DNA of 60,277 bases from Candidatus Thorarchaeota archaeon (GTDB taxonomy: Archaea; Asgardarchaeota; Thorarchaeia; Thorarchaeales; Thorarchaeaceae): the NCBI GenBank assembly GCA_003345545.1, contig PRDH01000028.1, positions 1 to 60,277 of the forward strand. The letters run 5' to 3'. Position 1 is the stretch's first letter. Each line of letters opens with the position of its first letter. Below, in pieces: positions 1 through 60,277 of this stretch. The position numbers and the translations under genes are program-made. The notes beneath the pieces are model-generated. The model was given only the letters and a program-made list of their open reading frames with translations. It did not search any database and was not told the DNA's origin.

Positions 1-182
1 GTGACTTCGTTCAGGACAAAGTATGGACCATGCACTTCGCTCCAAGCGTTGAGGCCCGTGACCTCGCTAACGAATTCAATTACAAGCCACATAGCTGGAA
101 GCGAGAGGAGCGCTCCCGAAAGATAGATGAGTCTCAAGATCCACGGGTGGCCCTTATACCACGGTTTTGTAGATGTTGTCAT
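1..182 (-). CDS. Membrane protein, N-terminal part (cut by window edge), paralogue of the next gene
   Basis: On the minus strand an ATG at 182 opens a frame that is still open at base 1, so only the first 60 residues are visible. A GGAG lies about 9 bases upstream and an in-frame TAA precedes the ATG, which fixes the start. The product begins with a short basic segment and a hydrophobic stretch, then carries SEVTGL-x2-WSEVHGP followed by LNE. The same block occurs near the C-terminus of the gene at 339-1244, so the two are paralogues, but here the block follows the first membrane segment. The protein is therefore either a short form holding only the C-terminal module of its neighbour or a rearranged relative. 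Function unknown. Confidence 0.6.
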   Translation of the reverse strand, partial: MTTSTKPWYKGHPWILRLIYLSGALLSLPAMWLVIEFVSEVTGLNAWSEVHGPYFVLNEV

Positions 183-338
183 AGACCATTACTCCATGCT
201 GACAATTTGACGCCTTCTGTTCCATTACAATCATGGAGCTCAGAAACTAATCACCTTTGCTTGCCTGCCCGTTATGAATACTCCTATCCAAGCACAGAAT
301 CTATAGTCTTGTCTTTCTCTCTCACAACCCAGTTCAAC

Positions 339-1244
339 TCAAAACTCCAATTCATCCGATGTTGAGAAGGCTTTGTAGATGAATGCCAAGGAGAGACTGA
401 TGAAGCCAACGATAGCCAAGACCGAAGCCATGACAGGAGGGCCAGTTATTTCGTTGAGAATGAAGAATGGTCCGTGAACTTCACTCCATCGAGAGAGCCC
501 CGTGACTTCACTGATGAACTGAAGAGAAATACCCATCAAGACGAACGAGAATAGAGAGGCTCCAAGAAAGACAACACGTCTCAACCAAGCCCCTCTCCAC
601 CATGGTCTTTTCGTCTTTGGCAAGCTGGATAGTACTTCGTGCTTTGCTTCTTTGTTCCAGTTCTTTGTGCTGGTCGTGACTCTCTTCCTGACTCCAGTTG
701 AAGTTATCAACTTCGCATCTCTATAGTTGACCAACCTACTAGTGAAGTAATACTTCGTCTGCGCCCACGATATATCATACTGACGCTTCAGAAGCTTATT
801 CATCAAATAGAGGGAGAAAACGAAACTGAAGGCGCACGTCCAAAAGGGAGGATAGGCCATACCACCAATCCATGGAATGTAGAAGAAAGTCACATTATAG
901 GCGACCATGGCAATTCGCAGAGCGATTACGAATGAGAACGCAAAGGTATCCGGACCACTAGGTCTCCAACGAGTGTGGAGATAATACGAACCAGCCATCA
1001 TGCAGAAGAACGTGAAACCCAAGATATTGATCAGAGACCATGGAAACCAGTAGCCAGCCGCAAGCAGCTCCCGTGTAATAGGATTGAATTCGACCTCATA
1101 TCCATAAATCGCCGTCATTCCAATCGTATAGACTGAATCAACAATCCCGATCGGGATGAGCATTAGTACCAATGCCCTGACCCATCGGACCGTTGACCAG
1201 CCTGTAAAAAGCTCCGTCGGAGTGATTGTCGAGAGATTCTTCAT
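339..1244 (-). CDS. Polytopic membrane protein of unknown function
   Basis: A 301-residue protein with about six hydrophobic segments: one near residues 20-40, three across residues 65-165, and two near the C-terminus. A basic loop (about residues 170-225) separates the two halves. I chose the ATG at 1244 because an AAGGA lies about 10 bases upstream; a GTG at 1334 would add 30 residues but has no ribosome site. The C-terminal block SEVTGL-x2-WSEVHGP-x-F-x-LNEITGPP recurs in the truncated gene at the left edge, on the same strand. I do not recognise a family. Both copies are probably integral cytoplasmic-membrane proteins. Confidence 0.7.
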   Translation of the reverse strand: MKNLSTITPTELFTGWSTVRWVRALVLMLIPIGIVDSVYTIGMTAIYGYEVEFNPITRELLAAGYWFPWSLINILGFTFFCMMAGSYYLHTRWRPSGPDTFAFSFVIALRIAMVAYNVTFFYIPWIGGMAYPPFWTCAFSFVFSLYLMNKLLKRQYDISWAQTKYYFTSRLVNYRDAKLITSTGVRKRVTTSTKNWNKEAKHEVLSSLPKTKRPWWRGAWLRRVVFLGASLFSFVLMGISLQFISEVTGLSRWSEVHGPFFILNEITGPPVMASVLAIVGFISLSLAFIYKAFSTSDELEF

Positions 1245-1454
1245 CGGTTCAGTGTCCTTCTTCAGAAAGAAGAACGAAACATGCAATATAACCGTTAGCC
1301 ACCGAGCAAAAATGAGAGTGGCAGAGTAGCACACTGGAGGAAGAAACCGATATTAAAACACTCGTACCTCCGCCGAATTGACTGGGTCCTGTTCTAGCAT
1401 CTTGATTACAAATCAAATGTCAAATTTGTGAATGACTAGGGAGAGTGAAATGAT

Positions 1455-1489
1455 GAAAAAGAAAAGGATGACAGAGGCCGAAGCCTCTG
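1455..1489 (-). terminator. Hairpin with UUCG loop and T-rich tail behind the solute-binding protein
   Basis: On the minus strand, about 20 bases after the stop at 1510, a 7-bp perfect stem (CAGAGGC / GCCTCTG) closes a C(UUCG)G tetraloop and is followed by a T-rich run. It looks like an intrinsic-type terminator for the gene at 1510-3363. Archaeal termination mostly needs only the T-rich tract, so the hairpin may act as a 3'-end stabiliser. Confidence 0.55.
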
Positions 1490-1509
1490 CATCTAACAAT
1501 GAACTACTT

Positions 1510-3363
1510 CTATGCGGTTGGGTATGTCTTGTACATATGGAACCAGTAGAGGTCGTGCATTGGGTTGTAGACTAGACCATCACCGTGCAGCCATATTCTC
1601 CAAGTCCTGAACTCAGTTGCCTGATAGACCCAGAGGTATGGTGCATCCTGAGAGACTTGCTCGTGAATGAGGTTGTAGTATGCCATTCTAGTAGCAGGCA
1701 CTGTTGCAGCCTTGGCCAACAGATAGTTATCGTTAACAATGCTGTTGTTGTAGCCAATTCTCTGCGCGTAGGTACCCCACTCATAACAGAACGGATAGAC
1801 ATAGTTGTCTGGGTCTGCATAGTCGGGTGCCCAGCCTACAAAGAAGATAGGCATCTGGCGAAGTCTGATCTGGTCTAGGTAGGCGGACCACTCAAGAGCT
1901 TGGGTCTTGAACTTCATCGTACCACTGATACCTGTTAAGTTCGCGCTTGGACTAGCGACCACCTTTGTTAGACCATCTGCGAGCAGGAGCGAACCCTGTT
2001 CTCTCACAGTGTTACCACTGTTGTAGTAGATAGTGAGGGTTTGGCTCATGTTATTCATAGTCTGAACAAACACTGGGTCGGTCATAGCCACGTTCCATGC
2101 AGCAACTGCTAGTGAGATGTTGTAGGCGTAGGTGTAGAGTGATGCATTGTATCCAAACATCCCGAATGGGATTGGACCCTTAGCCTGGATACCGAAGCCA
2201 TTGACTGCAGCATTCATGAAGGCCTGGTAGTCAAAGGCGTAGGATGAACACTGTCTGAAGGCCTTGTTTGCATAGGGGCTTGTTACAAGCTGACCGCTAG
2301 TCAAGTTGAAGGTACCCATGTTGAATCCAAAGAACATCACTGTGTAGCTCGCGCCACCAGTGTTGACATGAATGTTTGGATCCTTGGACGTAAGTGATGT
2401 CTTGTTGTAGATGTCTAGAGCATTTGTGGTCGGCCAGTAACAACCATCGGTTGTACCAGCTTTCAGGTTAAGTGACCTACCGTTGACATCCTCGTTGGTC
2501 CTGATGAAGACCGTCTTGATGGCACCTGCGTTAGTACTGGTTGAAGTTCTCCAGTAGCTGGGGTTTATGTCCATTCGAATGTACTGATCTGGTATCCAGG
2601 TTGTCATCATGTATGGGCCAGTTCCACAGGTGTGGCTTGCCATGTAGTTGTCGTACTCACCATAGTCGACACCATAGCCTGCCCAGGTTGCATATGTCGC
2701 ATTGGTTGCGTGCGCAATAGCATAGGTAGGGCTCATCACTGCACCGACTTCATATGTCAGGGCTGCGATGAATGGCAGATATGGTTCAACTAGACGGAAC
2801 CTGATTGTGTTCGCATCGATAACAATGATTGCGCTAGAGTTTGCGACCCAGTTCTCGAAGGCTGCTATGAAAGCGGCCGAGGAGGGACCGGCGCTATAGG
2901 CCTTGGCCTCTACTGCGGAACCACCGACAAGGGGTTCAGCAATCATCCAGATGGGACCGTCAGGATAGAAGATCTTCATTGCGCGCTCAAGGTTCCATTT
3001 GACACAACTGGCGTTGAATGGAGTACCATCATGGAATTTGATACCCGTTCGCAACGTGATTGTGTAGTTCAGACCATCAGCAGACATTACTGGCGCAGAT
3101 GCGGCCAGCAGTGGTACTGACGGGTCGGTCACAGCGCTGTCCCACGGATAGGTGTACAGCGTCTCATACACATTGTATGAGATATATGAACCGAAGGTCT
3201 CATAGTCGACATGTGGGTCTAGATAGTCAGGGTTGCCGATTGTTTCCCAGACCAGAGTGTTCTCTGGTGGCCTAGTCGGCTGCTGCATCCAGATAAATGC
3301 AATTCCTGCACCCGCAATAACAACTATGATAACAACGATTGCTAGGAGTTGATTTCTTTGCAC
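1510..3363 (-). CDS. ABC transporter family 5 solute-binding protein (oligopeptide/dipeptide type)
   Basis: A 617-residue extracytoplasmic binding protein of the SBP_bac_5 (OppA/DppA) family, which captures peptides or other small solutes for an ABC importer. An uncleaved-looking N-terminal membrane anchor (residues 6-26, Val/Ile/Ala rich) is followed by the mature domain. There is no lipobox cysteine. Family hallmarks include NPDYLDPHVDYE, the KFHDGTPFNASCVKWNLERA segment near residue 110, and a C-terminal WAPDYADPDNYVYPF. The GTG start at 3363 has GGAGG seven bases upstream. No permease or ATPase gene of an Opp system is in the window, so this is an orphan gene here. The ligand cannot be inferred. 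Confidence 0.9.
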   Translation of the reverse strand: MQRNQLLAIVVIIVVIAGAGIAFIWMQQPTRPPENTLVWETIGNPDYLDPHVDYETFGSYISYNVYETLYTYPWDSAVTDPSVPLLAASAPVMSADGLNYTITLRTGIKFHDGTPFNASCVKWNLERAMKIFYPDGPIWMIAEPLVGGSAVEAKAYSAGPSSAAFIAAFENWVANSSAIIVIDANTIRFRLVEPYLPFIAALTYEVGAVMSPTYAIAHATNATYATWAGYGVDYGEYDNYMASHTCGTGPYMMTTWIPDQYIRMDINPSYWRTSTSTNAGAIKTVFIRTNEDVNGRSLNLKAGTTDGCYWPTTNALDIYNKTSLTSKDPNIHVNTGGASYTVMFFGFNMGTFNLTSGQLVTSPYANKAFRQCSSYAFDYQAFMNAAVNGFGIQAKGPIPFGMFGYNASLYTYAYNISLAVAAWNVAMTDPVFVQTMNNMSQTLTIYYNSGNTVREQGSLLLADGLTKVVASPSANLTGISGTMKFKTQALEWSAYLDQIRLRQMPIFFVGWAPDYADPDNYVYPFCYEWGTYAQRIGYNNSIVNDNYLLAKAATVPATRMAYYNLIHEQVSQDAPYLWVYQATEFRTWRIWLHGDGLVYNPMHDLYWFHMYKTYPTA

Positions 3364-3731
3364 TTAGCTTCCTCCGGAATTTCCTTAGAAAGTATGTTCA
3401 GTTGCGACTGAATAAGTCGGAACGGATTGGATAGAAGCGGCAGAGTCCTCTAGGAGTTTAAGCCTTTTGGACCTTCTACCAACTTGAAGCTCTTCGTAAC
3501 ATCAATTGCTAATATAGGTACCGGTCAAACAGACGTTTCAAACCGCTTTTTTCTTGATTCGATGCTGGTCTTAGTGAATCAGAGGAAGAGCAGAAAGTAT
3601 CTACGGGGACGTGGGGTTAGGAAATCGAATAATTGAGTGTCATAGGATTGCCAGGAGAAACAACCCGCCAACATACCTCCGCTCTGATTTGTTTGTGGCA
3701 ATTGGAAAATATGGAGTCGAGTAACACAGTA
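3364..3731. promoter_or_regulatory. 368-base spacer with the likely promoter of the solute-binding protein
   Basis: No convincing gene lies here. On the minus strand two TATA-like elements, one around 3510-3518 (CTATATTA) and one around 3455-3464 (GCTTAAAC), could drive the gene starting at 3363. The second would leave a leader of roughly 70 bases carrying the GGAGG site. A short palindrome GGTACC sits by the distal element. A short plus-strand frame at 3633-3821 has no start signals or recognisable features. Confidence 0.35.
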
Positions 3732-4325
3732 CTAAATATCAAGCTCGTCAAGGGCTTTGAAGAACTCCCTAGTGAGGAAAGCGCGATAAGCAAAACCGCC
3801 CCATCCAGATTCAGTCATTAAACGATTCATATCACCGAGCAGTTCTTCTCGGGACATAACAGTCACATCATAGATCTCATGTGTGTCTATGGGTTTCATC
3901 TCACCGCTGAGAGGTTCTGCCAGAAAAACGAGCGAGCGCCAAGGAATCGTTTCATTCCTGCACAAAATGGCGAGGTCGAGGTCAAGGACCATTCTCTGTA
4001 GACGAACTGTGAAACCAGTTTCTTCACGCATCTCACGAATGGCTGCTTCTTCGATGGACTCTCCTGCCAAAGCTCCTCCCGAGGGAGCCCGATATATCCC
4101 TGTATGTGCATACTGAGGTTTCTGAATTACGACGTATTTGTCGTCTGACGTCCTGATGAAGCAAGTGACATCATGGAGGCGATTCTTTGCGCGACTTTCT
4201 CTTACAAGGTCGCACTCAAACTTCAGGAACTGGGCTGTGAAATGAAGCCTGCGAGGTTCACCATACTGTTCTATGAGGGACCCCATCTCTTCACTGTCTA
4301 TGTCATTCAGGGTTCTCGCCGTCAT
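3732..4325 (-). CDS. Nudix hydrolase
   Basis: A 197-residue protein with a complete Nudix box (G-x5-E-x7-R-E-x-x-E-E-x-G-F) at about residues 83-105. This motif binds Mg2+ and hydrolyses nucleoside diphosphates linked to another moiety, such as ADP-ribose, NADH or oxidised nucleotides. The N-terminal 50 residues are extra. The substrate is not readable from sequence. The divergent neighbours are a macro-domain protein and a macro-like relative, so an ADP-ribose-type substrate is attractive. The ATG at 4325 is 20 bases from a 26-base palindrome shared with the divergent gene. Confidence 0.88.
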   Translation of the reverse strand: MTARTLNDIDSEEMGSLIEQYGEPRRLHFTAQFLKFECDLVRESRAKNRLHDVTCFIRTSDDKYVVIQKPQYAHTGIYRAPSGGALAGESIEEAAIREMREETGFTVRLQRMVLDLDLAILCRNETIPWRSLVFLAEPLSGEMKPIDTHEIYDVTVMSREELLGDMNRLMTESGWGGFAYRAFLTREFFKALDELDI

Positions 4326-4345
4326 GGCAAGAGGTTGACACTCTC

Positions 4346-4371
4346 AAAAGGTTGTGGGACGACAACCTTTT
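4346..4371. promoter_or_regulatory. Perfect inverted repeat between divergent Nudix and macro-domain genes
   Basis: Two perfect 10-base arms (AAAAGGTTGT and its complement ACAACCTTTT) flank a 6-base centre. The element is 20 bases from the Nudix ATG and 39 bases from the preferred macro-gene GTG. Each arm ends in CCTTTT, which could serve as a weak TATA element in its own direction. A dimeric repressor bound here would cover both promoters. This role is inferred from position and symmetry. Confidence 0.5.
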
Positions 4372-4410
4372 ACGAGTACGGATGCAACACACAGTGGATT
4401 TGAGAAGGGA

Positions 4411-4947
4411 GTGAGGAATCTGGAGAAACGAGTCGGCAAAGTCGTAGTCAAGATACATATGGGGGACATCACTGAACTCGAAGTCGATGCTATTGCTAAT
4501 GCTGCGAACTCGGATCTTTGGATGGGCTCTGGCGTTGCAGGAGCAATAAAGCGCAGAGGAGGACAAGATATAGAACGCGAGGCTATGTCGCTAGGTCCCA
4601 TTAAGCCCGGAGAAGCAGTCCTGACCTCAGGAGGTGCTCTGCCTGCACGCTATGTCATTCATTGTGCGGGCATGGCACCCGGGGGAAAGGCCACTTTCCA
4701 GAAGGTTTCATCCTCGGTTCGAAATGCACTTGCCATTGCATCTGACCATGACTTAGTGTCAGTAGCGTTCCCTGCAATAGGTGCGTGCGTTGGTGGGCTT
4801 TCCGAACGCGAGTCTGCACGGGCTCTTGCCACAGAGGTGGTGCATTACTCAAGGTCGCCTCGGTCAGTAAAAGAAATAACACTTGTCGGTCTTAACAAGT
4901 ACACCTGCAATTGCTTCAGTCAGGCATTTGACGATGTACAGGAGTAG
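4411..4947 (+). CDS. Macro-domain protein (ADP-ribose binding or hydrolysing)
   Basis: A single macro (Appr-1''-P) domain of about 178 residues. Visible hallmarks: GDIT near the start, the AIANAANSDL segment that holds adenine-ribose contacts, the glycine-rich GSGVAGAIKRRGG loop, a VIHCAGM strand, and SVAFPAIGACVGG near the C-terminal third. Such proteins bind or remove ADP-ribose, including O-acetyl-ADP-ribose and mono-ADP-ribosyl groups. The start is uncertain. GTG 4411 has a purine-rich stretch placed too close to it. GTG 4354 adds 19 residues but lies inside the palindrome. The next gene starts 5 bases after this stop, so they form an operon. Confidence 0.88.
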   Translation: MRNLEKRVGKVVVKIHMGDITELEVDAIANAANSDLWMGSGVAGAIKRRGGQDIEREAMSLGPIKPGEAVLTSGGALPARYVIHCAGMAPGGKATFQKVSSSVRNALAIASDHDLVSVAFPAIGACVGGLSERESARALATEVVHYSRSPRSVKEITLVGLNKYTCNCFSQAFDDVQE

Positions 4948-4952
4948 ACACC

Positions 4953-5453
4953 TTGGAACATCATGACCTTAGAGGCATTCAAGTCTCGGTTCAACTAGGG
5001 CCATGCGATGATTCAGACATAGACCTGGTTGTAAAGGCTCAGGATATACAGCTCGGAGCCGCTCCCTCAGGCATTATCAGCAGCAGAGGTTCATTCGAGA
5101 GCTTAGGCATCTCTATGAAGGAGGCGACCCATGCCGAAATGGTGCGTCATTGGCCCAGCATATCGATTCAGGACCCTGATAGACGAAAGGTGGTCTACAG
5201 AGCAGCTAGAGACGCGTTGAATGCTGCCGAGGCAGCTAACGTTTCAAGTGTGGGATTCTTTACCCTTGGGCTGGAAGTCTCGAGGGTTCCCAGTTGGGAA
5301 GTAGCAGAGGAAATAGTCAAGGCTGTATTCGACCACGCAAAAGAAGGTACGAGCCTTGACAGAATCATGCTAGTAGCTAGCTCACCAATTCAGGTGAGTT
5401 CTTTCCAATACGCGCTAGGCAACATCAGAATGCTACGAGATGGGTCGACCTAG
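4953..5453 (+). CDS. Degenerate macro-domain-like protein
   Basis: A 166-residue protein starting at TTG 4953, supported by GGAG eight bases upstream. Its second half, SVGFFTLGLEVSRVPSWEVA and then IMLVAS, lines up with the equivalent part of the preceding macro domain (VAFPAIGACVGGLSERESA and then ITLVGL), including the helix and last strand. The glycine-rich ADP-ribose loop and the NAAN motif are absent. An early VVKAQDIQLGAAPSGII segment replaces them. It therefore appears to be a diverged tandem duplicate that may not bind ADP-ribose in the usual way, perhaps a partner of the macro protein. It ends 7 bases from the convergent oxidoreductase gene. Confidence 0.65.
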   Translation: MEHHDLRGIQVSVQLGPCDDSDIDLVVKAQDIQLGAAPSGIISSRGSFESLGISMKEATHAEMVRHWPSISIQDPDRRKVVYRAARDALNAAEAANVSSVGFFTLGLEVSRVPSWEVAEEIVKAVFDHAKEGTSLDRIMLVASSPIQVSSFQYALGNIRMLRDGST

Positions 5454-5460
5454 TCAGTGA

Positions 5461-6822
5461 TCATCGATTCAGCCTTTTTTGTGCAACATCTGCGGATTGC
5501 ACAAGAGGGTCCCAAGTATCGCACACAGCCGGCGCATAGCAGTTCTCAAAGTCGAAGAGCTCTCCTGCATCGATATCCTGTTGAATACCTAGTGTCAAGA
5601 CGTTCAATCTCATCGCAGCGTCCTCAAGTCCCACCAGTTGACCTCCAACGAGTTTGCCAGTTTCTTTGTTGAAGAAGGTCTTCAGCTTGAGGTCTAGTCC
5701 TCCAATGTAGTACGGTGGCTTCGTGCTCCCTTTGATCGAGCCCTTCACGATGGGGACTTTGAGCCTTGTCGCCATCTCCTCTGTAAGCCCGGTGCTGGCT
5801 ATTTCAAGGCCGAACAACTTTGTCACTTTGGCTCCGACGATGCCTGGGAACCTCACATGACCACCGGCAGCATTGATTCCTGCAACTCGTGCCTGACGCA
5901 CTGCAACAGTTCCGAGGCCCGCGGTCATGGGGGTTCGAGTGATGAACTCCAGGTTCTCTGCGCAATCACCAACAGCATAGACGTCCTGGAGATTCGTCAT
6001 CATTCGGTCATCCGTCTGGATGCCTCGCCAAGGGCCAATCTTGACACCTATCTTTTGAGCAAGGTCAGTCACTGCTCTGACTCCAGTGGCTACAACGACG
6101 AAGTCGGCAGGAATCTCTGAGATTTCTTCTGTCTCCCTGCTCTTCACAACTACACCGGTAGCTTTCTCCTTTCCTGCAATCTCCTGAGCCGCAGTATTAT
6201 TGAGAATCTTGAGGCCGTGCTCTCTGCAATGCTCCTCGATGATCTGTGCCATATCAGAATCAACCATAGCCAAGAGAATATGAGGCAGAAACTCGACAAC
6301 TGTGACCTCAAGACCGCGTTCATGAAATGCCTCAGCTGTTTCCATTCCAACAAGGCCTCCCCCGATTATTACAGCATTCTTTGCTTTATCAGCTTCCTTT
6401 GCCAAAGCCTTGGCATCATCGAGAGTCCGGAGACCATAGACACGCTTCTTGTCAAGACCTTTGATAGGGGGATCTGCATTCCTGGCGCCTGTGGCAAATA
6501 TCAGAGCATCATATTCCTGGTGCCCCTTGCCCCCTGCGCCACCAAAAGCAAGCTCTCTTGAGTCGTGATTGATATCAGTGACACTCGTACCCAGTCTAGC
6601 CTGTATATCAAGTCCTTTCCAATTCTCTGGTGGCATGAGTACAAGGTCCTCAAAGGCCTTTACTTTACCTGAGATGGTATAGGGTAATCCACAACGAGAA
6701 TATTGCGAGTAAGGTTCTGTGTTGAAGAGTGAAATCGCGACTTTCCGATTGAATTTCCGAGCCTGCATTGCGGCAGTTGCACCCGCCGCACCACAGCCAA
6801 TAACAGCGATGTGTTCAACCAT
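5461..6822 (-). CDS. FAD-dependent pyridine nucleotide-disulfide oxidoreductase (NADH oxidase / CoA-disulfide reductase type)
   Basis: A 453-residue flavoprotein with two dinucleotide-binding motifs: VIGCGAAGATAA at the N-terminus for FAD and VIIGGGLVGMETAE near residue 155 for NAD(P)H. There is a later FAD contact, VYAVGDCAE, and a C-terminal dimerisation domain. The YSRCGLPYTISG segment near residue 42 contains the single redox cysteine typical of NADH oxidase, NADH peroxidase and CoA-disulfide reductase, rather than the CxxxxC pair of lipoamide dehydrogenase. The likely role is thiol-disulfide or oxygen/peroxide protection in the cytoplasm. Specificity among these activities, or a polysulfide reductase role, cannot be settled by reading. 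Confidence 0.85.
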   Translation of the reverse strand: MVEHIAVIGCGAAGATAAMQARKFNRKVAISLFNTEPYSQYSRCGLPYTISGKVKAFEDLVLMPPENWKGLDIQARLGTSVTDINHDSRELAFGGAGGKGHQEYDALIFATGARNADPPIKGLDKKRVYGLRTLDDAKALAKEADKAKNAVIIGGGLVGMETAEAFHERGLEVTVVEFLPHILLAMVDSDMAQIIEEHCREHGLKILNNTAAQEIAGKEKATGVVVKSRETEEISEIPADFVVVATGVRAVTDLAQKIGVKIGPWRGIQTDDRMMTNLQDVYAVGDCAENLEFITRTPMTAGLGTVAVRQARVAGINAAGGHVRFPGIVGAKVTKLFGLEIASTGLTEEMATRLKVPIVKGSIKGSTKPPYYIGGLDLKLKTFFNKETGKLVGGQLVGLEDAAMRLNVLTLGIQQDIDAGELFDFENCYAPAVCDTWDPLVQSADVAQKRLNR

Positions 6823-7051
6823 GGTGATGGTCTCCGATTGATTTCGCTACCTCACCTTTGGCTCGTCATATTTAGGCTATTGGTATCACCATAGTGAAGC
6901 ACAGAATCGATAAAAGGAGGGCAACTGAATACCTCTGAGTGGTGCATTGAGTAATCACTCCTTGCCCGAGAACGACAGGTAATCCACAAGTGGGTGTCGC
7001 GGGACTTGTGCTTACTATGTCGTCAAGAAAGAGAAGCGGGATGGGTCTGAA

Positions 7052-10000
7052 ATGAGTAAAGACACTTCAACGAGAAGAGAAAGTGAGTTCCGACCGATAT
7101 CTACACCAATGAATGGTAATAATCTGAAAATGCTGAAGCTGCTGTCGCTGTTTTTCATTTCATTCATGGCCATCGCGCCCATTGTCCTGAGTAATAGCCC
7201 TACAACTGCCATTCTGCAATCAGAAGATAGTGTGGGCTTCTTGCCATCTCAGTCTCTCTATCACTACACGCTTCCAGGATCTTCAAGCATTCAGATTGCG
7301 ACCGGGACAGTTCAAGGTTACAATGGATTTGCTTATGTCATCGATGACGAAGACGTGCTCTACTTTGTGGATGTCTTCAATGGAGCAACTCTTACTATTG
7401 TACTCCCTACGGGGGACCAGAGCCTTGGATCCGATATAGTTGGCTATGATGTGGATGGTGATGGAGATTCGGAGTTCCTGATTCGTAATTACGTCAATTC
7501 CCAATTCTATATTCTAGTGGCTGATATTGACGACTCGAACGTAGCACAGTATCCAATACCCTTCAACTACCCTGCCGCGGTTGGCTTTGGGGACTTCAAC
7601 GGAGATGTTCATCCTGACGTACTGATAAAGAACATCAACAATAATAACGACTTCATGACCCTTGATCTCTTCGGCAACGACACTATAGGTTCGTTTCTCG
7701 TGGACTATTGCTATGCTGGGCAGATTGTTGGGAACTTCGCCAGTTACACAGAGGACTCAATTGCACTTGTCAGCAGATACTCACTTCAGCAGAGAAACCT
7801 GACTCTGGTTGCAGCAGATGGAGTGCAGATAGACTCCATTATTCTCACTCCGTCGATACAAGACTTGGTGACATTCCACTACTCAGACGGACTTGATGAA
7901 ATAGCCACAATCGAATCAGATGGAGACATCGTGGTCTATTCAGGACCGGCTCTAGGTGTCACGTATACAAACAATGTGGAACTTCTGTCAAGTTCCTACA
8001 GAACCATCCAGAGTGGCGATTTCAATCTCGATTCGCAAGAGGACCTGGTAGTCATCAGCCGGACTCAGGAGAAAGCCTACTTTATGGATGGATATGCTGG
8101 CTTTCCAATAAGAGAAACTACTGGCATCTACATGCCCAGCTATAAACGGCAGGGTCTTGGGCTGATGGACAGTGACGCTCTGGATGACCTTGCGGTCGGC
8201 ACTGTAGATGGTGGTCTGGGCATCATTCGTGGGCAAGATGGCATGTTTGCTTACACGGAGTACCTTATTGATGTCCGGAGCGTATCATCCTCCTACCAAA
8301 TCGAAATGATTGATGTTAATGGAGACACACGAGCTGATGTGCTCTGTAGAGTCTTGGGTGATGTGTATCTGCTGCTAAGCGATTCAACTCCCCCAGGTGT
8401 TGTGCAACTACCAATAGTTCCCAGACATCCGACGACTCTCGATGATTATGTCACGGTAGAAGTGCAAGTCAGTGAAACATCAGGAATCGAGCGTGCAGAT
8501 ATCTTCATGAGAATTAGCGCTACGGGGTCATGGATTCAGCCACAGGACGAGATGTATGCGTCTCATCAAGAGGGGTTCTACTATGCATTCATCGCAAATC
8601 TACAGGCTGGCAGCTATGAGTACTACATGGAATTCCAGGACACATACCTCAATACTGTAAGTGTCGGTGATTCCGTCCTCCCAATGAGTTTCACTGTGAC
8701 AGGGGATTTTGTCTGGCAGTTCGACAAGAGCGATACAGACTACGTGGATAGCAGGGCACATCAGTCAGACAGTGGGTATCTCTTTGGAGGGCAGAGAGTC
8801 ATTTACACAATTGAGAGGGAGAGAGGTGTTGAGAATCTTACGCTGACCCAGTATTCTAGCACTGGCACTCTTCTCGATACAGTGACCATCGTAGACACAG
8901 GTGAAGTTCGGCAGTACTTCGAAGTCTACACAGCCATGCTCGACGGAGATATTGTGTCGGACATCATCGTTCTTGACAAGACTCCGTCCTACCTCTACTA
9001 TCACGTCTATCATGGAAACACACTCTCACTGATAGGTGAGGGAATATGTCCCTACCCCTACAAGAGTTTCAACTATCTTGGAATTATAGATGATGATAAG
9101 GATGGAAATGATGAGCTGCTGCTTGTTTCTGATACAACGCCCCTATCCCTGATAAAGATGGATTCGGACACGAGCTGGTCAGAGGTCGAGCTCTCGGGCA
9201 CTGCAATACCTCGAGGCTATTCAGTGATTCACGATCCCGATACAGGCGATGGCTATATTGCAGTTCTCAGAGGGGATCTAGCAATCGATATCTATCGTGC
9301 GGAGGACCTGTCATTCATTCGTTCTCTTGATATCGAACTCAGTGCTTATTCCGACCAGGTTGCCATAGCTTTGACAAGTAGATACAATTCATTCCTCGCA
9401 CAAGAGGAATTCGTGGCTGCGGTGAACTATTGGCATGGTACTGATCCAACAGGACGCATCTTCATTTTCGATAGCACGACGACAAATGTAAACAGCACAC
9501 CTTACTATGCAGTGCCTCATGAGGGAATTACATATGCCTTTGCGTACGATACGGTCGGCAGTGCCTCCGATGAGCTCTTTATTCTTCTGAACTCAGGAGA
9601 ACTACGAATGACTGAAACCGCAGCATCGTTGACGACACTCTGGTCCACGTTTGTGACTAGCGCGACACCCCTCAGTGCTACAGTTGCTGACTTTGACGGA
9701 GATGACAGTAGCGAGTTCTTACTATTTACTGACCAAGATGAACTAGTCACATCAGTTTCATTCTACGGTGAAGTTGAGTGGACAGTGAAGGTAGGTGAGG
9801 TTCGTAATCCACTCCTTATTGGCAATATTGACTTGGTTCCAGGGGAGGAGATTGCTGCTTATCCATTCGCATCAATAAACAGCATGATTCTGGGTGCGAT
9901 TCGAAATCTCGACAGCACCTATCTTCTCGATGTCTCTATGGAGTATTCCTCCACTAATCTGATTCAAGGAGATACACTGGTTGTGAACGCTACGGTGCTG

Positions 10001-12616
10001 AATATCTATGGAGATTTGGTAGATGATGCGACTGTATATATGAATGCCAACTACATGACTCCTGAGGGACTGGGCTCAAACACATATGGATTCTACTACG
10101 CGGGACCATGGAGCAAGTACTCAACAACGGCAGATGTTACGTGGCCCATTGGCACTGTTGACCTGAGTTTCGAGGTGGACAATGGATTCTATCACGCATT
10201 TCGGGTTTTCTTCGCAGACGCATTGACCGTTAGTAGTGCTTTGCACGTCGATCTGGAGGTTCCGGATATCGTACAGCAAGGTGCGAATATGTCAATTCGG
10301 GCCATTGTCTTTGACAACCTCGGAGGCGTGGTAGAAGGTACGACTGTCACTGTCTCGATTGATGGCATAGTCTATCCCACAGTCGTTACTGGTCAAAGAC
10401 ACATTCTGATGATTCCAGAAGTGCAATTCGAGGCAGGAGAGCACCTAGTCTTGGGCAGAGCTGTCCATCCCTTCGCAGTTGGCGAGGGACAGATAACCAG
10501 AGCATTCACTGTCAAAGTACTGACAGAGGATTTGTTGATTCTGACAGATTTCCCCGTGAGTGCTCAACAAGACGACCTTATTGGAGCATGGTTCAATGTG
10601 ACCGATGCCTACGGTCATGCCATAACGGGGGCAGACGTATCACTCAAGAGTGGCGCTCGTGTCTTCGGTATGGCCGAGAGCCCGACGGAACCTGGATGCT
10701 ACTGGTTCGCTCATAATATGAGCTTGAGTCTTGGAGTGCAAATCTTTGACGTCAATGTTGCTAGATCGAATATCAACGGACCTCCAGCGACCACGATAGG
10801 TGTTGAGGTCTATGGCAACCTCGAGCCGAGCGTCTTCTATGATACGCGTGTAGAGGGCGGCTCCATGTTTCCAATCCATGTCTTTGTGAAGGACAGATAC
10901 GGACCTGTGACCATAGGGACTAGTGTGACAGTCGAGATAAACGGAACCAGATACACTGAGATAGACGTGACTGACAATCCAGACTACTTCTTGGATGTCC
11001 CCGCAGACTTCCTCGTAGGCAAGAACAACTTCACTGTCTATGTCAATGCAACCTACGCGACGCCGTGGATTGGCGTGTTCACAATAAGAGCATATGCTGA
11101 TGCTTCTTCATCTGCATCGATAGTGTCAACGCAAGGATGGACGGTCAAACAGGGAGGAGAAACCACCCTGGAATTGACACTAGAAGACTGGGTTGGAAGA
11201 CCTGTTTCAGGTGCAAGAGTGTCATTCTATGTTAAGGCTCTGGCATACACGCTCCATGAGGTTAGCCCTGGTTTCTATGCGGCCAATGTCTCAACAATAG
11301 GTTGGGCGCCGGGGATGTATGGCTACACAGTTTCCGTGAATCATGAGGACATCCAAACAGGAGATCCAATAGAGGGGGACCTCACGATACTCGGAATCCT
11401 GCATATAGATGTAACGTGCAATCCAGAACAGCCAACTCAGGGCGGCTCTCTGCTCGTTTCAGTATTCATTGCGGATGACTACGGGAATCCGATTCCAGAT
11501 CTTGAGGTATATGTGTCTGCAATGGACCTGCCGACACTCATGGCTGAGGAAACCGAACTAATCGGGCTCTACACCGTTTTCATCGAGCATCTTCCTAGAA
11601 CACAGGGATACGGAACAAAGAACATCAGTATAGAGGTGGCAGGTCAATTCATTGAGCCATCAGCGATGTCAGGCACATTCTATCTATCTGTCGCCAATCC
11701 AGAAATCGGCCTCATAGATACTCAGACAGCAGTATCGTTCACTGCGATTTCATTCGTCGTGAGCCTGTTCGGTATGTTCCTCTACTTCAGAATGGCACCA
11801 TCACTTCGAAGGACGGGACCAGGCAAAGAAGAGCTGCAGAAGTCCGTGAAACGCATGGATAGACTCTATCTTGTCATCGTGCTGGCGAGTGCAGTGGGCT
11901 TTGTGGCATCTATGAGGCTCAGCGCGATTGGCGACTTTGGAGGAGCGCTAATCCTTACTGTGACCCTTCTTGGAGCCTCTGTGCTTCTCTATGGCCTCTG
12001 GCTCTACAGAGATGCTGTATCAGCAGTCATGGTTACTGGTGCATTGAACAAGAAGAGGATGGTCGCGGGACTATGGCATCTATTCTTCGTCCCTATTGTC
12101 ATAGTGATGATTCTCACTTATGGAGCAGAGATTGATTGGTTCAAAGCATATATGATAGATCCGGCAATCGACATAGGTGGCTTGTCCATACCTACCATCA
12201 TGACGACGATATTCGTCGCATATCTATCATCTATTCTGGTTGTAGTGGTGAATCTCTATCGAGAAGTGAAGAATGGTCTTAGGAAGCTCAGAAGAATGCG
12301 GGATGCGGACACACCAGTCGCTGTTATCGAAGATGAGAAAGAAGCAATGGTCAACAGATTCAGTTCCTCAGTGAGAATTAAATTCCTGATGTTTCTGGTC
12401 GTCGTAGGTGCTGCCGCAGTGACAACAATGGACTTCCTGCAGAGCTATGAACTTGGAATCATTGTACTCTTGCCTGTCGCCTTCTTGGTTGTGATACCAT
12501 TCATCTCGTCTAGGATTGTCCAGGCGCTGAACCGCGCCTCAAAGGTCAAAATCAAGAAGACCGGAGTACCCACGGGGGAGGAATCAACCACATCGGTATC
12601 AGAAGAAACTGCATGA
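7052..12616 (+). CDS. Giant cell-surface protein: FG-GAP-type propeller, Ig-like domains, polytopic C-terminus
   Basis: A 1,854-residue protein. A signal or anchor segment (about residues 28-50) is followed by repeated calcium-loop motifs of FG-GAP/VCBS type (DVDGDGDSEF near 132, DFNGDVHPDV near 180, DFNLDSQEDL near 322, DVNGDTRADV near 420, DDDKDGNDEL near 679, DFDGDDSSEF near 880). These suggest one or two beta-propellers. Residues about 970-1550 are a string of Ig-like beta domains, many starting with 'QGG' or 'QGD' strands. From about 1560 to 1835 there are roughly eight membrane helices and a charged tail. The start is bounded by an in-frame stop at 6980. A role in adhesion or surface architecture is inferred. 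The polytopic C-terminus is unusual for this class. Confidence 0.8.
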   Translation: MSKDTSTRRESEFRPISTPMNGNNLKMLKLLSLFFISFMAIAPIVLSNSPTTAILQSEDSVGFLPSQSLYHYTLPGSSSIQIATGTVQGYNGFAYVIDDEDVLYFVDVFNGATLTIVLPTGDQSLGSDIVGYDVDGDGDSEFLIRNYVNSQFYILVADIDDSNVAQYPIPFNYPAAVGFGDFNGDVHPDVLIKNINNNNDFMTLDLFGNDTIGSFLVDYCYAGQIVGNFASYTEDSIALVSRYSLQQRNLTLVAADGVQIDSIILTPSIQDLVTFHYSDGLDEIATIESDGDIVVYSGPALGVTYTNNVELLSSSYRTIQSGDFNLDSQEDLVVISRTQEKAYFMDGYAGFPIRETTGIYMPSYKRQGLGLMDSDALDDLAVGTVDGGLGIIRGQDGMFAYTEYLIDVRSVSSSYQIEMIDVNGDTRADVLCRVLGDVYLLLSDSTPPGVVQLPIVPRHPTTLDDYVTVEVQVSETSGIERADIFMRISATGSWIQPQDEMYASHQEGFYYAFIANLQAGSYEYYMEFQDTYLNTVSVGDSVLPMSFTVTGDFVWQFDKSDTDYVDSRAHQSDSGYLFGGQRVIYTIERERGVENLTLTQYSSTGTLLDTVTIVDTGEVRQYFEVYTAMLDGDIVSDIIVLDKTPSYLYYHVYHGNTLSLIGEGICPYPYKSFNYLGIIDDDKDGNDELLLVSDTTPLSLIKMDSDTSWSEVELSGTAIPRGYSVIHDPDTGDGYIAVLRGDLAIDIYRAEDLSFIRSLDIELSAYSDQVAIALTSRYNSFLAQEEFVAAVNYWHGTDPTGRIFIFDSTTTNVNSTPYYAVPHEGITYAFAYDTVGSASDELFILLNSGELRMTETAASLTTLWSTFVTSATPLSATVADFDGDDSSEFLLFTDQDELVTSVSFYGEVEWTVKVGEVRNPLLIGNIDLVPGEEIAAYPFASINSMILGAIRNLDSTYLLDVSMEYSSTNLIQGDTLVVNATVLNIYGDLVDDATVYMNANYMTPEGLGSNTYGFYYAGPWSKYSTTADVTWPIGTVDLSFEVDNGFYHAFRVFFADALTVSSALHVDLEVPDIVQQGANMSIRAIVFDNLGGVVEGTTVTVSIDGIVYPTVVTGQRHILMIPEVQFEAGEHLVLGRAVHPFAVGEGQITRAFTVKVLTEDLLILTDFPVSAQQDDLIGAWFNVTDAYGHAITGADVSLKSGARVFGMAESPTEPGCYWFAHNMSLSLGVQIFDVNVARSNINGPPATTIGVEVYGNLEPSVFYDTRVEGGSMFPIHVFVKDRYGPVTIGTSVTVEINGTRYTEIDVTDNPDYFLDVPADFLVGKNNFTVYVNATYATPWIGVFTIRAYADASSSASIVSTQGWTVKQGGETTLELTLEDWVGRPVSGARVSFYVKALAYTLHEVSPGFYAANVSTIGWAPGMYGYTVSVNHEDIQTGDPIEGDLTILGILHIDVTCNPEQPTQGGSLLVSVFIADDYGNPIPDLEVYVSAMDLPTLMAEETELIGLYTVFIEHLPRTQGYGTKNISIEVAGQFIEPSAMSGTFYLSVANPEIGLIDTQTAVSFTAISFVVSLFGMFLYFRMAPSLRRTGPGKEELQKSVKRMDRLYLVIVLASAVGFVASMRLSAIGDFGGALILTVTLLGASVLLYGLWLYRDAVSAVMVTGALNKKRMVAGLWHLFFVPIVIVMILTYGAEIDWFKAYMIDPAIDIGGLSIPTIMTTIFVAYLSSILVVVVNLYREVKNGLRKLRRMRDADTPVAVIEDEKEAMVNRFSSSVRIKFLMFLVVVGAAAVTTMDFLQSYELGIIVLLPVAFLVVIPFISSRIVQALNRASKVKIKKTGVPTGEESTTSVSEETA

Positions 12617-12857
12617 TAATACATCTGTGGCGAAATTGGAAATCGGAGAAGAAGGGGTCAAGCGAGGAAAGGAACCGAAGATGGATGCGATTCAGATTAT
12701 GAGCAGATGAAAGATATCGGATTGGGGGCGATGTGATTCCTGCCCCGAATCCAGTTACACGAATAGCGGTATCCAACTACTCCTCATCAAGCGCGTCTTC
12801 TCTCGATTCAGCCTGTGAATCAGATACGGCGTGCTTTGATTGGGCAGTGTCATTCGA

Positions 12858-14312
12858 TCAGTCTTCAGAGCCTTTTTCCTCTTCCTGTTTAGGAACGCTT
12901 GCAGTTTCCTCAGCAGCTGCTGCTTCCGCCCCAGCTTCCTTCTCAGTCGGTATCCATTTCTTACCTGCATCGATATCGCCCTGGAATTTCTTAATCTGAG
13001 TCTTGCGGCTAACATAGAGAGCGACAATCACTGCAAGAGACAACGCTGCACCCACGATTGTTAATGTCGTCAGAAACGTGCTTGCACTGTCACCAAGCAA
13101 TTGCTGCCAAGTGATGACGAGGAATGCGAGACCTGCAATATTCATGACGAAGGATCGTAGTGGTGTTCCAACCTTGACGATTTCAGTGACCTTCGTATCA
13201 ACCATTGCTGCAGCGATGACACCAGCGCCGTAGTCTGTTGATTTCGTCTTCTTTGCAAGGGTGCGTATATCTGAGCTCTTCTTCTTGCCCATGACTTTCA
13301 GTGCGATGGGTACTTTCGATGCCAGAAGGTCAGCGTATTGAATGCGGGCATCATCGCTCGTCAAATTGCACTTCTTGCACATGTCCACTTTCTTGTTCCA
13401 GTCGCGTTTGCACTTCGGACACTTGTCACCTTGCCAAGCTTCCGGTGCGGTTTCTCTCAGACGCTGTCTGATGATGTACTCGCTGACGCCACTGTCCTCT
13501 CGTCCTGATTCATCGGAGCTCTTCTTCTTCCCGAACTTGGTCATCCCGGCAAGCATAGAGAACAGGAGTGGCAACGCACCAATAACTGTCAAGTTAGGTA
13601 GAGATTTTAGTTCAGAGGCCTTCTTCTGAATTCCTCGAAGCTTGTAGGCAGTCTTTAGACCATCAAAGAGACTCCTGAATCCGTTACCAACGCCATAGAC
13701 AGCACCGACAGTCGCGGCACTCGCGGATATTCCAGTCACTGATGTGAAGACATCTAGTGGCGTTGCCGGTATACTGAAGTAGAAAGGTTCACTCTGCAGA
13801 ATATTTACAGTTGTATTGCCCTCAACAAAGTATCTGAAGTCCATTGAAGCCTCTATGATACCTGTGACGAGTTTGAGAGGCCCATAGTTGAAGATGGATG
13901 AGAAATCGATGAACGCATTGATAACAGGAATCGCCATTGTATGGTCGACCCAAACCCACGTTGAGTTCGTGACTGGTTCAACGATCGTGATGGGAAAGAT
14001 CGCAATTCCTTGGTAGTAGAACATGATTGTACCGCTCATGTTTAAATCGTGTGCACTTGTCACATTGATCTGGAGTGTGAGCAGCATGGGAGCTTCGATA
14101 TTGAGTACGAGAGGTGCAGACTGTGAATAGGCTCCAATAACGTTTTGCCCATCGAACGCGGCGTACACATAGAGTGTGTCGTCATGGAGAAAGTCGGTGG
14201 GAAACACAGGTACTTGGGCAGTCGTCGTGCTCAGGGCAGCACTCCCAACCAACATCACTAGAAGCAGAGTCATGAAACCAACGAAGATAGTCTTTGATGG
14301 CGAGCGACGCAT
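12858..14312 (-). CDS. Membrane-anchored surface protein with an internal zinc ribbon
   Basis: A 484-residue protein with a basic N-terminus and signal segment (residues 10-32). An extracellular beta-rich domain with several N-x-S/T sites reaches to about residue 185. A hydrophobic segment follows near 190-215, and another near 240. A cytoplasmic-type region then carries CPKCKRDW-x7-CKKC (about residues 297-315), a compact zinc ribbon. Two further membrane helices (about 395-440) precede an Ala/Glu/Lys-rich tail. It is convergent with the giant surface gene. The layout suggests a surface sensor or anchor that couples an outer domain to a cytoplasmic zinc module. No family name recognised. Confidence 0.7.
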   Translation of the reverse strand: MRRSPSKTIFVGFMTLLLVMLVGSAALSTTTAQVPVFPTDFLHDDTLYVYAAFDGQNVIGAYSQSAPLVLNIEAPMLLTLQINVTSAHDLNMSGTIMFYYQGIAIFPITIVEPVTNSTWVWVDHTMAIPVINAFIDFSSIFNYGPLKLVTGIIEASMDFRYFVEGNTTVNILQSEPFYFSIPATPLDVFTSVTGISASAATVGAVYGVGNGFRSLFDGLKTAYKLRGIQKKASELKSLPNLTVIGALPLLFSMLAGMTKFGKKKSSDESGREDSGVSEYIIRQRLRETAPEAWQGDKCPKCKRDWNKKVDMCKKCNLTSDDARIQYADLLASKVPIALKVMGKKKSSDIRTLAKKTKSTDYGAGVIAAAMVDTKVTEIVKVGTPLRSFVMNIAGLAFLVITWQQLLGDSASTFLTTLTIVGAALSLAVIVALYVSRKTQIKKFQGDIDAGKKWIPTEKEAGAEAAAAEETASVPKQEEEKGSED

Positions 14313-14386
14313 CAGTCAAATTCAACTCCTGAAACAACACTGGCAGTGCTCACTGACTGTTAACGACTGAAAAGGGTTTTGCGCGT

Positions 14387-14821
14387 CTATGGGGGTAGAG
14401 ATTGAGGCGTCGGTTCTCGAGTCCCGCGTACCATGTCTGCGACTTTCCTTGCCACGGAGGCAAAGCCCTCGCTCTTCTTAAGCACACCCTTGGCGCCAAC
14501 CTCAGCAGCCAATCTCATTGAATCAGTATCGAAGTAGGCAGTAAGGAGGTGGACGTTGGTAATCCCCATACTCGTCAGCTTTTTGGTGCACTCAAGACCT
14601 CCCATCTCAGGCATCTTCATATCCATAAGAACAAAATCTGGTGGATGACCTTGTCTGATGCACTTCCTGGCCAGTCCGATGGCTTCCTGACCATTTGATG
14701 CTGTAATGAGTTCGAAATCGTCAAGGAACTTCCTCAGATACGCATTCATTACTTCATGAATTGCCGGCTCATCATCAACAATCAGGATGCGCAGTGACAC
14801 GAATGATTCCCCATAATGCAT
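14387..14821 (-). CDS. Stand-alone response regulator (CheY-like receiver)
   Basis: A 144-residue single receiver domain. The acidic pocket (VDDE near residue 16), the phospho-acceptor aspartate in LMDMKMPEMGG, the Thr of LLTAY and the Lys of VLKKSE are all present, so phosphorylation should be possible. No output domain or histidine kinase is encoded nearby. The signal therefore probably passes by protein-protein contact from a kinase elsewhere. The ATG at 14821 could be read leaderless. A GTG at 14800 with GGGGA eight bases upstream is a good alternative, and would begin directly before the first strand. Confidence 0.9.
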   Translation of the reverse strand: MHYGESFVSLRILIVDDEPAIHEVMNAYLRKFLDDFELITASNGQEAIGLARKCIRQGHPPDFVLMDMKMPEMGGLECTKKLTSMGITNVHLLTAYFDTDSMRLAAEVGAKGVLKKSEGFASVARKVADMVRGTREPTPQSLPP

Positions 14822-14901
14822 TCAATGATGACCCATAGTCAAGGCACCTTATCAATAGTGTGTTCGAAAGGCTCCATATGAAGCAACATTGCTCTTCGCG
14901 A

Positions 14902-14941
14902 ATCTATTTAACTAGCATAGCTCATGAACGCCATCAGGTGC
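14902..14941 (+). promoter_or_regulatory. TATA element and ribosome site of the aminotransferase
   Basis: ATCTATTTAA at 14902-14911 is a TATA-like box that would place transcription start near 14935. AGGTG at 14937-14941 then lies five bases before ATG 14947. This argues against the longer frame starting at 14860. Confidence 0.5.
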
Positions 14942-14946
14942 AAGTT

Positions 14947-16035
14947 ATGGTCTTTAAGCGGATGCCTCTAGAAGTCTGGTTCGACGAATACCAGTTCGAG
15001 ATTGATTATGACATTGGCGAGAGCGGAATGAAATTCACCTCTCTGAAGAACCTAGGAATCGACCTCAATGAAGTCGATTTGCGCTATGGCTACCATCTTG
15101 GACATCCAGATCTGAGGAAGGAGATAGCGAAGCAGTATAAAGGGATGACTTGGGAAAACGTTGCAGTCACTACAGGTGCGAGCGAAGGCAATTTTGCAGT
15201 CATTGGACATCTAGTCGGTGCGAGGGACCATATGATTGTTGAACATCCAACCTATCCTTCGCTTTACCAGATACCAAGGTCTCTTGAGAGAGACCTCTCG
15301 CTATTCAGACTTACGTGGAATAATGAATTCAGACCAGATATGGATGAACTGCGAAAACTGGTCAAAGCAAATACCAAGTTGATTACACTCACACATCCAA
15401 ATAATCCGACAGGCTCTGTGATAACGGAAGATGAGTTGAAAGAAGCCATCGAGATTGTTGAAAAAGCAGGCGCATATCTCATGGTGGACGAGACCTACAG
15501 GGATATGATGTTTGACAATCCCCCGCCGCTGGCAGCAACGATGAGCCCTAACGCAATCAGTCTGACTAGTATGTCTAAGACATGGGGTCTTCCTGGCATT
15601 CGCATTGGTTGGGTTGTTGCGGACACATCTGTCATTCAGGCAATCAGGGCCGTACGGGAACAAGTGACAATCTGTAACTCCTCCTTGGGAGAAGCGATTG
15701 CTAAGGCAGTTCTGAAACAGAGGAAGGCGCTGCTGACGAAGCTTCGTAAATCGATGCTGACAAACTTCAGGATCCTCAAAGATTGGATGAACAATCAAAA
15801 ATGGCTCGAATGGATTGAGCCCAAGAGTGGTGTCGTAGGAGCCCCAAGACTTGTCCGTGGAGGAAGTACCGATGAACTCTGCCAGTTGCTGGTGACCAAG
15901 TATCGTACTTTCACAGTACCCGGTTCAAGGATGGAGCTTGATGGACACCTCAGAATCGGATTCGGTGGAGAACAAGAAGAACTGACCAGAGGTCTTGAGC
16001 AGCTAGGTCTGGCTCTGAAAGAGATCCATAAGTGA
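14947..16035 (+). CDS. PLP-dependent aminotransferase, class I/II
   Basis: A 362-residue fold-type I aminotransferase. Visible features are the TTGASEGN cofactor-phosphate loop, the HPNNPTGS motif, the aspartate-tyrosine pair in MVDETYRDM, and the Schiff-base lysine in SMSKTWGLPGIRIGW. A C-terminal arginine in LRIGFGG would bind the substrate carboxylate. The family transfers amino groups between an amino acid and a 2-oxoacid. The exact substrate is not evident. The start at 14947 is chosen from the promoter and ribosome site; the frame extends upstream to 14860 without support. Confidence 0.9.
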   Translation: MVFKRMPLEVWFDEYQFEIDYDIGESGMKFTSLKNLGIDLNEVDLRYGYHLGHPDLRKEIAKQYKGMTWENVAVTTGASEGNFAVIGHLVGARDHMIVEHPTYPSLYQIPRSLERDLSLFRLTWNNEFRPDMDELRKLVKANTKLITLTHPNNPTGSVITEDELKEAIEIVEKAGAYLMVDETYRDMMFDNPPPLAATMSPNAISLTSMSKTWGLPGIRIGWVVADTSVIQAIRAVREQVTICNSSLGEAIAKAVLKQRKALLTKLRKSMLTNFRILKDWMNNQKWLEWIEPKSGVVGAPRLVRGGSTDELCQLLVTKYRTFTVPGSRMELDGHLRIGFGGEQEELTRGLEQLGLALKEIHK

Positions 16036-16094
16036 GTATTCCATAGGTGTTCATTAGGGTATGGCCGGACGTGTGGTTGGATGCGTCGTGTCAA

Positions 16095-16586
16095 ATGGCC
16101 GAATCGAATAATTCGCTAGAGCAGCATACCAAGACAGTCTGGACTGATATTGTGCACCTCACGCCTGAGTGCCGACAAGTCAATGTGCGATTTAGAGTCG
16201 TCAAGAAGGGAGTCGCAAGGAGAGTCACTTCCAAGTCCTCAGGCAGGCAGTACGAAGTATCAGACTGTGTAGTTGTGGATTCTACTGCAAGAATCAATCT
16301 GACTCTCTGGAATGAGGATGTTGACCGCATTAGTCAAGACTATTCATACTGCCTCATGAGTGGACACATCAACATCCTTGACGAATGCATGAGTCTCTCG
16401 GCGGGACATTGCGGGAAGATTGTGGAATCAGATGTGCTAATCGAGAATACAGATGACAAGTTCGATATGAGCCGACCCTTCATGGGAAGACCCAAGCGCC
16501 GGAGATCCCGATTCACGACTTCTAGGGTTCTTCAGGGTACAATTGGTCGGGAAGCTGGCGGGTACCCATCACGGAAGTCCTTTTGA
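16095..16586 (+). CDS. OB-fold single-stranded DNA-binding protein, RPA-like
   Basis: A protein of about 163 residues with one OB fold: VNVRFRVVKKG, a basic SKSSGRQYEVSD turn, then VDSTARINLTLWNEDVDRI and a closing strand pair. This is the pattern of archaeal RPA-like proteins that bind single-stranded nucleic acid (V-D-x-T-x-x-I-x-L-T-x-W). The last 40 residues are basic and low in structure (RPKRRRSRF), which may add nucleic-acid affinity. The ATG at 16095 keeps the fold intact. A GTG at 16047 would add 16 residues; neither has a strong ribosome site. The kinase gene follows after 40 bases. Confidence 0.75.
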   Translation: MAESNNSLEQHTKTVWTDIVHLTPECRQVNVRFRVVKKGVARRVTSKSSGRQYEVSDCVVVDSTARINLTLWNEDVDRISQDYSYCLMSGHINILDECMSLSAGHCGKIVESDVLIENTDDKFDMSRPFMGRPKRRRSRFTTSRVLQGTIGREAGGYPSRKSF

Positions 16587-16626
16587 GGTCGAACGAACTA
16601 GACGTGCTGCGATAGGTGCGTCGAGA

Positions 16627-17526
16627 ATGAGAGTGAGAATCCAGAATGATGATGTTCCCTATCCGCTTTCTATCCTGAGAGGAAGACTCAGACTCAGCGG
16701 GCTGCGGGACACCGAAGTGGCGGGTATCATCGCTGGTTCCTTGGCAAATCAGCCCTCTTCGAAGTTTTGGACTGAAGAGGAACTTGTCAATTCCATCGAG
16801 AAGGCACTTGAAGAATATCCACCACTTGTATGCGAGAATTTCCGGTTGTTGACCGCATATGAACAGGCTCGAGGACTGTCAGACTCCAACCGGTCTCTCC
16901 TCCTGGTCCTCGAGGGAGCTTCAGCAACAGGCAAATCAATGCTTGCGATGGAACTGCTTCAAGATCTTGCAGCTACACGATTCATCAGCACTGACTCTGT
17001 TCGGCAAATCATGAGGGGGATTTACACCAAGCAGAGTCATCCCGAGCTGTATTGCCACACCTACCAGGCCCACAAGTATAGGAAGTCGGGCGATCCATCG
17101 CTTGACCCCGTCATCCGAGGATTCATTGCTCAGTCTGAGCTTGTCATACCCCATGTGCAGGACCTAGCGGGAAGACTCCTTGAGGAGGGAGCAATTGCTG
17201 TTGTCGAAGGTGTTCATGTCTATCCAGGAAGCCTAGCGAGTCTGGGTGCGAATGTGATCGAGGTTGTCATCAGTCCGAGCTCGAAGACTCACAGAGCCAT
17301 GTTCCTGAACAAGTATGCAACAGGAAAGTTGAGGACTGTTTCGGGGAATCAGTCTCTTCGCATAAAGGAATACGAAGATACAAGAATCATTCAAGACTAC
17401 ATAGTCGCTTGCGCCTCGAAATGTGGCGCGCCTATCGTTGAAATGGAGAACTATGAAACAGCTCGTATGGAGATCTCCAGACTCGTTATTGAGAGGGTAA
17501 GATATCTTGTTGAGGCTCATGAATGA
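16627..17526 (+). CDS. 2-phosphoglycerate kinase-like P-loop kinase with N-terminal ATP-cone
   Basis: A 299-residue protein. Residues 1-85 resemble an ATP-cone regulatory domain (MRVRIQNDDVPYPLSILRGR, then SIEKALEEYPP). Near residue 98 is the Walker A motif GASATGKS, then FISTDSVRQIMRG, the HTYQAHKY segment and VVEGVHVYPG. This order matches archaeal 2-phosphoglycerate kinases, which make 2,3-bisphosphoglycerate, the precursor of the thermoprotectant cyclic form. The ATG at 16627 is preceded by AGGTG at about seven bases; upstream in-frame starts would overlap the OB-fold gene. A different small-molecule kinase role is possible. Confidence 0.75.
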   Translation: MRVRIQNDDVPYPLSILRGRLRLSGLRDTEVAGIIAGSLANQPSSKFWTEEELVNSIEKALEEYPPLVCENFRLLTAYEQARGLSDSNRSLLLVLEGASATGKSMLAMELLQDLAATRFISTDSVRQIMRGIYTKQSHPELYCHTYQAHKYRKSGDPSLDPVIRGFIAQSELVIPHVQDLAGRLLEEGAIAVVEGVHVYPGSLASLGANVIEVVISPSSKTHRAMFLNKYATGKLRTVSGNQSLRIKEYEDTRIIQDYIVACASKCGAPIVEMENYETARMEISRLVIERVRYLVEAHE

Positions 17527-17541
17527 GGAGAAGGATATGAT

Positions 17542-18948
17542 ATGAGTTGGAAAAACGATTCTCTTGACAGGCTATTCAATCCACGTGCCATTGCAGTTAT
17601 TGGTGCGTCGGATAAACCAGATAAACTCGGAGCTCTGTCTCTGCTCGCGCTGCATTCCTTTGAGGGCACTGTTGTACCTGTGAATCCCAGACTCAAATCA
17701 ATCCGAGGTCTTGAATGCTATCCAACCGTGGAGTCGATAGATACTCAAATAGATCTCGCAATCGTAGCTGTTGGTCCGCAGCATGTACTACCCGCATTAG
17801 AGGATTGTGCGGCTGCCAGAGCAGGGGGTGCAATCATTTTCTCTGCTGGATTCAAGGAAATGGGCGGACTCGGAATAGAGCACCAAAACCTTTTGAGAAA
17901 GTTAGTTGACAAAGCTCACATTGCTGTCATCGGACCAAACTGCTTGGGCGCTGGCAATCCGGGAATCAGTCTCAATGCAACATTCTTCCCACATCCGGTT
18001 CCGATGAAGAAAGGAACAGTCGCAATGGTGAGCCAAAGCGGAGGAGTCACAGGCCTCATGCTCTATCGCGCCTCAGACGTCGGTCTTGGAGTGTCCAAGT
18101 TTGCAAGCGTTGGAAACAGAGTGAATATCGATTTTCATGACATGGTGCGCTACCTCCGGGACGATCCTCTGACTGAAGTGATCTGCCTATTCATCGAAGG
18201 AACTGAATACGGCCGCGAAATGATGAATGAGATAACCAAGACAACCCCCAAGAAGCCCGTAATCGTCTTCAAAGTGGGGAAGACACCGTCGTCGAGAGAG
18301 GCCGCTTTGAGCCACACAGGGAGTCTTGCCGGAAATGCCGAACTCTACAGTGCCGCAATAAAACAGTCAGGAGGGATAGAGGTCTCAGGGATTGAGGACA
18401 TGGTTGATCTCGGATATCTGCTCTCTACATGCAAACATCGCCCCAAAGGAAATCGGGTCGCGATCGTCACTCATACCCTCGGAATTGCACTCATTGTTGC
18501 TCAGGTACTTGAAGAGAATGGAGTAACCCTACCTGCTCCATCTGAGAAGAACGCAAAGTTGATTGAGGACAGTCTTGGTATGCCAGTTGAGATACCAATT
18601 AAGAATCCTGTCGACCTGCTGGCCACAGGGTGGGCGAATCCCAAAATCTTTGCCGATGCTCTTGAACTCATCCTCAACGAAGAGCAGTATGATGCAGCAG
18701 TCATTGTCTTTTCGCCGAACTATCAGGAGAGCATAGGCGGAGGAATGCCCATCAATGAGATTGTCGAGATCGCTCGGAAGAGCAATAAACCAGTCATCAG
18801 CGTGTTGACTTCACCAATCACGCGGAAGCCTCCAGGGCATGAAATTCTTGAAGAGGGCGGCATCCCGTTCTATCCCAGTCCACAGAGAGCAGGAATGGCG
18901 CTTGCTAATTCAATAAGGCTGGCACGAAATGGCACGACCCGAGTGTAG
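17542..18948 (+). CDS. ADP-forming acyl-CoA synthetase, alpha subunit
   Basis: A 468-residue protein with the full layout of the alpha subunit of NDP-forming acetyl/acyl-CoA synthetase. A CoA-binding Rossmann domain (NPRAIAVIGASDKPDKLG) comes first, then a succinyl-CoA-ligase-like domain with IGPNCLGAGNPG, the VSQSGGVTG loop and the phospho-histidine in LSHTGSLAG near residue 257. It turns acyl-CoA, ADP and phosphate into the acid, CoA and ATP, a key substrate-level ATP step in archaeal amino acid and sugar fermentation. The beta (ATP-grasp) subunit is not fused and not in the window, so it must be encoded elsewhere. It starts 15 bases after the kinase gene. Confidence 0.88.
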   Translation: MSWKNDSLDRLFNPRAIAVIGASDKPDKLGALSLLALHSFEGTVVPVNPRLKSIRGLECYPTVESIDTQIDLAIVAVGPQHVLPALEDCAAARAGGAIIFSAGFKEMGGLGIEHQNLLRKLVDKAHIAVIGPNCLGAGNPGISLNATFFPHPVPMKKGTVAMVSQSGGVTGLMLYRASDVGLGVSKFASVGNRVNIDFHDMVRYLRDDPLTEVICLFIEGTEYGREMMNEITKTTPKKPVIVFKVGKTPSSREAALSHTGSLAGNAELYSAAIKQSGGIEVSGIEDMVDLGYLLSTCKHRPKGNRVAIVTHTLGIALIVAQVLEENGVTLPAPSEKNAKLIEDSLGMPVEIPIKNPVDLLATGWANPKIFADALELILNEEQYDAAVIVFSPNYQESIGGGMPINEIVEIARKSNKPVISVLTSPITRKPPGHEILEEGGIPFYPSPQRAGMALANSIRLARNGTTRV

Positions 18949-19171
18949 TCAGAAAGACCTCGGCAGCAGCATTTGTTTGTGAACCGCTACATGATGGGCA
19001 AACGAATTTCGGGCCTTGAACCAGACCTGAGAGGACAGCTGGTCGATCAGTATTATGAGAAGATCCAAGTTGAGGACCTTTGAGGGATGATTGCACAATA
19101 GAGCAAGATGCGTCATGCTACTGCCTTGCGGATGCTGAAGCCATACATTGGTAGGGGTTTCTCCCAGAACT

Positions 19172-19179
19172 GTTAAATC
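19172..19179 (+). promoter_or_regulatory. TATA-like element of the small GTPase gene
   Basis: GTTAAATC about 49 bases before ATG 19221 would start the transcript near 19200. That excludes the GTG at 19200 and leaves an AGGAAGGA ribosome site in the leader. The rest of the 272-base gap after 18948 holds no convincing gene. Confidence 0.45.
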
Positions 19180-19220
19180 TCACTTTCAGGGTACAGTATG
19201 TGGCACAGGAAGGACCGCAC

Positions 19221-19769
19221 ATGATTGAAGCCGGGTCTGATTATGTCCTCAAGATGGTCGCATTGGGTGACGGTGCAGTCGGGAAGACCAGCTGCATCAT
19301 GCGATACACTGAGAACAGATTCGGTGAGCAGTACAAGGCGACCATAGGGACCAGCATTGCAGTCAAGAACGTCGTAGTGGAGATCGAGGGCAGGGCCCGA
19401 ACTGCGCAGATTGTCCTCTGGGACCTTGCAGGGCAGCCCACATACAGGGACCTGCGGCAAAGGTACATGGTCGGCTCATCGATGGCATTCCTAGTATATG
19501 ATGTGACACGGCCAAGCACCTTCCTCAGTCTCGATGACTGGTATAAGAATTTCCGCAAAGTCTGCCCAGATGCCATTGTCGCACTCGTGGCAAACAAGGT
19601 TGATAGAGAAGACAGGTTAGTGCCGACTGAAGCAGGCGAAATGCTTCAGAAATGGCTTGGCGTGTTGTACCTGGAAACGTCAGCCCTTACCGGACAGAAT
19701 ATCAACGCACTCTTTGAGAAATGCGCAGAGTTGGCAATCAAGCGGGAACTGGAAAAGGAGATATTGTAG
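19221..19769 (+). CDS. Rab/Ras-like small GTPase
   Basis: A 182-residue protein with all five G motifs of the Ras superfamily: P-loop GDGAVGKTS (residues 16-24), switch-I threonine in KATIGTS (41), switch-II WDLAGQ with the catalytic glutamine (67-72), NKVD (125-128) and ETSAL (152-156). It fits best with the Rab/Ras-type GTPases that are abundant in Asgard archaea and relate to eukaryotic trafficking regulators. The C-terminus is acidic-basic (KRELEKEIL) and has no cysteine for prenylation, so membrane attachment would need a partner. The ATG at 19221 has AGGAAGGA upstream. It is convergent with the respiratory operon. Confidence 0.92.
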   Translation: MIEAGSDYVLKMVALGDGAVGKTSCIMRYTENRFGEQYKATIGTSIAVKNVVVEIEGRARTAQIVLWDLAGQPTYRDLRQRYMVGSSMAFLVYDVTRPSTFLSLDDWYKNFRKVCPDAIVALVANKVDREDRLVPTEAGEMLQKWLGVLYLETSALTGQNINALFEKCAELAIKRELEKEIL

Positions 19770-19835
19770 GGGCTCCTATGTAGATGTATACTGCGTCTTG
19801 CATCCTAGTTCTGCTTTCAATTATGCGTGATGTTG

Positions 19836-21353
19836 CTACGGGTAGAATGTCTGAGCCGCTTGAAATGCGTAATCGAGTACTAGGTTTGGCAGGATAAACA
19901 ACAGGAGTACAACGAATACGCAAATGCCTGCTGAGAGCATTGAGGATCGTGGCATACACAGCTTCGTATCATTGGCTGGATCCAGCATGTAGGAGTACTT
20001 CAAGACACGGAGGTAATAGCCTAGAGAAAAGACTGAGTTCAGGAGGCCCACTAAAGCCAGCCACCACATGCCTGCAACAATTGCACTCTGGAATACAACT
20101 AGCTTTGACCAGAAACCGACACCGACTGGCAGACCGGCCAAAGAAAGCATCAGGATTGCAAGCATTGCTGACGCCATCGGAGCCTTCTTGCTGAGCCCAG
20201 CCAGATCGTCGTAGGTTATCCGTCTTGCTAATGTAAGGGACATCGCCCATACGAGAATGAATGCCGCTGTCTTCATGATGGAATGGGCGAAGGCAAAGAA
20301 GACTGCCGATGCCATTCCAATTTCATTTCCTGCAGCGATGCCAATGAACAAGTAGCCCATCATTGCAATGCTTGAGTAGGCAAGCATTCTCATAATGTCC
20401 TTCTGAGCTAGTGCAAGCACATTCCCGATGACCATAGTCAGAATTGCAACTCCAGCTATCAACGGAGCCCACTCCGTCTTAGCAACGAAGAAAGCAATCA
20501 TGAGAATTCTCATGAGAGCACTCACGCCGGTCTTCTTTGACCCGCCAGCTAGATACGCAGTAACACTTCCGTCAGCACTGGCGTACGCATCTGGCACCCA
20601 TTGCCACCCAGGAAAGATGCCTACCTTGAATCCAAATGATACAATGAAGAGGACCATGGCCAGGAGCAGCGTATAGGCCGAAGACTCGCTTCCGACTGGA
20701 GTTGCCCAAAGGTTTGTGATGTAGATCCTGATTGCCTGCAGATCCGTAGAGCCCGTAACCCCCAAGGTGAGAGCAATGCCTAGTAGCATGAGAGCAGTTG
20801 CCAACAGACCCATCACGAAGTACTTCAGCGCACCATCTACAGCCTCCCTGTGAGGGCCAAGTGCGACTAATACATAGGTGGGTGTAGACATTAGCTCCCA
20901 AGCAATAAACAGGGCGACGAGATCGGTTGCCATGACGACCCACAGAGCTCCTGCGAATGAGATGAGAAGCAGAAAGTTATAGGTCCCCTTGTCTCCGCCC
21001 CATACACTCGATGACATCAGGACCAGGAAGGCCACAACTAGCACAATGTAGATGAAGATGTCACTGAAAGCATTTCGAACAAAGAGCGTTCCAAAGGAAT
21101 AGCCTGGCATTGTCTCTGGAATTGTCTCTGGATTGAGCAAGACCATCTCAAGTGTTGCAAGAACTACACCAACGAAGCTGACACCGAGGGGATTGTATCT
21201 AAGACCAATTACCAATGCCAGTATTGCGAAAAGCACCAGGGTTATCGCTGGGAGCGACATAATCCAACCATCAGGAACGAAAGCTAGGATTGCATCTGTC
21301 AATCCGGAGAAGACACTTCGCAAGAAACTCGCAATCAAGTCTAGTTGCATCAT
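19836..21353 (-). CDS. nuoN: Complex I antiporter-like subunit N
   Basis: A 505-residue membrane protein of about 14 helices, the NuoN/FpoN subunit. It has the TM5 glutamate (FIAWELMSTPTYVL), the TM7 lysine (FGFKVGIFPGWQWVPDAY) and lysines in the broken TM8 (GGSKKTGVSALM), as expected of a proton channel. It is the last gene of the operon. The ATG at 21353 overlaps the stop of subunit M as TGATG, with GGGAGGT eight bases upstream, so translation is coupled. An upstream in-frame TTG would give one extra residue. Confidence 0.92.
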   Translation of the reverse strand: MMQLDLIASFLRSVFSGLTDAILAFVPDGWIMSLPAITLVLFAILALVIGLRYNPLGVSFVGVVLATLEMVLLNPETIPETMPGYSFGTLFVRNAFSDIFIYIVLVVAFLVLMSSSVWGGDKGTYNFLLLISFAGALWVVMATDLVALFIAWELMSTPTYVLVALGPHREAVDGALKYFVMGLLATALMLLGIALTLGVTGSTDLQAIRIYITNLWATPVGSESSAYTLLLAMVLFIVSFGFKVGIFPGWQWVPDAYASADGSVTAYLAGGSKKTGVSALMRILMIAFFVAKTEWAPLIAGVAILTMVIGNVLALAQKDIMRMLAYSSIAMMGYLFIGIAAGNEIGMASAVFFAFAHSIMKTAAFILVWAMSLTLARRITYDDLAGLSKKAPMASAMLAILMLSLAGLPVGVGFWSKLVVFQSAIVAGMWWLALVGLLNSVFSLGYYLRVLKYSYMLDPANDTKLCMPRSSMLSAGICVFVVLLLFILPNLVLDYAFQAAQTFYP

Positions 21354-22924
21354 CAAGGCATACCTCCCAGGAGCATCTGTTCGATAACTGGTTGTATTAC
21401 TCCGAGAATCAAGTCAGGCCATATTCCAAGCAAGATGACAGGAATCAGCATCAGTGTTGGCGCGACCAGGTCGTTCCAGGAGGCCTCAGAGACCTCCACT
21501 TGAGGGTCAGGGTCGCTGAACACGATTCTGTTCAGCATCCACAGCATGTAGCCCACCGTGAGAAAGATGCCAAAGGCAATCAGTGCCGACAGGGGGTATA
21601 TCACAATAGCTCCAAAGATGACCAGTGCTTCAGCAATAAAGCCACTAAAGCCAGGTAGACCAAAAGCTGCGAGCGTGGCGATTATCAACACTCCAGAGAG
21701 GTGCGGTGCTTTCGTCATAAGACCCTTGACATTGGGAATCTCTCTCGTCCCTGCGCTGTATTTGAGCTGACCTGCAACAATGAACATCACGGATATGATC
21801 GTGCCATGAGAGAACATCATAAATATTGAACCCTGAACAGCCAAGTTTGCTGCTGCCTGGATTGCAGGATCGGGGGAGTTGTAGCCAGCAGCATAGGCAG
21901 CAACACCAAGTAGGACCCAAGCCATATGATTGATCGAGGTGTACGCGACAAGGCTCTTCATGTCAGTCTGAGCAAGTGCAGTGAAAGCAGCATAGATGCA
22001 CGTAAAGACAGCAACGACTGCAAACGGAATGGCCAGTCGTGCCATAGCCTCAGGTACCATCCACAGGCCAAGACGGATGAATGCATACCCTCCCATCTTT
22101 AGCAGGATTCCTGCAAGAATGACAGAGCCTGGTGTCGGAGCCTTCACATGTGCCCATGGAAGCCAGTTGTGAAGAGGAAATACGGGCAACTTCACACCAG
22201 CACCCACAAAGAGAGCAAGGGCGAATCCAATCTGAACGGTTGGATCGAGTCCAACGTTGCGTAGCGCGACCATATCGAAGGTGGGTACATGATCGACCGT
22301 GAAGTTGGAGGACATGAAGTAGAGATAGAAGAAGCCCACCAACATCACAGCAGAGCCGAGATGTGTGTAGATGAAGAACTTGATTGAGGCGTGTCTACTA
22401 CCTTCCTCGCCCCACCTGCCAATGATGAAGAACATGGGCACTAGGACAAGTTCCCAGAATACGAAGAATCCAATCAAATCAAATGAAACAAAGACTCCCA
22501 GCAGCCCTGTCTGAAGCAGAAGAAACAGAGCGTAGTAGACATTTGCAGAGTCCTTGATGTGATTCGACCCGATGGCTGCAATCCACACAACGAGGGCGGA
22601 AAGCAGAACCAAGACCATCGAAATTCCATCGACGCCAAGGATAATCTCAAAGACTGGAGAATCTGTGGTTGTTCCTAGTCGAGCTAAGATATAGCTCCAG
22701 GTGTGGCTCAGACCGCCTGGGGCTGGACCTACTGATGGAGTGCCCAGCATCAGTAGTACGGAGAGACCCAGCTCTAGAGTTGTGATGACCAGCGTGATGG
22801 CTCGCGCTCCCTTGTTTCCGAGGAGATAGGCGAGGAATGCGCCACCTAGAGGCATCACAAGCATTAGGACAAGGATGTTCAATGGAAGACTACTGATAAG
22901 ACTCGTGGCAAAGTCCAGCTGCAT
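21353..22924 (-). CDS. nuoM: Complex I antiporter-like subunit M
   Basis: A 523-residue NuoM-type subunit, about 14 membrane helices. It has FFVFWELVLVPMFF (TM5 glutamate), GVKLPVFPLHNWLPWAHVKAPT (TM7 lysine and the classic M signature), LAGILLKMGGYAFIRLG (TM8 lysine) and MMFSHGTIISVMF in the later half, where typical M subunits also lack the lysine of L. This is the canonical M; the second M-type subunit is at 25128-26624. It starts two bases after the stop of L. Confidence 0.92.
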   Translation of the reverse strand: MQLDFATSLISSLPLNILVLMLVMPLGGAFLAYLLGNKGARAITLVITTLELGLSVLLMLGTPSVGPAPGGLSHTWSYILARLGTTTDSPVFEIILGVDGISMVLVLLSALVVWIAAIGSNHIKDSANVYYALFLLLQTGLLGVFVSFDLIGFFVFWELVLVPMFFIIGRWGEEGSRHASIKFFIYTHLGSAVMLVGFFYLYFMSSNFTVDHVPTFDMVALRNVGLDPTVQIGFALALFVGAGVKLPVFPLHNWLPWAHVKAPTPGSVILAGILLKMGGYAFIRLGLWMVPEAMARLAIPFAVVAVFTCIYAAFTALAQTDMKSLVAYTSINHMAWVLLGVAAYAAGYNSPDPAIQAAANLAVQGSIFMMFSHGTIISVMFIVAGQLKYSAGTREIPNVKGLMTKAPHLSGVLIIATLAAFGLPGFSGFIAEALVIFGAIVIYPLSALIAFGIFLTVGYMLWMLNRIVFSDPDPQVEVSEASWNDLVAPTLMLIPVILLGIWPDLILGVIQPVIEQMLLGGMP

Positions 22925-25117
22925 CTAGAGTACCCCCATTGCTAGAAGGCCGATGACTATCAAGAGGCCAATGCCAAAGATCACCACACTTACGTAATCA
23001 TTGATTCGCCCGGTCTGCGTTTCCAGTCCTATCTCTGAAGCCTCCACGCTCCTAGTTGAAACCCCCTCTGCAAAACCATCAATGATATTGTCATCAAACC
23101 AGCGAATCTTTCTTGAAAGGGTCTGCGCAGTACCAGCAGATTTGAAGTCAATCCCATCGATTACGGGATCATCGACTTGGACTCGCCAGGCATCTGCGAA
23201 GCGGAGGAGCTTGTTTACGAACCAGTAGTAGGACTCATTGATGTACCATCGATGCCTCAGAAGGTTGTACAGCTTCCGGCGAACACCATTATCAGGAATA
23301 ACTGAGTTTGGTCTATCTGCATTCTTTATGTAAATTCGATACGCAGGTACTCCGCCAAGAAGGAGAGCGCCAATAGTGATCGCGAACGGGACAACTCCAG
23401 GCATTGTGAACTTGGCGATAGTCATCTCCCAGAGTGTTCCTATCAATAGCTCTGGAGTCATCGGTCCTTCTTGGAGAATGATTGCTTGAATAAAGGGAAA
23501 CACAAGGAATGCAATTATCGTGAATCCTGCGAGGATATACAACGGAACCATCATAGCAGGACCGGGGTCATGAGGACTCGTGTGATGTTCTTCTTCTTGA
23601 TGTTCCGGCTCCTTTCCATGAAAGACTATTCCCATGAGCCTTATGCTGTAGAAGATAGTACATGCTGCGGCAAACACTGCAAGGCCGAACAGCAGAATGC
23701 CAAATGAATACTCGACAGCTAACTCGTAGGTGTACTCTATAATGGAGTCCTTGGACCAGAAACCAGATAGCGGTGGAATGCCCGCAAGTGCAAGCACACC
23801 AATCAGCATGACTCGATAGGTCCGAGGCATGCTCTTCTTCAGACCTCCCATATTGGACATATACTTCGTATGGACTACATGAATGACGCCGCCAGCGGCA
23901 AGGAAGAGAAGGGCTTTGAAGGCACCATGGGAAACAACATGAAGCACACCGCTGAGATATGCCTGATCGAAGTGACCATTCACAGCGAGGATTCCGCCTG
24001 TGCCAATTGCCAGAATCATGTAGCCTAGCTGACTCAGAGTTGAGAAGGCAAGGACCTGCTTGAGCTCGTTCGAAACCATGCCCATTGTAGCTGTCATAAA
24101 AGCAGTAATCGCTCCGACGACTGCAACAATGATGAAGAATGTGATGGCCATCTCGATACCGAAAGTCTGTAGCGGCGCAAAGCCAGGTCCTGCGCGAATT
24201 TCATGAGCTGGGGTTGCAGTAGCATTTACAATGGTCACCAGGAAACGAGCAGTGATATACACACCAGCCTTAACCATAGTCGCAGCATGAATCAACGCAG
24301 AGACCGCAGTCGGGCCGCTCATTGCCTCTGGGAGCCACACCTGCAGGGGAACCTGACCAGACTTTCCTATGGCACCTGCAAAGATGAGGATGAGCGCAGG
24401 TAGCAGGAGACCCCAGTTCGCCATCGTACCCCACCAATTATTGATATTGTTGGCAAGGTCTGTGAACAGGAAGGAACCAGTGAACGTGAAGAGCAGGAGA
24501 ATGCCGCCCAGCATCAAGGCGTCGCCAACCCTTGTAACGATGAAGGCCTTCGTGCCGCAGTGAGTGTTGTATTCGCCCTCTGTCTCGAATTGCAGCAAAG
24601 GATTACTCTGTTGATAGCCCATGGGATCTTGTTCCGGCCTGTTCCGCTTGTCATTCCAGAAACCAATGAGACCATAGCTGCATAGGCCCATGATCTCCCA
24701 ACCTATGAAAGCAATCAGCAGGGATCCGCTCAGGACTAGAGTCAGCATTCCTCCTCCGAACAAGAGCATCAGGAAGAAGAATCTGTTTCTATCGGCTTCA
24801 TGAGCCATGTACTCAGTGCTGTACACATAGATGAGAAAACACAGCGTGCTTGATAGAATGGCCATGATCACGGAGAGCGGGTCGAGGAGCATCTCGAAGG
24901 GAACATAGAGACCTGGGATATTGATCCACTCATAATGTGGCATGTGCTCTATGCCTAGGTCTGGAAGAAGGGACCAACATAGCACCATTGTCATGCCCAT
25001 CAATATAGCTGGCGTCCAGTCACGGAGCCTTATGCTGAATCTTCCCACAAGTGGCACCAACAGTGATCCAGCCAGAGGAATGACGAGGATTAGATAATAG
25101 GGTAGACCAAGTAACAT
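22925..25117 (-). CDS. nuoL: Complex I antiporter-like subunit L with a long lateral helix
   Basis: About 730 residues, longer than usual (E. coli L is 613). Core motifs are present: FIGWEIMGLCSYGLIGFW (TM5), GKSGQVPLQVWLPEAMSGPT (TM7), SALIHAATMVKAGVY (TM8) and SHGAFKALLFLAAG (TM12). Extra length lies in two loops and in the C-terminal amphipathic helix, where two DD-x-x-IDG motifs occur 26 residues apart (about 649 and 675) before the last membrane helix. A longer lateral helix fits a complex with one extra antiporter-like subunit. The ATG at 25117 is preceded by GAGGTGA; GTG 25126 is an alternative. Confidence 0.92.
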   Translation of the reverse strand: MLLGLPYYLILVIPLAGSLLVPLVGRFSIRLRDWTPAILMGMTMVLCWSLLPDLGIEHMPHYEWINIPGLYVPFEMLLDPLSVIMAILSSTLCFLIYVYSTEYMAHEADRNRFFFLMLLFGGGMLTLVLSGSLLIAFIGWEIMGLCSYGLIGFWNDKRNRPEQDPMGYQQSNPLLQFETEGEYNTHCGTKAFIVTRVGDALMLGGILLLFTFTGSFLFTDLANNINNWWGTMANWGLLLPALILIFAGAIGKSGQVPLQVWLPEAMSGPTAVSALIHAATMVKAGVYITARFLVTIVNATATPAHEIRAGPGFAPLQTFGIEMAITFFIIVAVVGAITAFMTATMGMVSNELKQVLAFSTLSQLGYMILAIGTGGILAVNGHFDQAYLSGVLHVVSHGAFKALLFLAAGGVIHVVHTKYMSNMGGLKKSMPRTYRVMLIGVLALAGIPPLSGFWSKDSIIEYTYELAVEYSFGILLFGLAVFAAACTIFYSIRLMGIVFHGKEPEHQEEEHHTSPHDPGPAMMVPLYILAGFTIIAFLVFPFIQAIILQEGPMTPELLIGTLWEMTIAKFTMPGVVPFAITIGALLLGGVPAYRIYIKNADRPNSVIPDNGVRRKLYNLLRHRWYINESYYWFVNKLLRFADAWRVQVDDPVIDGIDFKSAGTAQTLSRKIRWFDDNIIDGFAEGVSTRSVEASEIGLETQTGRINDYVSVVIFGIGLLIVIGLLAMGVL

Positions 25118-25127
25118 CTGACTCACC

Positions 25128-26624
25128 TCATGGGCCGAACACGCCTGAAAACACCGGGACTATGACATCGAGTGCCAAGCTCGGGAATATTCCAAAGATT
25201 ACAATGAGAACGCCAAGGATCACCATCGGGATGGTCATTGATCGAGGACTCTCCTTCACTTCCTCAAGAGACTCCGGATGCGCACCCAAGAACACGCGCC
25301 AGAAGAATCGCAGCATGTAGGCAGCACTCAGAATCGAGCTTGATGCTGCAATAATGGCCAGAAGTAGAAAGCTCATGTTGAGCTCCGCACCGGGAATCGG
25401 AATCGCTGCTTGGAAGCCTCCCAGAAACATCATCCATTCACTTGCAAAACCCGAGAGGGGAGGGCTGCCCGCAATGCTCATCATTCCTATCGCTGCCGCA
25501 AATGCAGTGATAGGCATCTTGTTGGAGAGACCACCCATCTTCTTGATGTCGCGAAGACCTGTCTGATGTATGACCGCACCGGCAGACATGAACAACAGCC
25601 CCTTGGAGAAAGCATGGTTGATGAGATGAAACATTCCACCAGATACGCCTGCAATTGTTGCAGTGCCCAGAGCGAAGAGCACGTACCCCATCTGTGAAAC
25701 AGATGAATATGCAAGGAGTCTCTTGATGTCTACCTGGGCAAGAGCCATGAAACCGCCGTAGAAAACTGTGATAACACCAAGTGTTGCTATGTAGAGGGCA
25801 AACTGACTTGCGACGACATCCAGAGTCAGTGTACCAAATCGTACGAGAGCATAGGCACCTGTCTCAATCATCGCACCGGACAGGAGAACAGAGATTGGAG
25901 TAGGTGCCTCTGCATGAACCGGTGGAAGCCACCAATGGATCGGAAACACTGCCATCTTGACTAGGAAGCCAGCAGCAAGCAGTATGAAGATAATCTTGAA
26001 TATCAGGTCTCCACTCGCCCCAAGGTTTGCCAGTACAAAAGATCCACCACCGTTGGCGTATAGCAATCCGAATCCAATAAGGATACAGACTGCACCGGAC
26101 TGGGTATAGAGCCAGAACTTGAGAGCTGTGCGCTTTCGAGTTTCTGGAAGTCCCCAGAAGAGGATGAGGAAATAGCTGGGGACAAGCATGATTTCCCATG
26201 CAATGAAGAATTCTATTAGGTTAGTTGCAAGTGTCACCCAAATCATGCCCATGATGAAGAAGAGCTGATTGGCGAAGAAGGTCGGTTTGTGTTCTGTGTG
26301 TTCAGTGTACCCTACTGCATACACCACTGATAGGAATCCGAGCACAACGACTGCGAGGGTGATGGGAAATGCTACGGGGTCAAGAAAGAGCCCGAACGGC
26401 TCTAGAAGTGTCGACCAGACATATGTCTCCTCTGAGAAGCCTTCGGTCATCAGCTCGTAGAAGGGCTCTATCATCAAAGCAGAGCCTGCAAGAGATACAC
26501 CAGTGGCAATCTTTCCCGCGCTATTACTGATTCTATTCTTGAAGACGTAGATGAGGAGTGCTCCTATGAACATGACAGCTAGAGAGAGCGCCATGAAGGG
26601 GAACTCAGAGAGGAAGGTCTGCAT
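25128..26624 (-). CDS. Second M-type antiporter-like subunit (M')
   Basis: A 498-residue membrane protein of the NuoM/MrpD family, about 14 helices. It keeps the TM5 glutamate (FFIAWEIMLVPSYF) and TM7 lysine (FLVKMAVFPIHWWLPPVHAEAPT). At the TM8 lysine position it reads SGAMIETGAYALVRF, with Glu/Thr where M and L have lysine. In the later half it has NHAFSKGLLF, as in L. It is therefore not a simple copy of the M at 21353-22924. The ATG at 26624 overlaps the NuoI stop as TAATG and has AAGGAGGT seven bases upstream, so the longer frame to 26648 is not needed. Confidence 0.88.
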   Translation of the reverse strand: MQTFLSEFPFMALSLAVMFIGALLIYVFKNRISNSAGKIATGVSLAGSALMIEPFYELMTEGFSEETYVWSTLLEPFGLFLDPVAFPITLAVVVLGFLSVVYAVGYTEHTEHKPTFFANQLFFIMGMIWVTLATNLIEFFIAWEIMLVPSYFLILFWGLPETRKRTALKFWLYTQSGAVCILIGFGLLYANGGGSFVLANLGASGDLIFKIIFILLAAGFLVKMAVFPIHWWLPPVHAEAPTPISVLLSGAMIETGAYALVRFGTLTLDVVASQFALYIATLGVITVFYGGFMALAQVDIKRLLAYSSVSQMGYVLFALGTATIAGVSGGMFHLINHAFSKGLLFMSAGAVIHQTGLRDIKKMGGLSNKMPITAFAAAIGMMSIAGSPPLSGFASEWMMFLGGFQAAIPIPGAELNMSFLLLAIIAASSSILSAAYMLRFFWRVFLGAHPESLEEVKESPRSMTIPMVILGVLIVIFGIFPSLALDVIVPVFSGVFGP

Positions 26625-27055
26625 TACCGGAACCTCCTTCCACGCCACTCAAACGGTTCCCTCTCAAGGGTAGTGATCTTATCCGGCCCGTAAATCAGGT
26701 CTCTTCGATCGCCCTCACTTAGGTCGACGACTGGAGTGTGGAAAAGAGCGTTGAATCGGCAGGCCTCGACACAGTGCCCACAGAAGATGCAACGAGTATA
26801 GTCAAAGTATAGAGCTGCGTCTTTCTCGTACATCTTATCGTCCTTGTCTATTCGTATCGCAACGACTGGGCATGACCTAACGCACTGCGCACACGCTGTG
26901 CAGTTCTGTCGGACATGGATGTGCCTTCCACGTGTCCTCTCCGGATAGATTCTGTCCTCAAATGGGTAGAAGTAAGTGAAGGGTCTCTTGAAGACCTGCC
27001 TGAATGTGTGTTTCAGAATCTTGAAGATGTCACCCAGTACACTGAAGAAACCCAT
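26624..27055 (-). CDS. nuoI: Complex I subunit I (two 4Fe-4S clusters)
   Basis: A 143-residue ferredoxin-like subunit with two complete cluster motifs: C52-x2-C55-x2-C58-x3-C62-P and C89-x2-C92-x2-C95-x3-C99. These correspond to clusters N6a and N6b, which carry electrons from the input module to N2 in NuoB. A short amphipathic N-terminus (FFSVLGDIFKILKHTFRQ) should lie on the membrane near NuoH. It starts four bases after the NuoH stop, with TAGGAGGT as ribosome site. Confidence 0.95.
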   Translation of the reverse strand: MGFFSVLGDIFKILKHTFRQVFKRPFTYFYPFEDRIYPERTRGRHIHVRQNCTACAQCVRSCPVVAIRIDKDDKMYEKDAALYFDYTRCIFCGHCVEACRFNALFHTPVVDLSEGDRRDLIYGPDKITTLEREPFEWRGRRFR

Positions 27056-27058
27056 CGT

Positions 27059-28198
27059 TTATGGACCTCCTAAGGGCAACAATGCTGCCAGTTCAGGTAG
27101 ATAGACTATCGCGAGCATTGCGAATATGACATTCAGTAGCGCAAGAGGGAGCAGATACCTCCAACAATAGTGAACAATCTGGTCCTGTCTAAGTCGCTGG
27201 AATGACGAACTGACAAGTACGAAGAAGAAAAAGGTGATGATGAACTTGATAGTGAAGTTCACTGCACCAGGGAGGAAAGGCAGACCAACAGGCCCTCCCA
27301 AAAAGAGAGCGACGATTATGGCTGAGTAGAGCATCTGCTCAGCGAATTCTGCAAAGTAAGTGAGAGTGAAGTAGATTCCTGTGAACTCAGTCCTCCAGCC
27401 GAAGATGATCTCAGAGTCTGCAACAGGGGCGTCGAATGGGAATACACCTACTGATGCAATGGCTGCAATCAGGAATGTAGCAAGGTTCACAGGCAATACA
27501 ACTGCAAACCAGACAGAAGTCTGTGCTTGGGCGATGCCCATGAGACTCAGAGACCCAGCAAGCATAGCAGGTCCAGCTGAAGAAACAATCATTGGAATCT
27601 CTGCAGCAAACTGATTGTTCGCCGCTCGGAATCCTCCTATGAGTGAGTACTTGCAACCACTGACCCAACCTGCAAGCAATGATACGACAGGAACTGCCGT
27701 CAGGAAGGCGAATACTAGGACAAGACTCACTGAGAGGTCCGAAATGTACCAGAAGTCAAAGTCCCAAGGTATGAAACAGAATGGCAATAGTACAACCACA
27801 AGAAGGAGACAGGGCAGGAACCTGAACATCCAGCGTTTTGCATTATCTGGAATGATGGTTTCCTTTCCTATTAGCTTGATAGCATCGGCGAATAGCTGAA
27901 GTCCTCCATACTTGCCAATATGAAACGGTCCTCGTCTGTCTTGAATGCGACCCCAGAGTTTGCGTGTGAACCACACAGCCCAAATCAGAGTGAGCACTAC
28001 AAAGATCAGACCCGGAAACAAGACGGCTCGAAACAAGAACATGAAGTTCGCTGGTGAGAACACCATTGCCCAGAGCCATTCAATGATGCCCCAGGCCCAG
28101 TAGAAGACACCCAGAACGAGGTTGATTATCCATTGCAGTATGCCGTAGATCCAATCGGGAATCCCTGCAAGCCAAGTGAAGAAGTCGAACTGCAACAT
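27059..28198 (-). CDS. nuoH: Complex I subunit H, divergent
   Basis: A 379-residue membrane subunit with about eight or nine helices that forms much of the quinone tunnel and its link to the membrane arm. The family block around FPFDAP is present, but the preceding Ala-Glu and Arg of typical NuoH (A-E-x-x-R-x-PFDLPEAE) read A-S-V-G-V-F-PFDAPVAD here. Two acidic residues and one arginine are thus lost. An extra hydrophobic N-terminus with several Trp (LAGIPDWIYGILQWI) precedes the usual first helix. The ATG at 28198 is preceded by GGAGGTG; an upstream start at 28225 would overlap NuoD. Confidence 0.88.
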   Translation of the reverse strand: MLQFDFFTWLAGIPDWIYGILQWIINLVLGVFYWAWGIIEWLWAMVFSPANFMFLFRAVLFPGLIFVVLTLIWAVWFTRKLWGRIQDRRGPFHIGKYGGLQLFADAIKLIGKETIIPDNAKRWMFRFLPCLLLVVVLLPFCFIPWDFDFWYISDLSVSLVLVFAFLTAVPVVSLLAGWVSGCKYSLIGGFRAANNQFAAEIPMIVSSAGPAMLAGSLSLMGIAQAQTSVWFAVVLPVNLATFLIAAIASVGVFPFDAPVADSEIIFGWRTEFTGIYFTLTYFAEFAEQMLYSAIIVALFLGGPVGLPFLPGAVNFTIKFIITFFFFVLVSSSFQRLRQDQIVHYCWRYLLPLALLNVIFAMLAIVYLPELAALLPLGGP

Positions 28199-28209
28199 CA
28201 CACCTCCAT

Positions 28210-29346
28210 TCACCGGTCCCACCATCCAGGATACGGGTCTAAGCTTCCAAATATCACAATGAAGTCCGCAAACTTCGCGCCAGGGACCAAGTCCTTCAAA
28301 GCGTAGTAGGATGCAAAACAGGGTCCACGTATCTTTGCGCGATATGCACTCTGTGCCTTATCTTGAGTCTTGAGCCATAGTGATGTGATACCTCGTGTCC
28401 CTTCTACGCGACCGTATGCCTCTCCTGCCGGAAGTCTATTGACTTTGGCACGAGCTTTGGCGTCGATGATAGGACCTTCGGGTAATTGCGGTAGCAGTTG
28501 TTTTATAATCTCTACAGAGGTTTCTGCCTCCTTGAATCTCTGTTCCATCCGGTCTAGAGCATCACTCTCTCCAGGATGATCCGGATTCTCAGTAATCGGT
28601 ACTTCCCAATCGCACAGGTTGTATGCAAGATTCGAATCAGGAGCATCTTTTCTCAGGTCCATGGGGATGCCACATGCCTTGATGGGAGGTCCACTTAGTC
28701 CCCATTTGAGACCCTGTTTTGCGGTGTACTGCCCAATGCCCTTGGTCCTCGCTCTGAAGGTAGGACTTCCCATCTGCATATCCCGGAACTTGGGCAATCT
28801 GTCCTCAAACCTCTTGACGGCTCTATTGATCTGTTTCAAGACCTTCTCATTAAAGTCGAACCTTGTTCCGCCAGGAGTTGAGAACGATACAGTGTGTCGC
28901 GAACCCGTCAACTCTTCAAAGGCATCCAGTGAATACTCTCGGTCGACCCATGGCCAGAGAGCCATTGTAAAGAATCCAAGCTCTGCATTGAACTGTCCCC
29001 ACCAGAATTGAATACTGTGCAGACGGGACAGCTCCATCATGATGGTCCTCATGACCTTCGCTCGATCTGGTACCTCAAGCTCTGCAATCTTTTCAACTGC
29101 AGCAACATAGGGATACTCAGCAAGAAATGCCTCAAGCATGCACATTCTTTCCATGACAAGGGACCCTTGCCTGAAGGTCCTGTACTCAAGGACCTTCTCT
29201 GCAGAACGGTGAAAGTATCCGGCATTTGGATCACACTTGACAATGTAGTCGCCGACCAAAGTCAATTTTGTCGCCCATCCGTGAGCGGAAACATGTTGAG
29301 GTCCGAACCAGACATCTATGGCCTCATCAAGGATGTTAGGGCTCAC
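28210..29346 (-). CDS. nuoD: Complex I subunit D (49-kDa), divergent quinone site
   Basis: A 378-residue peripheral subunit. It begins with GPQHVSAHG (usual GPQHPSTHG) and keeps the EVPDRAK, FRARTKGIGQ and DLRKDAP blocks. No nickel-binding cysteine pairs of hydrogenases are seen, as expected of NuoD. The segment that usually reads D-R-x-D-Y, whose tyrosine contacts the quinone head group, reads E-R-M-C-M. The 'SSHLL' histidine block reads SIQFW, and the end reads SLDPYPGWWDR instead of the usual SLD-x5-G-E-x-DR type. The GTG at 29346 overlaps the NuoC stop as GTGA. Confidence 0.88.
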   Translation of the reverse strand: MSPNILDEAIDVWFGPQHVSAHGWATKLTLVGDYIVKCDPNAGYFHRSAEKVLEYRTFRQGSLVMERMCMLEAFLAEYPYVAAVEKIAELEVPDRAKVMRTIMMELSRLHSIQFWWGQFNAELGFFTMALWPWVDREYSLDAFEELTGSRHTVSFSTPGGTRFDFNEKVLKQINRAVKRFEDRLPKFRDMQMGSPTFRARTKGIGQYTAKQGLKWGLSGPPIKACGIPMDLRKDAPDSNLAYNLCDWEVPITENPDHPGESDALDRMEQRFKEAETSVEIIKQLLPQLPEGPIIDAKARAKVNRLPAGEAYGRVEGTRGITSLWLKTQDKAQSAYRAKIRGPCFASYYALKDLVPGAKFADFIVIFGSLDPYPGWWDR

Positions 29347-29891
29347 TGGTTCGCTCCTCCTGTCCTTGTCGGTGTTTTTGGTGGAGTGATGCCTGTCTCA
29401 TCCAAGCGGCTTCTGTCAGTTTGGAATCTCTTGCGAAGAGGAAAAGCTCCCTCAAGTTCATCCGGTAGAAGGAGCAGCCGAGGGTCAGGATGATTCTTGA
29501 ATTCAATCCCGAACATCTCTCGAGTTTCACGTTCGTGCCATTCAAAGCCGGGGAAGATGTCACAAGTACTCTCGATCTCAGGTCTCTCCCCTTCCAACGA
29601 CACTCTCAGTTGGAGCAGTAATCGATTTGAGTGAGACCAAATGATGTAGATAAGCTCGTACTTGTCGTTTTCAAGATCGATTCCAAAGACCGATTCAGGA
29701 AGAGCGTCATGCACTTCCTCGTTGATCATCGTCACAACCTGTCGAATCTTATTAGCAGGCACCAGCAGCTCAATCTGATTCGCACCCAAAGACCTAGAAC
29801 CGACCTCGGGATGCTTATTGATGAGCTTTCTTGCGAAAGCTGAAGCGTCAATGGTGGAGGATTGTGACAGCTCATCTTCCCTCCATCTCAA
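29343..29891 (-). CDS. nuoC: Complex I subunit C (30-kDa)
   Basis: A 182-residue peripheral subunit with the family signature FPGFEWHERETREMFGIEF near residue 115, followed by RLLLPDE and FPLRKRF. It holds NuoD and NuoI in place and has no cofactor. The only long-frame start is TTG 29891, which overlaps the end of NuoK by 20 bases; its ribosome site is weak, so the start is uncertain. The Thr/Pro-rich last 20 residues are an extension. Confidence 0.9.
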   Translation of the reverse strand: MRWREDELSQSSTIDASAFARKLINKHPEVGSRSLGANQIELLVPANKIRQVVTMINEEVHDALPESVFGIDLENDKYELIYIIWSHSNRLLLQLRVSLEGERPEIESTCDIFPGFEWHERETREMFGIEFKNHPDPRLLLLPDELEGAFPLRKRFQTDRSRLDETGITPPKTPTRTGGANQ

Positions 29892-30183
29892 TTGGCTTGC
29901 CTAGGTCAACCGAATTGTATCGACGGTTATACATCAGCATCAAGACCAATGCTAGCGCAGTATGTGCAGCAGAAACAGAGATGACGAGCATGATTAAGCC
30001 CTGACCTGTGAAGTAGAACACCGGGTTGTATAGAGAGATGGCAACCAGGGCAATATTGGCTCCATTGCCCATTATCTCAGCTCCTATCAGGATTCTAATG
30101 AGGTTCCTTTTCACCATCATCCCGTATCCACCTAACCCTATCATCATGAAAGAGAGCACCAAATACCAGGTGAGCGGGATCAT
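29872..30183 (-). CDS. nuoK: Complex I subunit K, second carboxylate replaced
   Basis: A 103-residue protein with three membrane helices. The first key glutamate is present (LIGAEIMGN). The second, normally in an A-A-E-x-A-x-G-L block of helix 3, is histidine here (SAAHTALALVL). The ATG at 30183 overlaps the NuoJ stop as TGATG with GGAGGT nine bases upstream; an upstream TTG adds one residue. K normally carries protons between J and N, so the change should affect the coupling path. Confidence 0.9.
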   Translation of the reverse strand: MIPLTWYLVLSFMMIGLGGYGMMVKRNLIRILIGAEIMGNGANIALVAISLYNPVFYFTGQGLIMLVISVSAAHTALALVLMLMYNRRYNSVDLGKPIEMEGR

Positions 30184-30827
30184 CAAGCATCAACCTCCTT
30201 GGATTCATCGATAGTTCGCACATCATCAGCAATGGTTCGCTCATCTTTGGTAGAGCTTGCCTCTCCTCCAGAAGCCCCGATGATAACTCCGAGCTGCTCA
30301 GCTTTGTCGATCTTCAAAAGGGCGATTGCGCCCACGAGAGCGGTGAGGATGATCAGGGCGACCATCTGCACGTAGATACCATTCTCAGACCACAACCAGA
30401 GCGCAAGACCATTCAGATCTTGCGAGATACTAACGAATGCCTCATTGAATGACTCAGCCCATGGGAAGATGATCGCAAGAAAGCCAGTAAGTACTGTCAC
30501 GACTGCTGAAATGAGGAGACCAATATGACGAACTCTGGCGGACGCGAATTTCTCTAGAGTCGAGTCTTGGACTCTTGGTAATATGAGAACTGCAAAAATA
30601 ATCAAAGCGCTGATTCCACCAGTGTACACGGCAATCTGCATTCCAGCAATGAAGGGCGCTTCAAGCAGAAGGAAGAAACCAGCGACAAAAGATGCCATGA
30701 AACCAAAGAAGAATGCGGCATAGACTATCTCCTTATGCTCCAGGGCCAGATATGCAAGCACCAGGACCATGCCTGCCAAGAATAGAAACTCGATCTGCTC
30801 GAATAACGCAGGATCAAAACCTTGCAT
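30183..30827 (-). CDS. nuoJ: Complex I subunit J
   Basis: A 214-residue membrane protein with five helices and a charged C-terminal tail. The pattern AVYTGGISALIIFAVLIL is the usual TM3 region of NuoJ (A-V-x-V-G-A-x-x-V-L-F-x-F-V). A second half holds two more helices and ends in a hydrophilic 30-residue extension (SSTKDERTIADDVRTID). The start is two bases beyond the NuoA stop; GGGAGGT nine bases upstream supports ATG 30827. Confidence 0.9.
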   Translation of the reverse strand: MQGFDPALFEQIEFLFLAGMVLVLAYLALEHKEIVYAAFFFGFMASFVAGFFLLLEAPFIAGMQIAVYTGGISALIIFAVLILPRVQDSTLEKFASARVRHIGLLISAVVTVLTGFLAIIFPWAESFNEAFVSISQDLNGLALWLWSENGIYVQMVALIILTALVGAIALLKIDKAEQLGVIIGASGGEASSTKDERTIADDVRTIDESKEVDA

Positions 30828-30829
30828 CT

Positions 30830-31297
30830 CTATCGACCTCCCGCAGCCAACTGCTCTTGTTCTCTCTCAGCCTTCATCTTCCTGTATAACTCAACAGTCT
30901 CTCTGCCATCGAGGAATGTGTGTGGAATCATTTTCAAGGAAAAACCAATTCCGCCCATGATTATGAAAATGAAGACGATAACCTGCCATACAACCTCATA
31001 TTTGGTAGCGTCAGCCCATAGAATGGTCGAGGAAGAGAGGAGCCAAAGAAATGCGCCCATCACGTCGACAACTACAAAGAGCACAGTGTATACGAAGTAG
31101 TTGTAAGGATAGGAAATGCGTGAGGGACCTACTGGTACCTCGCCACATTCGTATGTCGAGGTCTTCTCGGAGTTCTGGAGAACATGAGGTCGTAGCACCC
31201 AGGAGGCTAGCAGCATTACAATGACGAGAATTATCGCAAGTAGCGCCCAGACTACGACAGGGAAGAAATCCAAGAACAATCTAGTGGTTTGTATCAT
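30830..31297 (-). CDS. nuoA: Complex I subunit A, first gene of the operon
   Basis: A 155-residue subunit with three membrane helices. The loop motif TSTYECGEVPVGPSRISY is the family signature. The second signature, usually F-D-V-E-x-x-F-L-x-P-W, reads V-D-V-M-G-A-F-L-W-L-L, so the glutamate is replaced by methionine. The C-terminal tail is long and charged. The ATG at 31297 has only a weak ribosome site. A TATA-like box at 31429-31438 on the minus strand would give a leader of about 100 bases. Confidence 0.9.
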   Translation of the reverse strand: MIQTTRLFLDFFPVVVWALLAIILVIVMLLASWVLRPHVLQNSEKTSTYECGEVPVGPSRISYPYNYFVYTVLFVVVDVMGAFLWLLSSSTILWADATKYEVVWQVIVFIFIIMGGIGFSLKMIPHTFLDGRETVELYRKMKAEREQEQLAAGGR

Positions 31298-31428
31298 TCT
31301 TTGAAACCATCCTCTTGAGAGACTCCAGTGCCAAAGGCCGTTTTGTAGTTCTTCGACCTCTCACTATGTGTCGAGACTGATTATGGTCTGCAGTCTGCGC
31401 TAGACTTACCCGCGTAGGAAAGCAGCAT

Positions 31429-31470
31429 GATAAAAACGCTTCGGGAAACCTCGCAAAGAAGTTATATACT
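31429..31470. promoter_or_regulatory. Divergent promoters of the nuo operon and the small membrane protein
   Basis: On the minus strand CGTTTTTATC (31429-31438) is a TATA-like box for nuoA. On the plus strand GTTATATACT (31461-31470) is a TATA-like box for the gene starting at 31516. The nuoA box shares GTTTTTATC with the box before the GlcD-NuoB gene (34423-34432), so the two parts of the complex may be expressed together. Confidence 0.45.
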
Positions 31471-31515
31471 GTCAGACATCGAGCAGCTACTTGACATAGG
31501 TTTCTACTGTGTCGG

Positions 31516-31881
31516 GTGATTCATTTGGCTCGCGGCGAAGAAGGAAAATTCTTCTACTACCTATCGCTCCTAATTGGAATGTCTCTTCTGGGAGCCTACA
31601 TGTGGATAGTAATGAGTGCGGCACTTGCTCCGCAGTACGTGTTTTTCCATTTGATCCTTTTCATGAGCGGGATTCTACTCATTGCCTCGGCGTTCGGATT
31701 TGTTGCTGCTGATACCCGATCAAGTAGAGTAGCACTGACAATAGTTTCTGGCGTTTTTGGCGGTATTCATGCGTATCTCATCTTCGTTCTGTTTGAGTAT
31801 CTCACGAATGTCATCCTGTTTGCACTCATGGCTCTTGGGCTCATGATTGCATTTGCTGCTTTCAACTGGCTCTACGATTGA
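31516..31881 (+). CDS. Small four-helix membrane protein
   Basis: A 121-residue protein with four hydrophobic helices (about 13-37, 42-66, 71-95 and 98-118) and little else. It starts at GTG 31516, some 46 bases after a good TATA-like box. It sits between the nuo operon and the GlcD-NuoB operon on the opposite strand, in the only gap between them. No family recognised. Position suggests, but does not show, a link to the respiratory complex. Confidence 0.65.
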   Translation: MIHLARGEEGKFFYYLSLLIGMSLLGAYMWIVMSAALAPQYVFFHLILFMSGILLIASAFGFVAADTRSSRVALTIVSGVFGGIHAYLIFVLFEYLTNVILFALMALGLMIAFAAFNWLYD

Positions 31882-31891
31882 AGCGAAATCC

Positions 31892-32422
31892 CTACTCATT
31901 AGGAACAGCAGATGCAGGATCAACAGCATCAGCGGCTTTCTCGGGTTTTGTTTCAGTCTTAGGTGCAGCTTCTTCCGCAGGTTTTTGTTCAGCACCGTAA
32001 CGTAGTGACCCTACATCCAACATGCCCGGAGAGTAACTCTCTTCGCGAGTATGCATCACCGAGAAACCTCCGGCTGTCAGTACCGAACCTCCAAGCCCCC
32101 AGGCCGAGAGATACAGTGTAGTCCCAACTGCAGGGAGAGCATTCACAAATTCATCAACAAAGATTACGAAGAAAAAGCCAACAACAATCGATAGTGCCAT
32201 CATCAGGCTCTTTCCTTTACCTCTCGCAGGTCGGAAATATCCAACTAACAGGAATACTAACAATAGGGAAGTCCCACTTAGGAGAGCGAAGGCACTTCCA
32301 ATGACCAGCACCGATTCTGGCATCAAGAAGCCAAGATAGATGAAATTGAAGATGAACGATGACAGAATGATGATTCCTAGCCAGAGCATGCAAAACGGGT
32401 CGCTATCTTGTCGAATCGACAT
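31892..32422 (-). CDS. Four-helix membrane protein coupled to the GlcD-NuoB gene
   Basis: A 176-residue protein. Four membrane helices (about 11-32, 37-62, 72-90 and 97-120) are followed by a charged tail rich in Ala, Glu, Lys and Pro. The ATG at 32422 shares its A with the stop of the GlcD-NuoB gene (TGATG), so the two should be translated together in fixed ratio. No known complex I subunit matches. A membrane anchor or accessory subunit of the GlcD-NuoB arm is the natural guess. Confidence 0.7.
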   Translation of the reverse strand: MSIRQDSDPFCMLWLGIIILSSFIFNFIYLGFLMPESVLVIGSAFALLSGTSLLLVFLLVGYFRPARGKGKSLMMALSIVVGFFFVIFVDEFVNALPAVGTTLYLSAWGLGGSVLTAGGFSVMHTREESYSPGMLDVGSLRYGAEQKPAEEAAPKTETKPEKAADAVDPASAVPNE

Positions 32423-34362
32423 CACTGTATCAGCCCCATCGCATCCTGGTTTTCATATCTTCTTTGCCAGTGAGTCGTGCCAGCTCGTATTTTGTTCTGA
32501 AGAATCAGATGTGCCCGAATGAAATCTGCCGGCTTCGGAGGACAGCCCGGCAAGTAGACATCGACAGGTACTACCTTGTCCGGAGGCGTCATCAGGCTGT
32601 ATCCCTCCCAGAAGAGGCCTCCTGAAGCAACGCATTGACCAAAAGCGATCACATACTTGGGCTCAGGCATCTGCTCGTAAATCCTCCTGAGCCGTGGTGC
32701 CATCTTCTTGGTGAGCGAACCTGAGATCCACAGAACATCGGTCTGTCTCGGACCAAACAGGGGTAGCATACCAAATCGTTCAAAGTCCCATCGTGGAGCT
32801 ATCCCTGCAGCACCTTCCACCATGCAACATCCTATACCATACTGCATCGGCCAGGGACTATGGGCGCGTCCCCATCTGAGTACCCACTTCAGTGGCGGCA
32901 CATTCTGCAACCATTTCAGCAGAATGGGAGCGATCCGACCCCAACCATTTCTGAACAGATCAAAGAAGATCCACATGAAGTATTTCCCGATTCTCAAGAT
33001 GAACGGTAGCCAGTAGGCAAATATCTTCCCGGGATTCGAGATCTCCTTCTTGTCCCATTGAAGTTTCGCTGCTCGAATTCGGGACAGCCGTTCTTTTCCA
33101 AAGTACTGATATGCGTAGTTTGCGAACCAAATTCCTGTGGAGTGCACATGCCCTCCATGACGTTGTGCAATTTTGAATATGACAAAGCTCTGTGACCACG
33201 AGAGCATGTAGAAGTGTCTTCGCTCATCTTCAAGGAAGTAGCCCATCATAGTCACTCCGGTCTTTGAGTTGACGTAGCCATCGATCCCAGCTTTCGCAGA
33301 GGCTTGTTCATACTGGAAATCATCAAGGATTGCAACGAGATTCTCGAGAGGCGCAAAAGCTTGACCGACTACCAGAGTTGGCCCTCTCTTCTTGATCTTC
33401 ATTGGATAGTAGCGCAGCTGCCATTCATGTTCTGCAAACTCATCATCATAGACACGCCCTCGATACATCTCAGTGACTTCGCGGACAACTCTCAACCCCT
33501 CTTCTGTTTCTTCCTCGTTGCCCTCATATGCAATCATCAGTGAACAATGATTGGCCGGTATCGGGAACGGCTTCTTGCCCTCCCAAATGGCCTTTTTGAG
33601 GTCGGTGTACTTTGACTCCTCGAATTTCATCGTGTACGGAAGTGGGCCATCTTCGAGTATCTTCTCAATTGCAAGAACCATCTGATAGTTTTCTTCAAAA
33701 CTGGAAACAATGACCTTCATCGGCGTGAGGGTTTTTATCTTGAGAGTGGCTTTGGTGATGATACCCAGTATTCCTTCAGTGTCGCAGAAAAGGCCAAAAT
33801 CCTTCGTGTTGACTATTCTTCCTGTTGGCAGAACCACTTCGAGCTCGATTATGTTCTCATTGATCTTTCCATACTTCAACGAGCCAATGCCATCGCCACC
33901 TTGGGCAATCCAGCCACCCACAGTCGCTGAGATACCAGATGATGGATAACATCGTATATCCAGACCCTTCCTGTTCAACGCAAACTGAAGATTCGCCCAA
34001 GAGATTCCTGGTTCAACCGTGACAGTGAGATTCTCAGAGTCAACGTCAAGAATCCTGTCCATTCGGCGCATATCAACAATGATGCCTCCTTTTCTTGGAA
34101 TCGCGCCGCCATATCCTGATGTTCCTGCCGCTCTGGGGACGAGGGGGATCTTGTGTTTTCGCGCCAGCTCATAGAGCGCCTGTATCTCTTCAGGAGTCAG
34201 AGGTTGAACAAGGGCGTCGGGCTTTGTGTTCATGAGCCAACCGACTTGCTTTGGAAGAGAACCAACGTCTTGCCCAAACAGAATCAGCTCATGCTTCGCA
34301 GTGATTAAGCGGTCTCCGAAAATCTTGCCTAGTTCTTCAACCAGCTTTTGATCAAGGACCAT
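32422..34362 (-). CDS. Fusion of a GlcD/D-lactate dehydrogenase flavoprotein to complex I subunit B
   Basis: One open frame of 646 residues. Residues about 46-185 are a PCMH-type FAD domain (PRAAGTSGYGGA at 76-87, ISATVGGWIAQGG at 144-156, SLKYGK). Residues about 215-447 are the FAD-oxidase C domain with HGGHVHSTG (402-410) and the terminal NPGKIF, so the dehydrogenase half is complete. After an aromatic, hydrophobic linker (448-497) comes a full NuoB: HSPWPMQYGIGCC, with N2-cluster ligands C512, C513, C577 and C607 (VIAFGQC, YLPGCPPKP). GlcD-type proteins oxidise D-lactate, glycolate or other 2-hydroxyacids. NuoB passes electrons to the quinone site. The ATG at 34362 has a GGAG nearby. This is the only NuoB in the window. 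Confidence 0.93.
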   Translation of the reverse strand: MVLDQKLVEELGKIFGDRLITAKHELILFGQDVGSLPKQVGWLMNTKPDALVQPLTPEEIQALYELARKHKIPLVPRAAGTSGYGGAIPRKGGIIVDMRRMDRILDVDSENLTVTVEPGISWANLQFALNRKGLDIRCYPSSGISATVGGWIAQGGDGIGSLKYGKINENIIELEVVLPTGRIVNTKDFGLFCDTEGILGIITKATLKIKTLTPMKVIVSSFEENYQMVLAIEKILEDGPLPYTMKFEESKYTDLKKAIWEGKKPFPIPANHCSLMIAYEGNEEETEEGLRVVREVTEMYRGRVYDDEFAEHEWQLRYYPMKIKKRGPTLVVGQAFAPLENLVAILDDFQYEQASAKAGIDGYVNSKTGVTMMGYFLEDERRHFYMLSWSQSFVIFKIAQRHGGHVHSTGIWFANYAYQYFGKERLSRIRAAKLQWDKKEISNPGKIFAYWLPFILRIGKYFMWIFFDLFRNGWGRIAPILLKWLQNVPPLKWVLRWGRAHSPWPMQYGIGCCMVEGAAGIAPRWDFERFGMLPLFGPRQTDVLWISGSLTKKMAPRLRRIYEQMPEPKYVIAFGQCVASGGLFWEGYSLMTPPDKVVPVDVYLPGCPPKPADFIRAHLILQNKIRAGTTHWQRRYENQDAMGLIQ

Positions 34363-34570
34363 GAGTCCACTCTCCAGCTCATGAGCAGAGCCGCTTACAA
34401 ATCGAGGCTTGGAGAGCAGGAAGATAAAAACATAGCGTAGTAATGCATGCACAATTCGTTTTGCGAGGCCCGAGAGCAGATTGCTTCATCTGGTCGCGGT
34501 CCAAATGGAAGGATTTTAAGGAGCATTGCACCGAAATTCCTGAGTGATTCATTCTCGGAGATAAGTGACG
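34363..34570. promoter_or_regulatory. Divergent promoter region of GlcD-NuoB and the GlcF/HdrD-like gene
   Basis: About 200 bases separate the two start codons. On the minus strand TGTTTTTATC (34423-34432) is a TATA-like box for the fusion gene, and on the plus strand ATTTTAAG (34513-34520) is one for the iron-sulfur protein. GGAG at 34557-34560 serves the latter. Shared control is likely from the layout. Confidence 0.45.
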
Positions 34571-35797
34571 ATGGACTTTCCAACACTGAATGAATACGAT
34601 CTTCAAAGATACGCATTCACTTGCGCTCAGTGCAGTTTCTGTCAAGTAGGTCATGGTGCTTGTCCCACCTACAAAGTGAAGCGGCGCGAAACATATTCAG
34701 GCAAGGGCAAGATGCTCTTGACCCGAGCATTGATGCAAGGTCGAATCAAACCATCCGAGGGTCTCGAGGGTCTGAGGGACGGAATTTTTGGCTGTACTCT
34801 GTGTGGAGGTTGTGAAGAGGTCTGCCATGTGGATATCCCGTTCGTGAAGCTCTATCAGGTGATGCGCTCGGAGTTCAAGAAGCGAAATATGTGGCCCGAA
34901 AGACTGCAGACGGCAAAGGACACACTATTGAAGACTTTTAATATTCAAGGCCAGGCACAAATGGATAGGATAGAGGGATGGTCCTATTGGACTCCTAACG
35001 AGAATGAATTGCTGGGCAAACAGGGGACTCCAGCAAAGACTGCCTTCTTCGTTGGATGTGCGTCTTCGTTTCGGGGCGTTTCGATTCAAGCCACAATTGC
35101 CACGACACTGATCCTAGATAGGATTGGAGAAGAGTATACTATGCTGGGCGAACAAGAATACTGCTGCGGCGCGCCGCTTATCATGTCAGGCGATTTCGAG
35201 GGGGCAAGAGCTCTCGCAGAGCATAATATTCAGAAGTATAGAGAGCTCGGCGTTGAAACGATAGTAACCAACTGCCCGGGTTGCTACAAGATGTGGGCTC
35301 ATGAGTACCATGAGTTCTTGGGTATCGATCATGGTTTTGAGATTCGCTATGGCTATGAATATCTTGCAGATCTTCTTGATAGAGGGAAACTGACAGGTTT
35401 CAATACTCCTCTTAATGCCACAGTCACGTTCCACGATGGTTGCGACGCTGGTAGGAATACAGGATTCTATGAAGAGCCAAGGAAAGTACTGGAGAGTATA
35501 CCGGGCGTGACATTTGAAGAACTCCCGCACAACAAAGCAAACTGCTATTGTTGTGGTTCCGGAGGCGTACTGAGAGCCATTGATGCCGAATTCGCCAATC
35601 AGATCAATAGACTCAAGGTAGAAGATATCGAAGCCACAAATGCAGAAATCGTAGCGTCTGGTTGTCCATCTTGCGTAGACTTTATGCATGCTCAACTTCC
35701 ACAGGCAGGTTCGAATAAGATGGTGAAAGATCTTGCTGTCCTTGTCGCGCAAGCTCTTGGTCTGTCTTGGGACGGGCTTGATGAGATATATGGCTGA
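34571..35797 (+). CDS. GlcF/HdrD-type iron-sulfur protein with two CCG modules
   Basis: A 408-residue protein of the GlcF/LutA/HdrD/DsrK class. Two ferredoxin clusters come first: CAQCSFCQVGHGACP and CTLCGGCEEVCHVDI. Two complete cysteine-rich CCG modules follow: C-x34-CCG-x34-CPGC and C-x35-CCG-x35-CPSC. In HdrB/HdrD such modules hold noncubane clusters that act on disulfides; in GlcF and LutA they pass electrons from a flavoprotein. Its divergent neighbour is the GlcD-NuoB fusion, so it is the expected partner of that dehydrogenase. GTG 34565 is an alternative start, closer to the GGAG site. Confidence 0.92.
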   Translation: MDFPTLNEYDLQRYAFTCAQCSFCQVGHGACPTYKVKRRETYSGKGKMLLTRALMQGRIKPSEGLEGLRDGIFGCTLCGGCEEVCHVDIPFVKLYQVMRSEFKKRNMWPERLQTAKDTLLKTFNIQGQAQMDRIEGWSYWTPNENELLGKQGTPAKTAFFVGCASSFRGVSIQATIATTLILDRIGEEYTMLGEQEYCCGAPLIMSGDFEGARALAEHNIQKYRELGVETIVTNCPGCYKMWAHEYHEFLGIDHGFEIRYGYEYLADLLDRGKLTGFNTPLNATVTFHDGCDAGRNTGFYEEPRKVLESIPGVTFEELPHNKANCYCCGSGGVLRAIDAEFANQINRLKVEDIEATNAEIVASGCPSCVDFMHAQLPQAGSNKMVKDLAVLVAQALGLSWDGLDEIYG

Positions 35798-35851
35798 TCA
35801 ATAAGAAACCCCTTCGGCAGCCTATTAACAGTAGTCAACTAATCATTTCTG

Positions 35852-37114
35852 ATGAATAATCGATCGACAGTCAAGAGCAGGTATGAAAGGAAATGGATCT
35901 ACGAAGAGATTGTAGACCGAATACCACCATTCAGATGGATGCCCCCGTCTTATGAGGTAATTGCGCAGTTGCTTCTTGTGGAGGCCATTGGTGTGATAGC
36001 GTTCATCTATTTTCAGATGCCAGCCGAAGCTGCAATATTCGGTTCACTAGCAATCATCTATACTGTGGTCTGGTCCTCCGGATGTCTTTACGTTGTTCCA
36101 TGGCTCAGAAGACTTAGAGATCCCACTAATGAAGCTGAATACAAAATTCTTCAGGATTACAAGAACCGAATTCTCTTGGACCGGAAGCTGGAACTCATTG
36201 GTGGTGTTGTTTGTTTTGTCGCTGTCGTGCTCTACCTTTTAATCGACACTGATTATCTTCGGTATTTTCTTGGTGCGGGTTTCGGGAATCCATTCTTGTT
36301 CATTCTTATTCTTGTGTTGGCGTGGGACATCAGTTATCGATTGGGACTGTCGCTAGTAACAACCTTCTTCGCAGCAGTCCGATCCATAACGCTCAGTGCT
36401 GCTGCAAGAAAGCGAAGAGGGTTGGCCTACACAGCTTATTCCGAAGTCAGAACCCTCAAGCATCTTGACATGATTAACCTGTATTGGGGCCTCAGTGCTC
36501 TTCTTCTTCTACCTCTAGCTCTTCAATCGTATTTCTTGCTGCTTGGACTTTCCGTGTTTCTAGCAGGAATAATGGGACTTTCTACACTTAGTCTGCTAGC
36601 GATGGAAACTGTCCCTTGGTTTCCTCCAGATGTTGAAAGTATTCTCCATCATGAAAGATTCGCATATGTGAATGCATGCTCGAAGAATCAGCCACATGTG
36701 ACACCCGTCATCTTTGTCTACGATGGCAAGTATCTGTATTTCGCTATCTCCGTGGCTTCGGCCAAATACCGAATCATCAAGAAGAATCCGAAGATCGCGG
36801 TCTTAGTCGATATGCGGGATCGTGAGTCACCAATGAAGAATAGAGCTGTGCTCTTGATTGGAAAAGGAATGATTCTGGGAGAACTTTCAGTCATAGGGGC
36901 ATTCAGACTCTTTCTTCATGGTCTATGGCTTATCCGAGTTAGAGGGCTGTTCTCCAAGAAATATCCAATGTACATCAAGTACTATGCTGATCAAGCTAAT
37001 GATTTGCCACCAGCTTGGCGTAACAAGCCATTCCTTTCGAGAGTAATTGTACGCCTAGAACCTGAGAAGATAACTTACTGGCGTGAGGCACGACCAACAA
37101 CTCTGCGAGCGTGA
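35852..37114 (+). CDS. Membrane protein with C-terminal PPOX-type flavin-binding domain
   Basis: A 420-residue protein. Residues about 30-255 hold some five to six membrane helices in pairs, separated by charged loops. Residues about 265-415 form a split-barrel domain of the pyridoxamine-phosphate-oxidase-like family (FAYVNACSKNQPHVTPVIFV, then YRIIKKNPKIAVLVD and a GKGMILGE strand). Such domains bind FMN or F420, or serve as flavin carriers. The next gene encodes a free-standing relative of the same domain. A TATA-like CTATTAAC at 35822-35829 puts transcription start close to the ATG, so the mRNA may be nearly leaderless. Confidence 0.75.
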   Translation: MNNRSTVKSRYERKWIYEEIVDRIPPFRWMPPSYEVIAQLLLVEAIGVIAFIYFQMPAEAAIFGSLAIIYTVVWSSGCLYVVPWLRRLRDPTNEAEYKILQDYKNRILLDRKLELIGGVVCFVAVVLYLLIDTDYLRYFLGAGFGNPFLFILILVLAWDISYRLGLSLVTTFFAAVRSITLSAAARKRRGLAYTAYSEVRTLKHLDMINLYWGLSALLLLPLALQSYFLLLGLSVFLAGIMGLSTLSLLAMETVPWFPPDVESILHHERFAYVNACSKNQPHVTPVIFVYDGKYLYFAISVASAKYRIIKKNPKIAVLVDMRDRESPMKNRAVLLIGKGMILGELSVIGAFRLFLHGLWLIRVRGLFSKKYPMYIKYYADQANDLPPAWRNKPFLSRVIVRLEPEKITYWREARPTTLRA

Positions 37115-37118
37115 GATC

Positions 37119-37604
37119 ATGACACTTAGATTACCTCCGCGTGATTCTGCTAGGAAGACTGCAGATATTCCTGCCGCGGCTTTGGAGATCCTTCGAGATG
37201 GATTCTTTGCATACTTAGGTACAACTGACCTAGAATGCAATCCACATGTGACACCGATGTTCTATGTTTGGGATGATGAAACCAGAACAATCCATCTCGT
37301 CACCTCAAGACAGAGTAAGAAAGCTCTCAATATCAGACGCAACAAGAACGTGAGCATAACTGTAGACCAGCGGGATCCAGTGTCTCCAGCACGCAATGTC
37401 GGTGTCATGGTGCGAGGGAGAGGCTATCTCGTTGAAACGGAACGTGTCGATGACAAGCTGATGGCTAATTACCTAGAGAAGTATGCTGGTTTCCTTGGCA
37501 CAGGATATCCATTAGGTTCTAGAATAGCAATCCGTGTAATCCCAAGAGCAGTCTTCTATTGGAAGGGAACCAGCTTTTACACTTGGAAGAGCAGAAAGTC
37601 GTAG
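37119..37604 (+). CDS. PPOX-class flavin-binding protein
   Basis: A 161-residue split-barrel protein of the pyridoxamine-phosphate-oxidase-like class. Visible blocks are FFAYLGTTDLECNPHVTPMF, then IHLVTSRQSKKALNIRRNKN and VSITVDQRDPV, which hold the usual flavin-phosphate contacts (Ser, Arg, Lys). It is the soluble counterpart of the domain in the preceding gene, five bases upstream, so the pair arose by duplication or fusion. The F420 or FMN preference and substrate are not readable. The ATG at 37119 removes 12 residues of overlap from the longer frame. Confidence 0.8.
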   Translation: MTLRLPPRDSARKTADIPAAALEILRDGFFAYLGTTDLECNPHVTPMFYVWDDETRTIHLVTSRQSKKALNIRRNKNVSITVDQRDPVSPARNVGVMVRGRGYLVETERVDDKLMANYLEKYAGFLGTGYPLGSRIAIRVIPRAVFYWKGTSFYTWKSRKS

Positions 37605-37608
37605 ATAC

Positions 37609-38661
37609 TCACTCAGTAGGCATCATGGAAGCTGCTGCTTTTGCTTTGCGTTCTGCTTGATAATAGAAGGCAAGAGACACTGTTAGGCACAGGGCACCCC
37701 AGACAGGAATGTAGAGGGGAGGGACTGAAAATCCAATCAACAGGTAAGATAGTGACAGAAACAGTCCCGTAAACAAGTGGTTCGTGACGGTCGAGGCGTA
37801 TGCTGGTGTCAATTGAAGTGATTCTTCATAGTGTGCTAGCGCGTACTTACAACCTAGCACGGCGACAGGTATTGTAGCTAGTCCCAGAACTGTATACCAA
37901 TATGTTGGGTTTAGAAAGACGGGCAGTAGTATCGAAACGTATAGTGCTGCCATCAAGACGACGTACCCTTTCGCGGCGCGTTTTCGACCAAGACGCACTA
38001 CCGCAGTCAACTTGCCGACTGACTTGTCAGCCTCATAGTCGGGAAACTCGTTGATGTACAAAACAGCTGTGATTAGAATTGCAATCGGAATGGAGGGGAA
38101 TATTGCTTCCCAAGCAAGCACCTGAGTCTGAACGAAGTAGGCACCAAGAGTCATGAGAACCCCAAAATTGAGCCCAACGAAAATCTCTCCGATACCTCTG
38201 TTCACTAGTCTAAAAGGTGGAGCAGTGTAGAAGAAACCCGAGCAGACACCAATGATTCCAATAATAAGGACCTCTACGCCTCTCGTGTACGCAAGATACA
38301 GACCTATGCCGCCGCCAAGGACGAAGAATACTATCGACTCCAGGAAGACCTCTCCTGGTGACAACCACCCCTTCTGTATCATCCTACTTCCCCCAGTGAA
38401 AGGACGCACATACTCCAGGTTGATATCGTCGGTGCCGCTTCTGTGGTCAAAATAGTCGTTAGCAACGTTAGATCCAATATGGATGAAGATGCCTGCAGCG
38501 AGGGTCAGAAGAAAGATATCGAGAAGGAACGTACCTGTTGACGCCCAGGCCACGCTTGTTCCAAGAACCACAGGCACGATAGCGCCCGTTAAGAAGGGTG
38601 CGCGCACCTCAGCCAGCCAGACTCTGATTTTCGAAGGTTTTTCATCCGTCAAATCAATCAC
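37609..38661 (-). CDS. menA: UbiA-family prenyltransferase, MenA-like
   Basis: A 350-residue membrane protein with about nine helices. The first aspartate-rich motif reads NVANDYFDHRSGTD (about residues 67-80) and the second reads NEFPDYEADKSVGKLTAVV (about 210-228). YTAPPFRL between them is typical of MenA (1,4-dihydroxy-2-naphthoate polyprenyltransferase) more than of other UbiA members. MenA joins the polyprenyl tail to the naphthoquinone ring, so a menaquinone product is expected. Digeranylgeranylglyceryl-phosphate synthase or a chlorophyll-type role is less likely. It starts at GTG 38661; a TATA-like TTTAGTAAG about 40 bases upstream implies a short leader. Confidence 0.82.
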   Translation of the reverse strand: MIDLTDEKPSKIRVWLAEVRAPFLTGAIVPVVLGTSVAWASTGTFLLDIFLLTLAAGIFIHIGSNVANDYFDHRSGTDDINLEYVRPFTGGSRMIQKGWLSPGEVFLESIVFFVLGGGIGLYLAYTRGVEVLIIGIIGVCSGFFYTAPPFRLVNRGIGEIFVGLNFGVLMTLGAYFVQTQVLAWEAIFPSIPIAILITAVLYINEFPDYEADKSVGKLTAVVRLGRKRAAKGYVVLMAALYVSILLPVFLNPTYWYTVLGLATIPVAVLGCKYALAHYEESLQLTPAYASTVTNHLFTGLFLSLSYLLIGFSVPPLYIPVWGALCLTVSLAFYYQAERKAKAAASMMPTE

Positions 38662-38783
38662 AACTCGTGGACTTGAAATCCTTGTAGTTCCAAGAAAAGA
38701 CTTACTAAAGGGTGCGATTGGTGCAAAAACGACACTGCTTTAAGGCACATACAGTCTGAACCAAAACCTGAGGAGTACGTCTG

Positions 38784-39821
38784 ATGTCAGAGCGCCCAAC
38801 TGTTCACACTGAGTATGAAATGCAGACATCAGAACCCTGGCAGTCAGATTCTTCGGGTTTTCTGGAGAATGAGAAGATAAGAACAAGAATCAATCTCATT
38901 AACGAGGAAATCAAACGCTGCCTTTTGGATGAAGATGGAGAACCCAAGCAACTCTATGAAACGGTCCGTCATCTGATTCTTGCAGGTGGCAAGAGACTAA
39001 GATCCCTTTTGCTAATACTCGGTTGCGAGGCAGTGGGTGGGACTCTAGTGGACGCATTGCCTTTTGCAGTTGCCACTGAGTTCATACAGACTGCTAGTCT
39101 GATCCATGATGATGTCATTGATGAAGATGATTTGCGTCGTGGAGTCGAAACTACGCACAAGAAGTACGGAGAGAAGATGGCCATAATCTCGGGAGACCTG
39201 CTCGTCGGCCTGGCAATCAAGTTGATAGGAGAGAGAGCAACTCCCCAACTTCTGACCAGTGTTGCCACAGCTGGTATCCGGATGTGTGAAGGTGAAGCCG
39301 CAGACCTCTTGATGAGTCAAAACAAAGCTCAAACCTACACAACAAAAGCCGCTCTGGATATTATAAGAATGAAAACAGTCGCGTTCATGACTTACGCCGC
39401 GAAGGTGGGAGCGATTCTGGGTAAGGCGACTGAGGAGCAATCAGAACTGTTAATGAAGTATGCTGAGGATCTCGGTTTCTCGTTTCAAATTCGTGATGAC
39501 ATACTCGATATAGTTGCTACCCAGAATGGAACAGGAGAGACTGGTTTATCCGATCTGAACAGGAATGTAAGTAATTTCGTGCTTGCACATACTATAGAGA
39601 GCAGTTCTCCAAGAAAGAAGAAGGAACTCATTCGGAAATTGGACGAGGGCGATGTAGACTTTGCCTTCGAACGAATCAAAGAAATGAAGTCTATTGAATA
39701 CGCCACGGAAACTGCCAAGGAGTTTATGGAAGCTGCTAAGGACAGGATTCGTGGTACCAACTTCTCAAACGGCGAGTTGCTAATGCTTCTCGCAGACTTC
39801 GCAGTAAAACGGCAATACTGA
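38784..39821 (+). CDS. Polyprenyl diphosphate synthase (copy 1)
   Basis: A 345-residue trans-prenyl synthase. The first Asp-rich motif is LIHDDVIDEDDLRRG (about residues 107-121) and the second FQIRDDILDI (about 234-243). Residues at positions -4 and -5 before the first motif are Ser and Ala, small side chains that favour products longer than farnesyl. An extra 35-residue N-terminus precedes the fold. The ATG at 38784 has TGAGGAG nine bases upstream. It is divergent from MenA and lies close to a geranylgeranyl reductase-like gene, so it could make the tail for lipids or quinone. Confidence 0.9.
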   Translation: MSERPTVHTEYEMQTSEPWQSDSSGFLENEKIRTRINLINEEIKRCLLDEDGEPKQLYETVRHLILAGGKRLRSLLLILGCEAVGGTLVDALPFAVATEFIQTASLIHDDVIDEDDLRRGVETTHKKYGEKMAIISGDLLVGLAIKLIGERATPQLLTSVATAGIRMCEGEAADLLMSQNKAQTYTTKAALDIIRMKTVAFMTYAAKVGAILGKATEEQSELLMKYAEDLGFSFQIRDDILDIVATQNGTGETGLSDLNRNVSNFVLAHTIESSSPRKKKELIRKLDEGDVDFAFERIKEMKSIEYATETAKEFMEAAKDRIRGTNFSNGELLMLLADFAVKRQY

Positions 39822-39832
39822 TCTAGCTCACA

Positions 39833-41023
39833 CTACATGAACTGATACAACAGCTTAACGAAGGTTTTTGATGCTAAATCAACAGGAAGAGGCAGACGGC
39901 ACCGAATCAATGGCTCAAGAAATCTGACTCCTGCCAGATTCATACAGATATCAGTAATGACATCTGATGGCATGACTACGTCTGCAACTCTAAGGACTCT
40001 TAGTGCAGTTTCTAATTCCTGACCAAACTCAGCTCTCCACATCTGTTCATAGGAGGAGAGGGATTCGTTCTCTGTCAGGTACTTAACAACGGATTCCCCT
40101 GCGATACGGCCTCCGCATAGTGCAGTTGGAATTCCGCCTCCATTTGATGCCATTACGTGCCCAGCTGCATCCCCAACCAATAGCGCATTTTGAAACCACG
40201 TTTCGTGAAGTGGACCTCCCATAGGGATTATCGCACCTGTTTTTCGAACAATCTTCGCACTCTCGATCTTCTGTGCCAGCAAGACAAAAACAAACCGTTC
40301 TAGATACCGTCTAAGAGGAGTTGCATCTCCACCAACACTTCGTCTCATCCCAAAACCGATGTTGGCTAGCCCATCACCCTTAGGTATGACCCATGCATAT
40401 CCTCCAGGTGCTATCTTCTCGCCAAAGTACATCTCAACAACAGATGGGTCCACATCGACCCCACTCATTACGTATTGCAGGGCAGGACTGAGGTCTGACT
40501 CGGAGTGAATGAATCTCAGTCCCATCGAACGAGCCACGACGGATCTAGGTCCATCAGCTCCAATGATAGCATTAGCAGTGACTTTGTGTGTCGTATTCTG
40601 AGTTCTGACAGTGAGTTCATTTTTCCCTGGTCGTTTCAGCACGGTTGAACGCAGCTGAACCTCAGCACCAGCATCAACAGCGTTCTGCGCAAGTTGTCTG
40701 TCGAATCTGGACCTGTCAACAATGTTAGCCTCAAAGGGAAACTCAAATGTGCTGCCATTTGGCGAAATCAGGCGAATGGATTTCGTTCTGTTTGTGATGA
40801 ATTCTCTTGGCACATTTACAGCTTTAGGCATCATTTTGGAACGAGGAAACAGCCTCCGTGTTTCTGATGGCGTGGGGATGAGCTCGCCACACTGGACTGG
40901 CGTGCCCACTATAGACCTTCGATCGAGAACGAGTGCTCGTAAATTGCTACTGGCAACTATCTGAGCTGCAGTAGACCCTGCTGGTCCCGCTCCAACCACT
41001 GCAACATCATAAGGTTGACTCAT
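39833..41023 (-). CDS. Geranylgeranyl reductase family flavoprotein
   Basis: A 396-residue flavoprotein with FAD motif VVGAGPAGSTAAQIV, the VQCGELIP segment near residue 45 (the P-x-x-C-G-E type motif of the family), the internal GADGPRSVVARSMG and LVGDAAGHVMASNGGG. The family saturates geranylgeranyl chains of archaeal lipids (digeranylgeranylglycerophospholipid reductase) or of quinones. No other clear copy is in the window. The position, convergent with the polyprenyl synthase, fits either role. A TATA-like CTTTATAC lies about 35 bases upstream of the ATG at 41023. Confidence 0.85.
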   Translation of the reverse strand: MSQPYDVAVVGAGPAGSTAAQIVASSNLRALVLDRRSIVGTPVQCGELIPTPSETRRLFPRSKMMPKAVNVPREFITNRTKSIRLISPNGSTFEFPFEANIVDRSRFDRQLAQNAVDAGAEVQLRSTVLKRPGKNELTVRTQNTTHKVTANAIIGADGPRSVVARSMGLRFIHSESDLSPALQYVMSGVDVDPSVVEMYFGEKIAPGGYAWVIPKGDGLANIGFGMRRSVGGDATPLRRYLERFVFVLLAQKIESAKIVRKTGAIIPMGGPLHETWFQNALLVGDAAGHVMASNGGGIPTALCGGRIAGESVVKYLTENESLSSYEQMWRAEFGQELETALRVLRVADVVMPSDVITDICMNLAGVRFLEPLIRCRLPLPVDLASKTFVKLLYQFM

Positions 41024-41077
41024 GAGTAGCTACTCCATGAGGTGAATGGTTACTGCATGTATAAAGTATTTTGAAAC

Positions 41078-41995
41078 TCAGACAATCGGTTGAATTTCAC
41101 TATCCGCACGGGTTCTTAATCGCGGTATTAGTATTACGATCATGGCCACGACTCCTCCTATTATAAGCAGCCAGCCGTGATCGATGAGGGGTCCTTGGCT
41201 ATTTCGAATTTGACCATTGAACACAATGACATCCTGCGTGAACTGACTGATGTTGAACTCCCATATTGCTTCAGTTATGATTCCATCCTGCGACACAGTC
41301 AGCGTTTCATTGGGGGAAAACTCTGTTTCAAGAAATGCGGCATGTTCGATGAGGCGAAGGTGTATCTTCTCATGAGTGTCACCTATGAAAGTCCGAGCAC
41401 TTCCTACGATGTAATAGTACTGGAACAGGTCGATATCCGTCAGGATGTAGACTGAGTCAGAAACTACTGTGAAGATGAGAGTTGTATTTGCTGTGAGTTC
41501 AAGATCAAATACGGCAAAGTCTGCAAACGGATGAACAAATGGGGCATGGTATAGAAAATCATCAATAAACCCGCTTTCGATAAAATCATCCCAAAACACG
41601 ATTGTGTAATTCATTATGGTCGCATTTGCTATGATCTGCATAGTCCCATTGGTCTGAAAGGATATTGGATTGCCAGAAACATCTGTCGAATTGTACACAA
41701 TGCCGATTCGGTTGAAAGAAGGATACATAAATGCCAAAGTCGCATTCTGTGTGATATTTGAATAGACTGCAAACACGGCGGTCATGTTCACCGTTGCACA
41801 GTCTATTAGTCTAGTGATATTGATGCTGACGTCTGCATAGGGCATGTTGATATCAGTCCCATTGTGAAACGTAGAACCCTCCTGCATCATCGCTACATTC
41901 CCAATGTTAGCGTCGCACGTCGGAATCTCGATGGATACAACTGTCAGGGACAGCAAACTGATGGCGAGGAGCAGCGCTACCATTCTTCGCTCCAT
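41078..41995 (-). CDS. Secreted, membrane-anchored surface protein
   Basis: A protein of about 305 residues. A signal peptide (MERRMVALLLAISLLSL) is followed by an outer domain with a dozen or so N-x-S/T sites and mostly beta character. A C-terminal helix (HGWLLIIGGVVAMIVILIP) and a stop-transfer RLRTR end the protein. It is thus a type I membrane protein, probably glycosylated. No domain recognised. ATG 41995 starts at the signal peptide; TTG 42016 would add seven residues. Confidence 0.7.
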   Translation of the reverse strand: MERRMVALLLAISLLSLTVVSIEIPTCDANIGNVAMMQEGSTFHNGTDINMPYADVSINITRLIDCATVNMTAVFAVYSNITQNATLAFMYPSFNRIGIVYNSTDVSGNPISFQTNGTMQIIANATIMNYTIVFWDDFIESGFIDDFLYHAPFVHPFADFAVFDLELTANTTLIFTVVSDSVYILTDIDLFQYYYIVGSARTFIGDTHEKIHLRLIEHAAFLETEFSPNETLTVSQDGIITEAIWEFNISQFTQDVIVFNGQIRNSQGPLIDHGWLLIIGGVVAMIVILIPRLRTRADSEIQPIV

Positions 41996-42146
41996 AAGCC
42001 CATCAACTAGTATCAATCAGTAAGGGCTTGGGCATTTCTTCTTTGTTGTGTAGGCAATGAAACAACGGTCAGACTTTGCAGGAGAACTCACAAGGCGATG
42101 CGATTATTAGAGAGTCAGCTGAATCCAAAAGAGGCAGGGAGTCACC

Positions 42147-44747
42147 ATGACCAAGCAAACACCGATGCAGCGGCAGTATCTTCAACTGAAGAAACAGTAC
42201 CCGGACTGCATTCTGATGTTCAGACTTGGTGACTTCTACGAGATGTTCAATGAGGACGCAAAGACTGCAAGTAAAGCGTTGGATATCGTTCTGACTGCAA
42301 GGGGAGAGGGAGTCAACCGCTGGCCGCTTTGCGGGGTTCCCTTCCATGCTGTGGATGGATACGTTGCCAAGTTGTTACAGCAGGGCTACACGGTAGCAAT
42401 GGCGGACCAGATGGAGGACCCCGCACAAGCAAGAGGTCTCGTCAAGCGAGATGTTGTTAGAGTCATTACACCTGGAACTGTCTTGGAGAGCTCTATGCTT
42501 GAAGATGCTACAAATAACTACCTAGCCGCAGTAATTGAACACTCAGGAGCCGTTGGTATAGCCGCGGCTGATGTATCCACAGGTGAATTCCTGGCAACGG
42601 AGATTGAGGGAGGCGTTGAAAGCGAGTCGGTAATGAACGAAATAGGCAGACTTGCTCCCTCTGAGATACTCCTGCCCGATGTTCTAGCCAAGTCAAAAGC
42701 ATGGAAGATACTGCATGAAACAGGAACTCATATCACGTTCAGAAACGATATGGACTTCTCTGTGGCAAACGCAGAAGCAGCGCTAAAAGAGCACTTTGGA
42801 GTTGCCACACTCGAAGGCTACGGTATCACAGACAGGACATTGGCATTAGGAGCAGCAGGTGCCGTTCTATCGTACTTAAAGGATGTACACAAGACGAATA
42901 CAGTTGCTCTCTCAGGACTCAGAGCATACACTGTCGATGCCCATCTGGTAATCGACAGTCAGACGCAGAGGAATCTTGAGCTCATCAAGAATGCAAGGGA
43001 CGGGACACCTCGGGGAACGCTTCTTAGTGTCCTATCGAGAACAGTCACGCCCATGGGAAAGCGCAAGATGAAGCAGTGGATTCTGCAACCCCTTCGAGAT
43101 GTAGAAGCGATTGAAAAGAGATTAGACGCTGTGGAAGAGCTGGCACGAAACGCGCTCACACGTCAAAGTATTGCGGGAAGCCTGAGGGACGTTGGAGACC
43201 TCGAGAGGATCACCAGCAGAATCGTCTTTGGAGCATCTGGGGCGAGAGACCTTCTTGCACTAAGGAATTCCCTCTCTAAGTTGCCAGCAGCCAGAGAAGC
43301 ACTCTCATCCTGCAAAGCCAAAATCATACGGGACTCCGCAGAGTCTATAGATCCATTGGCTGATCTTCATGCTACACTCAGGTTGGCCGTAGTAGACGAT
43401 CCTCCGATTTCAGTGAGAGAAGGAGGGATGATAAAACGAGGATTCAGCAAAGAACTTGACTCACTGATGGAATCCATCGCCTCTGATAAGAAATGGATTG
43501 CAGCGCTTCAAGAAACCGAGAGAAGAAGAACGGGTATCAAGTCTCTGAAGGTCGGATTCAACAAGGTCTTTGGATACTACATCGAAATCTCGAGGGCGAA
43601 CGTCAATATGGCGCCAGACGAGTACGAGAGGAAACAGACTCTAGCCAACGCAGAGAGATTCATCACACCAGACCTCAAAGAGAAAGAATCAGCAGTACTA
43701 GCTGGCGAGGAGCGCATCAACAAGCTGGAGTCTGAAATCTACGAACACCTTCGCGAGAAGGTTCGCGATGCATCGAGCATACTTCGTGATGACTCAAGCA
43801 CATTAGCTACTGCTGACGTTCTAGTATCGCTTGCCGATGTGGCTGTGACAGGGAGGTACTGCAGACCAATTCTGACGGATGGCACACGCATCAAAGTCAT
43901 AGATGGCAGGCATGCGGCACTTGAGGTCATGCTGGGTCCAAATGAGTTCGTGCCTAACGGCGTTGAAATTGGTGACGGGGGCACGACTCTAATTATAGTC
44001 ACTGGACCGAATATGGCCGGCAAGTCGACCTGGATGCGACAGTGCGCAATCATCGTACTCCTTGCCCAGATGGGTTCCTTTGTGCCGGCGAAGAGTGCTG
44101 AGATAGGCATTGTAGACAGAATCTTCACGCGAGTTGGCGCTTTTGATGACCTGACCGCACGACAGAGTACATTCATGGTAGAGATGATAGAGACAGCAAA
44201 CATCCTCAACAATGCTACTGAGAGAAGCCTTGTGGTGCTCGATGAGATAGGAAGAGGGACATCAACGTTCGATGGCATGGCACTAGCATGGGCAGTTGCT
44301 GAACGAATCATCCAGTTGAAGACACGAACCCTATTCGCGACTCATTTCCATCAGCTCACCGATATGGCCGCTGAGTTCCACGGTGTCAAGAACGTGCACA
44401 CTCTGGCAAAGGAAGTCGGCGACAAGATCATCTTCATGCATAAGGTTGTTGAAGGCGGGACTGACAAGAGCTATGGAATTCATGTAGCGGCTCTGGCAGG
44501 AATTCCTGAACCAGTCGTCATACGGGCGAAGCAGATTCTTCAGAAGATTGAGAAGGAAAACAGGGTCACGGTTGGCGAATCTATTACGAACTTCGGTAAG
44601 ACTGAGCAGGCCAGCCTTGAGCCATTGGTCATAGAGGACCCTCTCGTGGAGAGAATAAAGAATATAGATCTCGACAGAACAAGTCCGATGGATGCCCTAC
44701 TTCAGCTCAAAGAGATGCAGGAGGACGCAAAGAAGCGGAAAGGCTGA
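42147..44747 (+). CDS. mutS: DNA mismatch repair protein MutS
   Basis: An 866-residue MutS1-type protein, near the usual 850-880. The mismatch-reading F-x-E motif (GDFYEMF, residues 28-34) is at the N-terminus. Walker A GPNMAGKSTWMRQ (near 620), Walker B VVLDEIGRGTSTFDG and the helix-turn-helix-like THFHQLTD block are all intact. It binds mismatches as a dimer and calls MutL in an ATP-dependent way. The partner MutL is 10 kb downstream on the same strand. MutS1/MutL are patchily spread in archaea and generally thought to come from bacteria, so past transfer is likely. Confidence 0.97.
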   Translation: MTKQTPMQRQYLQLKKQYPDCILMFRLGDFYEMFNEDAKTASKALDIVLTARGEGVNRWPLCGVPFHAVDGYVAKLLQQGYTVAMADQMEDPAQARGLVKRDVVRVITPGTVLESSMLEDATNNYLAAVIEHSGAVGIAAADVSTGEFLATEIEGGVESESVMNEIGRLAPSEILLPDVLAKSKAWKILHETGTHITFRNDMDFSVANAEAALKEHFGVATLEGYGITDRTLALGAAGAVLSYLKDVHKTNTVALSGLRAYTVDAHLVIDSQTQRNLELIKNARDGTPRGTLLSVLSRTVTPMGKRKMKQWILQPLRDVEAIEKRLDAVEELARNALTRQSIAGSLRDVGDLERITSRIVFGASGARDLLALRNSLSKLPAAREALSSCKAKIIRDSAESIDPLADLHATLRLAVVDDPPISVREGGMIKRGFSKELDSLMESIASDKKWIAALQETERRRTGIKSLKVGFNKVFGYYIEISRANVNMAPDEYERKQTLANAERFITPDLKEKESAVLAGEERINKLESEIYEHLREKVRDASSILRDDSSTLATADVLVSLADVAVTGRYCRPILTDGTRIKVIDGRHAALEVMLGPNEFVPNGVEIGDGGTTLIIVTGPNMAGKSTWMRQCAIIVLLAQMGSFVPAKSAEIGIVDRIFTRVGAFDDLTARQSTFMVEMIETANILNNATERSLVVLDEIGRGTSTFDGMALAWAVAERIIQLKTRTLFATHFHQLTDMAAEFHGVKNVHTLAKEVGDKIIFMHKVVEGGTDKSYGIHVAALAGIPEPVVIRAKQILQKIEKENRVTVGESITNFGKTEQASLEPLVIEDPLVERIKNIDLDRTSPMDALLQLKEMQEDAKKRKG

Positions 44748-44767
44748 ATCTGCCACTGACATGTAAA

Positions 44768-46171
44768 TCACTTTGCCTCAGCTGTCTCCCTGGTCGATCT
44801 GAGCTCCACTTCCAGTTCTTCAACATTGACCCTCGGTTCAATGCTCTTGGTAGCAAGAATGGCCAAGATTACAATGTTTAGAATAATAGCACCAAGAATG
44901 AGTGGAACGCCTTCATAATAGGTGTAGATCAAACCTGAGAAGATAGGGGCGATCGTACCGACAATCAGGACAAGAAGCGTTGAAAGCCCTAGCATCTTGC
45001 CGAGGTCTTCCCTTGGCAGGGATTTCTGGATATAGGCATTTATCGTTGTCCCCCACAGATTATCATTGGTTGTCTTCATGGCAGTAGCAATGAACGCAAG
45101 CGAGAGCACCACTCCGAAACCAGGGTATATACTATCGAGAACTGCCACCCAGGATTCTGGAGCAATGTACTTCACGTGCTGGGCAATGAGTAGCAGACTT
45201 AGAGCAACTGGCATGACTGAGTATACTGCAATGGTAATCCTCCTTCCGCCCCTCTTATCGAATGCGCGACCCAATAGAAGCGTTAATGGAACGGACAGCG
45301 CGAGGGTAATCAGCACCATCAAGAATATTTGACCTATGTCGAACTCCAAGGTTTCATTCACGTAGAATAGACTGGAGTATCCATACATGTTATCGCTAAG
45401 AGCGTCGATCATCATCACAAGAATGAACACCGGGAATATCCTCACAAGTAATCTTAGTCCTCTCAGGCTCTCTTTTACAAAGTCTCTGATTATTGACGAG
45501 TCTCGTTCTCTCTCGGGAATTGGTGTTGAATCAAGCCAGATTATTCTGATGATGGTTGTGAACAAAAAGGCAACAGCGCCGAAGAAGAACACTGCTCTCA
45601 TTATCAGAATGAATTCCCATCCACTGTTGAACATGATGCCCATGGCAAAGAGCGGACCAAGTCCGAAAAGAGCTCCTAGGGTGAAGTGTGACACTGCGAC
45701 GCCACCGTACTTCCGGTCGGTCACCTGAAATATGTAGGCTGTGCCGCCTTGGCTTGTGAAATTCCCTGAGGCCATGGTGAGCAGTCCTAGAGCAACTAGC
45801 TCAATCCTATCAGCAAGGGAAAGGATTAGAAAACCAACGCCATTAAAGACCATAGTGGCAATCGCGAGATTTCTCCGATTGTAGTTGTCAGCGAGATAAC
45901 TGGCGACCAGGTTTCCAACAAGTGTTACAGCTGTCATTAGCGAAAACAGCAGACCCAGTGTGACATAGGCGATACCGAGGTCGCGGAGATACAGACTGAG
46001 AAACGTCCATACAACGTTGAGACTCGCCATGATCCAATTTGTTATTATGAAGACCTTGAAGTTCTTGTTTGACATCAACTTTCGAACGGTTTGACTCCAA
46101 GCATCATCCCTTGTTTGTTCAGAGGGGGGGTTGGGCACTTCTATTGGAATATCACTTGGCTCATCGACCAT
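44768..46171 (-). CDS. Major facilitator superfamily transporter
   Basis: A 467-residue protein with about 12 helices and a central loop near residue 230. An MFS-type motif between TM2 and TM3 reads NLVASYLADNYNRRNLAIA (G-x-x-x-D-R-x-G-R-R type). Both termini are charged and cytoplasmic. Substrate unknown; multidrug or metabolite efflux are the common roles. The ATG at 46171 is preferred over the TTG at 46177. It is convergent with mutS. Confidence 0.85.
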   Translation of the reverse strand: MVDEPSDIPIEVPNPPSEQTRDDAWSQTVRKLMSNKNFKVFIITNWIMASLNVVWTFLSLYLRDLGIAYVTLGLLFSLMTAVTLVGNLVASYLADNYNRRNLAIATMVFNGVGFLILSLADRIELVALGLLTMASGNFTSQGGTAYIFQVTDRKYGGVAVSHFTLGALFGLGPLFAMGIMFNSGWEFILIMRAVFFFGAVAFLFTTIIRIIWLDSTPIPERERDSSIIRDFVKESLRGLRLLVRIFPVFILVMMIDALSDNMYGYSSLFYVNETLEFDIGQIFLMVLITLALSVPLTLLLGRAFDKRGGRRITIAVYSVMPVALSLLLIAQHVKYIAPESWVAVLDSIYPGFGVVLSLAFIATAMKTTNDNLWGTTINAYIQKSLPREDLGKMLGLSTLLVLIVGTIAPIFSGLIYTYYEGVPLILGAIILNIVILAILATKSIEPRVNVEELEVELRSTRETAEAK

Positions 46172-46367
46172 GACCAATCAGGCCACCTGACGCAATGTAA
46201 GTTGAGAAAGTGTGAAAGAAATCGCAAATGAGCGCCTAATGAACGTCGCGATGAACGCATGACTTCCCGGCAATTCAGGCCGGTCTTCTTCGCTGTGCAG
46301 GACACGCTCCGAGGTCCATGACTATGAAGAACTTCCTGTGTATCTAACCAAATCGAAAGCTATTTTA

Positions 46368-46382
46368 GTTACGATTTGTAAC
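46368..46382. promoter_or_regulatory. Short inverted repeat upstream of the DoxX-like gene
   Basis: GTTAC-GATTT-GTAAC lies 50 bases before the ATG at 46432 in an AT-rich stretch that also holds a TATA-like ATTATAGTTAA (46396-46406). A binding site for a dimeric regulator is possible; arms of five bases are weak evidence. Confidence 0.3.
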
Positions 46383-46431
46383 CATTTTGTTATTCATTAT
46401 AGTTAAGCACATATAGAAGGCTTGAAGGAAA

Positions 46432-47127
46432 ATGGAACTAACCACCAAGAAATGGCTGAGTATCATCGTTGTCTTGCTCGTTGACATAGTATTGACTGCA
46501 ATGATTTTTCTTGCACTAGTACCTCAATGGGCAGTACCTGACGCCGACTTGATGATACCGAACCTCACACTCTACATGTCACCACTGATTGCCCTTGCAA
46601 TCATATTGGTGCCAACACTTGTAATCCTCAGGTTTGGATGGCCCGATAGAATCAAACTTGAGATGTTCTTGTTTCCGCTAAGAATTGGACTTGCATTCGA
46701 GTTCCTCCATGGCGGACTTGAGAAACTCATTGATACAACGTATTTGGCTACTCCAGGACTCATAGGGGTTGGTGCTGCTGCAGCTCCGAGCCCATGGATT
46801 CGTGACATAATGACCGCAATGCTTCCAAACTACGGAGCATTTCTTTTGTTAATTGCAGTGGGAGAATTCTTAGTAGGCCTCTCGTTGTTGCTTGGCGGAT
46901 TCACGAGATTAGGAGCAATTGGTGGAGTTCTACTACAATGGACATTCCTCTTCTTGCTTGGTTGGCTGAGCGTGTCAACATTTGGTATCAACTTCATAGG
47001 CGCAGTAGCTTTCCTGGTCCTTGGGATGTATAGATCAGGTCGTTTCTTAGGGGTTGACCAGATAATTGGACCAAGGCTTGATGGATCAGAGAACAGATTA
47101 CTGAAGTCCTTTGGACTACTGACTTGA
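46432..47127 (+). CDS. DoxX-family membrane protein
   Basis: A 231-residue protein with about six helices. The second half fits the DoxX/TQO large-subunit pattern: LRIGLAFEFLHGGLEKL, then GEFLVGLSLLLGGFTRLGA and a final FINFIGA-like helix. DoxX relatives take part in thiosulfate or quinone redox reactions in some archaea and are of unknown function in most others. A GAAGGA lies right before the ATG. It is followed by a polyprenyl synthase gene after 128 bases. Confidence 0.78.
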   Translation: MELTTKKWLSIIVVLLVDIVLTAMIFLALVPQWAVPDADLMIPNLTLYMSPLIALAIILVPTLVILRFGWPDRIKLEMFLFPLRIGLAFEFLHGGLEKLIDTTYLATPGLIGVGAAAAPSPWIRDIMTAMLPNYGAFLLLIAVGEFLVGLSLLLGGFTRLGAIGGVLLQWTFLFLLGWLSVSTFGINFIGAVAFLVLGMYRSGRFLGVDQIIGPRLDGSENRLLKSFGLLT

Positions 47128-47255
47128 AAGAAAAGTATTGATGAGGGTCTGGTATTGTCCGCCCTCATCAAAATCCGCATATGATACGAGAAAATCAATA
47201 TTCGGAAGGCTATCGCGAAACAATTCCTTGACTGCGATTTGGGAGGACTCTTGAA

Positions 47256-48335
47256 TTGACGAATGAAAACGAACAAGAATATGTCGGAACTGTGAGTAGG
47301 AAAGACAATGCTTGGTCAGAAGAATCTCTACCTGGAGAAGTCGTGTTCACGGACTTCGATAAGATTGCCACGCCTTCCCAATTAACCAGACTACAAGAGC
47401 GAATACAATACGTCAATTCACAAATTGAAGGATTCATCAAAGAAAATCAGGGCGAACCGAAAGTACTTTACGAAGCAGCAAATCACCTGCTAATGGCAGG
47501 AGGGAAGCATGTTCGTGCACTTCTATCCCTTTTGGCCTGTGAAGCAGTTGGCGGGAAACTCGAAGATATCGGACCAATTGCTTTGGCTGAGGAGTTGCTT
47601 CAAACAGCGAGCTTGATTCACGATGACATTATCGATAGAGATGAGCTCCGAAGAGGCGTGCAAGCAGTTCACAAGAAGTATGGTGAACAGGTAGCAATCA
47701 TTGCAGGAGACCTATTGATTGCGCAAGCCATCCGACTCATTGGAGATCACGGGACACCTGAGCTCATCACACGGATTGGGAGGAGTGGTGTGAAAATGTG
47801 TGAAGGTGAAATTGCCGATATCGTGTTTGTTCCAGAGGTATCAGAGCCATTCAGCACAGATGAGTACCTGATGATGGTGGGATTGAAGACAGTTGCCTTC
47901 ATGAGAGAGGCCGTGAGAACGGGAGCTATGATTGGCAACGCATCACAAGAACAGGTTGACGCGTTGACTCAATATGCAGAGATGCTCGGATTTGCGTTTC
48001 AGATTCGTGATGATATGCTAGATGTCATTGCATCCACAAAGGAAATCGGAAAACCAGTACTATCAGACTTGCAGAAACGTAGAAGGAACTACCTCCTCAT
48101 GCATGCCCTCGAGTCGGCCTCAGAAACTCGCCGGAAACAATGCCTAGAGGAATTATCAGCAGGAAACGTCAGGGATGCACTTGTACTGATCGGAGAAACA
48201 GACTCAGTAGCTTACGCTGATGAATTAGCACAGGAATACATTGTAAGAGCGAAAGCTGCATTGAAGGGCCAAGACTTCGCTGAGAAAGATCTTCTCGAAT
48301 TGCTTGCAGACTATGCGATAAAGAGAGAAAGATGA
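47256..48335 (+). CDS. Polyprenyl diphosphate synthase (copy 2)
   Basis: A 359-residue trans-prenyl synthase, clearly paralogous to the gene at 38784-39821. First motif LIHDDIIDRDELRRG and second FQIRDDMLDV; the residues before the first motif are again Ala-Ser-Leu-Ile-His, so chain length should exceed C15. The N-terminal extension of about 40 residues has a different sequence from copy 1. The start is TTG 47256 with GGGAGG nine bases upstream. One copy may make C20 for membrane lipids and the other a longer tail, but which does which cannot be told. Confidence 0.9.
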   Translation: MTNENEQEYVGTVSRKDNAWSEESLPGEVVFTDFDKIATPSQLTRLQERIQYVNSQIEGFIKENQGEPKVLYEAANHLLMAGGKHVRALLSLLACEAVGGKLEDIGPIALAEELLQTASLIHDDIIDRDELRRGVQAVHKKYGEQVAIIAGDLLIAQAIRLIGDHGTPELITRIGRSGVKMCEGEIADIVFVPEVSEPFSTDEYLMMVGLKTVAFMREAVRTGAMIGNASQEQVDALTQYAEMLGFAFQIRDDMLDVIASTKEIGKPVLSDLQKRRRNYLLMHALESASETRRKQCLEELSAGNVRDALVLIGETDSVAYADELAQEYIVRAKAALKGQDFAEKDLLELLADYAIKRER

Positions 48336-48481
48336 AGATTAGCAAGAATAAGAACGGACAACTGAAACCAAGACTATGCTTTTGGAGAATCGGGTCATTA
48401 AGAGTAGGTCAATCGTCGTTGACTACTTGGTCAATGATGATAGAATAATATGCTCCTGCGTCTATTGGTAATTGATGAGTT

Positions 48482-48934
48482 ATGACTTCGGATGAAGTAT
48501 TTGAAGCAATCTCGCACCCAATGAGAATCGCTATTCTGAAAGAATTGGCAAAAGGGCCCACTCGATTTGCAGATATCAAGAGAAGATTACGAATCAAGAG
48601 CAGCGGTCTCCTAGATTTCCACCTCAAGAAGATGGTGTTGATTTTGACAACTGACAGAGATGGACTGTACGCCTTGAATGACAGAGGATTCGCCGCCCTT
48701 CGCGCAATCAACATTGTTAGGAACTATGGTTGGCAGAGAAGGTCGTGGATAATCAATGTGCTAGTGATGTCTATGATCAACATCTTCTTTCTCTTCGCGG
48801 CCTTTGACCTCATCATTATCGCCGCAATCCCAACTATTTGCTGGATTGTGTTCTATAGTTACTGGACTTTTGTCAGGAGGGGGATTCGTCTGAGAGGCAA
48901 CGAAATTGACGCAGAGGATGTGGAGGGATCCTAA
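48482..48934 (+). CDS. ArsR-type winged-helix regulator with membrane anchor
   Basis: A 150-residue protein. Residues 1-75 are a winged helix (EAISHPMRIAILKELAKGP, then a recognition helix SSGLLDFHLKKM and wing). Two hydrophobic helices (about 98-116 and 118-136) follow, so this is a membrane-bound transcription factor. It lies about 100 bases before an ABC exporter pair on the same strand, which is a natural target. A TATA-like AATAATATG at 48446-48454 gives a very short leader. Confidence 0.8.
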   Translation: MTSDEVFEAISHPMRIAILKELAKGPTRFADIKRRLRIKSSGLLDFHLKKMVLILTTDRDGLYALNDRGFAALRAINIVRNYGWQRRSWIINVLVMSMINIFFLFAAFDLIIIAAIPTICWIVFYSYWTFVRRGIRLRGNEIDAEDVEGS

Positions 48935-49035
48935 TTGGAGGTCTCGCGTCGATGTGAAGAACCATATTCCTGCAATACTGGATTCTTCACAATTGTATTT
49001 CATAACGTACATACTACTATAGGAGATTGAAGAAG

Positions 49036-49815
49036 TTGGTCGCCGTCAGTATTCTGAATCTTGTCAAATCCTTTGGAAGCCTCGTAGCGGTGAATGATGT
49101 GACCCTCGAGGTGCGCGAGGGCGAAACGTATGGTCTCTTGGGGCCGAATGGGGCAGGCAAGACAACCACCATAAAGTGCCTGATGGGTCTCCTAGATCCC
49201 GACACTGGGACTACCTCTGTCTACGGGGTCGATTCATTGGATAATCCGATTGAAGTCAAGAGGCTTGTTGGCTATGTACCAGAAGAACACCAACTCTATG
49301 ATTCTCTAACTCCCAGAGAACTCTTCGAGTTCATCGCCTCTATCAGGGAGCTCCCAGAGGAAAGAACCAATAAAAGAATCAAAGAGATGGTGAAGGCATT
49401 TGACTTTGAGAAGTACTATGATTCGATGATTGTGACTCTCTCCCAAGGCAACAAGCAGAAGACGATGCTGATCTCTGCTCTACTGCATGCTCCCAAGCTC
49501 TTGATTCTGGATGAGCCATTTGTGGGTTTGGACGTTCGAACAACAAGAATGGTCAAGGACATCATCAAGATACATGTTGAGAGCGGAGGTTCAGTATTGC
49601 TCTCAACGCATATCATGGAGGTTGCCCAAGGACTCTGCGATCGAGTTGGCATTATCGATGATGGTGTCCTAGTCGCAGAGGGATCACTTGCGGAACTCAG
49701 AAGTCAAGCCCACGAAGAGAGCGCAACTCTCGAGAAGCTGTTTCTTAGACTCACAGAACAGGAAGAGGAGGTTCAAGTAGGTGTTGATGCACTTAGGGAG
49801 GCCCTCTCAGAGTGA
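49036..49815 (+). CDS. ABC transporter ATP-binding protein
   Basis: A protein of about 259 residues: Walker A GPNGAGKTT, Q-loop VGYVPEEHQLY, signature TLSQGNKQK, Walker B LLILDEPFVGLD and the H-loop STHIME, all intact. It is of the NatA/CcmA-like group that powers exporters with a separate permease. The permease gene overlaps its stop as GTGA. Start: AGGAG at 49021-49025 is ten bases from TTG 49036; TTG 49027 is too close to it. Confidence 0.9.
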   Translation: MVAVSILNLVKSFGSLVAVNDVTLEVREGETYGLLGPNGAGKTTTIKCLMGLLDPDTGTTSVYGVDSLDNPIEVKRLVGYVPEEHQLYDSLTPRELFEFIASIRELPEERTNKRIKEMVKAFDFEKYYDSMIVTLSQGNKQKTMLISALLHAPKLLILDEPFVGLDVRTTRMVKDIIKIHVESGGSVLLSTHIMEVAQGLCDRVGIIDDGVLVAEGSLAELRSQAHEESATLEKLFLRLTEQEEEVQVGVDALREALSE

Positions 49816-51455
49816 ACTTCAAAGAGCGATGGAGAATAGCAGGCATCATCGCGACTCAGATGAGGTTTGATGGATTTCTTGAGGGTAATCCAGGCAACGT
49901 GGCTCGAATCAAGGAGGACCCTCAGAGAATATCAAGGAGCATAAAATCCGCGAGTAAGATCAATAGTCTCATGAGCACTTTCATGATTGCCTTGCTAGCT
50001 ACTCTCACAATCGGTGCTGCTGGTTTTGGTGGCTCAGTGGGAGAGTTCAATGTCCGGCTTGCGGTAGGGTTCTCGTTCTTTATGGCACTCGCCTTTGTTT
50101 TGATATTCTTCCTGAACCTGACAACTACAACTGGATTCTTCACGTCAGGCGCGATGAAGTTGCCAAGCATCTTGCCTCTCGGTCAAAAGGACCTTGAGAA
50201 CTTAGCAATACTTGCCTTTACTCGTGTTTTTATTGCTCCAGCTATACTCACTGTGACTGTCTTCCCAGCTGCATGTCTTGTTCTATTTGGACCACTAACA
50301 GGTCTGGTTACGTTTATTGGGTGTTTGGCAACAGTCTCGATCTCTCTTCGTTCACTAATTGGTTTCTCGCGGTGGTTCCAAGTCAAAACACATTCGTCAG
50401 GAGAATCGAAACTAGGGACCATAGTGAGGATGGCTGCAACAATCGGACTTGTCGTCGGAATCATGAGTGTCTATATGCTAGCCAGCTATGTGTACTACAT
50501 TGTTGAAGCAGTGATCGTGTTCGCAGAAGCCTTCAGCGGAACTTATCTGGTTCTTTCATTAGTATTCCCGTTCTCGTTCGGATTCTTGGCCTCATCTGTT
50601 ACACCAGGAGCGATATTCACTGACTGGATGATACCTCTGTCCTCAGCAGGTATGTCCCTCTTGTATGCATTGATTGCCCTTGTCTTCTACAGGCAGAGTG
50701 GGAGATTGCTGAGAAGCCTTGCCATTGGAGGCATTTCCACGGGAAGGACCGGGCCACTTAGAGAGATCAGCATTGAAACTCGAGCGCCACTATTGGCTGT
50801 CATTCGAAAGGACATCAAGATGGCAACAAAGAGCGTCGGGTCAGCAATCGTGTTTGCAATCCCTATCTTTCTTGCGGTCATGCTGTATCCAATGATTGCA
50901 GGATGGTCAGTCGAGGGACACCTCCGTAGCATTACTGCCCTCACGGCAGTGGCATATGCGAATCTCTTTTCAGGGCTCACAGTTGTATCAGTCATGGTGT
51001 TTGATACTCAGGGTGCGTCAATCCATGAAGGACTACCACTTAGTTCTAGACTGGTTCTAAGAGGAAAGACTGCAATCTCAATCATTCCTTACACGATAAC
51101 GATGATTCTGCTTGCCTTCTTACTTCCTCTATTCAATCCTATCACTCCGCTTGTCGCCTTGATACCAATCATAGCCATTCCACTTGGCTACGCAGTACCA
51201 ATGTCTGTGGGAGCAGCCGTGTATCGCTACAAGGGAGACGGCCGCGCAGTAGCAATCAATTTGACCTCAGATCAAAAAGTGGGCATGCTCGCAGGATTTG
51301 TCGGAGCAGTTGTTGGGCTTGGTCCACTAGTGTGCTTTGGCATCAGCATGTTACTCACGGGGTCTCAAGTGTACAGTCTTATCGCACAGATCCTTTGCAC
51401 ACTGGCCTTGGTCATCACAGCGCACTATCAAATTCCGAAACTGCTTAAGGATTAG
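49812..51455 (+). CDS. ABC transporter permease
   Basis: A 547-residue membrane protein with about 12 helices in two halves and a charged loop near residues 290-340. It starts at GTG 49812, sharing four bases with the ATPase stop (GTGA), so the two are co-translated. It resembles ABC-2-like exporters in layout, but I do not recognise a substrate class. The membrane-bound regulator upstream may sense the same cargo. Confidence 0.8.
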   Translation: MNFKERWRIAGIIATQMRFDGFLEGNPGNVARIKEDPQRISRSIKSASKINSLMSTFMIALLATLTIGAAGFGGSVGEFNVRLAVGFSFFMALAFVLIFFLNLTTTTGFFTSGAMKLPSILPLGQKDLENLAILAFTRVFIAPAILTVTVFPAACLVLFGPLTGLVTFIGCLATVSISLRSLIGFSRWFQVKTHSSGESKLGTIVRMAATIGLVVGIMSVYMLASYVYYIVEAVIVFAEAFSGTYLVLSLVFPFSFGFLASSVTPGAIFTDWMIPLSSAGMSLLYALIALVFYRQSGRLLRSLAIGGISTGRTGPLREISIETRAPLLAVIRKDIKMATKSVGSAIVFAIPIFLAVMLYPMIAGWSVEGHLRSITALTAVAYANLFSGLTVVSVMVFDTQGASIHEGLPLSSRLVLRGKTAISIIPYTITMILLAFLLPLFNPITPLVALIPIIAIPLGYAVPMSVGAAVYRYKGDGRAVAINLTSDQKVGMLAGFVGAVVGLGPLVCFGISMLLTGSQVYSLIAQILCTLALVITAHYQIPKLLKD

Positions 51456-51513
51456 GACAGCTGAATTCCTCTGAGCGAAGATTAAAAGCCAGCGTCAACA
51501 ACAATAGCAGGCG

Positions 51514-52170
51514 ATGAAGCCCTTACTCACACCCTCAATCCTCGCTGCAGACTTTGCCAATCTTGAGAGAGATATCAATGCTGCTGAGAGAGGAGGTGCA
51601 GACTACTTCCATCTTGATATAATGGATGGCCATTTCGTGCCCAACATCTCCTTTGGACCCTGGGTAGCCAAGCTGATGAGAAAAATCACCGACAGACCTC
51701 TTGACGCTCACCTAATGATTACGAACCCGCGGGAGTACATTCCAGAATTCATAGAGGCGGGGGTCGAGCTCATCTACCCCCACATAGAGGCATCATACGA
51801 CATTTACCGCACAGTCCAGATGATTACTGATCATGGGGCAAGAGCGGGCATCACCCTCAATCCAGCAACTCCGATATCTTCTGTTGAGGGAGTGATAGAC
51901 CTCATTGATGCAGTATTGGTGATGAGCGTCTGTCCTGGATTCGGGGGTCAGAAGTTCATTCCATCGAGCATGGACAGGATAACCAAGTTAAGGGAACTGC
52001 TAGACAGCCTCAAACCAAGCATTCGGATTGCAGTTGATGGTGGAGTAACTCTTGAGAACATTGGAAACCTCCGAAAGGCAGGAGCTGATTTCTTCATTGC
52101 AGGCTCTGCAGTATTCGAGGCACCGGATATCGAAGAGAGAGTACGCGCAATGAAGAAAGCCATGAAATAA
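51514..52170 (+). CDS. rpe: Ribulose-phosphate 3-epimerase
   Basis: A 218-residue TIM-barrel enzyme that interconverts ribulose-5-phosphate and xylulose-5-phosphate. Hallmarks: PSILAADFANLERD at the N-terminus, HLDIMDGHFVPNISFG (metal ligands and acid), DAHLMI, VMSVCPGFGGQKF and the second catalytic aspartate in IAVDGGVTLENI. A TATA-like ATTAAAAG at 51481-51488 suggests a near-leaderless transcript. It precedes a transaldolase-like gene, so the pair serves the non-oxidative pentose phosphate route. Confidence 0.95.
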   Translation: MKPLLTPSILAADFANLERDINAAERGGADYFHLDIMDGHFVPNISFGPWVAKLMRKITDRPLDAHLMITNPREYIPEFIEAGVELIYPHIEASYDIYRTVQMITDHGARAGITLNPATPISSVEGVIDLIDAVLVMSVCPGFGGQKFIPSSMDRITKLRELLDSLKPSIRIAVDGGVTLENIGNLRKAGADFFIAGSAVFEAPDIEERVRAMKKAMK

Positions 52171-52274
52171 GGACTGCTTCAGGTCTTTTGTTACCGACCC
52201 TACGTTTTAAATCGTAAGGAATTCTAGACTAGATAGCACGGAGCACATCATGGCTCTAATAGGAGCAAAGACAA

Positions 52275-52925
52275 TTGAAATTCTTCATAGATACTGCCAA
52301 TGTTCAAGAGATACGCAAAGCGCACGAGAGAGGAATGGTCGATGGAGTTACCACAAATCCCTCGCTGGTCGCCAAGGAAGGAAAGGACTTCAGAAAGATC
52401 ATCGATGAGATAGCATCTTTCGTTAAAGGACCGATCAGTCTTGAAGTCCTGAGCGAGAAAGCGGACGATATGCTAAAAGAAGCACGGGAGCTCAATAGCT
52501 GGATTGACAATGCTGCAATTAAGATACCTATGACCTGGGAGGGCTTAAAGGCAGTCAAGCAATGTTCTGATGAAGGAATCCAAACCAATGTCACTCTTTG
52601 TTTCAGTGCAAATCAGGCACTCTTGGCTGCAAAGGCAGGAGCAAGCTTTGTGTCACCCTTTATTGGCAGGCTAGATGATGTCGGTCAGACTGGAATGGAA
52701 GTAATCGAAAGCATCGGCCAAATCTATGCCAACTATGGGATAGAAACAGAAATCATCGTTGCAAGCATCAGGCACCCAATTCATGTCTATGAGGCTGCTC
52801 TGATAGGCGCTGATATTGCCACGATTCCTCCCGAAGTCCTTGAAAAGATGGTAAACCATCCGCTCACTGACATCGGCATCAAGAGATTCCGTGAGGACTG
52901 GGAGAAAGTCAAGAAGATGAAATAG
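52275..52925 (+). CDS. Transaldolase / fructose-6-phosphate aldolase family
   Basis: A 216-residue short transaldolase of the TalC/FSA type: [14 protein letters not shown] at the start, [12 protein letters not shown], the Schiff-base lysine in [10 protein letters not shown] (about residue 85), TLCFSANQA and [11 protein letters not shown]. Such short forms act either as transaldolase or as fructose-6-phosphate aldolase. TTG 52275 with AGGAG nine bases upstream is the start. It follows rpe on the same strand with a 104-base gap that contains no gene. Confidence 0.92.
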
Positions 52926-53039
52926 GGAACACATTTCTCTGTTTGCTAGGAGTGAAAGAATAGAGAAAGAACATCGCACAAATAAATGACAAGAATGATA
53001 TGCCGCTGCGTTGTGTGTTTCTAGTTAGTGGGATGACCT

Positions 53040-54593
53040 ATGAAGATTGAAGCCGACCTCGTTGTCTTTAATGGAAACATAATAACCATGGATCCACAGC
53101 GACCAACTGCAACAGCATTCGCTGTGAAGAGCTATAGGATCCTTGCAATTGGTGACGATGCGGCGGTGCTCGATCTCGTACCCAACGCAAAGAGGATCAT
53201 CGATCTTGGGGGCAAGACAGTTGTTCCTGGCTTCATTGATGCACATACACACTTGACTAGCGCGGGCGTGAAAGAGTCGCATATCAAATTGGATACTGCC
53301 AGATCTGTTGATGAAGCGCTAAAGGTAATCAAAGATAATCTGCATCGGTATTCTGAAGATGAGTGGGTTTTGGGGTTTGGGTGGGACGAAAGCGAATGGT
53401 CAACTAAACGTTACATCGATGGAAAGGACCTAGATAGCGTCAGCACCACGCAGCCCATTATGGCCACACGTGTGGATGGTCACCTTGCAAGCGTGAATAG
53501 AGTGGGTCTTAAGAAGTTGGGAATATCTCTGAATCAAGATGGAGTTCAGAAGGACAAGAAAGGAAGACCTACTGGTATTCTAACGGATATTGACGAAGTC
53601 TGGGAGAAAGTGAGACCATCTCCAGCCAAAACACGAGCAGGCGTCATTGCAGGGAACAATATCGCCAATAAATGTGGGATCACCGCAGTTGTCGATAATG
53701 CAGCCATCGGCACTTTGAAACACATCCGCGAAGTAGAAGACATTCATGAACTCACAACACGGATGATTGTGAATGTTCCCGTGGAACAGATGAACCACCT
53801 TGTTGGACTAGGTTTGACATCAGGAATGGGAAGCCCGCTCGTTAAGATTGGCGGTGTAAAAATCTTCACAGATGGTTCAATTGGCGCAATGACTGCAGCT
53901 GTTTCAAAGGGGTACCGCAGAGAACTGAAGAACAAAGGCAGAATGCTCCTTCAAAAGAGGAGGTACGCATCAATTGTACGGAAGGCAGTTGAGAATAATA
54001 TTCAGACTGCAACGCATGCAATTGGTGACGAGGCCATCGAGATGGTGATATCAACCTTCGAAGATATCGAGGACAAGAGTCTACTCCGTGTCCAACGTCA
54101 CAGAATTGAACATGCAGAGCTCATTAGTGAGTATCAAATCAGACGAGCAGTGAGTCTAGGACTGATACTCTCAATGCAGCCGAACTTCGTTGGTAGATGG
54201 CAACAGAAGGGAGGGCTCTATGAGGAGAGGTTTAACGAAGAGACTGTCCGAGGAATGAACATGTTTCGTGTAGCGCTAGACAATGGTGCTCGACTGTGCT
54301 TTGGTTCAGATGGCATGCCATACGGACCGCTCTATGGTATCTGGTCAGCAACAACACACTCGAATGATAGAGTCAGATTGACTGTTGAAGAGGCATTGCG
54401 GTGCTACACGATGGAGAGTGCCTACTCTGTATTCCTTGAGAACACACTGGGAAGTCTGGCTGTTGGCAAGCGAGCCGACTTTGTTGTACTTTCTGAAAAC
54501 ATCCTAGAGATACCGCCAGACAGAATCAAAGATGTCTGCACAGAAATGACAGTTGTAGGCGGTCTCGTAGAATACTCAGCGCCGCGACCCTGA
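53040..54593 (+). CDS. Metal-dependent amidohydrolase (YtcJ-like)
   Basis: A 517-residue amidohydrolase of the Amidohydrolase_3/YtcJ group. Metal ligands are seen in DAHTHLTSAG, a likely bridging lysine in GGVKIFTDGSIGA, and histidines in THAIGDEAI and HRIEHAEL, with the catalytic aspartate in CFGSDGMPYGPL. These enzymes hydrolyse C-N bonds in a wide range of small molecules; the substrate here is unknown. It ends nine bases before mutL, so the two may share a transcript. Confidence 0.88.
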   Translation: MKIEADLVVFNGNIITMDPQRPTATAFAVKSYRILAIGDDAAVLDLVPNAKRIIDLGGKTVVPGFIDAHTHLTSAGVKESHIKLDTARSVDEALKVIKDNLHRYSEDEWVLGFGWDESEWSTKRYIDGKDLDSVSTTQPIMATRVDGHLASVNRVGLKKLGISLNQDGVQKDKKGRPTGILTDIDEVWEKVRPSPAKTRAGVIAGNNIANKCGITAVVDNAAIGTLKHIREVEDIHELTTRMIVNVPVEQMNHLVGLGLTSGMGSPLVKIGGVKIFTDGSIGAMTAAVSKGYRRELKNKGRMLLQKRRYASIVRKAVENNIQTATHAIGDEAIEMVISTFEDIEDKSLLRVQRHRIEHAELISEYQIRRAVSLGLILSMQPNFVGRWQQKGGLYEERFNEETVRGMNMFRVALDNGARLCFGSDGMPYGPLYGIWSATTHSNDRVRLTVEEALRCYTMESAYSVFLENTLGSLAVGKRADFVVLSENILEIPPDRIKDVCTEMTVVGGLVEYSAPRP

Positions 54594-54602
54594 GGTGTTA
54601 TA

Positions 54603-56411
54603 ATGGGCAAGGTCAGAGCTCTGACCAAGGACCTTGTGTCCCTGATCTCAGCTGGCGAGGTCATTGAGAATCCAGCCTCGATTGCGAAGGAGCTGATAGA
54701 GAACTCACTTGATGCAGAAGCAGATATGATTGAGGTTGTGATAGAGGAGGGAGGTATCAGAAAAATCGCGGTTTCAGATAATGGAAGCGGTATTCTCAAG
54801 GATGACTGCAAGATCTGCCTCCAGCGCTATTCGACAAGCAAGATCAGAACAAAGGAGGACCTTGAAGAGATTGCCACCTATGGCTTCAGGGGCGAAGCTC
54901 TGGCGAGCATTGCGTCCGTTGCCGATATTAGAATTACAACCCAGACCGCCGAAGAGAAAACGGGAACATTTGTCGTATCCAAGGTTGGAACTAAGCCAAC
55001 ATACCATGAGGTATCAAGACCAAGGGGAACCACTGTTGAAGTTGGAGAGCTATTCAAGAATGTGGCAGCAAGGAGAAAGCATCTCGCAGATGCAAAGACA
55101 GAGTCACAGAGAATTCAAGAAGCTATCATGAAACATGCAGCTATTCGTCCAGATGTCGGATTCCGACTCGTAAGAGATGGAAAGGCCATCATCGAATGTC
55201 CTCCTGCCCAGAATGCCAGTAACAGGATTGCGATGTTGTGGGGTCACGAGATTGCCAAGGCACTCGTTGATGTCGACTATTCAATGAACGAATTGCGTAT
55301 CTCGGGATTTGTTGCCCGGTCCCCCGTTTCACGAGGCAACAGGTCTCGAGAGTATTTCTCAGTAGTCAAGAGACCCATATCTGACGAAAAACTGAGCCAT
55401 GCTGTAGAGTCCGCATTTTCCACGACTTTGATGAAGGGCCAGTTTCCCATTTGTGCGCTGGATATCACAATGAATCTCTCAAGGGTAGATGTCAATGTGC
55501 ACCCAACAAAGAGAGAAGTAAAGATTCTCGATATGGACCAGGTCTGCGCAGCAGTCAGGAAGGCAACGCTCATTGCCCTGGGAAAGGGGGATTCAAAGGA
55601 AGAGTCCCCAACTCTTGAGGCGGCGTTTGGCGAACCTGTTGAGAGCAGCAGCGATAGCGGTGTGGCTGTAATCTCTCATGATACGATGAAACCCGTGAAT
55701 CAGCTGGCCCCGATTTCAATGGTCGAGCAGAGATTGCTTGGGACTTTGAATGAAGGCATGCGGGAATCAGCCGATGTCGCCTTTCTCGGAGGAGTCTTCA
55801 GAATCATTGGACAGATTCACAATCTCTACATCCTGCTCGAGTTCGATGACGGGCTCTTGATTGTTGATCAGCATGCAGCTCATGAGAGGATACTGTATGA
55901 GCGACTGCGAAAGGATGTGAATGATGGAACTGTAGCTGTGCAGGAGCTTCTCCAGCCTTTTGTTTTGAACCTGAATCAGAAGGATGCAGAGCAAATCCTA
56001 CAGATTGCAAACATCATGAATGAGATTGGCTACACAATTAGCAGCTTCGGTGGAAACGATATTGCTGTTTCTACGCTTCCAGAGATATTCGGCAGAATAG
56101 CCTCAGAAAAGGAGCTCATGTCCCTACTTGATAGGATCATTGATCTTGGAAAGCATCAGGCTCGTGAAACGTTCTTAGATGACTTAGTAAAGCTCACGGC
56201 CTGTCATTCCGCTGTACGTGCGGGTCAACCACTAGACGTAGAACAGATGAGAAACATACTTCTTGACCTAACCAAAACGAAGAACAAGTACAACTGCTGT
56301 CATGGCAGGCCTTCCATGCTCAAGATAATGAAAGAAGACATCGATCGCAGCGTAGGAAGGATGGGGCCTGAAGCAATCAAGAGATTCAGAGCAAGACAAG
56401 GACTGAAGTAG
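54603..56411 (+). CDS. mutL: DNA mismatch repair protein MutL with endonuclease motif
   Basis: A 602-residue protein. The N-terminal GHKL ATPase has ELIENSLDAEAD, DNGSGI and YGFRGEALASI. The HPTKREVKI segment ends the transducer domain. The C-terminal part carries the metal-binding endonuclease motif DQHA-x2-E-x4-E (near residue 421), ACHSAVRAG and CCHGRPSM. This is the nicking type found in organisms without MutH. GAGGTG six bases before ATG 54603 supports the start. It pairs with MutS at 42147. Confidence 0.97.
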   Translation: MGKVRALTKDLVSLISAGEVIENPASIAKELIENSLDAEADMIEVVIEEGGIRKIAVSDNGSGILKDDCKICLQRYSTSKIRTKEDLEEIATYGFRGEALASIASVADIRITTQTAEEKTGTFVVSKVGTKPTYHEVSRPRGTTVEVGELFKNVAARRKHLADAKTESQRIQEAIMKHAAIRPDVGFRLVRDGKAIIECPPAQNASNRIAMLWGHEIAKALVDVDYSMNELRISGFVARSPVSRGNRSREYFSVVKRPISDEKLSHAVESAFSTTLMKGQFPICALDITMNLSRVDVNVHPTKREVKILDMDQVCAAVRKATLIALGKGDSKEESPTLEAAFGEPVESSSDSGVAVISHDTMKPVNQLAPISMVEQRLLGTLNEGMRESADVAFLGGVFRIIGQIHNLYILLEFDDGLLIVDQHAAHERILYERLRKDVNDGTVAVQELLQPFVLNLNQKDAEQILQIANIMNEIGYTISSFGGNDIAVSTLPEIFGRIASEKELMSLLDRIIDLGKHQARETFLDDLVKLTACHSAVRAGQPLDVEQMRNILLDLTKTKNKYNCCHGRPSMLKIMKEDIDRSVGRMGPEAIKRFRARQGLK

Positions 56412-56415
56412 TATC

Positions 56416-56628
56416 TCATCTCTGCCCACTCGGTATCCAACCCTGATGAAGTGTCCAGGAGATGATGAGCCAGACAGTCAATAATATCCAACTCATAGGG
56501 AGCTGCACAGACTGATAAGGGAGTCTGACTATATGAAATGTGGCAGTCGATGAGGCTAACAATACTATCAGAGCCTTTGCGATGATGAAACGGTGAGCAG
56601 CTGAGACTTGCCACTCTGATTCTCCCAC
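56416..56628 (-). CDS. Possible small two-helix membrane protein
   Basis: A 70-residue minus-strand frame starting at GTG 56628 with AGGG about six bases upstream. It has two hydrophobic stretches (about residues 13-34 and 44-59) and lies in a gap of almost 400 bases otherwise without genes, convergent with mutL and divergent from the gene at 56823. Nothing similar is known to me. It could be a chance frame. Confidence 0.35.
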   Translation of the reverse strand: MGESEWQVSAAHRFIIAKALIVLLASSTATFHIVRLPYQSVQLPMSWILLTVWLIISWTLHQGWIPSGQR

Positions 56629-56822
56629 GAATTGCCCTTGTGAATGTGCATATCCGGCATTGTGATTGGGATATCACGCGGTACCATCAAAGTAGTGCTT
56701 AGGAGTACATCAGGAATAAAAAGCGAAGACTTTTACTAGGATTTGTTGATAGATGTTCAGGCTAAAGAAACACTTGCGTTAACAAGACCAGTGGACATGC
56801 CGGGATGCAGGATGGAATTCCG

Positions 56823-57227
56823 ATGAGCACGACGTGGTTCATTGCCAAAGAGTACCTTAAGAGACGAGAGATTGATTTTGAAGAACATGGACGCAAGACA
56901 TTCAGCGTTCGCCCAGAGAGGCATATAGAAACAAAGGTCATCGAGGTCTTTCCCGGCAAGGACTGGATTACCCTAACGACTCGACTGATGGACCTCGAGA
57001 ACCTGTCAGCCAAGGGAAAAGAGAACGTCTATGAGAAATTACTGAGAGCAAATGCTACTCTTGTAGAAGTGAACTTTGGAATTGACAAGAAGAACTGCCT
57101 AATGCTAAGAAGTGCAGTGCCGGTGACAGGTATCTCATATGATCTTTTCAGCTGCATTTATGATGCACACATCACAGCCACCAAATTCTTCTTTGAGAAG
57201 ATGAAGGACGAACTGCTCAGAGAGTGA
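56823..57227 (+). CDS. CesT/YbjN-like small protein
   Basis: A protein of about 134 residues in an alpha/beta layout that suggests the YbjN/type III chaperone-like fold: an initial helix (WFIAKEYLKRREIDF), several strands (ITLTTRL, TLVEVNFGI, CLMLRSAVPV) and a final long helix. Such proteins bind other proteins and are common in many archaea; the function is unknown. The ATG at 56823 has AGGA about nine bases upstream; ATG 56805 is also possible. No operon partner. Confidence 0.6.
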   Translation: MSTTWFIAKEYLKRREIDFEEHGRKTFSVRPERHIETKVIEVFPGKDWITLTTRLMDLENLSAKGKENVYEKLLRANATLVEVNFGIDKKNCLMLRSAVPVTGISYDLFSCIYDAHITATKFFFEKMKDELLRE

Positions 57228-57261
57228 GCAAGACCTCATCCTCTCTCTTATCGATCTTGAA

Positions 57262-57296
57262 GACAAAAAAGGAGGGAAGCGGATCCAAGATCCGCT
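57262..57296 (-). terminator. Hairpin terminator of the large surface protein
   Basis: On the minus strand just after the stop at 57307, AGCGGATC and GATCCGCT form a perfect 8-base stem with a three-base loop, followed after seven bases by TTTTTT. This is an intrinsic-type transcription end. Confidence 0.6.
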
Positions 57297-57306
57297 CAGA
57301 ATAGTT

Positions 57307-60277
57307 CTAGCTGCGCTTCCTCAGAGCAACAAGGATAATGACTACGACTAAGAGGCTGCCAATGGCCGCGATGATCAGAAACATTGAGTCTCCGAGGATT
57401 GTGCCGGTTCCTGTGCCCGTTGTCGTGGTTGCTGTTGTGGTCGTTGTGGTCACTAGAGGTTCCATGACTGTGTACGAGAACTCACTGGATATCGCCTCAT
57501 TACCCAGACTATCCATGGCCACTAGTCTGTACGTAACGTTCGTACCATCAGCTTGTGCAGGGATGGTGCCAGACCACGTGTTTCCATCTGCTGCCATTGT
57601 TGCATTTGTCCAAGCTCCAGTGCCGATCTTGTACTGGAGGGTGACATAGTCAGTACCAGACGGATCAATAACGGTTGCAGAGATGGTCACAGTATCAGTG
57701 GGACTTGGACTCGCAGGATCGTGTGCAATCATTGACATTGATGGGCCGTACGTATCAGGCAACCCACCGCTGTAGAAGGTGAACAGATTCACTGCGCTCT
57801 CGAGGAAGTTGTCATCGACATCGGTGACTGTAATCCAGAAACTGACTGTGGTCGAAGGTGCGTGATTGGGTATTGCTCCTTCGTAGTAGCCAGCGTCGAG
57901 GGTCATGGTCACATTGAAGTAGCCTGACGCATTGGAGTATGTCAGGATGACCTGATCAATGCCAGACCCGCCTGTGTCAGCAACCTGAGTCGATATGACG
58001 GCGACTTCATTCCCATATCCGTCAGTGCTGTTGTCCCATGTCAGAGTGGTGATAGTAGGAGCAATGTTATCTCTGAATGGGAATGCTCTTGGCGCTGTAA
58101 CCCCAACGTTTCCTGCATTATCGCTTGCAATGATCTGATAGTTGAAAGTGTACCGGCCATCTTGAGTTCGTGGGATATTCACTACCCAACGGCCAAGCCC
58201 CTCAATGTAGGTCATGCTATAGTTCTCATTGTTATCAATGTCGTGGACCTTCACACCAGCCAACTCTGAACCGCCGCTATCCGTGACCATGGCCTCAATG
58301 TGGGCATTATCTACTCCGGTTACCTTGAGAGGTACATGAGTGACTGTGCCAATAGCTGGCGCGACAGTATCAGTAGTGCCATGCGATATGTAGCCCACAA
58401 ACACGGGGTCTACCGTCACGGCCCAGCCATCCCACCACTTGAAACCAATCAGGGTGTAAAACTGCTCAGAGGTGACAGAAAATGATGTCGCAGTACCTCC
58501 ACTCCCAGACACGTAGATGGCACTGACCGCAGACAGCGGGACAGTCTGCGCGTCCACTGTGCAACTCTGAGATGCATTCTTTGACCAAGAATAAGGAGCA
58601 CCACCGAGGCTCATCATTGCGACACTACTGATACCTGATGTTATCGTGAAATTGCTAGATGCACTTGCCACTTCGTTGTCGAGGATCTGGCCGTAGTCGC
58701 CGATATACGTGGCAACTGCGCCGCCGCCTCCACCGCCCGATGCTATTGAGAGATCGCTGTAGAAGGATACAGCCAGACTCATGTTTTCGAGAACATCAGT
58801 TCCACCAGGCGTATCAGGATCCCACTGACCTACGCCAATATCGAACTTCACCTCTGCAATGTTTGAACCAGTCTCATTCACAATTCCTGTGAAGTGCACA
58901 GCAAGAGAGAACTCGTCCACTGAACACTCTGTGGGGCGTTCGTTGAAGTTGGCAAAGTCGGATCCATAATACTGACCAACATACCAATCCCAGTATGAGA
59001 ATGCTCCGAACGGGTACACGATACCCGTGACGTTCTCAAAGGTCACTCCGAAATCAACTGTTTCATTGACGCCGAGGTAAATCGAGTCAGTCGCGTTGTA
59101 GTTGCCAAAAGCCTCGCCAGGAGTGACGAAACTCACTGATTCTACATCGACAGGCATCCAGTAGTGAGTCATCTCAGAGCCGCTTAGGCTTTCCACTGAC
59201 ACATTCATAAAGTTGTCATTATTCTCATCCTGCCAAGCAAACATTCCTGCGTATTGGTAGGCCAGACGGATGTCCATCAGTTCGCTGTATGTGCCATTGC
59301 TGATCTCAGTGCTGTAGTGCTCATCAAGCTCCCACCACAACCAGCTCCATTCTCGAGAATTGCCGACCGCCCATTCCCATCCCTCCTCAATCGCCTTTTG
59401 GATTAGGTCATCGGAGGTGAAGTTCTGGGCAAGCCAAGCAATGCCCCAATAGCCTGGTCGAGAATTGCCCCATTCATCAAGGAGCGTTTCTTTGACCACA
59501 TCTAGTTGTGCAGGTGTGAGGGTTTTGCCTGATGACGCCTTGGTCCAGATGTAACTGTCTTGCCATGATGATGTCCAATTGAAGGTGACCATGCCCGTGA
59601 AGGAGTGCATACTGAACTCGTCAGCCCACGTGCTGTTATCAGGATCCCAGAGGATTGTAACATCCAGATACTCGTGAGTCACGTTATACCAGTCAGTTGA
59701 TGAGTGGAATTCCCTAACGAAGTACTGGTCATCTGTCGTGTCTAGGTTTCCATCCAGGTCGAGTGCGCCGGTATCAGGTTCGACAGTCCAAAGGTCAATA
59801 CCCCATAGACCAGATTTCGGAGCACCGGTCACGATTCTGTCCTGTTCACGGATGATGGACACAGGCAGTGGGGCATAGTCAAGCTTCTGAGAGTAGCCCT
59901 CGAAGCGATATGCCTTGTAGATCATGTCAGACATTCCACTGATATTATACACTGCTCCGCCATACGTGAAGTTCCATGATGGAAAGTTGTAACGGTAACT
60001 CTCTGGCGTATAGGATAGTGGGATAATCTCATACTTTGTTCCATTCATTGCCTGAAGGAAGAAGTAGTACTCTCCCCACACGCTGGTTTCCTCATGGACT
60101 TCCTCAAACCACATCGAACCGTCCCATCTCCAATCCGATACATTGTATCGTGTGACGGGAACTGACGCTGCCTGGAACCAGAAGGACCCAGTATCCAAGG
60201 TTCCTGTGACATTCTCAATCATGATGACCTGAGAGGAGAACTCATCCCATCCATGCCACCACTGATAGTGACCATAT
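57307..60277 (-). CDS. Large surface protein with Ig-like domains, Thr-rich stalk and C-terminal anchor (5' end cut off)
   Basis: The frame is open to the right edge: upstream of the Met at 60222 another 18 codons run without a stop, so about 990 residues are visible and the N-terminus is missing. The first two thirds are Trp/Tyr-rich, with many N-x-S/T sites and a Gly-rich patch (SGGGGGGAV). Three Ig-like domains follow, recognisable by repeats such as VTDSGGSE, VADTGGSG and VIDPSGTD near their starts. A Thr stretch of nearly 20 residues, a membrane helix (MFLIIAAIGSLLVVVIILVAL) and RKRS end the protein. This is the layout of a glycosylated archaeal surface protein on a stalk. Confidence 0.8.
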   Translation of the reverse strand, partial: YGHYQWWHGWDEFSSQVIMIENVTGTLDTGSFWFQAASVPVTRYNVSDWRWDGSMWFEEVHEETSVWGEYYFFLQAMNGTKYEIIPLSYTPESYRYNFPSWNFTYGGAVYNISGMSDMIYKAYRFEGYSQKLDYAPLPVSIIREQDRIVTGAPKSGLWGIDLWTVEPDTGALDLDGNLDTTDDQYFVREFHSSTDWYNVTHEYLDVTILWDPDNSTWADEFSMHSFTGMVTFNWTSSWQDSYIWTKASSGKTLTPAQLDVVKETLLDEWGNSRPGYWGIAWLAQNFTSDDLIQKAIEEGWEWAVGNSREWSWLWWELDEHYSTEISNGTYSELMDIRLAYQYAGMFAWQDENNDNFMNVSVESLSGSEMTHYWMPVDVESVSFVTPGEAFGNYNATDSIYLGVNETVDFGVTFENVTGIVYPFGAFSYWDWYVGQYYGSDFANFNERPTECSVDEFSLAVHFTGIVNETGSNIAEVKFDIGVGQWDPDTPGGTDVLENMSLAVSFYSDLSIASGGGGGGAVATYIGDYGQILDNEVASASSNFTITSGISSVAMMSLGGAPYSWSKNASQSCTVDAQTVPLSAVSAIYVSGSGGTATSFSVTSEQFYTLIGFKWWDGWAVTVDPVFVGYISHGTTDTVAPAIGTVTHVPLKVTGVDNAHIEAMVTDSGGSELAGVKVHDIDNNENYSMTYIEGLGRWVVNIPRTQDGRYTFNYQIIASDNAGNVGVTAPRAFPFRDNIAPTITTLTWDNSTDGYGNEVAVISTQVADTGGSGIDQVILTYSNASGYFNVTMTLDAGYYEGAIPNHAPSTTVSFWITVTDVDDNFLESAVNLFTFYSGGLPDTYGPSMSMIAHDPASPSPTDTVTISATVIDPSGTDYVTLQYKIGTGAWTNATMAADGNTWSGTIPAQADGTNVTYRLVAMDSLGNEAISSEFSYTVMEPLVTTTTTTATTTTGTGTGTILGDSMFLIIAAIGSLLVVVIILVALRKRS

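Follow-up and report, generated by a model that had tools for sequence, protein, structure and literature searches.

The window, a stretch of 60,277 nucleotides from a Candidatus Thorarchaeota archaeon, contains an uninterrupted frame on the reverse strand (34452..32422) in which a GlcD-type flavoprotein is joined to the complex I subunit NuoB. From the ATG at 34362, the fusion gene (32422..34362) encodes a product of 646 amino acids followed by a stop codon, and the same length was found for 39 of the 45 database relatives listed first. On the same strand, the gene is divided into a GlcD-type FAD half with a predicted LDHD fold (residues 1-450; 33013..34362), a conserved aromatic linker (approximately residues 451-490; 32893..33012), and a NuoB half (32425..32892). 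Pfam matches were obtained for FAD_binding_4 (140.9 bits), FAD-oxidase_C (39.5 bits), and Oxidored_q6 (82.1 bits), and the protein passed the NuoB family models PRK06411 (179.4 bits, cut-off 116) and nuoB_fam (169.6 bits, cut-off 142.7).

A reading of the sequence alone (the sequence-only reading) had described a single frame connecting a complete GlcD to a complete NuoB, with all four ligands of the N2 cluster and an aromatic linker of about 50 residues. The single frame, the ligands, and the linker were all confirmed. Of the 46 fused clusters found, 35 were aligned, and the ligands C512, C513, C577, and C607 were invariant across them; their spacing was intact in 30 of the 31 genomic copies, the exception being truncated by the end of its own contig. 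Measured from NPGKxF to LRWGRA, the linker was 46 residues long in all 29 copies with both end motifs, while the motif match was missing in two of the 31 copies. Its two helices (451-472 and 474-486) were predicted with moderate confidence in single-chain structure models (pTM 0.68-0.70), in which residues 523-536, early in the NuoB half, were poorly predicted.

The fusion is real. Of the 47 genomes of the class (likely Thorarchaeia), 31, representing nine of 13 genera, encode both halves as a single frame, and at least 46 of the 120 database clusters listed carried both domains. One copy lies in a genome consisting of a single 3.16 Mb contig; two of the 31 frames are incomplete because their contigs stop short (the G023 copy begins at residue 107 and the G011 copy stops at residue 591). 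As the fusion recurs in so many genomes and listed clusters, including the single-contig genome, it is more than a chance event, and the misassembly considered earlier was ruled out. The anticipated recurrence in other genomes beside GlcF was also found, and the fusion was stable across the clade. It tracks one type of complex I, whose locus lacks the NADH-module genes.

Genes surrounding the fusion

Upstream of the fusion, a divergent gene (34565..35797, forward strand) encodes a GlcF/HdrD-like Fe-S protein of 410 amino acids, as had been read from the sequence. The protein matched PF13183 (4Fe-4S dicluster) once and PF02754 (CCG domain) twice, and it carries two 4Fe-4S motifs, the first with a wider gap before its last cysteine. 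Among the 31 fusion loci, 27 hold this gene and it is divergent in all of them, at a distance of up to approximately 220 bp in 21 loci and 2.2-4.8 kb in six. The best match among solved structures was 9ojn ('Iron-sulfur-binding reductase', E 6.4e-29), which we take to be an EtfD-type protein, and HdrB structures also matched.

On the other side, a small membrane protein of 177 amino acids (31892..32425, reverse strand), with no Pfam or NCBIfam match, overlaps the end of the fusion gene, and a relative is present in 29 of the 31 fusion loci. A small hydrophobic protein of 121 amino acids without a family match (31516..31881, forward strand) lies between the fusion and nuoA. Past these two small membrane genes, the remaining complex I genes follow on the strand of the fusion, as proposed earlier, in the order nuoA-J-K-C-D-H-I-M-L-M-N: nuoA (30830..31297; PF00507, 60.9 bits), nuoJ (30183..30827; NCBIfam NuoJ family matches under cut-offs), nuoK (29872..30186; NuoK/FpoK matches, one at its cut-off, NF004320, 57 bits), nuoC (29343..29891; PF00329, 98.3 bits), nuoD (28210..29346; PF00346, 200.1 bits), nuoH (27059..28225; PF00146, 281 bits), nuoI (26624..27055), a first nuoM-type gene (25128..26648; TIGR01972, 305.5 bits, cut-off 263.8), nuoL (22925..25126; 733 amino acids; TIGR01974, 456.9 bits, cut-off 407.5), a second nuoM-type gene (21353..22924; TIGR01972, 419.7 bits), and nuoN (19836..21356; TIGR01770 as best family, 298.2 bits, under its cut-off of 332.6). 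NuoI, at which ferredoxin could enter the complex directly, has two 4Fe-4S motifs. With the fused NuoB, all core subunits (A, B, C, D, H, I, J, K, L, M, and N) are present, and in 14 of the 31 fusion genomes a single retrieved locus contains the whole set. The subunits include four of the antiporter-like kind, two of them of the NuoM type.

In NuoD, the motif ER[MLI]C[ML] replaces DR[LM]DY in all 25 fusion loci that hold nuoD; the usual quinone-site tyrosine is thus missing from each of them. The tyrosine is likewise missing in Hodarchaeal NuoD and in one Thaumarchaeotal NuoD. The paired CxxC motifs of Group 4 [NiFe] hydrogenases were not found in NuoD, which has ERMCML and LDPYPGWWDR instead. 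The Fpo subunit models also remained under their cut-offs (FpoC 86.1 of 220, FpoD 246.4 of 600, FpoI 51.9 of 180, and FpoK 62.3 of 145 bits).

Beyond the GlcF/HdrD-like gene, the forward strand encodes a membrane-anchored PPOX-class (F420/flavin split-barrel) protein (35852..37114) and a second PPOX-class protein (37083..37604), both with matches under cut-off, those of the former weak. Relatives of the membrane-anchored protein adjoin nuoA in G223 and G224. These genes are followed by a UbiA-family prenyltransferase of the MenA type (37609..38661, reverse strand; TIGR00751, 123.8 bits, cut-off 102.15), a polyprenyl diphosphate synthase (38784..39821, forward strand), and a geranylgeranyl reductase family protein (39833..41023, reverse strand; TIGR02032, 242.9 bits, cut-off 158.8).

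The expectation of a complex I without nuoEFG agreed with the locus, which has no NADH-module genes. For a separate NuoB and NuoEFG, the counter-evidence named in the sequence-only reading, the genome (92.9% complete) yielded little: the search for input subunits covered NuoF (PF01512), which was not found, and only one other PF01058 protein was present, on contig C52. A NuoF-domain protein was found on another contig in five of the 31 fusion genomes. At least four genomes (G002, G004, G007, and G027) have an extra NuoB-like protein (43-45%) on another contig, together with hydrogenase-type relatives of NuoC, NuoD, NuoH, and NuoI.

Active site of the GlcD half and related systems

The GlcD half shares its predicted fold and FAD-binding domain with the D-2-hydroxyacid dehydrogenases LDHD, GlcD, and LctD, the last of which has been solved in complex with EtfAB (7qh2). 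The fused protein differs from them in its C-terminal NuoB and in the loss of metal and catalytic ligands, so that the "complete GlcD" described earlier holds for the fold and not for the active site. The His/His/Glu/His ligand set, complete in four of four annotated bacterial GlcDs, was complete in none of five fused sequences, none of 11 related sequences, and none of seven other GlcD-like frames of the genome that holds the window. Related GlcDs fused to HdrD (approximately 1000 amino acids) or NrfD likewise lack the canonical ligand motifs; their partners are HdrD or NrfD domains rather than a complex I subunit.

A second Asgard lineage (Hodarchaeales-like) encodes an unfused GlcD-GlcF pair approximately 2 kb behind nuoN, and the partnership with complex I is therefore independent of the fusion. 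In the GlcD tree, these Hodarchaeal proteins are not sisters of the fused GlcDs, and thus the two associations with complex I may be independent. The locus resembles 2M-type complex I in having two NuoM, NuoL, and NuoN. The 2M type has a different gene order, with NuoEFG where the Thorarchaeia locus has the GlcD module, and a longer lateral helix of NuoL is one of its traits; aligned to 8e9g_L, the NuoL of the locus aligns in two pieces, the second of them weak, with an excess of approximately 31 residues separating them. The best solved match of NuoD was chain L of 6u8y (E 1.3e-54), with a cysteine at the same site. We take this structure to be the Pyrococcus MBS complex, which to our knowledge has no GlcD module.

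An Fpo-associated HdrD/GlcD module carrying electrons from lactate to heterodisulfide has been proposed for Bathyarchaeia and Methanomethylicia (PMC10667645). It has the same link of GlcD and an HdrD-type protein to an Fpo/complex I-like pump; in the available part of that source no fusion is mentioned, and the two are set apart by description, GlcD being fused to NuoB and devoid of canonical ligands here. The complex I of Sifarchaeia and Jordarchaeia is of the same Asgard type without NuoEFG, and the accessible portion of its description assumes ferredoxin input and does not mention a GlcD-NuoB fusion (PMC9723677). The claim that no enzyme of this design had been described thus stands for the covalent fusion, which was not found in the literature searched, and not for the association of HdrD/GlcD with such a pump.

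Electron donor, route, and acceptor

On balance, the gene content leans towards a complex I free of the NADH module to which the fusion anchors a flavin/iron-sulfur module of GlcD and GlcF, so that a donor other than NADH would supply the pump with electrons. The predicted LDHD-fold FAD domain, being covalently tied to NuoB, would hold the module on the complex; GlcD would pair with GlcF, and the conserved small membrane protein and the linker may keep the module near the membrane. Electrons would pass from FAD through the clusters of GlcF and NuoI to N2 and on to a membrane carrier, a route that is likelier than the direct transfer to N2 suggested earlier. This acceptor is probably a prenylated redox lipid, for whose synthesis the adjoining MenA-type enzyme would be used. 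With the usual catalytic ligands lost, a simple 2-hydroxyacid is probably not the donor; some other organic compound, or a protein such as ETF, would fit better, and the FAD half might not oxidize a small molecule. A fuller scheme is offered tentatively, as somewhat short of an even chance: an organic or protein donor may reduce the FAD of GlcD-NuoB at a rebuilt active site, with electrons passing via the GlcF/HdrD-like protein to N2 of the four-antiporter complex and then to a prenylated redox lipid.

A rather unlikely alternative is that the complex is fed by ferredoxin at NuoI and that GlcD-GlcF forms a second port, either a bifurcating side branch or an exit through which an organic compound or a disulfide is reduced. 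The genome without a NuoF match is consistent with this reading, a low-potential donor would fit four antiporter-like subunits, and the two CCG domains and HdrB matches of GlcF recall heterodisulfide reductases. Ferredoxin input is also the hypothesis put forward for Sifarchaeia and Jordarchaeia in the part of the source available (PMC9723677). Ferredoxin alone, however, leaves the covalent tie of GlcD to NuoB unexplained, and the NrfD-fused relatives suggest that such GlcDs deliver electrons into membrane partners.

The original proposal, in which the GlcD half oxidizes a 2-hydroxyacid such as D-lactate or glycolate while quinone is reduced and ions are pumped, now appears improbable. Such oxidation is unsupported by a GlcD half without the canonical ligand set, and the fusion scored far under the cut-off of the GlcD equivalog model (146.6 of 567.9 bits). 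The transfer of electrons from lactate to menaquinone yields approximately 22 kJ/mol, a redox span too small for four antiporter-like subunits, two of which are NuoM. Quinone reduction driven by these acids is further weakened by the missing NuoD tyrosine and by two markers of quinone headgroup synthesis, as MenD matches in 14 and MqnC matches in five of the 47 genomes all remained under cut-off. The MenA-type prenyltransferase, unlike MenD and MqnC, exceeded its cut-off.

Docking of EtfAB, by which electrons from acyl-CoA oxidation would reach complex I through the GlcD-GlcF module, is just as doubtful. It would accord with the LctD-EtfAB structure, with 9ojn as the closest solved relative of GlcF, and with the ETF domains found in 37 of the 47 genomes, including this one and 28 of the 31 fusion genomes. 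In Desulfobacterium, hdrF (an HdrD-like protein with a membrane part) clusters with etfBA, according to the portion of the source at hand (PMC2702500). Against it, ETF was not found in three of the 31 fusion genomes and occurs also without the fusion. Nothing ties it to the fusion complex, since it lies on a different contig throughout, except in the single-contig genome G006, in which 1.3 Mb separate it from the fusion. A purely structural or assembly role of the GlcD half, which the lost ligands might suggest, is very unlikely given the strong FAD-binding domain match, the many invariant residues of this domain among aligned fused sequences, and the retention of GlcF alongside.

Descriptions of complex I usually centre on the exchangeable modules through which electrons enter from NADH, F420H2, or ferredoxin. 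If the anchoring of GlcD-GlcF on complex I is true, a further kind of entry module would stand beside these: a dehydrogenase-like protein fixed covalently to the N2 subunit across nine Asgard genera. The gene fusion fixes a partnership between GlcD/HdrD and an Fpo-like pump already proposed for other archaea. Changes in the active site and in the NuoD motif, together with the missing markers of the quinone headgroup, make the two ends of the chain open to direct tests, and the fusion would give a concrete handle on the respiration of these relatives of the eukaryotic ancestor.

Fusion protein and its distribution

The GlcD–NuoB fusion gene was read on the minus strand from 34362 to 32422 as one frame of 646 residues, a length found in 39 of the 45 top-listed database relatives; an upstream GTG, as an alternative start, would give 676 residues. 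Residues 1–450 matched the Pfam domains FAD_binding_4 and FAD-oxidase_C, and residues ~491–646 matched NuoB over the NCBIfam cut-offs. The four cysteines holding the Fe-S cluster N2 were invariant in an alignment of 35 fused clusters (46 found), and of the 31 genomic copies, 30 shared the same spacing and the other was cut by a contig end. Domain matches, invariant cysteines and recurrence in 31 genomes thus confirmed the one-frame fusion proposed by the sequence-only reading. The linker, from NPGKxF to LRWGRA, comprised 46 residues in all 29 copies holding both motifs (two of the 31 gave no motif match), and was modeled by AlphaFold (single chain) as two helices with moderate confidence. Because its length is constant and its aromatic residues are conserved, the linker probably forms a rigid joint. 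When the fusion model was compared with known structures, the best 50 matches listed all lay on the GlcD half and none on the NuoB half.

The class set comprised 47 genomes from 13 genera of one family. Both halves were found in one frame in 31 of these genomes, representing 9 genera, with two of the copies cut by contig ends; a further genome (G020) held a fusion fragment at a contig edge. Misassembly was ruled out, as the same junction occurred in 31 genomes, including one assembled as a single contig of 3.16 Mb (G006). In a scan of the phylum (227 genomes), matches at an E-value of 1e-60 or better that span both halves were confined to this family. FAD_binding_4 and NuoB occurred together in at least 46 clusters among the 120 listed of 755 protein-database matches, and many of the named two-domain clusters were annotated as NuoB only. 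Most named database relatives were from Candidatus Thorarchaeota, and on this the name Thorarchaeia for the class set is based. The covalent form is conserved over most of one family.

Complex I type and neighboring genes

Close relatives of the window NuoD were present in 32 of the 47 genomes (two as fragments), of which 30 carried the fusion, G020 carried the fusion fragment, and G003 had none. The fusion without a close NuoD was observed only in G008; the assemblies of G003 and G008 are fragmented. The other 14 genomes had neither, and their NuoD matches were ~26–33% or none. With these exceptions, the fusion and the close NuoD occur or are missing together across the 47 genomes, which ties the fusion to a single type of complex I. 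When a separate NuoB was looked for in the genome of the window, only one further PF01058 match was found, on contig C52, and no relative of any window complex I gene was found on that contig (L126). At least four fusion genomes (G002, G004, G007, and G027) carried an extra NuoB-like protein on another contig, among hydrogenase-type relatives.

The Fe-S protein GlcF (34565–35797, plus strand), noticed beside the fusion in the window, was divergent in all 27 loci holding it, of 31 fusion loci, lying within ~220 bp of the fusion in 21 and at 2.2–4.8 kb in six. An uncharacterized membrane protein of 177 residues (31892–32425), which overlaps the fusion stop and has a relative in 29 of the 31 loci, is a candidate for an extra complex I subunit. 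Beyond GlcF, the window encodes PPOX-class proteins, a MenA-type prenyltransferase (123.8 bits against a cut-off of 102.15), a polyprenyl synthase, and a geranylgeranyl reductase, and relatives of these genes were also held by many other fusion loci.

The geranylgeranyl reductase gene and mutS are only ~1 kb apart in the window, without the island of GlcF–GlcD pairs (GlcD of ~573–600 residues) and cytochrome c assembly genes observed near the fusion locus in four relatives: L241 (G030:C148), L238 (G017:C7), L239 and L240 (G021:C36), and L236 and L237 (G006:C1). CcmB was found in all four genomes and a CcmC-type protein was confirmed in L241. Genes close to the island encode proteins carrying six CxxCH motifs in L241 and seven in L240.

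Unfused GlcD and Hodarchaeal loci

In two genomes of another family (G223 and G224), nuoB was separate and a GlcD–GlcF pair lay ~2 kb after nuoN, with UbiA, GGR, and IspA relatives behind it; PPOX relatives lay next to nuoA. Each of these genomes has its nuo genes on two contigs, and a continuous run is presumed. The GlcD of G223 matched a protein labeled Candidatus Hodarchaeales at 71%. As these genomes hold unfused GlcD–GlcF behind nuoN, the partnership with complex I extends beyond the fusion. A separate nuoB (57%) next to nuoA was also seen in G047, which belongs to a third family.

In the GlcD tree, the nine fused sequences sampled grouped in a single clade (99/98), with two unfused Thorarchaeal GlcDs as its sister group (100/100). 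Since the Hodarchaeal GlcDs formed a separate clade, the GlcD–GlcF/complex I partnership may go back either to one ancient association or to two recruitments. The unfused Thorarchaeal GlcD (P0050, P0051, and G037) retains the linker and ends in PPLKW[IL]R where NuoB would start; it looks like a fusion cut down after complex I loss, but the sister-group tree allows either order.

Other joins were also observed. Related GlcDs are fused to NrfD (PF03916) in clusters P0052, named Hydrothermarchaeota, and P0350. In other Asgards, NuoI-, NuoB-, and NuoD-like domains share one frame in L224 (G223:C6, 669 residues) and L225 (G103:C31, 671 residues), and frames of ~670 residues at NuoD matches in G049, G115, G122, G171, and G224 may represent the same join.

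Electron acceptor, energy and interpretation

The usual quinone tyrosine was absent from NuoD in all 25 fusion loci holding nuoD. It was also absent from Hodarchaeal NuoD and one Thaumarchaeotal NuoD, with which the fused clade grouped in the NuoD tree. As the loss is common to these proteins and Thaumarchaeota use quinones, it does not exclude quinone and was rejected as proof against it. In nuoD of seven loci from other Asgards (L211, L212, L214–L217, and L220), the motif DRLCY was observed, in which Cys replaces the Asp before the quinone Tyr and the Tyr is kept.

Menaquinone pathways were judged by one marker each, and neither MenD (classical; weaker matches in 14 genomes) nor MqnC (futalosine; weaker matches in 5) exceeded its cut-off in any of the 47 genomes. 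As both markers were below cut-off, yet a MenA-type enzyme adjoins, the membrane carrier may be unusual. The oxygen reductase marker COX1 gave one weak match and none over cut-off in the 47 genomes. CcmB, for cytochrome c maturation, passed its cut-off in 14 of the 47 genomes, of which 13 were fusion genomes (counting the G020 fragment) and the remaining one only just passed; the genome of the window had no CcmB over cut-off. This distribution is a hint that c-type cytochromes are in use in some Thorarchaeia with the fusion. ETF domains were found in 37 of 47 genomes, none near the fusion.

Four antiporter-like subunits were recognized in the fusion complex I, namely NuoL, NuoN, and two NuoM-type proteins. 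There is precedent in the literature for complexes I that have a second NuoM. NuoL has 733 residues, with ~31 extra in the lateral-helix region by one weak alignment. The sequence-only reading had lactate or a similar acid reducing quinone with ion pumping, and the energy balance weighs against this: the transfer from lactate to menaquinone yields ~22 kJ/mol per two electrons by commonly quoted potentials, which is not enough to pump at least four ions. Probably, then, the donor lies lower in potential, or the acceptor lies higher, than that reading assumed. The Hodarchaeales-like loci L206 (G223:C7) and L129 (G223:C4) have two NuoM-type subunits and, by similarity, a further NuoM, NuoL, and NuoN, amounting to five antiporter-like subunits if these contig ends join.

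In the available portions of the open-access literature searched (including PMC9723677, PMC10667645, PMC10307638, PMC12361115, and PMC2702500), no description of a GlcD–NuoB fusion was found. These portions describe Sifarchaeia and Jordarchaeia complex I without NuoEFG, for which ferredoxin was proposed, and Dld beside HdrD (both PMC9723677), as well as fused Nuo subunits, none of them there with GlcD (PMC12361115). Association of GlcD/HdrD with a complex I-like pump is already a known idea, as Fpo-associated HdrD/GlcD was proposed to link the oxidation of lactate with the reduction of heterodisulfide (PMC10667645, available portion). The new features, as far as seen, are the covalent fusion, its retention across most of the family, and the missing active site. 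The missing active site argues against a 2-hydroxyacid as the substrate, and electron transfer straight from FAD to N2 stays hypothetical; the part of the interpretation that stands is that most Thorarchaeia of this family carry a flavodehydrogenase-like module as part of a complex I subunit.
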